In this document: positions 1 to 40,716 of the stretch, in pieces
Numbering within the stretch: position 1 is the stretch's first letter
Layout: the number at the start of each line of letters is the position of its first letter
Assembly (NCBI RefSeq): GCF_902764455.1
Contig: NZ_CACWVY010000042.1
Span: 1 to 40,716 of the forward strand
Direction of reading: 5' to 3'
Source of the DNA: an uncultured Methanobrevibacter sp.
GTDB lineage: Archaea > Methanobacteriota > Methanobacteria > Methanobacteriales > Methanobacteriaceae
Length of the DNA: 40,716 nucleotides
Notes under the pieces: generated by a model
What the model saw: the letters and a program-made list of their open reading frames with translations, nothing else
What the model was told of the DNA's origin: nothing
Database searches by the model: none
Made by a program: the position numbers and the translations under genes

Positions 1-236
1 ACCTATTTATTAAATTTAACTATTTTTAGATAAAATTAAAAATTCACAACTAATTTTCATCAAAAAATTTTAAATCAACAAAGTTTTTGAAAGAGTCGAT
101 TTGCAATATAGAATTGAGATTACATAAAGTTGATTCATATTTTTAGAAAAAATTCAAATAAACAAATCATTTAAAAGAATAGAAATATCCTAAAAATTTA
201 TTTTAAATTAAGAACAAATTAATAACTAGATATATT
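1..236. other. AT-rich leader region, no gene seen
   Basis: No open frame with a ribosome binding site is visible. The stretch upstream of the gene at 237 contains TTTAAATTA around 201-209, about 28-36 nt before the ATG. That is the spacing expected for an archaeal TATA box driving a leaderless or nearly leaderless transcript. Confidence 0.4.
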
Positions 237-3200
237 ATGATAATTAATTGGGATGAATTTAAGGCCAAATTTCATGGCAAAACACAAGACGCTTTTGAAG
301 ATTTAACTTACCATTTATTTTGCAATGAATTCAATAATGGTCAAGGGATTTTTAGATATAAAAATCAAAAATTCATAGAAACTGAACCTATTAAAACTGA
401 AAATGATATAATTGGATTTCAAACAAAGTTTTATGATTCATCACCATCAAAACATGCTTCAGATTTTATAAATACTATTGATGATGCTAAAAAGACATAT
501 GGATTGACTAAAATAGTATTTTATGTTTTTCCAGAATTTGGTCAAAGCAGTGAGAAATATAAAACCAAAACTAATGTTATTGAAGATATAGAAAATGAAG
601 CTAAAAAACACGATATGGAGATAATATGGAAAGTTCCAAGTGTTATAGAACAAGATTTATCAAAACCAGAAAATAGAATTTTAAAGTATGAATATTTTGA
701 CAGAGAATTTGAGGGAATATACAATATTAATTCATTCATTGAATTAAAAAGAAACAAATTAAAACCTGATTTAAAAAATACATTTGTAAAACTTGATAAT
801 TTTGATGATATCCTAAATAAAGTTAAAAATCATGAATTCATCTCCATTTTTGGAAGTCCTCTCTCAGGTAAAACAAGATTGTCATTAGAAATAGCAAAAA
901 TGTATAATAATGAGTACAATGTTTTAATCCTAACAAGAATGCCATATAACTTAATTTCTAATATAAAAAAAGTTTTAGCATATGATAAACCAAATTTGAT
1001 TATTTTTGATGATTATAAAGCAACTTCTGAAAATTTATCGAATATCATTGAGGAGATACGATATATAGGGCAAAATAAAGTAAAGTTTTTATTCACATTG
1101 AATAAACAATATATATCTGCATTGAATAATCAATTGTATGAGTTTGATAACATAACAGATATTCAATTGAAACCCATTCCAAATAATTATATGCGCAATA
1201 TAATTGAAGCAACTAAAAAACAGGAAATTCACATTAAATACTCTGCAATCGATAATATTTTACATATCTCTAAAGGAAATGTGGGTATTTGTATAATGGT
1301 AATAAATTCTATAATGAATAACAACCTCAAATTTCTTGAAAGTTATCATGAAATTTATAAAATTTACATCAAGGATTTAGAATTATATAATTTAACTCAT
1401 GAAAATAAAATATTATTGGGACTTCTATCTTTATTTAATAACATTACTTTTAATAACTCCAATTTTATAAATGATTTAAATAATTTATGTAACTTCAATA
1501 TAATATCTCAAAAAGAATTTATAGATGAACTAGCTCGTAAAAAATTAATAAAATACAAAGATGAAACAATTTCCCTATCTGATGGCCTTTTATCAATATA
1601 CATGTTCTATTCCGTATTCATTGATGAAGAATTATTAAAATTGAAAGATATAATTATTGAGTTTCTTCCATTATACAGCACACAATTTCAAAAAAATATC
1701 TATGATACATTAACTATTTTTGGATTTAACTCTATTAAAAGTATTAAAAATCAAATAGATGCATCAATTAAAAATTTAGAGGAAAACCAATTGATAGGCG
1801 TTTATAAAATATTTTATTTATGTTACTCAGAAGATATTATTGTATTTCTAAAAAAATGGATTGAAAATGAGGATAGTGAAGAATTTGATTTCAATGAATT
1901 TGAATTACCCAAATCTAAACATATTTTCAGAGTTTCACCTAAGATTTCTCTTTTATCTTTATTATTCCATACGAAATATTATGTAGCGGCCTTGCAATTA
2001 ACCTTAAAGATTTTAATCAAAAAACCTTCGTTATTAAATGAGATTTTACATATTCTTAAAGAATCATATTCATTCACATTATCAGGTGTTGAAAACAATT
2101 TTAGATTGCAAAACGAATTTCTAGATTTTGCGGAAAAGGATTCGTTTAATCCTAAAGAAAGGATGATTGTAAATAGACTATTTTTATTTTTATTATCCGA
2201 AGAGAATTTATTTAGATTTAGGCATTATGAATTTAAAAATTATTTAGGGGAATCTAATATAATTAATTTTTCATTATCAAGTACAAAATCATTAATGGAC
2301 TTAAGATCAAGAATATTGACTCTAATGCTTTCATTATATAGCTCTTATCAATTTGAAGTTCAAGATATCTTTGAAACTTATATCAGAAATATTTCTAAAG
2401 ATCATGAGACAATTTTTTTAAATGAAGAAGAACAAATTTACAATTTCTTTAAAACTCTAAATTTTGAAAAATATGATGCAAATAGATTATGTTATTTGTA
2501 TTTAGAGGAGATTAATAAAAATAAAATCAATCTTGAACATCATTTTGATTTTATAAATAATCAAATAGTGAATAATGTTAAAATTTATTCAGACGCATTA
2601 CATAGATTTGATAGGCGCAAAATAGAAGAAATTCGCAAAGAGATACGTGAAAATGTATCTGGAGAAATTGATGTTATTAATATTTTAAATTTAATGAAAG
2701 AAATCACTGAATATAATTCTTCTTCTATTGTATACTGTAACTTATTCTTTGAAATATTAATTGAAAAAGATTTTAAACTATTTTTAGATGCATTTTCTTA
2801 TTATTTAACAAATAATTTAGATTTAATAAATAGATATCAGTTTATAGAATCTGTTTTTGATAATATGGATAGTTTAGATTTTTATGATATTATAATAACT
2901 AGTAATTATCAAAATAAAACTTTAATCAAATATTATTTCTTTGAATTAATTCCCAAAAAATATATTTCAAAAACCGTATTCACAAATTTCATTGATTTTA
3001 TAACCTTAGAATTAACTAGAATTAATCTACACCATATTAATGAATATTATAAATACAATGATTACTTTATTCAATCTAATTTAGAAACCAATGCAAAAAA
3101 TATTATCCAATATTTAATCGAAATAGTTCTCAAAAAATTTGATGAAATAGAAAGAATTTTATTATTTGATTTCTGTGAAGATAATTATATATACTTTGAT

Positions 3201-3860
3201 GACAATTTTGAATTGCTTAAAACATTTTATTTAACTTGTTTAGAAGCAGAATATTATGATTCTGAAAATTCTGAATTAAAAACATTATGTAAAATGAATA
3301 AAGATTTTATAAAAGAATTTTTTAATTGGCATATGAATCATATAACTGATTTCTATGTAGATATAAATAAAATAGATTTTGTTTGGGAATTAGATTATGA
3401 TTTTTGTTACATTGAAAATTTAATTAAATTTATTGTGGAAAAATGCGAATATTTCTATTTAGATTATGTAAATTCATTATTTTCAGCAAAAAATAATAAA
3501 GAAAAAGAATTTATAAATTATTTCATTAATAATAATTTTGATGATTTGAAAATGATTAAAGTAATCTTTGAAATTATTAAAATAAATTATAAAAATGAAT
3601 TTATTAATTATTTAAAAGAATTCCTAAATCATAATAGTGATGTTGAAACATTTAAACACCTGGTCAATCCATCATACAAGTCTGAAATGGTTATTAAAGC
3701 TATGTTTGATGAAAGTAAGATTGAATTTTATAATGAAATTAAAACTATGCTAGAAGAATTTAATGATAATTTAGATTATTTTGAGCATAAAAGTTACATA
3801 AATAAATTAATTGCTGATACAAAAGCAGATCTAGAATATGAATTCAATTTATTAAATTAA
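237..3860 (+). CDS. Large P-loop NTPase with PD-(D/E)XK-like N-terminus, putative defence protein
   Basis: A 1207-aa protein in three parts. Residues 1-160 resemble an Mrr/PD-(D/E)XK nuclease fold: an early helix with E21, then acidic residues near 48-50 and the strand IIGFQTKFY with Q62 and K64 as candidate active-site residues. Residues 200-270 hold a Walker A (GSPLSGKT, 206-213) and a Walker B (LIIFDD, 254-259). The remaining 900 residues are Lys/Asn/Ile-rich and look all-helical, without recognisable enzymatic motifs. This nuclease, NTPase and long helical sensor layout is what antiviral STAND-type proteins show, so a phage-defence role is inferred from architecture only. The ATG at 237 has no Shine-Dalgarno and may be leaderless. 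The stop codon overlaps the stop of the converging 1184-aa gene. Exact family assignment was not possible by eye. Confidence 0.75.
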   Translation: MIINWDEFKAKFHGKTQDAFEDLTYHLFCNEFNNGQGIFRYKNQKFIETEPIKTENDIIGFQTKFYDSSPSKHASDFINTIDDAKKTYGLTKIVFYVFPEFGQSSEKYKTKTNVIEDIENEAKKHDMEIIWKVPSVIEQDLSKPENRILKYEYFDREFEGIYNINSFIELKRNKLKPDLKNTFVKLDNFDDILNKVKNHEFISIFGSPLSGKTRLSLEIAKMYNNEYNVLILTRMPYNLISNIKKVLAYDKPNLIIFDDYKATSENLSNIIEEIRYIGQNKVKFLFTLNKQYISALNNQLYEFDNITDIQLKPIPNNYMRNIIEATKKQEIHIKYSAIDNILHISKGNVGICIMVINSIMNNNLKFLESYHEIYKIYIKDLELYNLTHENKILLGLLSLFNNITFNNSNFINDLNNLCNFNIISQKEFIDELARKKLIKYKDETISLSDGLLSIYMFYSVFIDEELLKLKDIIIEFLPLYSTQFQKNIYDTLTIFGFNSIKSIKNQIDASIKNLEENQLIGVYKIFYLCYSEDIIVFLKKWIENEDSEEFDFNEFELPKSKHIFRVSPKISLLSLLFHTKYYVAALQLTLKILIKKPSLLNEILHILKESYSFTLSGVENNFRLQNEFLDFAEKDSFNPKERMIVNRLFLFLLSEENLFRFRHYEFKNYLGESNIINFSLSSTKSLMDLRSRILTLMLSLYSSYQFEVQDIFETYIRNISKDHETIFLNEEEQIYNFFKTLNFEKYDANRLCYLYLEEINKNKINLEHHFDFINNQIVNNVKIYSDALHRFDRRKIEEIRKEIRENVSGEIDVINILNLMKEITEYNSSSIVYCNLFFEILIEKDFKLFLDAFSYYLTNNLDLINRYQFIESVFDNMDSLDFYDIIITSNYQNKTLIKYYFFELIPKKYISKTVFTNFIDFITLELTRINLHHINEYYKYNDYFIQSNLETNAKNIIQYLIEIVLKKFDEIERILLFDFCEDNYIYFDDNFELLKTFYLTCLEAEYYDSENSELKTLCKMNKDFIKEFFNWHMNHITDFYVDINKIDFVWELDYDFCYIENLIKFIVEKCEYFYLDYVNSLFSAKNNKEKEFINYFINNNFDDLKMIKVIFEIIKINYKNEFINYLKEFLNHNSDVETFKHLVNPSYKSEMVIKAMFDESKIEFYNEIKTMLEEFNDNLDYFEHKSYINKLIADTKADLEYEFNLLN

Positions 3861-6800
3861 TCATATTCATAATCTAAATTGTCTGATTCGAATTTTTCAT
3901 GTTTTGCATCATTTTCAAATTTTTTTGATACTTCAAATAATATTTTTGCAGTAATTGGATAATCCCCCACTATTTTTTCTGCGTATTCATTGTACTTATT
4001 AGATATATCCTTTTCACGCCTACCGCCATCATCAAGACTTTTGTAATATGTGGAATATTTCATTATTATTGAAGATTTAAAGGAACTATTTATCTTTGGA
4101 TTATTAAATTCATCAATGAATCTACAAACTTCCTTTTTTGGCCAAACCCCATTATCTTCATTAGATTTACTTAACACCATTCCCAATTTTGAATAAAAAT
4201 AGTTGATTTCATCTTTTTTCTCAATAAGTTTCAGGCAATCATGGAACCAATTTTGTAAAAAGTCGTAATCAATTTGTTCATTCATTTTTGTTCCTGGAAT
4301 AATAGCCCAATTTTCAAAAATGTAAATATAATGATATTTTAATTTTAAATCAGCACTTTCCCTAGCTTTAATTAAATTACAAATAAATTTTGGATTTTTT
4401 GACATTTTTTCATGAATTTTTAATCTATAAGGAATTTTATTAAATCTAAAACTAGGGGATAATTTAAATTCTAGTGCAATCAATTTTTCAGCATCATAAT
4501 TACAGTCATGTAATGTTTTTAATAATGATGTGCACATCTGTGCATTATACTTAATATAATCATCATCAATGTTTAATTTAAGTAGAACATCTCCAATTAG
4601 ATTTGTGTCAAATTCTGTTTTATTTCTATAAAGGAATTCGAAAATCACCTGTGGTGAAGAATGTTCTAAAAGTTTTCTTAAATAATATTTACATTCATTA
4701 TGGGTCTGACAATAATTAAAATATTTAAATTGTATCCAATACTCTTTTTGAATATCTTCCCCAAATAACTTTAACTTTCTCCAAATATTACAATTAGCTT
4801 TAAATGAAGTTAATATTAATAAAATTTTGCCATTATCAAATTTTTCATCAATCATTCGTTTTATAATTTGATTTGGCCAGTTTTCATAAAATATAGATTT
4901 TTTAAAGATATATTGCGAAGCAAATTCATTTATTTTTTTATTTTCATTAATAACATTAAAAACTTCATCATCAATATTTTTATTATACATATAACTTCCA
5001 ATAATTCTTGGATACTTTACATTAATTATTAACTCTTTAATTCCGTCAAAACCTTTCATTTTGAATATATAATTAATTGCATCTTTTCGTTTATGATTTA
5101 TTTCATCATCTCGTTGATCAAATGTTGAATCTAAAACATCTGGCCAATCATCATCAAATAAATATTTATATCTTTGAATTAATTTTTTTGGGGTAATTTT
5201 ATAATATGCATCCTCTAGTGGAACTACTTTAATTAAATCATTATTTTTCGGGAACCCTCTAAGTTTTGCAATATTTTCCCTTAAAATATTCCATAGAACA
5301 ATATTTTCCGGTTCAATCTTGATATATTCATATAATCTTTCAATTAGTTTCTCATTAAATTCTTCATCATTGCATTCAGTATAATAATTTAATGAAAAAG
5401 CCCATTTATCATTGTCAAATCCGATATGTTCTAATAATCTCATCCTAACTTCATAATAAAAGTCCAATAAATCTTTTTGGGTAATTATAAATTCTTTTTC
5501 ATAGAATATTCTCCAATAAGGTTCATTATTTATAAATAAAAAAGTAGATTCTCGAGATAATAAATATTCTAAAATCTCCCAACCTATTATTAAATTTTTA
5601 TCTAAAATATAATCCAATATATTTAATCTAGCATTAAATGAAGTGTATGTATTAATATACCAAGGTATGAATATTTCATTTAAAAATTTAAGGATTTCTT
5701 TATTATCCGATTTATTCAATAAATCTAAATGAATATCAATTATGTTTCTGAAGAAAAATGGATTTAATGCTAAAATTTTCAATGCAGACAATAAATAATG
5801 CAGATGATTTAATAAATAGTCTTCATTATTTCCCAATTTTTCTTCGATGGTTTCCAAAAAGATAGTTGGTGATGCTTCAGCTATTAATTTTAAATAAACA
5901 TAATTATTATTCCAAAATTCTTCTGACTCCCCTTCAAATAAATTATAAATTAAATTATCAACCCAATTTTCAGGAGAAATATGATTCATATTTGAATCTT
6001 CACCAAAAACTGAAATTAAAATTAATGCTTTTAAAATACCTTCTTTTAACTTACCCGAACATCTACAATATTTTTTTTCTTTTAGTGTCCGATTAGATTT
6101 TTTAAATATTTTATTGAGTATCTTTCCAATCTTATCTAAATCATAACTGTTAATATACTTACCAATAATAAATAAAATGTTTTTAGGAGATTTTAGATAG
6201 CATTTATTTTTATTTTTAAAGATAGGGGAGTTTTCTTCATTTGCAAGTATTAATATATCTTGTAGAAATTTTTCATATTCTTCCCCATATATCTCTTCAA
6301 TAATCTTTTTGTCATATATATTATTTTCATCATTAAATTGAGTAAAGAATAATGTAATTAATAATCTTATATTTTCTTTTCTAACCCATGGAGGCTGTAT
6401 TTCCGGATTAAAAAGAGTCCTAAGAGTAGTTAAATTTTTTCCAGAATCTCTAGCATATTTTTTAGCGTCTGCACGTGGAAGACCCATTTTTTCTAAATTT
6501 TCAATGAAATGATATTTATTAGGATCAGTTAATATAATTTTACTCTTACTCTTTGAATAACTGTGGATATAAATTATGTTATCAGCATCATTGTAATACT
6601 CATAATTATCATAAGTGGGAATTAAAATAAGATTATCTTTTTGAGAGTAAAACTCCATACTATCCTCATCGTTAATAACTAAAGTTTTTGATAAAAATAA
6701 ATCTCTTTCAGGCAATGTGGATATCACAGCATATAAAAAAGCAACTGATTCTTCAATATTATTTGAATAAACCATGATTTTTTTATTATTCCGTAACTGT

Positions 6801-7411
6801 TTAACTAATTCATTTATTTCAACATTTTTATCTGTCAAAACAAGTTCTGGAGATATTTTTAAATCCTCATCTAATTGACACCATTTACTCCACCATCGTT
6901 CTAAAGTTTCAACACCTTTATTTGGAAATCCTATTTTTTCTGCAAACCATCTTTCAACAGATGGAGTTTCATTAATCCAGGTTTCTAATTCTAGAGCTCC
7001 ATATAATTTTACATTTTTCCAAATTTTTTGTCTAATTCTATATTTTTCCCATTTTTCAATATCTTCTCTTTCTATTAATTGTGGACTTACTTGAATATAT
7101 GTTGTAGTTTCTTGATTTATCCCCAAAGGGTCATTTGTTCTGTTTCTATAGTCCTCATTTGCTTTTGGTCTCCATTCTTTATTACATCCCATTTCCCAAG
7201 CAGATAGACCTTTAGGAACAAAAAGAGTTTCATCATTATTTCCGATAATTCCATCGAATCCAGTTAAATATACTTGATCTTCAGATGGGAAATCACATTT
7301 TGTTATGTTTTTAGAAGAAGCTAAGATTAATTTTTTTATTAATAATGGTAAACTTCCTTGACAATCTCTTTCCCTTGCCCATTGTGTTATATGATTAGCT
7401 TTAATTCTCAT
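3857..7411 (-). CDS. Large putative defence protein with nuclease-like N-terminus
   Basis: An 1184-aa protein. Residues 1-165 contain a conserved-looking block: GFDG (D53), then WEMG (E73), then KANEDYRNRT (K83), followed by a Trp-rich strand/helix region up to WFAEKIGFP. I read this as a PD-(D/E)XK-like module, with D53, E73 and K83 as candidate catalytic residues. Around residues 205-240 the pattern MVYSNNIEESVAFLYAVI sits where a Walker A would be but lacks GxxxxGK[ST], so the NTPase is degenerate or absent. The rest is helical and unrecognised. The ATG at 7411 follows exonuclease III by 30 nt on the same strand, so the two may be co-transcribed. The 3' end overlaps the converging NTPase gene by 4 nt. 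Defence function is inferred from architecture and neighbour; the protein could also be a DNA-repair accessory factor. Confidence 0.7.
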   Translation of the reverse strand: MRIKANHITQWARERDCQGSLPLLIKKLILASSKNITKCDFPSEDQVYLTGFDGIIGNNDETLFVPKGLSAWEMGCNKEWRPKANEDYRNRTNDPLGINQETTTYIQVSPQLIEREDIEKWEKYRIRQKIWKNVKLYGALELETWINETPSVERWFAEKIGFPNKGVETLERWWSKWCQLDEDLKISPELVLTDKNVEINELVKQLRNNKKIMVYSNNIEESVAFLYAVISTLPERDLFLSKTLVINDEDSMEFYSQKDNLILIPTYDNYEYYNDADNIIYIHSYSKSKSKIILTDPNKYHFIENLEKMGLPRADAKKYARDSGKNLTTLRTLFNPEIQPPWVRKENIRLLITLFFTQFNDENNIYDKKIIEEIYGEEYEKFLQDILILANEENSPIFKNKNKCYLKSPKNILFIIGKYINSYDLDKIGKILNKIFKKSNRTLKEKKYCRCSGKLKEGILKALILISVFGEDSNMNHISPENWVDNLIYNLFEGESEEFWNNNYVYLKLIAEASPTIFLETIEEKLGNNEDYLLNHLHYLLSALKILALNPFFFRNIIDIHLDLLNKSDNKEILKFLNEIFIPWYINTYTSFNARLNILDYILDKNLIIGWEILEYLLSRESTFLFINNEPYWRIFYEKEFIITQKDLLDFYYEVRMRLLEHIGFDNDKWAFSLNYYTECNDEEFNEKLIERLYEYIKIEPENIVLWNILRENIAKLRGFPKNNDLIKVVPLEDAYYKITPKKLIQRYKYLFDDDWPDVLDSTFDQRDDEINHKRKDAINYIFKMKGFDGIKELIINVKYPRIIGSYMYNKNIDDEVFNVINENKKINEFASQYIFKKSIFYENWPNQIIKRMIDEKFDNGKILLILTSFKANCNIWRKLKLFGEDIQKEYWIQFKYFNYCQTHNECKYYLRKLLEHSSPQVIFEFLYRNKTEFDTNLIGDVLLKLNIDDDYIKYNAQMCTSLLKTLHDCNYDAEKLIALEFKLSPSFRFNKIPYRLKIHEKMSKNPKFICNLIKARESADLKLKYHYIYIFENWAIIPGTKMNEQIDYDFLQNWFHDCLKLIEKKDEINYFYSKLGMVLSKSNEDNGVWPKKEVCRFIDEFNNPKINSSFKSSIIMKYSTYYKSLDDGGRREKDISNKYNEYAEKIVGDYPITAKILFEVSKKFENDAKHEKFESDNLDYEYD

Positions 7412-7441
7412 TTTTATGTCTAATTCCCCACTATTATTATT

Positions 7442-8701
7442 TTAAATAAAATCTCCTTTAGGTCTTGCTTCGATACCTAATTTCTTATACATTCTTCTTG
7501 TATTAGGATTAGATTCAATAGCTAAATATTTATCCGCATCATCACCATGTTGTGGTATGACTTCGTTTTCCATCCAGTATTTTTTGACTTGTGGAGGCTG
7601 GCCTCCAAAGTTCCAGTAGGATTCGTCAGGTTCAAAACCGGTTTTCTCTTTAATGTCTCTTAAAATTTTATGAGAACGTTTATATGGGCTGGCAGTAATT
7701 AGAATAACATAATTGTCTTTAATTAATTCGATTAAATCCAATTCATACTTTTGTGATTTGATTTTCTTCTCAAGTGGATAATTCCAAATTTCTTTTGAGT
7801 TAGCTATTAATGTATAATTTAAATCTAATAATATTATTTTATCTTTAGGAATTTCCAATTTATCATCACGAGCATCTTCTTCTTCATCATTATCTATTGA
7901 TAATTTAATTCCACAGGAATCACAGAACTCATTACCTTGTTTATTCAAAGTGCCGCATACTTGACAGTAATTTAAATCTAAAACAATTGGCACATGATCA
8001 GAACCTGATTGATCTTTTAATATGTATGAATCATTAAGAGTTTTCTTGATAGATTTAGAAACTAAGAAGTAATCTAATCTTAAACCTTTATTTTCAGCCC
8101 TTAATTTTTTATTTGCCCACCAAGAGTAATTATCTCCTTCAGAATGGAATTCACGGAAAGCATCAACATAATCATTTAAAATTTCCCTAAACCATTCTTG
8201 TTCTTCAGGCATGAATCCGGATTTGTTTTTCATAAGTTCCGGTCTTTTAGCATCAATTTCTGTAGCTATTCTATTGAAGTCACCGCAGACAATAACCGGC
8301 TTTTTAGATTTCTTAAAAAGTTTTGTGAATTCATCATAGAACCTATATTTACGATTAAGATGTTCTTTATCCTTAGCACCTGACGGAACATAAACATCAT
8401 ACAAGTTAAAGCTTTCAAATTCCAAATTAATTACTCTTCCTTCTGAATCAAACTCTTCATCATCAATTCCTTTATTAACAGAAAGAGGTTCTAATTTTGA
8501 ATAAATAGCTGTACCATACACATTTGATCTTTTAGAACATGGAAAACTATAAAGTACATACCCATCAAGAGTAGGAACTTCAACAGTTTTAATTTCTTGA
8601 ATACATAAAATATCAGGGTTTTCATTTTTAACAAGTTCTTGTAAATCCCCACTTTGATATGCAGATTTTATTCCATTGACATTCCAGGATATAATTTTCA
8701 T
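7442..8701 (-). CDS. xth: Exodeoxyribonuclease III fused to a zinc ribbon and a HAD-like domain
   Basis: Encodes 419 aa from the ATG at 8701. An in-frame GTG at 8710 lies inside the GAGTGGT ribosome binding site, so the ATG is preferred. Residues 1-252 are an AP endonuclease/exonuclease III of the ExoIII/ExoA type: SWNVNG near N7, CIQEIK with E36, VYVPSGA, GDFN, LRLDYFLVS and the terminal GSDHVP Asp-His pair are all present. It would cleave DNA 5' of abasic sites in base-excision repair. Residues about 253-278 form a zinc ribbon (CQVCG and CDSCG). Residues about 290-419 look like a HAD-superfamily phosphatase: LLDLNYTLI at motif I, ITAS at motif II, and IESNPNTRRM late. The usual DxDxT is DxNxT here, so phosphatase activity is uncertain. 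A possible TATA box lies near 8750-8760. Confidence 0.88.
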   Translation of the reverse strand: MKIISWNVNGIKSAYQSGDLQELVKNENPDILCIQEIKTVEVPTLDGYVLYSFPCSKRSNVYGTAIYSKLEPLSVNKGIDDEEFDSEGRVINLEFESFNLYDVYVPSGAKDKEHLNRKYRFYDEFTKLFKKSKKPVIVCGDFNRIATEIDAKRPELMKNKSGFMPEEQEWFREILNDYVDAFREFHSEGDNYSWWANKKLRAENKGLRLDYFLVSKSIKKTLNDSYILKDQSGSDHVPIVLDLNYCQVCGTLNKQGNEFCDSCGIKLSIDNDEEEDARDDKLEIPKDKIILLDLNYTLIANSKEIWNYPLEKKIKSQKYELDLIELIKDNYVILITASPYKRSHKILRDIKEKTGFEPDESYWNFGGQPPQVKKYWMENEVIPQHGDDADKYLAIESNPNTRRMYKKLGIEARPKGDFI

Positions 8702-8710
8702 TGAAACCAC

Positions 8711-9281
8711 TCAGTTATAATATGTTGTTAATAACTTATGTTAGTTGATAAATTTATAATTAATGTGAAATTATCATTAACACATACCCACCAACTTAAT
8801 GATTTTAGGTTTTTTATTTTATTTTCATTACAGCATTTGTCATGTTCAATATAATCCTTAATTTTTATTATATCGAATAACTAATTGTAACAATTATTAA
8901 ATAACTATTCAAATTAACTCTCGTGAACATTTTTCCAAAAAATTAAATAACCAGTTCAGATAAAATTTTATAACAAAGTTGATTGAAAAGTACATGTAAG
9001 TGGTACGACTTTTTCATAAGTTTCAATATAGCTAGGTTCCATAACCTCTTTTACAACATCACCATCATTAACTTCCCCAATAAGCAAGGGTGAATCAGGA
9101 TTATGCAACTTTTGATTCTTTTTGACCAGCTTCATGTTGCTGTTGGCGTAACACACTTCAAATTATCTACTACTTTTAGTAAAATTTATTCTATATCATG
9201 CAAACAAAATAAATCAAAACTAAATAATTTCTGCCAACACTCAAACCATTTTAAAAAAAAAGGCAAATGAGAGATTGTCTC
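8711..9281. other. Intergenic region between xth and the MFS exporter
   Basis: The 8711-8780 part holds the presumed xth promoter, including TTATAAATTTA. The 8780-8960 part is AT-rich with nothing recognisable. The 9022-9215 part is repeat copy A, described separately. A 62-codon minus-strand frame (8968-9156) covers copy A, but it has no ribosome binding site and looks like the remnant of a longer gene. Confidence 0.6.
9022..9215 (-). repeat. Decayed repeat, copy A
   Basis: This segment matches copy B (11015-11142) and copy C (12342-12490). Shared blocks include TTTACAACATC, CCCCAAT and GCTTCATGTTGCTGTTGGC. On the minus strand copies A and B keep the same reading frame and encode similar peptides (NSNMKLVKK, LHNPDSPLLIGEV and GDVVKEV in A; NSNMKLVKR, LHNPNSPLLIGDV and GDVVNEV in B). 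This is therefore probably the 3' end of a once-coding duplicated gene. I do not recognise the family. The flank ATCTACTACTTTTAGT is shared only with copy C. Confidence 0.65.
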
Positions 9282-10799
9282 TCATTGTTTTTTAATATTT
9301 TTATTTTTTATCCGCAGCGTTATAATTAACATAGCTGCTAACACGATGGCTAATCCATACATTACAGATGCCATTGCATTCTGGATAATTATATCTGCAG
9401 TATCTACAACAATACTGTCTTGTCCCTCTATAGTGTCTAATTTTTGGAAGTAGTCATAAACCTCCTGATGGAATTGTTCATCTCCTGAATAATCAGGCGC
9501 ATAGGTATCGACTGCAGTACTAATACCGCCCATAACTCCAAGAATTAGAATTATTCCAATGATTGCTGTACCCAATGAGGAACCTAATGTCTCACCAGTT
9601 GTAATAATACCAGATGCATTATTTTGGCCTTCAGCAGGAACATCGAATAATGCAACATCCGCTGCTAAAGCCATCATAAAACCAATACCTGTCCCAAGTA
9701 AAAACTGCCCCGGAATTAAATCCAGCATGTTTACATTTAATTTAAATTGATAACTTAAAATCAGACATCCTACAATAGATATTATACATCCTATTGCCAT
9801 GAGTGTCTTGTGATTCAGTTTTCCTATTAGTTTTGGAGCGGTCAATGAAAAAATAAACAAAGCCATAACAAATGGAAGTGAAGCCAAACCAGTATCGAAT
9901 GGATTTAACTGCAATACACTTTGGAAAAACAGAACCATTACAAAAAATGTTCCTGATATTACAATATTATATAATAACTTAATAGATGTACCTATACGCA
10001 AATTTTTGTCTCTAAATAATTCAACATCAAGCAATGGCACCTTGCCTGACCTTTTTCTTTTGAGTTCAAACCATATAAAGATTGCTAAGACTATCAATCC
10101 CAAAATTATCTCAATTATGCTGGTAGCAACATCCTTAGTCAGAGTCAAAATACCAAGCACAAGCAAAAGAAGACATATACCGGAAAGTATAGCACCAATA
10201 ATATCAAGATCGCTTTTAGATTCAGTAGGCTTAAAATCAGGTATTTTATTTTGCATTACTAAAATAAATAAAATGAATATTAATTCAAATGCGAAAGTGT
10301 ATCTCCAGCTGAAAAAAGTTGTAATAAGCCCACCAAGGAGCGGAGCTAAAATATCTGCAAGTCCTGCCATTACCCCGAGAGTTGCCAAAGCAATTGTACG
10401 CTTTCTGCCGGAATATATTCCGCTTATTATTGAAACTATGGCAGGCAGCATTAATGCCGCAGCAACACCTTTAATCGCTGCCCATCCGACAAAAAACATT
10501 GTAACACTTGAACTTAATACTGCAGCAAATATTCCTATACCAAAAAGTGCAGCACCAATTACAAACAGTTTCTTTTTACCAACTATGTCCTGAAGTTTGG
10601 TACTGAACAGTATCAACGCAGCAGTGATAAGAGTACAAAACGACACAATCATTTGAATAGTACTAACATCAGCATTCAAATCAACAACAATTCGAGAAAT
10701 GCTAACATTCATGAAGAAAGAGTCCAACACTATAATAAAGGAAGCACAAGCCACAACTATTAACGGAAACCAAGAACTCTCGTTAGCCTTTTCATTCAT
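9282..10799 (-). CDS. MFS drug exporter, DHA2 (14-TM) type
   Basis: A 505-aa, very hydrophobic protein with about 14 predicted membrane spans. Residues 1-100 contain FIIVLDSFFMNVSISRI (TM1 with the D typical of DHA2 antiporters) and the loop 2-3 signature QDIVGKKKLFVIG. TM5 contains ADILAPLLGGLIT, an antiporter motif-C-like stretch. It probably expels drugs or other amphiphiles in exchange for protons. The ATG at 10799 has a strong AGGAGG ribosome binding site about 12 nt upstream, and a TATA-like AAATATACTTAT lies upstream near 10860. It stands alone between repeat copies A and B, and its DNA is visibly less AT-rich than the large genes at 0.2-7.4 kb. Substrate unknown. Confidence 0.88.
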   Translation of the reverse strand: MNEKANESSWFPLIVVACASFIIVLDSFFMNVSISRIVVDLNADVSTIQMIVSFCTLITAALILFSTKLQDIVGKKKLFVIGAALFGIGIFAAVLSSSVTMFFVGWAAIKGVAAALMLPAIVSIISGIYSGRKRTIALATLGVMAGLADILAPLLGGLITTFFSWRYTFAFELIFILFILVMQNKIPDFKPTESKSDLDIIGAILSGICLLLLVLGILTLTKDVATSIIEIILGLIVLAIFIWFELKRKRSGKVPLLDVELFRDKNLRIGTSIKLLYNIVISGTFFVMVLFFQSVLQLNPFDTGLASLPFVMALFIFSLTAPKLIGKLNHKTLMAIGCIISIVGCLILSYQFKLNVNMLDLIPGQFLLGTGIGFMMALAADVALFDVPAEGQNNASGIITTGETLGSSLGTAIIGIILILGVMGGISTAVDTYAPDYSGDEQFHQEVYDYFQKLDTIEGQDSIVVDTADIIIQNAMASVMYGLAIVLAAMLIITLRIKNKNIKKQ

Positions 10800-11014
10800 A
10801 TTTATTAATCCTCCTAATTTTAAAAAATATTTTTACATGCTCTTTTAAACATGAACATAAGTATATTTGATTTCCCAACGATTAAATTTTTGGATGGAAT
10901 TTTTACATAATACAGCAAGAACACCACAATTCTGTAAAATTGATTTTCAAATGCATTCTATGAACATCAAATATCAAAGGTCTAACTAAAAACTACATCA
11001 ATCTAGTTTGAGCA

Positions 11015-11142
11015 TCAATATAGCATGGTTCATTAACTTCATTTACAACATCGCCCCATTTAACATCCCCAATCAGCAGAGGCGAATTTGGATTATGTAA
11101 CTTCTGGTCCCTTTTGACCAGCTTCATGTTGCTGTTGGCATA
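11015..11142 (-). repeat. Decayed repeat, copy B
   Basis: Homologous to copy A, with its minus-strand frame intact for about 49 codons up to a TAG. Its best-conserved block, GACCAGCTTCATGTTGCTG, is identical to copy A. Copies A and B bracket the MFS exporter gene in the same orientation. Confidence 0.65.
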
Positions 11143-11143
11143 C

Positions 11144-11400
11144 CAATAATTGCTTGTCATCAATTGTTTATAAATAATTTCAGCATCTTACCCTCAACTT
11201 TTCCAATAATACTCAAGTAGTTAACTTGTATCATTAGTTGGTTCAGGTTATGTCAGTGATTATAGTAGATGTTCAGGATTTGTATTTCCACTAGCTCCAG
11301 TTTCTCCCATTTAGATGAATATTTAATTATCATGAATTCTAAAAAAAAGTAGTGTAGAGAGAACAAAAGTTATACAACTATCACATGAGTTTTCATATAA
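11144..11400 (+). repeat. Long direct repeat, first copy
   Basis: About 255 bp nearly co-linear with 12557-12805, with small indels and substitutions. The best-conserved parts are the starting CAATAATTGCTTGTCATCAA, a central block around TTCCAATAATRCTCAAGTAG, and the last 40 bases from AGAACAAAAG to the final TCATATAA. It abuts copy B. The function is unknown. Confidence 0.7.
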
Positions 11401-11501
11401 CAACTCTCCAAAATAATTTTAATTAATTAATGATTTAATTTTTAAGTTATATATAATTAATAGCTACTTTTTCTTTTCATGAATAATTATTTAAAATATT
11501 T

Positions 11502-11672
11502 GAATAAATGTGTTTTAAGTCAATTCTTAATTAAATACTAATTTCAACAAAATTAGTGAATTTTACATAATTTTTAGAAATAAAAACGAAATCAGCAAGT
11601 TAGAATAATATTTCAATACCAGATAACTTTTAGAGTAGCTTCATGTTAGCGTTTACATAACAATATTAAAAT
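11502..11672 (+). repeat. Repeat D, duplicate of the tRNA-Gln upstream region
   Basis: Matches 13909-14088 (repeat E). Both run from GAATAAATGT through TAATTAAATACTAATT to an end resembling GTTTACATAA. Repeat E lies directly upstream of tRNA-Gln, whereas D has no tRNA beside it. The distal end resembles the GCTTCATGTTGCTGTT block of copies A-C. Confidence 0.55.
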
Positions 11673-11976
11673 CATGATTATATTAAAAAAATAGTTCAAT
11701 TTAATGTCTTATTGCAGAGAAAACTCCACAATATTCCCACAGACATTAAATCCATTTCATCTCATAGAGGATTACTAAAAGTAACTCTCTTGTGTAATAA
11801 TTTATGGAATGTTATATATAAACTTAATTATTTTTTAAAATTGACGATTAAATAGTGGGCATCTCAAGGGAAAAAGCCTTCACGAAAATATAACATAATT
11901 TTCAAATGACCATCATTGATAATTTTTGATTTATATCTAATCGCCTAAAATAGAGGTGAAACTAAGAGAATTATCT

Positions 11977-12063
11977 TCAAATATTATTGAAATACCAAAT
12001 AGCTTTAATTATTGAAATAAGATTAAAACTATAAGTTCCAATTGTGAAGAGAATTAACTCCAT
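11977..12063 (-). CDS. Possible 28-aa hydrophobic small protein
   Basis: ATG at 12063 preceded by a near-perfect ribosome binding site, GGAGGTGA, ending 5 bases before the start. The product begins MELILFTIGTYSFNLISI and is hydrophobic. The site is stronger than that of most real genes in the window, but the frame is short and lies in a decayed stretch, so it may be the start of a lost gene. Confidence 0.3.
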   Translation of the reverse strand: MELILFTIGTYSFNLISIIKAIWYFNNI

Positions 12064-12164
12064 GTTCTCACCTCCAGAAGATGAAATGATGGAACACCAT
12101 AACAGTTGTAGGAAAAACCATTACAATTAGCAAATAAATACCTGTTAAAAATAATGAACATCAT
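12054..12164 (-). CDS. Possible 36-aa small protein, perhaps frameshifted
   Basis: ATG at 12164 with GGGGGTGA about 8 bases upstream. The frame opens MMFIIFNRYLF and then becomes Cys/Asn-rich. In another frame the same DNA reads LLIVMVFPTTVMVFHHFIFW and stops, which looks much more like a membrane helix. A frameshift near the start would turn this into a one-helix membrane peptide. The frame overlaps the start of the next small frame. Confidence 0.25.
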   Translation of the reverse strand: MMFIIFNRYLFANCNGFSYNCYGVPSFHLLEVRTWS

Positions 12165-12341
12165 ATCTATTCACCCCCATTTTTATTGAAGGCCTTTTAA
12201 CTACACATATATTCTTTAATATCCAATTTAAAGTTTGTTGAAGTTACTTTGTAAAATTGTCGTGATAAAAACATCAAATATATAGTTTACAGTGAAAATT
12301 AAATCTAAAAATAAAAAATAATTACAGTGACCTAGTTTTCA

Positions 12342-12490
12342 TGTCAATATAACTAGTCCACTAACCTCTTTTACAACATCGAATTATGCAACTTTTGGTT
12401 CTTTTTAACTAGCTTCATGTTGAGTTGGCATAACGCACTTTAAATTATCTACTACTTTTAGTGAAATTTGTTCGACACTATACGAACAAA
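12342..12490 (-). repeat. Decayed repeat, copy C with internal deletion
   Basis: Aligns with copy A on both sides of a gap: TTTACAACATC is joined to ATTATGCAACTTTTGG, about 43 nt shorter than in A, so the reading frame is lost. It shares the flank ATCTACTACTTTTAGT with copy A. Its end carries a perfect 8-bp inverted repeat (TTTGTTCG, 8-nt loop, CGAACAAA; 12467-12490). Confidence 0.6.
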
Positions 12491-12556
12491 ATTAAAAAAC
12501 ACTATTTTCAGTAGTGAAATAAAAAGTAGTAGGAATTTTCAATACTATTCACATAA

Positions 12557-12805
12557 CAATAATTGCTTGTCATCAAGTTTATAATAATTTAAGCATCTTA
12601 TCATACAACTTTTCCAATAATGCTCAAGTAGTTACATTTGTGTCATTATTTGGTTCAAGTTGTGGCTGTGATTATAGTACATGCTCAAGATTTGTATTTT
12701 CACCAGCTCCAATTATAGATGAAAATATCTAATAACAATAGATTCTAAAAAAAGTAGTGTTAAGAGAACAAAAGTTATACAACTATCACATGAGTTTTCA
12801 TATAA
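12557..12805 (+). repeat. Long direct repeat, second copy
   Basis: Partner of 11144-11400, in the same orientation, 1.4 kb downstream. It differs by scattered substitutions and small indels, so the duplication is not recent. Confidence 0.7.
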
Positions 12806-13059
12806 TCCCCTAATATTTTACATTTATAATATCCTCATGAATTTAACTGTTTCATTTTTGTTGAGAAACTCTACTTTATCCAACCCAAATATTTAAAAAA
12901 AAGCTTATTTTTTTATTTGAACTTATTTACATGGTTATTTTTACATTTTAAGATGATAGTAAGCACTTACATTCGAAAACATTTATATATGTCCCATTTA
13001 CATATTAAACAGTAGATATTATTCAATTATACTAAATGAATTAATAGGAGAGGTTAAAT

Positions 13060-13716
13060 ATGAAAAAAACAATATTTGTACTATTCTTTTTAACAATTGT
13101 ATCCATAGGCATTGCAAGTGTATCTGCAAGCGACAATGGAACAATGACAGACGCTTCAATACAAACTATCGATTAACAACACATAAGTGTTGATACCAAT
13201 GAAACAAATGAAAATCATTTGAACGATAATTCAGTACAAGAGGACAACAATACCATAACCAATAACTAAAACACCGCCATTAATGGGGATAATGTAACAG
13301 TAAATGATGTTAAACCAGTGGAAAAAACTGCCGAACTAAACATTACCGGTCCAAAAAAAGGAAACGGCATTAAAATCAACGGTCCAAAATTACCTTCCAA
13401 CGGTCCGAAAATAGAATTTACCAAAATGGAAAAAGACATATTTCATTTTGCTAAAGTTTTCCGTGAAAACATCGACTGGACCCACTATGGTTTCATGTAC
13501 TATGTTTTAAAAAATACAGACTGCACCCATTATACCTGGAAACAAGTTGCATTAATCATTGCACGCGCACACAACATCGCTATCGACCATAGTCCAGATT
13601 GGTATAAATCAGGAAAAGGATGGTCTAAAACTAATTTAACTGATGATGAGGTATATTATGAGATTATGAAGCATGCATGGTTCTTTAAGAAAATAATGTA
13701 CTGCCCTACAGAATAA
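13060..13716 (+). pseudogene. Secreted protein gene interrupted by two in-frame TAA codons
   Basis: ATG at 13060 follows a clear GGAGAGG ribosome binding site. It opens a typical signal peptide (MKKTIFVLFFLTIVSIGI, then ASVSA for cleavage). The frame stops at TAA 13174-13176 (codon 39) and again at TAA 13267-13269 (codon 70). It otherwise continues without any shift to the TAA ending at 13716, 219 codons in all. The 132-codon open part from the GTG at 13318 has short Gly-Pro-Lys repeats and then a Trp/Tyr/His-rich domain (DWTHYGFMYYVL, HAWFF). I do not recognise the domain. Each stop is one C-to-T change from CAA (Gln). The gene has its own terminator hairpin. It is most likely a recent pseudogene; readthrough cannot be excluded. 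Confidence 0.65.
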
Positions 13717-13765
13717 TCGTCTTTGACGACAACAACAGGGCTTAAAAATGTGGAAAATTCTTGAA

Positions 13766-13802
13766 AAGAATATGATAAACAAATATCATATTCTTAATAC
13801 TT
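13766..13802 (+). terminator. Hairpin terminator after the secreted gene
   Basis: A perfect 12-bp stem (AAGAATATGATA at 13766-13777, pairing with TATCATATTCTT at 13784-13795), a 6-nt loop, then TAATACTTTTTTT. It would end transcription of the plus-strand secreted gene before the convergent tRNA. Confidence 0.65.
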
Positions 13803-13816
13803 TTTTTAAAATTAAG

Positions 13817-13888
13817 TAGTCCCGAGCGGAGTCGAACCGCTGTCTTTGGGTCCAGGGCCCAAAAGGATTGCCGCTACCCTACGGGACT
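13817..13888 (-). tRNA. tRNA-Gln (anticodon CUG)
   Basis: A 72-nt cloverleaf: acceptor AGTCCCG pairs with CGGGACT and the discriminator is A. The D stem is GGG/TCC, the anticodon stem TTGGG/CCCAA, and the T arm AGCGG-TTCGACT-CCGCT. The loop is CCCTGGA, giving anticodon CTG at 13853-13855, which decodes CAG. Position 33, normally U in all tRNAs, is C here (13856 on the plus strand is G). CCA is not encoded. A TATA-like TTTAAATACATTTA lies roughly 20-35 nt upstream (13908-13921). Confidence 0.92.
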
Positions 13889-14236
13889 ATGCAAATATTC
13901 AAATGCTAGAATAAATGTATTTAAAGTTAATTTCTAATTAAATACTAATTCACTAAATATATATTAAATTAGCGAATTTATATAGTTTTTGTTTGAAATA
14001 AAAGTAATATTGTCTAGTTAAAATAATAATTCAATACAAACAACTTTTGAATGACTTCTTGTTGCTGTTTACATAATACTACCAAAATTGTACCTTTATT
14101 TGCATATTTGTCCATATATCTAAACTAATTTCATGTAAAAATCAAATATCTACTCACCAGAGTTAAAAAGATAATCTTTTGGATTTGCTAATGCCCCCAA
14201 CAGAATTAATATACTGCTTTTAATATACAGTTATTT
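13889..14236. other. Intergenic region upstream of tRNA-Gln and acetyltransferase
   Basis: Holds the tRNA promoter and repeat E (13909-14088). Near 14205-14212 it holds TTAATATA, about 25-30 nt before the acetyltransferase ATG and probably its TATA box. No gene is seen. Confidence 0.5.
13909..14088 (+). repeat. Repeat E, upstream region of tRNA-Gln
   Basis: Partner of repeat D (11502-11672). It includes the tRNA promoter and ends with CTTGTTGCTGTTTACATAA, related to the ends of copies A-C. Confidence 0.55.
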
Positions 14237-14809
14237 ATGTTAAAATTAGATGAACTTTTAAAGATTTTTAATGAAGGAACAGAATTGGAAATGGATGAAG
14301 ATGCTGCTGAAGCATGTAACTATTATTCTCAGGAAGCGCAAAAAATCACCTGTAAACTTAATTATGAATATCATGATCTTGATGAAATTAGACAGCTGTT
14401 TTCCAAACTAATAGATACTGAAGTCAGTGATGATTTCAGGGTTTTTCCGCCGTTCACAACTGATTTTGGAAAAAACATTCACCTTGGAAAAAATGTTTTC
14501 ATCAATTCAGGATGCCGATTCCAGGATCAGGGAGGAATCTACATAGGCGATAACGTTTTAATTGGTCATAATGTTGTTCTGGCTACTTTAAATCATAATG
14601 AAAATCCTAAAATGAGAGGTAATTTAATCCCATCGCCTATCATCATAGGCAATGATGTTTGGATTGGTTCCAACGTTACTGTAATTCCCGGCGTAACTAT
14701 TGGTGAGGGAGCAATTATTGCTGCTGGAGCGGTTGTCACAAAAGATGTTGCAAAAAATACAATCGTCGGAGGAGTTCCTGCACGATACATTAGAGATATA
14801 AAACTTTAA
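14237..14809 (+). CDS. Hexapeptide-repeat O-acetyltransferase (maltose/galactoside type)
   Basis: A 190-aa protein of the left-handed beta-helix acetyltransferase family, which moves acetyl from acetyl-CoA to a sugar hydroxyl. The N-terminal helical cap (residues 1-65) is followed by hexapeptide coils: [25 protein letters not shown], and [19 protein letters not shown] at 141-159. The end GGVPARYI is the standard CoA-binding C-terminus. H120 in TLNHNEN fits the catalytic histidine of the family. No Shine-Dalgarno precedes the ATG, so the transcript may be leaderless. It lies upstream of and convergent with the NRPS operon, about 280 nt from the MATE stop. Peptide tailoring is possible, but a sugar or cell-surface substrate is the default. 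Confidence 0.88.
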
Positions 14810-14983
14810 ACCGGTTTTCATATTCAAAATAGAAAAATATTCTGAATTTAATTTCATCTTGAATATTTTACGGAATTCTCTCCATTGTATTTTTATTGAA
14901 ATTAATGCAGTTATAATTAATTCTTCAATATATCACAAATTTACCTGTGTTGAATTAAATTTCAATTCAAAGAAAATATAATC

Positions 14984-15097
14984 ATGAAAACAAAAGAAAA
15001 AAAAGTAAAATTAACACCAAAAGGCATTAAAAAACTGATGAAATATTTAAACACATCAAAAAAATATGGGAAATATAAAGTAGTTATCACATATTGA
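14984..15097 (+). CDS. Possible 37-aa lysine-rich small protein
   Basis: An ATG-TGA frame that begins MKTKEKKVKLTPKGIKKLMK and is very basic. There is no convincing ribosome binding site. The last 11 nt overlap the 3' end of the MATE gene on the other strand. The composition fits a small nucleic-acid-binding peptide, but an AT-rich region produces such frames by chance. Confidence 0.3.
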   Translation: MKTKEKKVKLTPKGIKKLMKYLNTSKKYGKYKVVITY

Positions 15098-16766
15098 TTA
15101 CATACTCTACATTATTAAATCCCAATACTTCGCTAACTTTGACGTTATCTTGTGAAAATGATTTTTCAATATCTTTTAATACTTCCCTTTTTCCTTCATC
15201 CTTCATATTGATGCTAATTTTATCATCATAATCAATCAGCAATATTTCCACATGCACTTTTCCATTGTTTGAATCGAAAATAGTGTTTATTATCTTATCC
15301 AATGTTTCAATAGATGAACTATCCGCATTCAAACTCTCTAGATGATTGAACATTTCAGATTTCGCATCATCATTTTTGCTTTCTAAAGTGTAATTTCTAG
15401 TTTTTTCTATTAATCCCTCTCTAATGAAAAACAGACCAGAATATTCGTTATCCTTTCTTTCAACTATTTTTACATAAATGACAACAGCAACTATCGCTAG
15501 AACAAAACCTAACGGAAAAGATAACCAAACACTTGTGATGCCAATGTAAGGATATAATAGGTATGTAAACATTAACGGTCCTAGAAATTCTGAAATGATT
15601 GTAATGATTCCGGATTCCACAGTTCTTTCAATTCCTTCATAATAAAACAACAACATAGTTGAAAATGTCATAGGTATGAATGCAAACGAGTATATCCTAA
15701 TCGCATTTTCTACTAATGAATCATTAGGCATTTGGTGAAGTTTGAAAAACATTAATAATCCATCAGGATATACTAACAGAAATACCGTGAATATCAGTGC
15801 ACAGGATAATGTAATTATAAGTGAATTTCGCACAATATGATGCAGGTTATAAAAATCATTTTGCGCATAATAAATAGGAACAATGGAAGATAATGTTTCT
15901 GCAAATCCCATGATTAAAATACTTATTATCAACAATGCAGACACACATACATTGAATATGTCCAAACCTAATTCTCCTAAAATTCCACCAACAATTAAAT
16001 TCATGACATAAATCAATAATACATTAAAAAAACCCATACTTGCGCCCGGAAGGCCTATTTTAATTATTTCAATTGTTGAAGTTATCCAAGTTTTGAATTT
16101 CAATTTGGATAAAATGAATCTGAAAGTTCTTTTTGAATCAAAATGATATTTTAAAGTACACAATATTCCAACTATGTAACCTATCAACATTGCAAGTGAT
16201 GCTCCTTCAATGCCTGTATGAAGAACACCAAGGAAGACATAATCTAAAATTATATTGATGATATTTACTAGAATAATTACTCCTGAAGCAAAATTTGGTT
16301 GCCCATCAACACGAATAAACTGACATAAAACTCCTAATATAGTCGCAATTGGGAAACAAAGGAATAAAAATACACCATATGCGTTTACGTAAGGTAGTGC
16401 TCCTTCAGGCGGATGCAATATATTAATTAATGGATCTTTAAATAAAAAGCATACCAATAAAATCAAAATTGACAGAACTATTGTTGCAAGCATTGCAGTT
16501 GTGAAATAATGATTACTTCCATCCTCATCAAATTCCGCCTTTTTATTTAAAGCTAAAATTTGACCTCCTAATCCAAATAACCATTCAAATATTGTAATTA
16601 ACAATACCAAAGGTTCTAAAACCTGTAAAGCCGCTTGAGCATTGTGTCCGATGAATGTTGATACAAAACTTGCATCAACAACTGAAGCTATGTTTAAAGC
16701 CATTGCTATAAGTAATGACGGCAACAACAACTCCCTGAATTTATGAGTTATAATTTCATTTGACAT
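15087..16766 (-). CDS. MATE-family exporter with C-terminal ATPase-like extension
   Basis: Encodes 559 aa from the ATG at 16766. An in-frame GTG at 16775 is part of the AGGTGA ribosome binding site, which itself follows the NRPS stop codon at once (TAAAGGTGA). Translation is therefore coupled to the NRPS. Residues 1-450 have the 12 spans of a multidrug and toxin extrusion protein (LLPSLLIAMALNIASVVDA in the first span, GFAETLSSIVPIYYAQ at the second half). Residues about 455-559 are soluble and end in HVEILLIDYDDKISINMKDE and EVLGFNN. This resembles the HATPase of anti-sigma/RsbW-type kinases, but the usual N-box is not clear. It probably exports the NRPS product. The soluble domain may tie export to a partner or signal. 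Confidence 0.85.
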   Translation of the reverse strand: MSNEIITHKFRELLLPSLLIAMALNIASVVDASFVSTFIGHNAQAALQVLEPLVLLITIFEWLFGLGGQILALNKKAEFDEDGSNHYFTTAMLATIVLSILILLVCFLFKDPLINILHPPEGALPYVNAYGVFLFLCFPIATILGVLCQFIRVDGQPNFASGVIILVNIINIILDYVFLGVLHTGIEGASLAMLIGYIVGILCTLKYHFDSKRTFRFILSKLKFKTWITSTIEIIKIGLPGASMGFFNVLLIYVMNLIVGGILGELGLDIFNVCVSALLIISILIMGFAETLSSIVPIYYAQNDFYNLHHIVRNSLIITLSCALIFTVFLLVYPDGLLMFFKLHQMPNDSLVENAIRIYSFAFIPMTFSTMLLFYYEGIERTVESGIITIISEFLGPLMFTYLLYPYIGITSVWLSFPLGFVLAIVAVVIYVKIVERKDNEYSGLFFIREGLIEKTRNYTLESKNDDAKSEMFNHLESLNADSSSIETLDKIINTIFDSNNGKVHVEILLIDYDDKISINMKDEGKREVLKDIEKSFSQDNVKVSEVLGFNNVEYVINM

Positions 16767-16777
16767 GCTATTCACCT

Positions 16778-19700
16778 TTATTCAAAATAATCAAATTTAT
16801 TTAAATATTCAAATAATCGTTTAAGATACAATTTATCAGGTTTAGGCCAATCAAATCCTAATGATTGAAGAATATCAACAGTTTGTTCAATTTCTACATT
16901 TTCCTCGAAATCATCTTCTTCATCAAAGTCATCAATTGAAAAATCAGCAGTGATAATGCCTTGTATCTTCTCATTAATGTTATGTTTATAAATCTCTTTA
17001 AATATTTCGAAACCAACTTCAGAAATTCCATAACCGAATATATTTAATGCATCGATAATATCCCTATGGGAAATATAATGATTATTCATACAATGGAATA
17101 CTGTGGATTTCTCTGGAGTCTTAGACAATGCAAGTACTGCTTTTGCAACATAATCGATTTGACTCATGTCAACCTTTTCATTAGCCATTGTAGGATTCAT
17201 TGCCCCTAGTTTTTTAATGGTCTTTATGTTATTTAAAAATGCATTTGTATCATAGTTTTTCTGGAACATACCATCGGAGTAACGGCTCATCAAGTTTCCT
17301 ACCCTAATTATTTTTACTGGAAGTCCTTTAGTCGCCGCTTGTAAAACTGACCTTTCAGCTAAAAATTTACTGCATACATATTTATTTTCCAAATCCTGTC
17401 CGTAATATAATGTTCTTTCACAATATTCCTGATTTGGATATTCCTCTTCATTTAAAGAGTATGATGAAAGAACACTAATTGTGGATATTTGCACATATTT
17501 TATATTATTCCTTGTTTGAGCAAATTTAAGTCCATTGATTACACCATCGACATTTACCCTAAATATATAATCATCAGCAGTATAATGTTTTACAAGTGCC
17601 GCTGAATTTATTATTGTATCAATCGGTTCATTCTCAAGTTTTTTAAAGTCATCAATTTCAGTTATGTCCCCTTCGATTAAGATGATACGTGATCCGATTA
17701 AATCAGTGAAATCTTCATCAAAGTAATAATTCATCAAATCAATTAACCGGTCTTCACAGGAATCAAATTTGCCTTTCCTTAACATACAATAGATTTTTCC
17801 TTTCTCATTTTTGATGAATTCATATAGGATATGGATTCCTAAAAATCCTGTAGCCCCAGTCAATAGGACATTGCCCAATTCTAGGTTTTCACCATTAAAG
17901 AAGTTTTCTAAGGTATTTTCTTCGAGAAGTTTATTGATTTCATCATAATTGTAGTTTTTGATGATGTCCTCTTCTATATTCAACTCCTCTTCGGAATCAC
18001 TTTCTCCAGACAATAGTTTCGCTAGTGCTTTAGGAGTTTTCTTCTTGAAAATATCATCATATCTTACAGTATATCCTTGATTAAGCAGTTCAATGATTAA
18101 TTTTGATGCGATAAGTGAGGTTCCTCCAATTTCAAAGAAATTATCCTCTGCACCAACAGTTTCTATATTCAATATAGATGAAAATATTGCACAAATTTCC
18201 TGTTCAAGTTTTGTTTTTGGCGCCACATAATTCAAATCCAATTTTGGTTCAGGAAGTTTTTTAGTATCAGTTTTTCCATTTGGTGTTTGAGGCATTTCAT
18301 CAAGCTGCATGAACACAGTCGGAATCATATAATTAGTAAGACGGTCTTTTAAAAACTCTTTTAAATCATTACTATCAATTTCGCAATTAGCAGTGTAATA
18401 TGCACATAAATGATCAACATTGTTAATCTCTCTAATTACAACAACAGCCTGCCTTATATCTGGATATTGACCAATATTAGTTTCGATTTCACCAATTTCT
18501 ATTCTTAAACCTCTTAATTTTATCTGATTGTCTATTCTTCCTTTAATGTCGATTTCACCATTCGGAAGTTCAATAGCATAATCTCCACTCTTGTAATATG
18601 GAATGTCATTGATAGTTAAGAAGGATTCTTTGGTTTTTTCAGGCATGTTGTAATATCCTTTTCCAACACTCATACCGCCTATGTATAATTCACCCATTAC
18701 TCCATTAGGGACCAATTTTCCATCAATATCACGAACTTCAGTGACATAATTGGTTAAAGGAGGGCCTACAGTTAAATTGTTTACATCAGTGACCTCTTTG
18801 TTGTTTGAGGTAATTGTTGTTTCAGTTGGACCATAACTGTTATAGACAACTGCATCACTGTATTTTCTTAAATCTTCATAAACTTTAGCTGAAAATTGCT
18901 CACCACCAAGGAAAATACATTTTAAACAAGAAATTACATTACAGAATTCCTCTAATTCCAGATAAGATCCGATTCTTGAAGGAGTAATTTCTAAAACTTC
19001 AGGTTTATTTTCATCAATTAATTTAATAAGCTCAGGAACATTTCTGATTTGAACATCATCAGCCAATATCAATTTTAACCCATTTGAAAGAGAGGTCAAT
19101 ATGTCATCAACAGACACGTCAAAAGAGATAGTTGTAATACAAAGCAAACTATCATAAGTGGATTTAGGGTTTTGAGCCTGATTACAGATGTTTTTATGAC
19201 TAATCATCACACCTTTAGGATTACCAGTGGATCCTGAAGTATAAATCATATATGCCAAATCATCAGGACGAACATCAACATTCGGATTGACAGTATTTTC
19301 CTCTTCAAGAAGTTCATTGACATTTATGGAATTATCAGAAGTCTCATAGCTTATGATGTAATCCGCCTGACTGTTTTCATAAATGTAGTTGATTCTTTCC
19401 TGAGGATATTCCGGATCAATAGGAACATATGCAGGAACATATGCGCAGCCCGCTTTCAGGACACCTAAAATAGAGGTGATTAAATTACTGTCCCTTTTAA
19501 GCATTATAAGGACATTGCTTTTAGGTTTTACTCCACGCCTGATTAATGCATTTGCAATCCTATTACTTTTCTCATTCAGCTCAGCATAAGTTAAAGTAGC
19601 ATCACTTGCAACCAATGCCACATCTTTTGCTTTTTCAACAACCTGTTTCTCAAAGCGTTTATGTAAAATCGGAGTATCAATTTCTTCAAATTCTGGAATT

Positions 19701-22700
19701 TCCCCTTCAACCAATTCAATGTCATTTATTTTTAGCTTATCCATATCATTTACAAAGAATTGGAATAATATATATTTAATTGAACGCACGAACAGATTAA
19801 CATACTCTTCAGTATAGATTTGATCATTATATTCCAGATACAGGGTAATAAGTTCCCCATCATCATAAATATCCATGTTTATTTTATAATCAGTTGAAAC
19901 AGTACCATCAAGGTCAATTGCTTCATAAGACCTACCATTAAGTTCAATGTCATTCTTTAATGATTCATGGAATGCATAGAAGAATTCCGGTTTTAATTGA
20001 TACTCTTCTGAAAGTTTTGTGTATGGATAATCGCTATGAACTAATGCATCTTTCCATGCTTTATCAACAATTTTTATGTAATCTTCAACCATCATGTCAC
20101 GATTTTCACCGTTTACAATAACAGGCAATGTCTTAACCAGCATTCCCTGTGTATTGGAGTAATTGGAATTTGCCCTACCGTTGAATATTGTTGTAATTAA
20201 TGACTTACCACTAAATGTAAACTTATTAAGACTTAGAAGTGTAGCCGCCATAAATAAAACGTTTGAACTTATTGAATGATCTTTACAGAAGTGCCTGACA
20301 AAAGTAGAGCCCATTTGATCTGAAACAAGTTTAATATTTCCAATATCAGGATTACCATTAATATTTGGAGTTAAAACTGTTGATTCAATGTCTTGGCTAA
20401 ATTGTTTTTTGAAGAATTTCTCAGAAATCTCACTAACAGAGGTTTTCTCTTCAATCAGGCTGTATTCAAATCCGTTAATCTTTTCAGATTCTATTTCTTC
20501 ACCTTTATATGCTTTGGCCAAATCATTGAAGAAAATACCTTGAGATACCCCATCAGTAATGATATGATGGAAATCAACGAATAATATAGTTTCTGCTGGT
20601 GTTTTATAGATTTTAAATCTAAATAATTGATTATTGTCTAATGGAATTGGTTTTATGTCTCTCTCCATTATTTCTTCATTGCTAATGGAATCTATTTCAA
20701 CAATTTCTATTTCTTCAATTTCAGCATCATCGCATCTTTTTTGGAATATTTTTCCATCATCTGTATTAATAATTCTTGTTTTAAGATATGGATGCGCATC
20801 AACAGTTTTAATAACCGCATCTTTAAGTTTATTAGGATCAATGCTACTTTCAAACCTTAATGCAAAAGGCATAGTGTATTTGATTTTTTCAGTTTGCATA
20901 CACTCATAGTAAATCCCCATTTGGTTTGAAGTCAATGGGAAATATTCCATATCTTTTGCAGTCTCAATAATTTCATCCACATCTATTTCAGATTCTATAT
21001 TATTGTCAATTTTATCTGCAAGAGATTTGATTGTTGGATTTGTGAACAATGATGTTACATCAATATTAACATTCATTTCATTGAAAATCAATGAGTTTAA
21101 TTTCATTAATGTTAAAGAAGAGAAACCTAATTCATATAAATCATCTGTTGTACCGAATTTATTTGTATTGGCAATAGATGCAACAAGTTCAACTAATTTT
21201 TCTTCAGTTTCACCTTCAGCTTCAACATAATCCAGATTTAATTTTGGTTTTGGAAGTCTTTTAATATCTGTTTTACCATTTGGAGATATTGGCATCTCAT
21301 CAAGCTGCATAAATACAGTTGGAACCATATATTCAGTTAATTTATTTCCCAAATACCTTTTCAAGAGATTTATATCTATTTCTTCATCGGCTGTGAAATA
21401 AGCACATAAATGTTCAACATTATTGATTTTCTCAATTATAACAACAATCTGCCTAATACCTGGGAATCTGGCAATATTGGATTCAATTTCACCAAGTTCA
21501 ATTCTCAATCCCCTTAATTTAATTTGGTTGTCAATTCTTCCTTTTATTACCAATTCGCCATTTGGAAGTTCAATTGCATAGTCTCCACTTCTATAATATG
21601 GAATATCATTAATAGACAAGAATACCTCTTTGGTTTTTTCTTCCATATTATAATATCCTCTGGATACGCCTTTACCTCCAATGTATAATTCACCCATTAC
21701 ACAACAAGGCACCAATTTACCGTCAATATCCCTAACTTCAGTTATACAATTGTGCAGAGCTTTTCCAACAGTTATATTTTCAGCATCAGTAAGTTTTTTA
21801 GCATTACATGTTACTGTTGTTTCAGTTGGACCGTAAATATTATACACTTCTAAATCAGGATACTCTAAAAGTAGAGAAATTAAGTCTTGAGGCACCATTT
21901 CTCCACCAACAGCAATATACTTGAAGTTAGGTACTTGTTTGGAGAATTCCTCATATTCCAAATATTGTTTGAATCTTGATGGTGCGGAAAATGTAAGTGA
22001 ATCAGGTTTTTCTCTTTCAACTAACTCCGCCAATTCCTTAATATTTTTAATTTCACTATCGTTAGCCAGCACCATTTCCAAACCAAAGGTTAATGGCATG
22101 AAATCAAGTAAAAATGCATCAAAAGATACTGTTGAAAGAGCAAGTGTCTTTTTCATTTTTGAATATGCATTATAAATTACACTATCCTCACTTTTTGAGA
22201 ACAGATTTGTAATATTCATATGACTGGTCATTACTCCTTTAGGATTGCCTGTAGAACCTGAAGTGTAAATCATATAAGCCAAATCATTCGGATTAATTTC
22301 CACTTGAGGATTTGAAGTATTCTCCTCTTCAAGCAATTCATTAACATCGATTGAATTTTCAATCCTTCCATCAGATATTAAATAATCTGCCTGACTGTTT
22401 TCAAAAATATAATCAATCCTGCCTTTAGGGTAGTTAATATCAATAGGTATAAATGCACATCCTGCTTTTAAAACACCTAAAATAGCTGAAATAAGCTTGC
22501 TGTCCCTAGGAAGCATTACTAACACATTACTGTTAGCTTTGATTCCTCTGTTTATAAGGGCATTAGCAACACGATTTGCCTTTTGGTTAAGTTCACCATA
22601 TGTCAATGAAGCATCACATGCAACCAATGCAATGTTTTCCGGAGATTCATCGACTTGTTTTTCAAAGCGTTTATGGATAAATGGAATTTCCACATCAACA

Positions 22701-24109
22701 AATTCATGTGATTCAACATCATCTTTTAATTTAACATCACATATTCTGCAACTGTCAATATCATTTTCAAGGAATTGGGCTAAAATGTTCATCATGGATT
22801 GTATGAATGTCCTAACATAATTTTCACTGTATAACTGGTCATTATATTCCATGATAACATTAAACTCATCACCATTATCATAAATAGCCAAATTAATTTT
22901 AGATTCAACTGTAACCATATCAAACCCTGCTAATTCCTGTGGAATGTACTCTTTATTGTTTATTATAATTTCATCTGATTCCAGGAATTCATGATAATTG
23001 TAGAAGAATTCAGGTTTTAACTGATATTTCTCAGCAATTTTAATATATGGATATGCAGTATTTCTTAAGGTTTCTTTCCAAGTTTGGTCAATAGATTTAA
23101 TGAAATCTCTGACTGACACCTGCCTGTTTTCATTATTGATTATAAACGGAACAGTTTTTACCAAAAATCCTTGAGTATTGAAATAACTTGGACTTGACCT
23201 TCCGTTGAATATTGTTGTTATTAATGTTTTGTCACTAAATGTGAATTTGTTTAGATTTAAAATTGTGGTTGCGATAAACAAAGCATTTTTACTTATGAAA
23301 TTATCATTACAAAACTCATCAATTAATTCTGAATCAAAAGTATATGAAACATTTTTTGTTTTACCTTCATCAGGATTTCCATTAAGATCTGGAGTTAAAA
23401 CAGTGGATTCTATTCCCTGAGTTAATTTATCATCGAAAAATGCCTCTGCTGATTGATATATTTCACTATTTTCAGCATCTTTTTCCAGAATACTGTAAAC
23501 ATAACCATCGATTATTTCTTCAGACAAATCCCTATTTTCATAGATATCTGCTATATCTCTAAATAAATTGTTTTGCGATACCCCATCAGTAATTATATGG
23601 TGGAAATCTGAGAATAATACAACTTCATCAGGGGTTTCATATATTTTGAATTTGAACAATTGATTATCCTCTATAGAGATTGGACCAACGTCATTTCTAA
23701 CAATGTCTTCATCGCTAATGCTATCGACTTTAACAATTTCAATATCATCGATTGCCGCATCATCGCATCTTTTCTGTTTTAATTCACCATCATGATTTAC
23801 AAATCTTGTTTTAAGATATGGATGTGCTTCAATAGTATCAAGAATTGCTTGTTTAAGTTTATTTGCATCAACATCATTGCCAAATTTTACTGTTGTAGGC
23901 ATGGTATACTTAATCACATCCGGATTTTGCTTACATTCATAGTAAATACCCAATTGATTTTCAGTCAACGGATAATACTCCATGCCTTTAGCTGATTCAA
24001 TAAGCTCTTGAAGACCAGCCTCTTTTTCAGATGAATTGTCAATTTCTATTGCAAAGTTTTTAACTGTTGGCTCATTGAACAATATGGAAACGTCTAAATT
24101 CGCACCCAT
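16778..24109 (-). CDS. NRPS, downstream part: modules 3-4 with terminal thioester reductase
   Basis: 2443 aa. Residues 1-30 are the C-terminal half of the carrier domain cut off from the upstream reading frame. Then follow C3 (about 40-455, HHIITDG near 170), A3 (about 470-950, TSGSTG near 614), T3 (DDLYELGFSSL near 993), C4 (about 1020-1450, HHIITDG near 1180), A4 (about 1470-1950, TSGSTG near 1622), and T4 (FFEIGGTSL near 1994). The reductase R runs from about 2060 to the end, with Rossmann TGATGFLG near 2083 and YVCSK as the catalytic Tyr-Lys. The R domain would release the peptide as an aldehyde or alcohol using NAD(P)H. A4 has a 4-residue insertion (AYVP twice) in core motif A2. The ATG at 24109 has only a weak GAGAAA before it, and this gene is almost certainly the second half of a split gene. 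Confidence 0.93.
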   Translation of the reverse strand: MGANLDVSILFNEPTVKNFAIEIDNSSEKEAGLQELIESAKGMEYYPLTENQLGIYYECKQNPDVIKYTMPTTVKFGNDVDANKLKQAILDTIEAHPYLKTRFVNHDGELKQKRCDDAAIDDIEIVKVDSISDEDIVRNDVGPISIEDNQLFKFKIYETPDEVVLFSDFHHIITDGVSQNNLFRDIADIYENRDLSEEIIDGYVYSILEKDAENSEIYQSAEAFFDDKLTQGIESTVLTPDLNGNPDEGKTKNVSYTFDSELIDEFCNDNFISKNALFIATTILNLNKFTFSDKTLITTIFNGRSSPSYFNTQGFLVKTVPFIINNENRQVSVRDFIKSIDQTWKETLRNTAYPYIKIAEKYQLKPEFFYNYHEFLESDEIIINNKEYIPQELAGFDMVTVESKINLAIYDNGDEFNVIMEYNDQLYSENYVRTFIQSMMNILAQFLENDIDSCRICDVKLKDDVESHEFVDVEIPFIHKRFEKQVDESPENIALVACDASLTYGELNQKANRVANALINRGIKANSNVLVMLPRDSKLISAILGVLKAGCAFIPIDINYPKGRIDYIFENSQADYLISDGRIENSIDVNELLEEENTSNPQVEINPNDLAYMIYTSGSTGNPKGVMTSHMNITNLFSKSEDSVIYNAYSKMKKTLALSTVSFDAFLLDFMPLTFGLEMVLANDSEIKNIKELAELVEREKPDSLTFSAPSRFKQYLEYEEFSKQVPNFKYIAVGGEMVPQDLISLLLEYPDLEVYNIYGPTETTVTCNAKKLTDAENITVGKALHNCITEVRDIDGKLVPCCVMGELYIGGKGVSRGYYNMEEKTKEVFLSINDIPYYRSGDYAIELPNGELVIKGRIDNQIKLRGLRIELGEIESNIARFPGIRQIVVIIEKINNVEHLCAYFTADEEIDINLLKRYLGNKLTEYMVPTVFMQLDEMPISPNGKTDIKRLPKPKLNLDYVEAEGETEEKLVELVASIANTNKFGTTDDLYELGFSSLTLMKLNSLIFNEMNVNIDVTSLFTNPTIKSLADKIDNNIESEIDVDEIIETAKDMEYFPLTSNQMGIYYECMQTEKIKYTMPFALRFESSIDPNKLKDAVIKTVDAHPYLKTRIINTDDGKIFQKRCDDAEIEEIEIVEIDSISNEEIMERDIKPIPLDNNQLFRFKIYKTPAETILFVDFHHIITDGVSQGIFFNDLAKAYKGEEIESEKINGFEYSLIEEKTSVSEISEKFFKKQFSQDIESTVLTPNINGNPDIGNIKLVSDQMGSTFVRHFCKDHSISSNVLFMAATLLSLNKFTFSGKSLITTIFNGRANSNYSNTQGMLVKTLPVIVNGENRDMMVEDYIKIVDKAWKDALVHSDYPYTKLSEEYQLKPEFFYAFHESLKNDIELNGRSYEAIDLDGTVSTDYKINMDIYDDGELITLYLEYNDQIYTEEYVNLFVRSIKYILFQFFVNDMDKLKINDIELVEGEIPEFEEIDTPILHKRFEKQVVEKAKDVALVASDATLTYAELNEKSNRIANALIRRGVKPKSNVLIMLKRDSNLITSILGVLKAGCAYVPAYVPIDPEYPQERINYIYENSQADYIISYETSDNSINVNELLEEENTVNPNVDVRPDDLAYMIYTSGSTGNPKGVMISHKNICNQAQNPKSTYDSLLCITTISFDVSVDDILTSLSNGLKLILADDVQIRNVPELIKLIDENKPEVLEITPSRIGSYLELEEFCNVISCLKCIFLGGEQFSAKVYEDLRKYSDAVVYNSYGPTETTITSNNKEVTDVNNLTVGPPLTNYVTEVRDIDGKLVPNGVMGELYIGGMSVGKGYYNMPEKTKESFLTINDIPYYKSGDYAIELPNGEIDIKGRIDNQIKLRGLRIEIGEIETNIGQYPDIRQAVVVIREINNVDHLCAYYTANCEIDSNDLKEFLKDRLTNYMIPTVFMQLDEMPQTPNGKTDTKKLPEPKLDLNYVAPKTKLEQEICAIFSSILNIETVGAEDNFFEIGGTSLIASKLIIELLNQGYTVRYDDIFKKKTPKALAKLLSGESDSEEELNIEEDIIKNYNYDEINKLLEENTLENFFNGENLELGNVLLTGATGFLGIHILYEFIKNEKGKIYCMLRKGKFDSCEDRLIDLMNYYFDEDFTDLIGSRIILIEGDITEIDDFKKLENEPIDTIINSAALVKHYTADDYIFRVNVDGVINGLKFAQTRNNIKYVQISTISVLSSYSLNEEEYPNQEYCERTLYYGQDLENKYVCSKFLAERSVLQAATKGLPVKIIRVGNLMSRYSDGMFQKNYDTNAFLNNIKTIKKLGAMNPTMANEKVDMSQIDYVAKAVLALSKTPEKSTVFHCMNNHYISHRDIIDALNIFGYGISEVGFEIFKEIYKHNINEKIQGIITADFSIDDFDEEDDFEENVEIEQTVDILQSLGFDWPKPDKLYLKRLFEYLNKFDYFE
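19421..19444 (-). repeat. 12-bp perfect tandem duplication in adenylation domain 4
   Basis: AGGAACATATGC occurs twice in a row on the plus strand. The protein reads YVPAYVPID where the other adenylation domains read FIPID at the same place. Four residues are added in frame within core motif A2. Confidence 0.9.
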
Positions 24110-24123
24110 TTTCTCATAGATTA

Positions 24124-24151
24124 TGGAATTTAATTTCTGGAATTTAATTTC
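24124..24151 (-). repeat. 14-bp perfect tandem duplication that splits the NRPS gene
   Basis: TGGAATTTAATTTC is repeated exactly at 24124-24137 and 24138-24151. Fourteen bases shift the frame by two and bring the TAA at 24130-24132 into phase. Without one copy the frame reads MKLNSIIYEKMGANLD, matching the other carrier domains (for example MKLNARIYEEMGVNLD). The span 16778-29364 minus 14 is 12573 nt, exactly 4191 codons. Confidence 0.95.
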
Positions 24152-27100
24152 ATTAAGGACAATGAAGTAAAACCAATAGCGTATAAGTCATCTGTAACAC
24201 CAAATTCATCAACATCTGCAATGGATGAAACAATATCATATAATTTTTCTTCTGTTTCAGTTTCAGGCATCACCAAAGCCAATTTAAGTTGAGGTTCAGG
24301 CAGTTGTTTCAAGTCTGTCTTGCCGTTTGGTGTTTGAGGCATTTCATCAAGCTGCATGAATACTGTCGGAACCATATAATTAGTAAGTCTGTCTTTTAAA
24401 AACTCTTTTAAGTCATCAGTGTCAATTTCACCATTAGCTGTGTAATATGCACATAAATGATCCGCATTGTTAATTTCTTTAATTACAACAACAGCCTGCA
24501 TTATATCTGGATATTGGCCAATATTGGTTTCAATTTCACCTATTTCAATCCTTAATCCTCTGAGTTTAATCTGATTGTCTATTCTTCCTTTAATATCTAT
24601 TTCACCATTCGGAAGTTCAATAGCATAGTCCCCACTTCTGTAATATGGAATGTCATTGATAGTCAGGAAAACCTCTGCAGTTTTTTCCGGCATGTTATAG
24701 TATCCTTTACCTACACCAGTACCACCAATATATAATTCGCCCATTACACCATTAGGAAGCAATTTGCCATCAATGTCACGAACATCAGTAACATAATTGG
24801 TTAAAGGAGGACCAACAGTCAAATCATGCATATCAGTGACTTCTTTGTTGTTTGAGGTGATTGTTGTTTCAGTTGGACCATAACTGTTATAAATAACTGC
24901 ATCACAGTATTTTCTTAAATCTTCATAAACTTTAGCTGAAAACTGCTCTCCACCAAGGAAAATACTCTTTAAGCATGATATAACATTACAGAAGTCTTTT
25001 ACCTCAAGATAAGAAGCAAGTCTTGAAGGAGTAATTTCTAAAACTTCAGGTTTATTCTTATCAATCAATTTGATAAGCTCAGGAACATTTTTGATTTGAA
25101 CGTCATCAGCCAATATCAATTTCAACCCATTTGAAAGAGAGGTCAATATGTCATCAACAGACACGTCAAAAGAGATAGTTGTAATACAAAGCAAACTGTC
25201 ATAAGTGGATTTAGGATTTTGAGCCTGATTACAGATGTTTTTATGACAAATCATTACACCTTTAGGGTTACCTGTGGATCCTGAAGTATAAATCATATAT
25301 GCCAAATCATCAGAATCAACATTAACATCAGGACTTTCTGAATTGCCTTCTTTAAGGAGTTCTTCAATGTCTAAAGAATTTTCTCCAGATTCATTGGCAA
25401 TAATATAATCTGCATTACTGTTTTCATAAATATAATTTATTCTCTCCTGAGGATATTCTGGATCAATCGGAATGAATGCGCAACCCGCTTTAAGGATACC
25501 TAAAATGGAAGCAATCAAATTACTGTCCCTTGAAAGCATTACCAAAACATTGCTTTTCGGTTTGACTCCTTTATCTATTAAAGCATTTGCAATAACATTT
25601 GCTTTTTCATCCAATTGCTTGTAAGTCAATGTGGCATCAGTTGCAACAAGAGCAGTTTCATCACCTTTGCTGGCAACTTGTTTTTCAAAGCGTTTATGTA
25701 AAATCGGCATATCGACAGGTGTGAATATAGGTGTCTCTTTACTTTCACCCAATTCTATTTCACCAATGCTTAATTTTTCAATATCCTCCTCAGTTAATTG
25801 ATTTATTACATCAATTATGCAATTTAAGAAGGTGTCAATGTAATCATCACTGTACAACTGGTCATTATACTGGATAAACAATTCAATATTATCTTTGGTT
25901 TCATTAACATCAAAAGATATTTTATAGTTAACTTCAAGTGAATTCAAATATTTGACTTTATAAGTTTTACCATTAATCTCAATTTCTTCAGCGTCAAGAT
26001 TATTGTATGCATAGAAAAACTCTGGTTTCAATCCAAACTCTTCAGAAATCTTAGTATAAGAATAATCTGAATGATTAATGGTTTCCATCCAGATATCATT
26101 GACTGAATTTAAATATTCTTTAAATGATAATGTCCTATCATCATTGATTGAGACAATTGGGAGTGTTTTTACTAGCAATGCCTGTGTGTTGAGGTAGGAT
26201 GAGTTTGATCTTCCATTGAAAATAGTTGTAATCAATGTTTTGTCATTGAATGTATACTTATTCAAGTTCAGCATGGTTACTGCCATGAATAAGACATTAG
26301 GAGTTATCCTGTTTTCACTGCAAAACTTATTAACCAATTCAGGGTCGATATTTTTGGAAATTGATTTTAAAATTCCTTCTTCAACATTACCATTCAAATT
26401 AGGAGTCAGTACAGTCGAATCAACTTCTTGAGTTAATTTATCATGGAAGAATTCTCTGGATAATTTATATTTTTCACTGTTTTCATTCTCACTTTCAATT
26501 ATACTGTTAATGTAACCGTTGATTGTTTCTTTTTCAATTTCAATTCCCTGATATGCATTGGAAATATTTGTAAACAATTTATCCAATGATTCCCCATCAG
26601 AAATTATATGGTGGATATCTGAGAATAAAATTGTTTCACTAGGAGTTTTATAGATTTTAAATCTGAATAACTGGTCATTATGCAAATCAAACAGTTTAAG
26701 ATTTTCTTTTTCAATTTCACTATCTGAAATATTTTCAACATCAACAATTGGAATGTCATCAATATCTATTGAATCATCACGTTTCAGCATCACTTTACCT
26801 TTTTGTGCAACAATTCTGGTTTTAAGATAAGGATATGCTTCAATTGTCTTAATGATAGCATCATGTAATCTATCCGCATCAATTTCACTGCCAAATCTTA
26901 TGATAGACGGGAGATTATATTGTGCAACATTTCCACTTTGAATGCACTCATAATAGATTCCCATTTGATTTTCTGTCAATGGATAATAAACCATATCCTT
27001 AGCTGATTCCATTACACTATTCAAATCTAGAATATCATTGTTTTCTATTTCATTTGCAATATTTTTAATTGTAGGATCATTCAATAATGAAATAATATCT

Positions 27101-29364
27101 AAATTAACACCCATTTCCTCATAAATTCTTGCATTTAATTTCATCAGTGACAATGAAGTAAATCCGACAGCATACAAATCATCAGTAGTACCAAATTCCT
27201 TTGTTTTGCTGATGGATGAAGCAATTTCATGCAACATTATTTCAGTTTCAGTTTCTGGGAGTGTGAAAGACAATCTAAGTTGTGGCACTGGCAGTTGTTT
27301 CAAGTCTGTCTTACCGTTTGGTGTTTGCGGCATTTCATCTAGCTGCATGAACACAGTCGGAACCATATAACGAGTAAGACGATCTTTTAAAAACTCTTTT
27401 AAATCATTTCTATCAATTTCTTCATCGGCAGTGTAATAAGCACATAAATGTTCATTATCGTTAATCTCTTTAATTACAACAACAGCCTGTCTTATATTTG
27501 GATATTGAGAAATATTGGTTTCAATTTCGCCTATTTCAATTCTCAATCCTCTTAATTTTATTTGGTTGTCAATTCTTCCTTTAATGTCGATTTCACCATT
27601 TGGAAGTTCAATAGCATAGTCCCCGCTTCTGTAATATGGAATGTCATTGATAGTCAGGAACACTTCTTCGGTTTTTTCAGGCATGCCATAATATCCTTTA
27701 CCTACACTAGTACCTCCAATGTATAATTCACCCATTACACCATTAGGAACCAATTTTCCATCAATATCACGAACATCAGTGACATAATTAGTTAAAGGAA
27801 GACCTACAGTCAAATCGTTTACATCTGTGACCTCTTTGTTGTTTGAGGTGATTGTTGTTTCTGTTGGACCGTAACTGTTATAGACAACTGCATCACTGTA
27901 TTTTCTTAAATCTTCATAAACTTTTGCTGAAAATTTCTCTCCTCCAATGAAAATACATTTTAAGCAAGATATAACATTGCAGAAGTCTTTTACCTCAAGA
28001 TAAGAAGCGAGTCTTGAAGGAGTACAATCTAAAACTTCAGGTTTATTTACATCAATTAACTTGATTAAAGCAGGAATATTTTTGATTTGAGAATCATCAG
28101 CAAGTATCAACTTTAATCCATTTGAAAGAGATGTCAATATGTCGTCAACAGACACGTCAAAAGAGATAGTTGTGATACAAAGCAAACTGTCATAAGTGGA
28201 TTTAGGGTTTTGGACCTGATTGCAAATGTTTTCATGGCTAATCATCACACCTTTAGGATTACCTGTTGAACCGGAAGTGTAAATCATATATGCCAAATCA
28301 TCAGAATCAACATTAACGTTAGGATTTTCTGAATTGCCCTCTTTAAGCAGTTCTTCAATGTCTAAAGATTTTTCTCCGGATTCATTGGCAATAATATAAT
28401 CCGCCTGACTGTTTTCATAAATATAGTTTATTCTCTCCTGAGGATATTCCGGATCAATCGGAATGAATGCGCAGCCGGCTTTAATGATACCCAAAATAGA
28501 AGCAATCAAATTACTGTCCCTTGAAAGCATTACTAAAACATTGCTTTTCGGTTTAACTCCTTTTTTAATTAAAGCATTTGCAATAACATTTGCTTTTTCA
28601 TCCAATTGCTTGTAAGTCAATGTGGCATCAGTTGCAACAAGAGCAATTTCATCACCTTTCTCAATTACTTGCTTTTCAAAGTGCTTGTGAATCAGAGGCA
28701 TTTCAACTTCACTGAAGACAACATTTTCATTTTCACCGACAAGAGCAATATCGCAGATATTTGTTTTATCAATATTAGCATTAACTATTTCTTCAACTAT
28801 TTTTTCAAGGCTTGACAAGAATAAATCAATGAAATCTTTTGTATATAATTCATTATTATAAAATAAGGATAAACAAACAGTTTCATCATTTTCAACAATT
28901 TTTAGATAATTGGAATATTCTGCATTAGATTTTAAATCATCATCAAATGCATAATAAAATTCAGGTTTTAAAGGAAGATTATCTTTATCGAAGTATTCAT
29001 CGAATTCCAACGTTTTAACATAATTCTCATGAACATTTTCCAGAAATTCACTAATTGGCACTTGTCTGTTTTCAAATTTGTTTGCAAATGGAACATTATT
29101 TTGATTGAAAATTAAAGTTTCATCTGAAAAATTAAATTTAGTAAGTGTTAATGTTAAACTCGCCAATAAAAGCTCATTGATTGAAATTGAATTGGATTTG
29201 GCAAATCCTACTAAATTCTCTTTTTTAATTTCATATTCTGATTTATCAATTATACCTTTTTCTTTTTCTCCATTCCTATTTGGAGTAATTAAAGTTGTTT
29301 CATCAAAATCCAGACATAACTCTGACAAATATTCACTGAAAATATCCTTTGTTTTTTTATCCAT
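24130..29364 (-). CDS. NRPS, upstream part: partial C, A1-T1, C2-A2 and half of T2
   Basis: 1744 aa. Residues 1-210 resemble only the C-terminal lobe of a condensation domain; the HHxxxDG half is missing. Then A1 (about 225-700, TSGSTG near 362), T1 (GFTSLSLMKL near 734), C2 (about 785-1200, HHIISDG near 917), A2 (about 1220-1700, TSGSTG near 1358) and T2 up to its phosphopantetheine serine (near 1731). The frame then ends abruptly after NSRN. A1 and A2 activate amino acids as adenylates and load them on the carrier serines; C2 joins them. No phosphopantetheinyl transferase is in the window. The ATG at 29364 is preceded by AAGGTTTGAT. The protein lacks helices 3-4 of T2, so module 2 is unlikely to work unless the frame is restored. 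Confidence 0.93.
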   Translation of the reverse strand: MDKKTKDIFSEYLSELCLDFDETTLITPNRNGEKEKGIIDKSEYEIKKENLVGFAKSNSISINELLLASLTLTLTKFNFSDETLIFNQNNVPFANKFENRQVPISEFLENVHENYVKTLEFDEYFDKDNLPLKPEFYYAFDDDLKSNAEYSNYLKIVENDETVCLSLFYNNELYTKDFIDLFLSSLEKIVEEIVNANIDKTNICDIALVGENENVVFSEVEMPLIHKHFEKQVIEKGDEIALVATDATLTYKQLDEKANVIANALIKKGVKPKSNVLVMLSRDSNLIASILGIIKAGCAFIPIDPEYPQERINYIYENSQADYIIANESGEKSLDIEELLKEGNSENPNVNVDSDDLAYMIYTSGSTGNPKGVMISHENICNQVQNPKSTYDSLLCITTISFDVSVDDILTSLSNGLKLILADDSQIKNIPALIKLIDVNKPEVLDCTPSRLASYLEVKDFCNVISCLKCIFIGGEKFSAKVYEDLRKYSDAVVYNSYGPTETTITSNNKEVTDVNDLTVGLPLTNYVTDVRDIDGKLVPNGVMGELYIGGTSVGKGYYGMPEKTEEVFLTINDIPYYRSGDYAIELPNGEIDIKGRIDNQIKLRGLRIEIGEIETNISQYPNIRQAVVVIKEINDNEHLCAYYTADEEIDRNDLKEFLKDRLTRYMVPTVFMQLDEMPQTPNGKTDLKQLPVPQLRLSFTLPETETEIMLHEIASSISKTKEFGTTDDLYAVGFTSLSLMKLNARIYEEMGVNLDIISLLNDPTIKNIANEIENNDILDLNSVMESAKDMVYYPLTENQMGIYYECIQSGNVAQYNLPSIIRFGSEIDADRLHDAIIKTIEAYPYLKTRIVAQKGKVMLKRDDSIDIDDIPIVDVENISDSEIEKENLKLFDLHNDQLFRFKIYKTPSETILFSDIHHIISDGESLDKLFTNISNAYQGIEIEKETINGYINSIIESENENSEKYKLSREFFHDKLTQEVDSTVLTPNLNGNVEEGILKSISKNIDPELVNKFCSENRITPNVLFMAVTMLNLNKYTFNDKTLITTIFNGRSNSSYLNTQALLVKTLPIVSINDDRTLSFKEYLNSVNDIWMETINHSDYSYTKISEEFGLKPEFFYAYNNLDAEEIEINGKTYKVKYLNSLEVNYKISFDVNETKDNIELFIQYNDQLYSDDYIDTFLNCIIDVINQLTEEDIEKLSIGEIELGESKETPIFTPVDMPILHKRFEKQVASKGDETALVATDATLTYKQLDEKANVIANALIDKGVKPKSNVLVMLSRDSNLIASILGILKAGCAFIPIDPEYPQERINYIYENSNADYIIANESGENSLDIEELLKEGNSESPDVNVDSDDLAYMIYTSGSTGNPKGVMICHKNICNQAQNPKSTYDSLLCITTISFDVSVDDILTSLSNGLKLILADDVQIKNVPELIKLIDKNKPEVLEITPSRLASYLEVKDFCNVISCLKSIFLGGEQFSAKVYEDLRKYCDAVIYNSYGPTETTITSNNKEVTDMHDLTVGPPLTNYVTDVRDIDGKLLPNGVMGELYIGGTGVGKGYYNMPEKTAEVFLTINDIPYYRSGDYAIELPNGEIDIKGRIDNQIKLRGLRIEIGEIETNIGQYPDIMQAVVVIKEINNADHLCAYYTANGEIDTDDLKEFLKDRLTNYMVPTVFMQLDEMPQTPNGKTDLKQLPEPQLKLALVMPETETEEKLYDIVSSIADVDEFGVTDDLYAIGFTSLSLMKLNSRN

Positions 29365-29380
29365 TATATCAAACCTTCGA

Positions 29381-29425
29381 ATTCATTATGACTAATGAAT
29401 AATATTTAAATTATATAATAAATAA
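29381..29425 (-). promoter_or_regulatory. NRPS promoter with perfect inverted repeat (candidate operator)
   Basis: At 29381-29400 there is a perfect dyad: ATTCATTA, TGAC, TAATGAAT. It lies 17 nt upstream of the NRPS start codon and just downstream of TATA-like DNA (TTATATAATTTAAATATT on the minus strand, about 29402-29419). A dyad at the expected transcription start is the usual place for a repressor site, though it could also form an RNA hairpin. Confidence 0.5.
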
Positions 29426-29966
29426 TTTATCAAAAAATTATTATTACTATTATTTAGTAAAAATGATAAGTGCTAATACTGAACAAACTAATATTAATCC
29501 ATAATTAGAATAAATAAAAACACTGCCCATAACCTTGCAATGGCACGCCATTAGGATATTACTGAATTAAAAAAAAAAGAAAGAAAAAATAATTGAATTC
29601 AATCCACTTATTTTAGAAGCTTGAAATTAATTTTATGAGATAATTTGCATAATCCTATCAATTATGCACTATTTGTATCTCCTGAAACAAATACCTCCAA
29701 ATGATTATCATTAGTCGAAAGATTCGTTTATTGGCAGTGCAAGAGCAATTTTAAACGAAATTATGATGAAACCACAATTAAATCCTATGGATAGGCAGAT
29801 ATTGACGATGCTGATAAATATATCCCACTTCATATGTAGAATCATTTGATGCATCAGAAAATTTAATTTTCATCCATGAAATTAATCCAACAAGAGGCGC
29901 ACAATACTTCCAAAATACATGTATTTTTAAAAGATAATTATTAATAACACTAAATTAAAAATTATT
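29426..29966. other. Intergenic region between the divergent NRPS and channel-like gene
   Basis: Mostly AT-rich. It has a 6-bp dyad, AATGGC-AC-GCCATT (near 29539-29552), and a purine tract around 29567-29590. A possible decayed plus-strand coding remnant lies near 29834-29920, reading YVESFDASENLIFIHEI and then NPTRGAQYFQN, with no start. Nothing in it looks like the missing half of the first condensation domain. Confidence 0.4.
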
Positions 29967-30776
29967 ATGGGGGTTTCAAAAGTGGAAACTGTTGAACTGG
30001 GAATAGTATATTTTATAATAGAAGTAGTTATTTTTCTAATTTTATTAATAATTGGAGACTTATTATATAAAAAAATCAAAAACAGTCCAAACAGACGAAT
30101 AAATAATATCAAAACATACTTTCCAGAAGAGGAAAAAGAAACATTAATACAAATGTTTTTCCTGGTAATGATGGGACTGCTCTTTATTGATATTTTGTAT
30201 AAACTAATTTTTTACACAGCAGACAACTTTTATCTTTCAATATTTGATATTGCCCTTTCGCTGTTTATTGCAATTACTTTAGATAAAACATCCTATAAAA
30301 ATAAAATATTAATATTTTTGTTAATACCATTCGGTTCACAAACATTTATCATATTTGGAAAATCACTTATCGGATTAATTGATTTGATACACATTCCCAT
30401 ACTTATTTACTTTATATACTACTATTACAAAGGATTCATAAAGCATGCCCAAAAAAATGGATTAGGAATAACTGTGCTGTTGCTATTTTTAATAATATTC
30501 TTCAGTTTTTTTATAACACAATATTTTGAATCCGTCAATCCTCTGGATTCCCTTGTTATGGTTACAAATCAATTTACAAGCAATGGATATTCAATTTCAG
30601 GACATACAATTTCCAGCAAATTAAATTCACTGTTTTTAGCATGGGGAGGTTATTTGATATCCAGCGTAAGTACAGCTATTTTAACTACCACAATTTTAAC
30701 AAATCATTTTAATAAAAAAATAAATAAAATAAACGATAAATTAGATAAAATAGAAGAACAGACTAAGGAAAAGTAG
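29967..30776 (+). CDS. Channel-like membrane protein with atypical pore motif (paralogue 1)
   Basis: 269 aa with about 6-7 hydrophobic spans. The last third has the helix, pore loop, helix order of a potassium-channel module: a span ending FFITQYFES, then NPLDSLVMVTNQFTSNGYS where channels have TVGYGD, then a closing span SLFLAWGGYLISSVSTAIL. A charged coiled-coil-like tail follows (NKINDKLDKIEEQTKEK). Because the filter reads TSNGYS, potassium selectivity is doubtful. A GTG at 29982, 8 nt after GGGGGT, gives METVELG and matches the length of the paralogues better, so it may be the true start. It has two paralogues on the other strand at 32.1-33.7 kb. Confidence 0.75.
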   Translation: MGVSKVETVELGIVYFIIEVVIFLILLIIGDLLYKKIKNSPNRRINNIKTYFPEEEKETLIQMFFLVMMGLLFIDILYKLIFYTADNFYLSIFDIALSLFIAITLDKTSYKNKILIFLLIPFGSQTFIIFGKSLIGLIDLIHIPILIYFIYYYYKGFIKHAQKNGLGITVLLLFLIIFFSFFITQYFESVNPLDSLVMVTNQFTSNGYSISGHTISSKLNSLFLAWGGYLISSVSTAILTTTILTNHFNKKINKINDKLDKIEEQTKEK

Positions 30777-31187
30777 GGCATTAATTCATTGATTTGGCAT
30801 CTAACTATTGTCATTCTATATAATATTTTTAACTCACAAGCAACAAGGATGAGTTCTAATTATAAAATCTTTGATTTTTTGCCAAATTCAATGTTGCTGA
30901 TTTCTAATTATTTTTTGGTTATGACATTCAGCATTATTAAAATCCAATGCATTAAAAATTTGAGATTTTCATCATCTGAAAATTGTTTTTTTGATTTCAT
31001 CGAATAAACCTTCTTACCTGCATCATAATGTTTATTTTAATACTGATACTTGTTGACATTATGTTTTGGACTCTTTTTAATCTGAATTACTAGACAACAC
31101 ATTAGAAAAAATTATTTATCAGACAGACTCACAATATATAAATAAGTTTTTTAACTGAAATTTTGTGCTATTTTGAGATGGTGTAAT
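30777..31187. other. Intergenic region with zinc-ribbon gene promoter
   Basis: A 72-codon frame at 30789-31007 lacks a ribosome binding site and looks accidental. Near 31133-31145 the sequence AATATATAAATAAG is a good TATA box, about 45-55 nt before the zinc-ribbon ATG. Confidence 0.5.
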
Positions 31188-31847
31188 ATGGCCAATTTTT
31201 GTACTAACTGTGGAAGTAAAATAAGAAAAGAAGATAAGTTCTGCACTAACTGTGGAACTAAAATAAGAAAAGAAGATAAGTTTTGCACTAACTGCGGAAC
31301 AAAATTAAGAGAAGAAGACAAGTTCTGCACTAACTGTGGAACTGAAAATGATAAATCAGATATAAAACCAGATAAACATTTATTTAACTCAGAACACGGC
31401 AGTTTGGAAAAAATATACAGAATAGCTAAAGAAAAAGAAAAAAAGAAAAAATTAAAAATAATTGATGAAATATTTGAATCAGAAGAAATCAGATTAGAAA
31501 TAATTAAAAACAATATCAACCAGATTAATGTAATTTCCATTAAAGATAATCTAAAAACTAAGTTAATCGATGAAAAAGAAAAAATGAGTGAGGAAGAAAT
31601 TAAATATTTCATAAAAACAGAATTAAAAAAAGCGAAAAAAGAACAAAAAGAAATTAGTAAAAAAATAGAAAAGAATGAACCAGTTCATGGAGGATATTGT
31701 AACTTGAATTGCAGACATTGCTACGAAGAATTTATGGATAGTGGAGGAGGGATAGTTGGTGATTTTGATAGTGAAGGATATGTTGAATATTATTGTGGTT
31801 TAGGACATTCTTTATCCTACGGGAGTTTTTGTAAAGATTATGAATGA
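31188..31847 (+). CDS. Multi-zinc-ribbon protein with C-terminal cysteine cluster
   Basis: 219 aa from the ATG at 31188, which follows GAGATGGTG. An upstream in-frame TTG at 31173 is less likely. Residues 1-55 are four near-identical 14-residue units of the type KFCTNCGTKIRKED, giving four CxxC knuckles that could bind two zinc ions. Residues 70-160 are Lys/Glu-rich and probably coiled coil. The last 55 residues hold CNLNCRHC, YCGLGH and a final FCKDY. CNLNCRHC copies the CxxxCxxC spacing of radical-SAM enzymes, but no barrel follows, so zinc binding is more likely. Function unknown; zinc-ribbon scaffolds of this sort are common in methanogens. Confidence 0.75.
   Translation: MANFCTNCGSKIRKEDKFCTNCGTKIRKEDKFCTNCGTKLREEDKFCTNCGTENDKSDIKPDKHLFNSEHGSLEKIYRIAKEKEKKKKLKIIDEIFESEEIRLEIIKNNINQINVISIKDNLKTKLIDEKEKMSEEEIKYFIKTELKKAKKEQKEISKKIEKNEPVHGGYCNLNCRHCYEEFMDSGGGIVGDFDSEGYVEYYCGLGHSLSYGSFCKDYE
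31197..31345 (+). repeat. 42-bp tandem coding repeats (zinc knuckles)
   Basis: About three and a half direct repeats of 42 bp encode the CTNCG units. The units are nearly identical in DNA (TGCACTAACTG repeated), so they are prone to expansion or loss. Confidence 0.7.
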
Positions 31848-32117
31848 ACCGTCATAATTGCTAATTTTTGAATATTTTAAAAACTAATATTCATTTGAAT
31901 GATACCTTATTTTCATGAGAATAAACGGAAAAATATGCTTGAACGCATTGTAAAAAAATTTAATTAATTTTTCTGCTTTTTAATCCATATTCAACAATAC
32001 TAAATTTAGTTTTAAAACAATCAACTTGAATATTAAATTTTATATATCTACTTCCTTTTTATTTTTAAGTTTCAGGTATAGATTTGTTGGGAGCTAATTT
32101 TGCTCGGCAATTAAATA

Positions 32118-32918
32118 TTACTCCTTTTCTTTTTTCTTTTTAACTAAATCTTTCATTTCAGCAAATTGGCGATTAACATATCCATTTACTATTGAAACCG
32201 CCAAAGTGGCCGTACCGACACCAGATAATATGAAGCCACTCCAAGCCAATACCAACGAATTAATTTTACCTATTATGTTTTTTCCTGAAGCGTCAAAACT
32301 GTTGCTTGTGAATGCATTGGACACCATGGTTATGGAGTCCATAGGAGAAACGTTTTCAACCAGGATGGTAAATAAAAAACTAACCAGTATTATTGCAAAT
32401 AACAATATTATGGTTATTCCCAATCCGTTATTTTCAGTATAATCAACAAATTTGCGGAAGTAAACTTTAATGAAATACAAATATCCGATAATATGGGTCA
32501 GATCCAATAAAACAACAATACTATCTCCAAAGAGTATTCCAGTTATGGAACCGAATGGAATTAATAGGAATAATAAAACTTTATCTTTTAAGGAATTTTT
32601 GTCCATTTTAAGAGCAAGATATATTGAAACAATAATATCCAAAAGATATGCAAAATAAAAACCTTCGTTCCAATCAAAGGTCAGATATAAACAAATCATG
32701 ATAATGACCAATATCACAATCAAATAAAAAACTTGCTTTAATAAGAATACTTCTTCAGAAGGAAAATATTCTTGAGGATTTGAAAGCCTTGACTTTTTAA
32801 AACGGGCTATTAATCTGCCTTTATTAACAATATATTTGGCAATATATACTAAAGCAGCGAAAATTCCCATTGCAACCAATATCTGGAAAATAGAAATAAA
32901 TATCCATTCAATGCCCAT
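32118..32918 (-). CDS. Channel-like membrane protein with atypical pore motif (paralogue 2)
   Basis: 266 aa, 6-7 spans, collinear with the proteins at 29967 and 32918. The pore region is SPMDSITMVSNAFTSNSFDASG, with the filter position TSNSFD, further from TVGYGD than in its paralogues. The final span VLAWSGFILSGVGTATLAV is followed by a short basic tail (KDLVKKKKEKE). Its ATG overlaps the stop of the upstream paralogue as TAATG, so the two are translationally coupled and probably form a heteromeric channel-like complex. Confidence 0.75.
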   Translation of the reverse strand: MGIEWIFISIFQILVAMGIFAALVYIAKYIVNKGRLIARFKKSRLSNPQEYFPSEEVFLLKQVFYLIVILVIIMICLYLTFDWNEGFYFAYLLDIIVSIYLALKMDKNSLKDKVLLFLLIPFGSITGILFGDSIVVLLDLTHIIGYLYFIKVYFRKFVDYTENNGLGITIILLFAIILVSFLFTILVENVSPMDSITMVSNAFTSNSFDASGKNIIGKINSLVLAWSGFILSGVGTATLAVSIVNGYVNRQFAEMKDLVKKKKEKE

Positions 32919-33697
32919 TATTCTTCCTCTCCTTCTTCAATCAATTTTCTTAATTCTTCAAATTCCTTTTTAAAATGCCTAATTAAAAGCGCCGCCGTTA
33001 ATGTTGCAGCACCTACTCCAGAAAGAATATATCCTCCCCAAACCAGCAATAAACTGTTGAGTTTACCAGAAATAGTATTACCAAAAGCAGAATACCCATT
33101 ACCTGTAAATTGATTGGAAACAATTACAAGAGAATCTAAGGCATTCGCACCTTCTGCATATTGTGTTATGAAAAATCCTGCGAAAATTACTGCAAATAAC
33201 AATATTATAGTTAACCCCAAAGCGTTTGAATTAGTATATTCTACAAATTTATCGAGACTGAGTTTTGCAAGGTATATAAAGATGAAAGCATGAAGAAAAT
33301 CTGCAAAAATTACTAAACTAAGGCCAAATAAGGGATAAACTAAAGATCCATATGGAACCAATAACAACCAGATAAGTCTATTTTTCCAAGAACTCATATC
33401 TAATGTGATTGCAAAATATAGTGAAAGTGCAATGTCAAATACTGCAAAATAATACAAATCATTTTGGGACCCCATAAAGGAATAGAAAATATTTACAACA
33501 CACAGTGCCATCAAAATTAAATAAAAAACCTGTATTAAAGTATGGACTTCATCTTCAGGCAGTAATTCATTGATATTTATGGAGTTTCCATACTTATTTT
33601 TTAATTTATGATATATGACTTTGCCTAAAATGGTTAAAACTAGAAAGATAATAATTACCACAGCTAATTGAAACAAAGTACGAGTAAATATTTCCAT
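32918..33697 (-). CDS. Channel-like membrane protein with atypical pore motif (paralogue 3)
   Basis: 259 aa, first gene of the minus-strand pair. The pore stretch is NALDSLVIVSNQFTGNGYSAFG, with filter position TGNGYS. Spans such as LGLTIILLFAVIFAGFFITQ and LLLVWGGYILSGVGAATLT flank it. The acidic tail (FEELRKLIEEGEEE) contrasts with the basic tail of its partner and could pair with it. The ATG at 33697 has GGTGAAC just upstream. Confidence 0.75.
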   Translation of the reverse strand: MEIFTRTLFQLAVVIIIFLVLTILGKVIYHKLKNKYGNSININELLPEDEVHTLIQVFYLILMALCVVNIFYSFMGSQNDLYYFAVFDIALSLYFAITLDMSSWKNRLIWLLLVPYGSLVYPLFGLSLVIFADFLHAFIFIYLAKLSLDKFVEYTNSNALGLTIILLFAVIFAGFFITQYAEGANALDSLVIVSNQFTGNGYSAFGNTISGKLNSLLLVWGGYILSGVGAATLTAALLIRHFKKEFEELRKLIEEGEEE

Positions 33698-33911
33698 AGG
33701 TTCACCAATTAACTTTTATATTGGTAATCCTTATTATAATTTTAGGAATTGAAAAATTAAATAATTATTTAATAAATCATTAAGATAAATATTACCTGTC
33801 TTTAATAAAGATGTTATATTAAAAATATTTAAGCAGATGACCGAAACCGCTACATTTCAAAATAATTTTATTTGACCGGTTATTTGTAATAAATATTTTA
33901 GGTGGTTTAAA

Positions 33912-34592
33912 ATGGAATACGAAATAAAAGGTGGTTCTTTTCCTATTGTAATATGCACATTACAAAAGGGCGAGATAATGAAAAATGAAACAGGAGCAAT
34001 GGCATTCATGACTTCTGGTATGAATATGGACACTAATACTGGTGGAGGCTTATTGAAAGGGCTTGGAAGAGCATTAGCTGGGGATACCATATTTTTAAAT
34101 TTCTTTACTGCAGAATCTGATGGAGAGCAAGTAGGATTTTCATCATGCACTCCTGGAAAAATCATGCCTATAAGATTGAATGGGTCAAATACAATTATCG
34201 GTCAGAAAAATGCCTTTTTAGCAGCTGAAGAAGGTGTTAATATTGACATACACTTTAGAGATAAGCTTGGATCCGGAATATTTGGTGGAGAAGGTTTTAT
34301 CCTTCAAAAATTTACCGGAAATGGTATGGTATTTTTAGAAATTGATGGGGAAGTCATTGAAAAGGACTTGGCGCCTGGAGAAAAATTATTAGTGGATCCT
34401 GGTCACATTGCTGCAATGGAAGAAACCGTTGACTTTGACATTGAAAGAGTTAAGGGAGCTAAAAATGTATTATTTGGAGAAGGATTGTTCTTCTCAAAAT
34501 TAACAGGCCCCGGCAAAGTATGGATTCAAACAATGCCAATATCCAAATTGGCCGAATCATTAATTCCTTTCTTGCCAGAACGCAAGGAATGA
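33912..34592 (+). CDS. AIM24 / TIGR00266 family protein
   Basis: 226 aa with the hallmark features of this family: an N-terminal strand MEYEIKGGSFPIVICTLQKGE, a Gly-rich segment GGGLLKGLGRALAGDTIFLN near residue 50, SCTPGKIMPI, a FLAAEEGV strand, and the ending GPGKVWIQTMP. The family forms a beta-sandwich shell; its biochemical role in archaea is unknown, and the mitochondrial relative helps organise membranes. The ATG has AGGTGG 6-10 nt upstream. It is divergent from the channel-like pair, with about 210 nt of shared promoter DNA between them. Confidence 0.9.
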   Translation: MEYEIKGGSFPIVICTLQKGEIMKNETGAMAFMTSGMNMDTNTGGGLLKGLGRALAGDTIFLNFFTAESDGEQVGFSSCTPGKIMPIRLNGSNTIIGQKNAFLAAEEGVNIDIHFRDKLGSGIFGGEGFILQKFTGNGMVFLEIDGEVIEKDLAPGEKLLVDPGHIAAMEETVDFDIERVKGAKNVLFGEGLFFSKLTGPGKVWIQTMPISKLAESLIPFLPERKE

Positions 34593-34603
34593 TAATTAAA
34601 AAG

Positions 34604-34630
34604 AGTTTATTTTTTAATAAACTTTTTTTA
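34604..34630 (+). terminator. Hairpin terminator after the AIM24 gene
   Basis: An 8-bp perfect stem, AGTTTATT-TTTT-AATAAACT, runs directly into a T tract shortly after the stop codon. Confidence 0.65.
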
Positions 34631-34732
34631 ATCTTATTTTTAAAACAAAACACTGGAATTTAAATTTATTTTAGTTTTACTTAGAATTCAATCTGTTGTT
34701 CATTAAAAAAAGTTCAGATAATTATTTTTTTG

Positions 34733-34760
34733 ATAAAAAAAAGAAAAAAAGAAAAAAAGA
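34733..34760 (-). terminator. T-tract terminator after the DUF4013 gene
   Basis: On the minus strand this is a tract of T7-T8 runs separated by single C residues, right after the stop codon. Archaeal RNA polymerase terminates at such tracts without a hairpin. Confidence 0.5.
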
Positions 34761-34769
34761 TTGGTTTGA

Positions 34770-35486
34770 TTATGCTTCGGAGTATAACAAACCAATAGCT
34801 CTATTGTAGAAGAATACAAAGTAAACTGAAAAAATACCTAATAAAATAGCACCAATGGTATTATTCATATTAGTAATTAATGCAAGGATAAATGCAACAA
34901 CTACTAAGATGATGACAATAACAAGAACAGTTCCAATGATTTTACCTAATCCTACTTTGGAAATGTCTCCAATAGCTTCTCCAATAGCTAAAGCATCACC
35001 TAAACTATCAGTTTTTGCTAATCTACATTTTGCCATAAAGTTAGCTAAAGCAAATACAATAATTAAAATTATACTGATTATGGCAAGTATCCAATCTCTT
35101 AGGAAAAGACCTAAAATTAAAATTATAATTGCAGGAACAACGTAATATACAATACTAACAACAATTAATTTTAAAGCATTGGAAATTTGTCTTCCAATAT
35201 CTATTCCAGGACTATCAGCTCTTCTTTCAATACCATATTTTATAATGTCCAAACCATATCCTTCAATCAAGAACAATACAAGAATAAAAACAATAATTCC
35301 AACAATAGTCAATCCGCTAAAAGCAAATCCAGCCATACCTTTTGAAGAGAATGAAGCTGCACTTGAAATTAGAGTTGCACCTCCAATAATTCCGGCGATT
35401 ATAGCTAAGATTGCATATAAAACTAATGCTTTAATATTACTAAATGGATATGCTATAGCATCTCCTATTATATCTCCTATACCCAT
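34770..35486 (-). CDS. DUF4013-type membrane protein
   Basis: 238 aa with about six hydrophobic spans. The N-terminus MGIGDIIGDAIAYPFSNIKAL and the central GYGLDIIKYGIERRADSPGID are typical of DUF4013 proteins, a family frequent in Methanobacteriales. The family has no assigned reaction. The ATG at 35486 has AAGGTGA about 7 nt upstream. It is monocistronic by spacing, with a T-tract terminator behind it. Confidence 0.85.
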   Translation of the reverse strand: MGIGDIIGDAIAYPFSNIKALVLYAILAIIAGIIGGATLISSAASFSSKGMAGFAFSGLTIVGIIVFILVLFLIEGYGLDIIKYGIERRADSPGIDIGRQISNALKLIVVSIVYYVVPAIIILILGLFLRDWILAIISIILIIVFALANFMAKCRLAKTDSLGDALAIGEAIGDISKVGLGKIIGTVLVIVIILVVVAFILALITNMNNTIGAILLGIFSVYFVFFYNRAIGLLYSEA

Positions 35487-35748
35487 GTTTATTCACCTTT
35501 TTTAATTTTTAATTTAAATAAAACTCATTTGAGTTAAAATTATTTTTATTAGTTAATCAATATAAATATTGCGATAAAATTTTCTTTTGTTTGGAAATTA
35601 AAACGAAATAATGTGTTCAATTGTACAATATTCGTTCTGTATTTTTTTAAGACTTAATATAAAAAAATAAAAATAAGTAAAAATAAATTCATATTTTATT
35701 AAAAAATGTAGCAATATTTTGACAATCATTGAAATTAATTTCAAAAGA

Positions 35749-37149
35749 TTATGCTTTTGTATTTTTACGTTCAATTTTGTCCTTATCATCAATATAAACG
35801 ATAGTCAAAATAAGCATGACAACATGCAAAACAAGTAGAATCAATGAGGTCTGGTTGAATGCTACTACTGAAGCAGTATTGTGGTCTATGGCTCCTCCTG
35901 CCAAAACAGCTACTATAACAACTACAATTGATGAACCGATTGCTGCAAAAATCTGCCTTAATGTATTGTTTACTGCAGTTCCATCTTCCACCTTGTCGGA
36001 CACCATGGTCAAAGTCCATGTTGTTGCAGGCATCAAAGCCATCCCCGTACCGATTAGACGAATTGACTGAGTTATGGCCATGAATTCAAAAGAGGAATCC
36101 TGAGTGTAGAACATCATGGTTGCATACCCTATTATGGAAAAGATGCATCCCATAATCAGGACCTTTTTGATTCCTATTCTGTTAGTAAGTAAGGGACCTA
36201 TTATATTAAATACAATTATCAGTAATCCCCCCGGAAGCATCACAGAAGCGGAAATAATTGCGGAATTGTAGGCTACGCCCTGAATGAATATGGGAATAAG
36301 TGCAGTACATCCGTTCAAACATGAAAATAGAATGCAGATGAATGTTGTGCCCACTAGGAAATACTTGTTTTTAAGTATTGACAAGTTAATCAAAGGCTTT
36401 TCCAATTTTGGTTGACGTTTTACAAATAGTATTAACGTTATGATTCCAATGATTATAGGTAAAATTACAAGATAATGTGTAAATCCATAATCTGCAACGT
36501 TTGTAAAACCAAGCATCACTCCTGCACATCCAATCACGGACAATATAACAGATAAGTAGTCGAGAGGATAATCTTCAGTAGGAGTATTGTCTTTTACAAA
36601 GAATATGCCTAAAACCAAAAGGATTATTGTAGCAACTGTGAAAAATGAGAACAGTTCCCTCCATCCATATAACGTTATAACAAATCCTCCTATGAAAGAC
36701 CCTAAAACAGGAGCTATTGCAATAACCAAACCATATAACCCCATATAAGTCTGCCATTTCTCTTCAGGAATGGTTCTCAAGAGCAAAATCTGAACATATG
36801 GCATTATGATACCATTTCCAATGGCCTGAAGAACTCTGCCAATGATTAACACTATTAATGAATTTGAAAAATAACATATGCCTGATCCTAAAAGAAATAT
36901 AATTAATGAAAAGAAAAATATTGTTCTTGCACTGAATCTGCGTGATATATAAGCACTTAACGGAATCATGACTCCTACAACAAGCAAGAATACTGAATAG
37001 GACCATTGCGCCTGCGTTGATGAGACAGAAAAGTCACTCATCAGGTAAACGACACCTGTTGTAATAATTGACTGAGCTATTGTTACCAGGCCTGCTGCCA
37101 AGGTAAACAGAATCAATAGCCGCATCCGACTGTTTAATTTTACATTCAT
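35749..37149 (-). CDS. MFS multidrug exporter, DHA2/EmrB-like
   Basis: 466 aa with about 14 spans. TM1-loop features QAQWSYSVFLLVVGVMIPLSAYISRRFSART cover the conserved loop 2-3 arginine pair, and APVLGSFIGGFVITLYGWRELF is the antiporter motif C followed by the WR(E/W)xF signature of EmrB/QacA proteins. It is a different lineage from the exporter at 9282. Likely proton-driven drug or metabolite export. The ATG at 37149 is preceded by only a weak AGTGA. Upstream DNA near 37165-37200 has TATA-like TTATAAT elements. Confidence 0.88.
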   Translation of the reverse strand: MNVKLNSRMRLLILFTLAAGLVTIAQSIITTGVVYLMSDFSVSSTQAQWSYSVFLLVVGVMIPLSAYISRRFSARTIFFFSLIIFLLGSGICYFSNSLIVLIIGRVLQAIGNGIIMPYVQILLLRTIPEEKWQTYMGLYGLVIAIAPVLGSFIGGFVITLYGWRELFSFFTVATIILLVLGIFFVKDNTPTEDYPLDYLSVILSVIGCAGVMLGFTNVADYGFTHYLVILPIIIGIITLILFVKRQPKLEKPLINLSILKNKYFLVGTTFICILFSCLNGCTALIPIFIQGVAYNSAIISASVMLPGGLLIIVFNIIGPLLTNRIGIKKVLIMGCIFSIIGYATMMFYTQDSSFEFMAITQSIRLIGTGMALMPATTWTLTMVSDKVEDGTAVNNTLRQIFAAIGSSIVVVIVAVLAGGAIDHNTASVVAFNQTSLILLVLHVVMLILTIVYIDDKDKIERKNTKA

Positions 37150-37333
37150 TTTTTTTCACTAAAATTAGATTATAATTATACTTTGTAATGAATATTATAA
37201 ATAATTTATTAATTTTTTTTGTTGAAAAACAATATTATAGAAAGTTACATTAAATATTTGTTTTAAAATCAATCAAAAATAAAATAAATATTTAAATAAC
37301 GATTTTTCACATATATTATCCATAGTGATAATT

Positions 37334-40300
37334 ATGAAAGCTTTAAAAATTATGATTGTCCTGTTTATCCTAATCATGTCTGTAGGTGCTGTCTGTGCAG
37401 CAGAAAGCATCACCGACAATACAATAAGCAATGACAGCAAAGAAATATTACAAACGGTTCAGGAGGATATCACAACTGACGACAGTTCGGATGTCCTTGG
37501 AACCGCTCAGAATGACATCTACACAGCAAGTGAGGATTCATTCACCAATCTGACTGATGAAATAAAAAGTAAAGATGTTGTGGATTTAACTCACGACTAT
37601 AAATTCAACAATGAAACTGATAACAAAAATGGAATTGTTATCGGCAAGGATAATTTTGTACTTAACGGTAATGGCCATACAATTGACGGGAAAAATCAAT
37701 CAAGAATATTCAACATTACCGCAAACAATGTAACATTAAGCAATCTGATTTTAACTGGTGGTAATGCTGAAAAAGGTGGGGCAATCTATACTACTGGGTC
37801 ATTGACATTGAGCAATGTTACTTTCATTGACAACTATGCATTTAAACAGGGTGCTGCAGTTGGGCTTTATGAGAATGTAACTATCAAATGTGATAATTCA
37901 AGATTCATAGACAATTATGCTGTTGAAAAAGGTTCAGCAATATATCTTGATAAAGGAGAATTAGATCTTTCAAATACAAACATGACCTCAAAATGGGTTT
38001 CCAAATCAGCTCAAATTACTGCTTATAAAAATGCTATAATCTATATAGAAAATGCAATTTTTGCTGATACTACTTCAACCTATTCACCTGCATTATACAT
38101 TCAACGTTCTAACGTTTCAATTATTAATTCCAAATTCAATAATTTAAAAGCTGACATTACTGCAGGGGCAATAAGTCTTAAAGAATGTGGTGAAGTATAC
38201 ATTGAAAACTGTGAATTTACAAACGTTACATCTTCTAAAAATGGAGGAGCTATTAATGCAGACATTTGGGGAGACCTTGGTGTTAACGGTAATGTAACAA
38301 TAATTGATACAATATTTAAAGACACTTCTTCCGAATTTGGTGGAGCATATCTTCAATTAGGTGGAAATTTATTCATAAACAATACATTATTCACAAACAA
38401 TCATGCTAGATATAATGGAGGATCACTTTACCTTTCATATGTCACAAGCAACATTACTAATTGTAATTTCACCTCAAACGGTGTTGACGTTATTGAAGGA
38501 TATCCAACCTATGGTGGTGCAATATTCAATGATATAGGTACTTTAAATGTGGATAAAACCAATTTTATCAATAACACTGCAAGTGCAGGAAGCGCAATCT
38601 GTACATATGATTCATCATACAACATTAAAAATTCACTGTTTGAAAACAATATAAACCCAATCTACACATTTTTTGATAAGGTTGGTGTTTTAGACAACAA
38701 TGTTTATATCAATGATGATAACATCTCCACCAACAACGAACTTCATTCAACAATAGTGATTGGACAAGGCATGCAATTAACATTGCTGAATAATACTATT
38801 AACATCACTAATCTTCCAAAAAGATTTGATTTGCGTGACTGGGGATGGGTATCGCCAGTTAGAGATCAAGGTTGGATGGGTGCCTGCTGGACATTCGGAA
38901 TGACTGGAGCTTTAGAATCTGTAATATTAAAAGCTGCTGGAATCACATCTGACTTTTCAGAAAATAACATGAAAGATTCAATGTATAGATATTCAATTTA
39001 TGGGGACACTAGTTTAGTTGAAGGGGGAAACAGTGTTTATGCTATAAGTTATTTAGTAAGCTGGCTTGGAGCATTAATATATGATGCAGATGTTTATGAT
39101 GAAATGGGAAAAATTTCCCCTGTGATAACAACTTTAAATGATATTCATGTTCAAGATGCAATATTCGTACCTAATAATGAAATCCCTAACGGAACAAAAC
39201 TTAAGGAAGCAATTATTAAATATGGTTCTCTGGCTGTGTCTTATTATGGGCAATCTACATATGATGAATCAAATCCGTATTATAATGATACTACATATGC
39301 ACAATATGTTGATAAACCTTTAGATCCAAATCATGCCGTTTCCATCGTAGGATGGGATGACAATTTCCCAAAAGAAAACTTCTTAATCACCCCTCCTGGT
39401 GATGGTGCTTGGATTGTTAAAAACAGCTGGGGTCCTGGCTGGGGAAATGATGGATTTTTATATGTTTCATATTATGACCAAACACTCTTAAGATATGATC
39501 CTGCTCAGCCAAGTAGTTGTGCTGCTACAGTAATATTTGAAAATACCGTACCTTACAACAAGAACTACCAATATGCAATTATAGGTGGCGGTAATTTCAT
39601 GTCTGGTGAAAAAAATATAAGTTATATGAATGTGTTTGAAGCATTAGATGATGATTTGATTGCTGCTGTCGGAACATACTTCAACCAAGAGGATGTCAAT
39701 TACACCGTTGAGATTTATGTCAATGATGAGTTGAAATTAACTCAAAAAGGAGTATCACCATTCTTCGGTTACCACACAATCAAATTAGATGACTACATAT
39801 CAATCAAAAAAGGAGATGTATTCAAAGCAATTATAACTTCCAATGCTATGCCTTATATTATACAGCCTGATGTGAGAGTAGATTATACTGAGAATATTTC
39901 CTTTTTCTCTATTGATGGGGCACCATGGGCTGATTCTTATAAAGATGGAGGAGCAATTGTTTGCTTAAAAGTCTATACCGTTGCTGATGACAGTAAAATC
40001 ATCAACAACAAAAACATTACTGTCGACTATGACGGAGGCAAATACTTCTCCGTCAATGTTGTAACTGAGGACGGAATAGCTGTTGCAGGTGTCAGCGTAA
40101 AATTCAACATCAACGGCGTGACAAAAACAGTTAAAACCAACAGCAAAGGTGTCGCTAAAATCAAAATAACACAAACCCCTAAAAAATACACCATCAAAAC
40201 CACATACAACGGAAAAACAGTCAAAAACACAGTCACCGTAAAACAGGTTTTAACCACAAGCAAAGTCACAGTCAAAAAGACAGCCAAGAAATTTACCTTA

Positions 40301-40390
40301 AAAGCAACCCTTAAAATCAACGGCAAACTGGTTAAAGGCAAAAAGATAACATTCAAATTAAATGGCAAAACCTACAAGGTCAAAACCTAA
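37334..40390 (+). CDS. Secreted beta-helix adhesin-like protein with papain-type (C1A) protease
   Basis: 1018 aa from the ATG at 37334; the in-frame GTG at 37325 is part of the GTGAT binding site. Signal peptide 1-23 (ends AVCA). Residues about 65-470 are parallel beta-helix repeats (GGAIYTTGSLTLSNVTF type), as in methanogen adhesin-like proteins. Residues about 498-730 are a C1A cysteine protease with the full active site: Q512 and C518 in RDQGWMGACW, H667 in NHAVSIVGWDD, N697 in KNSWGPGWG. A beta-rich segment and Ig-like repeats (GVSVKFNINGVTKTVKTNSKG) follow, probably for binding the cell wall. It would act outside the cell. The last repeat is cut off by a frame loss at 40390; the missing piece is still readable to 40454. 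Confidence 0.9.
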   Translation: MKALKIMIVLFILIMSVGAVCAAESITDNTISNDSKEILQTVQEDITTDDSSDVLGTAQNDIYTASEDSFTNLTDEIKSKDVVDLTHDYKFNNETDNKNGIVIGKDNFVLNGNGHTIDGKNQSRIFNITANNVTLSNLILTGGNAEKGGAIYTTGSLTLSNVTFIDNYAFKQGAAVGLYENVTIKCDNSRFIDNYAVEKGSAIYLDKGELDLSNTNMTSKWVSKSAQITAYKNAIIYIENAIFADTTSTYSPALYIQRSNVSIINSKFNNLKADITAGAISLKECGEVYIENCEFTNVTSSKNGGAINADIWGDLGVNGNVTIIDTIFKDTSSEFGGAYLQLGGNLFINNTLFTNNHARYNGGSLYLSYVTSNITNCNFTSNGVDVIEGYPTYGGAIFNDIGTLNVDKTNFINNTASAGSAICTYDSSYNIKNSLFENNINPIYTFFDKVGVLDNNVYINDDNISTNNELHSTIVIGQGMQLTLLNNTINITNLPKRFDLRDWGWVSPVRDQGWMGACWTFGMTGALESVILKAAGITSDFSENNMKDSMYRYSIYGDTSLVEGGNSVYAISYLVSWLGALIYDADVYDEMGKISPVITTLNDIHVQDAIFVPNNEIPNGTKLKEAIIKYGSLAVSYYGQSTYDESNPYYNDTTYAQYVDKPLDPNHAVSIVGWDDNFPKENFLITPPGDGAWIVKNSWGPGWGNDGFLYVSYYDQTLLRYDPAQPSSCAATVIFENTVPYNKNYQYAIIGGGNFMSGEKNISYMNVFEALDDDLIAAVGTYFNQEDVNYTVEIYVNDELKLTQKGVSPFFGYHTIKLDDYISIKKGDVFKAIITSNAMPYIIQPDVRVDYTENISFFSIDGAPWADSYKDGGAIVCLKVYTVADDSKIINNKNITVDYDGGKYFSVNVVTEDGIAVAGVSVKFNINGVTKTVKTNSKGVAKIKITQTPKKYTIKTTYNGKTVKNTVTVKQVLTTSKVTVKKTAKKFTLKATLKINGKLVKGKKITFKLNGKTYKVKT

Positions 40391-40454
40391 AACATACACT
40401 GTCAAAGTAACCTACAAAAAAGACACCATAAAAACAACCGTTAAAGTTAAGTAG
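40391..40454 (+). pseudogene. Out-of-frame remainder of the last Ig-like repeat
   Basis: In another frame the DNA after the stop reads KPKTYTVKVTYKK and then DTIKTTVKVK before a TAG at 40452. This is what should follow YKVKT, judged from the previous repeat. About 40 nt that the earlier repeat has between ACC and CCT are missing, which shifts the frame. Confidence 0.7.
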
Positions 40455-40490
40455 ATAATTTATTATCTACTTTTCTCTTATTTTTTTTAA
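40451..40490 (+). terminator. Hairpin terminator containing the original stop codon
   Basis: A perfect 8-bp stem, GTAGATAA-TTTA-TTATCTAC, is followed by TTTTCTCTTATTTTTTTT. The old TAG lies inside the stem, which supports 40454 as the ancestral gene end. Confidence 0.7.
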
Positions 40491-40609
40491 CAATTTATTA
40501 CTTCGTTCATTTTTTCCAAACCAATTAGAATAATCATCATTAAAACTTCTCAAAACTAAATAAACATGCTTATATATCCACTTTTAATATATATTAATAT
40601 GTGATAATT

Positions 40610-40716
40610 ATGAAGGTTTTAAAAATTTTGATTGTCATGCTTATTTTGATAATGTCGGTGGGAGCAGTCTGTGCAGCAGAAAGCATCACCGAAGATGCAA
40701 TTGGAGATGACAGTAA
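40610..40716 (+). CDS. Secreted protein, 5' end only (paralogue of the preceding gene)
   Basis: ATG at 40610 after GTGATAATT, the same leader as the preceding gene. The signal peptide MKVLKILIVMLILIMSVGAV and the following CAAESIT are nearly identical to those of the gene at 37334. The window ends after about 35 codons, so the remaining domains are unknown. A TATA-like CTTATATATCC lies at about 40569-40579. Confidence 0.85.
   Translation, partial: MKVLKILIVMLILIMSVGAVCAAESITEDAIGDDS

Follow-up and report, generated by a model that had tools for sequence, protein, structure and literature searches.

NRPS genes of the type considered here have been described from Methanobrevibacter: mru_0351 of Methanobrevibacter ruminantium M1 encodes four modules and has a MATE gene next door (PMC2812497), and IE19DRAFT_00420 of M. 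millerae ZA-10, with 4187 aa, is a close match to it (PMC4987999). The intact gene family of the mru_0351 type is already known, and the records encoding close relatives are nearly all from Methanobrevibacter, many of them from ruminants. The stretch of DNA analyzed in this work (the window) comprises contig C42 in its entirety, 40,716 bp in length, from the 85-contig draft genome G000, that of a Methanobrevibacter close to M. millerae. It carries a further gene of this type, which as given is broken into two frames by a short tandem duplication. We consider it likely that this break is absent from the organism, and that it stems from contig ends that were butt-joined with their short overlaps kept. 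The features of the window on which the argument is built are the following:

16778..29364, minus strand: the whole four-module NRPS gene, A1-T1-C2-A2-T2-C3-A3-T3-C4-A4-T4-R, interrupted as given (Pfam and NCBIfam models; intact 4187-aa orthologue in genome G003)
24130..29364, minus strand: upstream NRPS frame, 1744 aa, with A1-T1-C2-A2 and the first half of T2 including its serine
16778..24109, minus strand: downstream NRPS frame, 2443 aa, with the remainder of T2, then C3-A3-T3-C4-A4-T4-R
17135..17863, minus strand: terminal NAD-binding domain of the thioester-reductase type, PF07993 (Pfam)
15087..16775, minus strand: MATE-family exporter directly downstream of the NRPS (Pfam; syntenic in relatives)
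24124..24137, unstranded: first copy of TGGAATTTAATTTC; one copy is the ancestral state
24138..24151, unstranded: second, private copy of TGGAATTTAATTTC, not present in any of the 11 orthologous alleles; a contig seam is probable at 24137/24138
19421..19444, unstranded: a further exact tandem duplication private to G000, with two copies of the 12-bp unit AGGAACATATGC; it keeps the frame and adds AYVP to core motif A2 of A4

According to Pfam, the A, C and T domains and PF07993 are spread over both frames and make up four A-T modules, three condensation domains and a terminal release domain. Judging from the terminal PF07993, release of the peptide is predicted to be reductive and to give an aldehyde or an alcohol. 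Among curated NRPS models, AusA, the aureusimine NRPS (NCBIfam NF047350), scores best with both frames; its match in the second frame extends through the terminal domain, and the scores of the two frames, 789 and 1125 bits, are far under the curated cut-off of 2500. The first 228 residues of the NRPS (window 28680-29364) have no Pfam match and resemble a condensation domain in its C-terminal half. G003 has a similar protein start, and the N-terminus may possibly represent a truncated starter condensation domain. Elsewhere in the window, a 42-bp repeat array of 3.5 copies lies within a zinc-ribbon protein (31203-31349), and a 1207-aa protein with an nSTAND3 NTPase domain (237-3860) is possibly encoded by a defence gene.

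The two frames meet at TGGAATTTAATTTC, which is present twice, exactly and with no gap, at 24124-24151. On the coding strand the upstream frame reads ...GFTSLSLMKLNS and reaches a stop two codons on, while the other frame picks up with KLNSIIYEKMGANLD..., so that the break falls inside the carrier domain T2, with the phosphopantetheine serine in the upstream frame and helices 3-4 in the downstream one. The sequence description in the original prediction can be upheld: the Pfam domain layout and the frame positions agree with a four-module NRPS cut in T2, the exact gapless 14-bp copy does lie between frames of 1744 and 2443 aa, the frame boundaries part the serine from helices 3-4 as claimed, and removal of one copy leaves a span of 12,573 nt, i.e. 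the 4191 codons that had been announced. G000 as given has no single open frame of about 4190 aa, and this frame is intact in G003, G048 and G023. The 14-mer has no further occurrence in the 2.75-Mb genome G000. Two exact tandem duplications of 12-30 bp are observed in the NRPS gene, versus a mean of 0.017 in dinucleotide shuffles of the gene; their presence is not due to chance.

The original prediction had proposed a comparison of the locus in related strains. We searched 66 other genomes of the genus, together with named GTDB records, using a 1.7-kb query, and recovered 11 orthologous alleles from about 10 genomes, with 77-91% DNA identity over the query where scored. Every one of the 11 is exactly 14 bases shorter at the site and hence has one copy, and TTAATGAAATTAAATTC is nearly invariant in the segment. 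The two-copy string was found in no other locus, and neither the one-copy nor the two-copy string was found in viral contigs. Since all 11 alleles have one copy, one copy is the ancestral state and the second is private to the G000 assembly, which marks the extra copy as foreign to the gene. The nearest orthologue is the syntenic one of G003 (4187 aa, about 92% DNA identity), and G003 is probably ZA-10. In G045, the NRPS gene (L095 1021-19999) is in five frames, none of whose breaks is explained by tandem duplications; these breaks probably reflect collapsed modules in a fragmented assembly.

When the gene is compared with that of G003 over about 4180 codons, the 14-bp and the 12-bp duplications are the only indels. 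The latter, overlooked in the original prediction, falls in core motif A2 of A4, which with the AYVP insertion reads KAGCAYVPAYVPIDPEYP. This motif has 14 residues in 36 of 36 other variants taken from the window, relatives and paralogues, and the A4 copy alone has 18. Given how conserved the motif is, the insertion would probably impair the enzyme even if the frame were repaired. Another 12-bp exact repeat, at 34966-34989 in a DUF4013 gene, was considered as a member of the same cluster and dropped, as its orthologues are equal in length.

Both halves of the gene are under ordinary purifying selection. The dN/dS ratio versus G003 is 0.140 upstream of the break and 0.127 downstream. The G000 branch has counts of replacement to silent changes of 30.5:77.5 upstream and 47:97 downstream, compared to 27.5:77.5 and 39.5:117.5, respectively, on the branch of the intact G003 gene, with no difference between the branches (p = 0.88 upstream and 0.20 downstream). 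The gene does not have the marks of an established pseudogene: constraint is not relaxed, stop codons are absent, and the sole further lesion is the 12-bp duplication. A long-dead gene that had acquired two duplications should also have gathered substitutions, and none are seen in excess; both events are therefore either very recent or took place outside the organism. Identity to G003 is alike on both sides of the seam (88-95% in 500-bp bins), which led us to reject a chimaeric join of a foreign piece at this position.

The G000 draft contains other exact two-copy duplications:

L119 12191-12295 (contig C16): 52 bp, breaks a long frame that one copy would join
L163 11759-11868 (contig C43): 55 bp, breaks a long frame that one copy would join
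L150 980-1006 (contig C27): 13 bp, breaks a long frame that one copy would join
L146 19043-19106 (contig C23): 32 bp

In 1.30 Mb of G000 we counted four duplications whose collapse lengthens a frame by at least 60 aa, against none in 1.07 Mb of sequence used for comparison, nearly all of it from Methanobrevibacter; the numbers behind this excess are small. The frame-breaking duplications of C16, C43 and C27 sit in locally repetitive genes, whereas the 14-bp site does not; in genus-wide queries for those of C16 and C43 the repeats blurred the result and gave no clean copy count.

The structure of the assembly points in the same direction. In the contig ends examined, we found seven pairs with exact overlaps that had not been merged; these span 99, 97, 94, 90, 88, 64 and 62 bp, with no spare base. 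C40 and C55 (L099 1-300 and L098 1-300) share the exact 88-bp overlap head-to-head and apparently divide another NRPS gene between them; this overlap therefore indicates that the assembly does break within NRPS genes. The contigs are numbered by steadily falling size, apart from some much too long for their rank, which is the pattern expected of a scaffolder that seeds by size and then extends; the three N runs that were found are all in out-of-rank contigs (C8, C10 and C15). C42, with its 40,716 bp, is ranked between contigs of 17,348 and 14,618 bp, and on the scaffolder model it must therefore contain joins. If it is cut at the 14-bp seam, the part from 24138 on measures 16,579 bp and falls inside this slot. 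A slot is likewise fitted by C43 cut at the 55-bp duplication, C23 at the 32-bp one, C27 at the 13-bp one and C8 at its N-run join; C16 cut at its duplication finds no slot unless more joins exist. The probability of at least four fits out of five by chance is 0.006, a value calculated after the pattern had been noticed. The piece 1-19432 exceeds the slot size, and another, traceless join is therefore required.

We propose that in the organism the gene would be intact, an ordinary four-module NRPS like mru_0351, and that the assembler would have delivered contigs with overlapping ends. A scaffolding or gap-closing step would then have set two contigs end to end with the 14-bp overlap at 24124-24151 untrimmed, and this overlap, printed twice, would have shifted the frame in T2. 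The 12-bp duplication at 19421-19444 probably arose by the same process. We infer the identity of both positions as joins, as well as the kind of program responsible, from the one copy in all orthologues, the second private duplication, the lack of decay, the unmerged end overlaps, the scaffold-like order and the other two-copy duplications. Overlapping contig ends left unmerged are found in this very draft, and the seam is compatible with the piece sizes, the latter evidence being indirect. On the other hand, no long repeat lies at the 14-bp site (the closest exact repeat with a length of at least 20 bp measures 35 bp and lies at 24326, about 175 bp off), and the contig-end overlaps that survive are all longer than 12-14 bp. 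Our guess is that short overlaps were left unmerged through a minimum-overlap setting.

The second-ranked explanation, which we regard as possible though rather unlikely, is that replication slippage recently created the 14-bp tandem duplication in the strain and truncated the NRPS. The split in T2 would stop module 2 from passing its chain to C3, no tetrapeptide would be made, and the 12-bp duplication would have arisen in another recent event. The restriction of the duplication to G000 and the good conservation of the remainder are what a very recent event predicts, and spontaneous null mutations are known to include single tandem duplications, as exemplified by those of 26-116 bp in lrp of Xenorhabdus (PMC6786866). 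However, this explanation requires two independent exact duplications in one gene that is otherwise free of indels and whose constraint is not relaxed, and it would place them in a contig that must hold joins.

It is tempting to see in the duplication a reversible on/off switch, in which slippage between the 14-bp copies gains or loses one and turns the NRPS off or on, but we consider this very improbable. In its full form, in which cells with two copies are off, those with one make the peptide, and the whole serves as bet-hedging for secondary metabolism in a gut methanogen, the idea is equally hard to credit. Perfect adjacent copies are able, in principle, to revert, the otherwise intact frame with no decay is compatible with a switch, and random tandem duplications within capsule genes of pneumococcus are cited in PMC4022640 as having been reported as phase variation (Waite et al. 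2001, 2003). Nonetheless, no second state occurs at the site in any of the 11 orthologous alleles, and hence there is no copy-number polymorphism among relatives; there are just two copies of a unit that has no other copy in the genome; no finding speaks positively for population heterogeneity; and the in-frame AYVP insertion in A4 would probably impair the enzyme anyway. Finally, translation of both frames as working subunits, with ribosomes either reinitiating at ATG 24109 or undergoing a programmed frameshift where the frames overlap (24130 to about 24187), would agree with two long, constrained frames of which the downstream one is open back to about 24187, but can practically be dismissed, as the cut lies within a carrier domain and not between domains, none of the complete orthologues among the 11 alleles is split there, and ATG 24109 is preceded by no clear ribosome-binding site.

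Thus, the original prediction stands as a description of the sequence and in naming an artefact among the possibilities, and its caution that an assembly error would look alike has gained weight, with a join now favoured by the duplications elsewhere, the unmerged ends and the slot fit; its suggestion of a switch is not borne out, given one copy in all 11 alleles, two copies only in the window and no repeat polymorphism. The frame break is most likely not a real feature, and the gene family itself is a known one. Taken at face value, the break would wrongly enlarge the small set of archaeal NRPSs by one labelled "silenced" or "switchable", and exact two-copy duplications in the G000 draft should not be read as biology without the reads.

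The NRPS of the window resembles mru_0351 in its four modules, its large terminal domain and the adjoining MATE exporter, and differs in being interrupted, whereas both mru_0351 and IE19DRAFT_00420 are intact. The terminal domain of mru_0351 is a thioesterase according to the M1 genome paper (PMC2812497), whereas that of the window matches thioester reductase (PF07993). The AusA model NF047350 is shorter, with 2373 positions, and the two frames score well under its cut-off. With the pneumococcus capsule genes, as they are cited in PMC4022640, the window NRPS shares a perfect tandem duplication that in each case turns a frame off. There it was reported as phase variation, while in the window NRPS no second state is seen and an origin in the assembly is likelier.

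Follow-up and report, generated by a model that had tools for sequence, protein, structure and literature searches.

A putative clade of P-loop cation channels with a shortened filter and paired genes in Methanobrevibacter and its relatives

Three paralogous genes (here A, B and C) on contig NZ_CACWVY010000042.1 of an uncultured Methanobrevibacter sp. (the window is the whole stretch analysed, 40,716 nucleotides) belong to a family that sequence profiles place as a divergent branch within the voltage-gated-like channel superfamily, one with an extra S0 helix, no S4 arginines and a shorter filter. What might such proteins do? The reading we consider probable, with real room for doubt, is that tetrameric P-loop cation channels arose as a clade within Methanobacteriaceae from ordinary six-span K+ channels, heteromeric in C and B, with little preference for K+ and no voltage gating. 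The S1-S4 domain would be insensitive to voltage and gating would come from membrane tension, a lipid or a soluble cue, while lone A-type genes would form homomers. A likely, weakly supported role is cation or osmotic homeostasis.

All three genes are intact in the list of open reading frames and translations, and each protein ends in a helix, a P-helix, a loop and a helix. Paralogue A (269 aa; 29967..30776, forward strand), recognised by sequence and family match, carries the filter TSNGYS (residues 204-209, codons at 30576..30593, forward strand) and falls with the unpaired members in the family tree. The other two form a pair on the reverse strand. Its first gene is C (259 aa; 32918..33697), with the filter TGNGYS, and its second is B (266 aa; 32118..32918), a member of the second-gene clade, with the filter TSNSFD (residues 204-209; 32292..32309). 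The C stop and the B start overlap by one base in TAATG (32916..32920, reverse strand), an arrangement that, as read from the sequence, most probably couples their translation. The tails are of opposite charge, ...EEGEEE in C (last 10 residues at 32921..32950, reverse strand) and ...KKKKEKE in B (last 10 at 32121..32150, reverse strand). The first-pass annotation had described three such paralogues with these filter strings, two of them translationally coupled with oppositely charged tails, and the reading frames, coordinates and strings confirm it. The paralogues are not a chance resemblance, since the source genome holds eight full-length copies, 55 of the 67 genomes of the genus contain matches and dN/dS against five close relatives is low (0.137-0.159 for C, 0.123-0.254 for B).

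The same annotation held that the spans preceding the pore match no known channel, and here profile comparison contradicts it. With hhalign, a profile of 63 family members was aligned to one built from 26 six-span K+ channels of the ordinary kind, drawn from the same archaeal family, and the match reached a probability of 99.3% (E 1.4e-20). As the reversed family profile reached 72.6% over 42 coiled-coil columns, the comparison was rerun without the tails, and S1-S6 still gave 98.4%; S1-S4 alone gave 95.5% (E 1.5e-8) and the pore alone 92.7%, so the homology runs through S1-S6. A control comparison with DUF4013 reached 0.3%, and S0 alone found no match in the ordinary channels (0.8%). Even without a profile, the transmembrane part of L174, an ordinary channel by Pfam Ion_trans_2 (1.2e-14), picks up 51 of the 153 family proteins (E<=1e-3). 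Channels of the L174/L175 type, from Methanobacteriaceae, have the family's order of S1-S6 and its P-loop; they share with it the S3 proline, the S4 histidine, the NGLG linker, the glutamate before the pore helix and GR/GK after the filter, but they read T-T-G-[YF]-G-D behind an aromatic pore helix and have nothing that matches S0. The Pfam and NCBIfam models tried miss the family: A, B and C gave nothing above cut-off, and Pfam against 63 members gave no convincing channel family (best Lig_chan, 0.029, in 11 of 63, among the 25 of 32 families listed). By sequence, C found no match in the PDB, and the family profile found two chance-like rows, neither of them real. Our literature search found no description of this channel family, in keeping with the earlier suggestion of an undescribed channel or sensor family, but what emerges is a divergent subfamily of known channels, with no evidence of a sensor role found.

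Structure prediction bears out the channel-like pore end with its re-entrant loop that had been proposed. The AlphaFold2 model of C (mean pLDDT 86.0, pTM 0.76) consists of S0, S1-S4, S5, a P-helix and S6, and a P-helix with re-entrant loop is predicted in the monomers of both C and the B pore; the alignment for the latter used 84 of 87 listed rows and included five ordinary channels. In C, the P-helix spans residues 186-198 (33104..33142, reverse strand), with N195 and F197 invariant in the family alignment, and the filter loop GNGYSAFG spans residues 199-206 (33080..33103, reverse strand). The claim of homology rests on the sequence profiles and not on structure searches: Foldseek gave no match at E<=0.001 in either search (best E 0.26 and 0.35), its best rows being mostly tetrameric cation channels at E-values that are poor and not significant. 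In the PDB structure comparison, MthK (6ux7_A) aligned over residues 3-49 of the B pore at Z 7.7 (rmsd 1.6, 47 aligned); KvAP (6uwm_A) scored Z 7.0 (rmsd 7.8, 183 aligned). Values below 8 may reflect a common helix arrangement only. Slo1 possesses an S0 helix, and its rows align from the first helix (residues 1-156) at Z 6.7, likewise below 8; the S0 helices need not be homologous. Several domains of known channels are absent. S4 has no regular Arg/Lys ladder of the kind seen in functional voltage-gated channels, residues 128-155 keeping only H136, K145 and K150 as basic places; the S6 helix reaches the end of the protein, leaving no RCK domains as in BK/Slo1 and, also among the Pfam matches shown, no CNG/HCN cyclic-nucleotide domain; and there are more spans than the two of KirBac/NirBac, with no C-terminal counterpart of their cytoplasmic Kir domain.

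Are C and B partners? Forty distinct pairs were kept out of 43 adjacencies (those dropped were the broken-gene pieces of L172 and an A-type gene before the C-B pair in L006 and in L007), and 40/40 members of the B-type lie behind a C-type gene. The B-type forms a single clade with support 99 in a tree of 95 of 158 rows, the 63 left out being near-duplicates and L029. Filter classes co-occur within pairs (22 and 18) and are never mixed. Over the last 10 residues the first gene is negative in 40/40 and the second positive in 37/40, the difference being positive in 40/40; over the last 20 the contrast holds in 35 pairs, with two equal and three against, and over the last 15 residues of 15 non-redundant pairs, just 11 have a positive second tail. 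The charge contrast is a single property inherited within the clade and does not amount to 40 independent events. Taken together, these data support the proposed heteromers: C-type and B-type genes are old partners that almost invariably occur as a pair, which suggests a channel of two different subunits. Since S6 runs into a short coiled coil whose tail is acidic in C and basic in B, the two would co-assemble, probably as 2+2. A more specific arrangement we put forward only tentatively: subunits with the co-inherited filters TGNG[YF]x and TSNS[FY][DE] may alternate round one pore, the charged coiled-coil tails fixing the assembly and the B-type acids forming an outer cation site, with a selectivity unlike that of homotetramers.

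The filter had been described as TVGYGD replaced by TSNGYS and its variants. The replacement is real, but the letter-for-letter register is not the best one: profile and family alignments favour S-N-G-Y on T-V-G-Y, with one residue lost directly past the tyrosine, so that TxGYGD becomes SNGY-A, a filter one residue shorter than in ordinary relatives. Family pores read SNGY, GNGY or SNSF where K+ channels have TxGY, the GD afterwards is missing and other residues stand in for the pore helix's aromatic pair. In KcsA numbers, we take this register to keep Gly77 and Tyr78, with S or G at the place of Thr75, N at that of Val76 and Asp80 missing. In 153/153 family proteins S or G occupies the Thr place and N (K in one) comes next, the filter Asn being kept in 152/153, and none of the 153 has the TxGYG signature of K+-selective channels. 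GYG survives, without the T, in seven of the 22 C proteins of TG type (as GNGYG), and the loss of K+ selectivity is to that extent uncertain.

Known channels offer partial parallels for such a pore. NaK is a homotetramer with two spans, and it differs from the family in its filter letters and in having lost no residue. Like the family, it is a P-loop cation channel with an altered filter (TVGDGN), described in PMC9822992 as non-selective, with sites S3 and S4 alone remaining. NirBac channels, according to PMC4607889, are likewise prokaryotic K+-channel relatives whose filters depart from TxGYG, were shown to be non-selective and form oligomers consistent with tetramers; they differ in their Kir architecture and cytoplasmic domain, in being one gene product each and in filter letters unrelated to the family's (TTGTD in NirBac2.1). 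Here, as in those non-selective channels, the change or loss of the K+ filter's outer half would let the C-B pore pass monovalent cations with little K+ preference. CNG channels, according to PMC4256070 and PMC3931646, are non-selective, possess S1-S4 with a conductance thought to be voltage-independent and include CNGA3+CNGB3 tetramers, whose B subunit needs A to function. The family, unlike CNG, is archaeal, has an added S0 helix and a different filter and lacks the cyclic-nucleotide domain.

Could the pore be K+-selective after all? SNGY(A/G) might still work as a K+ filter whose outer mouth is rearranged, the pair serving as a K+ leak or uptake channel. Leaving aside the B-type TSNS class, nearly every member retains the Gly and Tyr/Phe of TxGYG, the seven C proteins noted above read GNGYG, and TTGFGD or TTGYGD is the filter of the closest relatives, which are ordinary K+ channels. 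Set against this are the changes at the places of Thr75, Val76 and Asp80, the residue lost past GY, the replaced aromatic pair and, in B, the exchange of Gly77 for Ser and the acid that follows Phe/Tyr; we regard this reading as unlikely. The TSNS filter, which has no Gly in 22/22 of its class, also raises the question of whether B is a silent regulatory subunit that does not itself form a pore, or the pair a non-conducting membrane sensor, and B-type genes are indeed never solitary. Yet B retains the P-helix, N195, F197, N200 and the GK past the loop under purifying selection, B-type members of 18/40 pairs carry the ordinary family filter TSNGYx, and the proteins have no soluble domain apart from the tail, making this quite improbable.

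Two further readings fare worse. That each protein belongs to the TrkH/KtrB transporter superfamily, as one M1-P-M2 unit, is barely conceivable: TrkH/KtrB pore loops such as SAFNNAGF resemble SNAFTSNGY, but the likeness is confined to the loop and the S1-S4 domain aligns with six-span channels. Membership was rejected at 0.1% hhalign probability against 19 TrkH proteins from relatives, with one pore loop per chain, not four. Decaying, non-functional paralogues would fit the variable copy number (0 to 8 per genome) and the broken copies elsewhere (pieces in L172, fragments in G013 and G081), but dN/dS of 0.12-0.25, the near-invariant filter Asn and the conserved pairing make decay very improbable.

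If the preferred reading of a weakly selective C-B cation channel is true, one archaeal family would contain ordinary relatives, an intermediate filter and a pair derived still further, a natural experiment in rewriting a K+ filter, and also a rare prokaryotic tetrameric cation channel whose subunit pairing is perhaps encoded by gene order and tails. The hosts are methane-producing archaea of ruminants. A check of the phylogenetic spread, which had been called for, found the family in 85 of the 151 phylum genomes searched, confined to four genera of one family; so far it has been seen only in some gut-dwelling methanogens. Of 117 relatives in the contig scan, the best 80 were retained; its peptide patterns are exact and cover the filter, so relatives with other filters would escape it. 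On viral contigs 68 stretches fit a pattern and none was a relative. Across 67 loci (at least 9 kb each, near-duplicate loci included) no partner gene is constant; the most frequent families among the neighbours occur at 16 of the 67.

Three paralogous genes, A (29967-30776, + strand; 269 aa), B (32118-32918, − strand; 266 aa) and C (32918-33697, − strand; 259 aa), encode channel-like proteins. Re-reading the window sequence bears out the first-pass annotation on these three ORFs and on their filter strings, TSNGYS, TSNSFD and TGNGYS, respectively. The C stop and the B start have one base in common (TAATG). To which family do these proteins belong? Neither Pfam nor NCBIfam gives A, B or C a family name, and C matches nothing in the PDB by sequence. 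The weakest genome-level matches of A1, a profile built from 63 family members, are two ordinary six-span K+ channels: L174 (E 4.6e-9; filter TTGFGD; Pfam Ion_trans_2 1.2e-14) and L175 (E 1e-4; TTGYGD; Ion_trans_2 4.5e-15), the latter matching KcsA and KvAP in a PDB search. Such channels are common in the taxonomic family, L175 being matched by 123 of 138 genomes. A2, a profile of 26 of them, matches A1 at 99.3% (E 1.4e-20) across C residues 47-259, and at 99.7% (E 4.4e-26) in a rerun. The A1–A2 match stands at 98.4% without tails, 95.5% for S1-S4 alone and 92.7% for the pore alone; S0, the additional first helix, scores 0.8% against ordinary channels. A reversed A1 profile reached 72.6% over 42 coiled-coil columns. 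Even as a single query without any profile, the membrane-spanning portion of L174 recovered, at E<=1e-3 for a database size of 10000, 51 of the 153 distinct proteins of the family, the best at 4.3e-7. At the level of sequence comparison, homology of the family to six-span K+ channels can be considered settled. TrkH and DUF4013, compared with A1 as a rival and a control, gave 0.1% and 0.3%.

Modelling shows a six-span layout in C, preceded by S0. The AlphaFold2 model of C, built from the A1 alignment without ordinary channels (mean pLDDT 86.0, pTM 0.76), places helices at 2-37 (S0), 48-75, 78-98, 104-113 plus 116-124 and 128-155 (S1-S4), 160-182 (S5) and 186-198 (P), followed by a loop and 209-258 (S6 and tail). 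A pore-only model of B, from an alignment of 84 rows of which five are ordinary channels, has helices at 4-27, 31-42 and 54-104 (mean pLDDT 86.7, pTM 0.60). The first-pass annotation had held that a fold lacking a re-entrant pore loop would refute its channel reading; the loop is present in the predicted models. For both C and the B pore, Foldseek lists chiefly tetrameric cation channels, at weak E-values (0.26 and 0.35 at best). By VIA-align, 47 residues of the B pore, comprising S5, P-helix and loop, superpose on MthK 6ux7_A (Z 7.7, rmsd 1.6). C aligns at 107 residues with TRPV2 6oo3_A (Z 7.9, rmsd 3.9) and at 183 with KvAP 6uwm_A (Z 7.0, rmsd 7.8). These model-based comparisons are consistent with the sequence result and add little to it.

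How does the filter differ from that of ordinary relatives? The filter table, numbered as in C, covers 151 of 153 family proteins and five ordinary relatives; the other two, labelled 'single', were read separately. E182 is common to both groups. In the pore helix, the relatives' W-[YFV] at 191-192 becomes mostly V-M or V-I (mostly T-M in TSNS proteins), and their V becomes N195 in all family proteins. T198 is retained (one S), the relatives' T at 199 is S or G, and their T at 200 is N (one K). G201 is retained except in the 22 TSNS proteins; Y/F202 is retained and followed by A, S, T, V or G, or by D/E in TSNS proteins. Within the filter alignment, no family residue corresponds to the D of GYGD. 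Where the relatives have P, the family has G206 (E in one protein); G211 and K212 each persist with a single exception, and the Tyr lies one residue closer to the Gly of GK/GR than it does in ordinary relatives. The Lys variant (TSKGYT; L181 1495-2298) is the sole such member, and its match also contains an in-frame stop. In S4, the conserved basic places are H136, K145 and K150 only; the L174-type ordinary sequences examined likewise lack an arginine ladder.

In the collected loci, 293 ORFs (159 distinct) exceed 90 bits. Same-strand adjacencies number 43 distinct cases, of which three were set aside, leaving 40 C-B pairs. Matches to A comprise 134 full-length-like places in 54 genomes, with 36 adjacencies (70 genes, 26 genomes). 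Over the last 10 residues the first gene is negative in 40/40 pairs and the second positive in 37/40, with mean charges of -3.62 and +2.15 (-1.07 for unpaired proteins). The second-minus-first difference is positive in 40/40 pairs over 10 and over 15 residues; over 20 it is positive in 35, equal in 2 and reversed in 3. Among 15 pairs below 70% identity, over 15 residues, the difference is positive in 15, the first negative in 14 and the second positive in 11. Second genes form one clade of 40 leaves, all 40 paired, with support 99 both in FastTree (158 rows) and in IQ-TREE (95 rows, filter columns and tails excluded). Among the unpaired genes that lie beside the first genes in the tree, L095 shows no recognised partner within 4982 downstream bases, and L091 is at a locus that is cut. 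Coupling, clade-wide pairing and tails together lead us to infer that C and B co-assemble. Filter classes also go together within pairs (22 TGNG[YF]x with TSNS[FY][DE], 18 TSNGYx with TSNGYx, none mixed). Each derived filter may have a single origin, so that this pattern may reflect one joint inherited event rather than many.

What might such a pore conduct? A K+ channel whose outer filter is removed reportedly becomes CNG-like. Because the outer filter is altered, and by analogy with NaK and NirBac, the family pore may have low K+ selectivity. NaK (TVGDGN) keeps only two of four sites and is non-selective (PMC9822992); NirBac channels, which lack TxGYG, form oligomers and pass Na+, K+, Rb+ and others (PMC4607889). 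The family is not the sole K+ path in its own genome, since an ordinary channel (L220, NTGYGD) and TrkH genes are also present. Among the open-licence papers listed on methanogen channels, non-canonical and CNG-type filters and heteromeric prokaryotic channels, none deals with the family.

A search with C finds matches in 30 of 61 genomes, every one of the same genus, and none in the 24 genomes outside the taxonomic family. With A, 55 of 67 genus genomes match, the own genome carrying 8 copies. The A1 search matches 87 of 151 phylum genomes in 6 of 20 genera (87/138 within the taxonomic family). The sole match in two of these genera (G101, G160) is an ordinary channel, so the family proper spans 85/151 genomes and 4 genera. 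Named relatives among the best 80 of 117 loci are all Methanobrevibacter or Methanosphaera, so that a gut Methanobrevibacter is very likely the source of the window; no viral contig with a relative was found. Two fast-evolving members on long branches occur in another genus, g23 (L184 1495-2334, L171 1372-2289), with TSNGY retained. One family gene (in L039) is apparently split in two, with some 1.7 kb of other sequence between its pieces (G036:C6:98803-99114 and 100784-101152), which correspond to query residues 1-105 and 134-256 in the C search.

The interval separating A from the B-C pair contains, on the strand opposite to B and C, a gene (31185-31847, +) for a protein with a tandem array of several nearly identical zinc ribbons (repeats of FCTNCGTKIRKEDK; Zn_Ribbon_1 in Pfam, 5.6e-16). 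Elsewhere in the window, at 16778-29364 with 15087-16775, lie two very large adjoining ORFs of the − strand (2443 and 1744 aa). By eye, the 1744-aa ORF, next to a MatE exporter (Pfam 2.2e-22), contains repeated adenylation-like and condensation-like stretches, and we take it to be a non-ribosomal peptide synthetase. A 1207-aa protein (237-3860, +) has a novel STAND NTPase 3 domain (3.6e-8), a kind often found in defence genes; its 1184-aa neighbour (3857-7411, −) has no Pfam match at 1e-4. The 1021-aa protein at 37325-40390 (+), with papain-type peptidase and lectin-like domains, is probably a surface protein.
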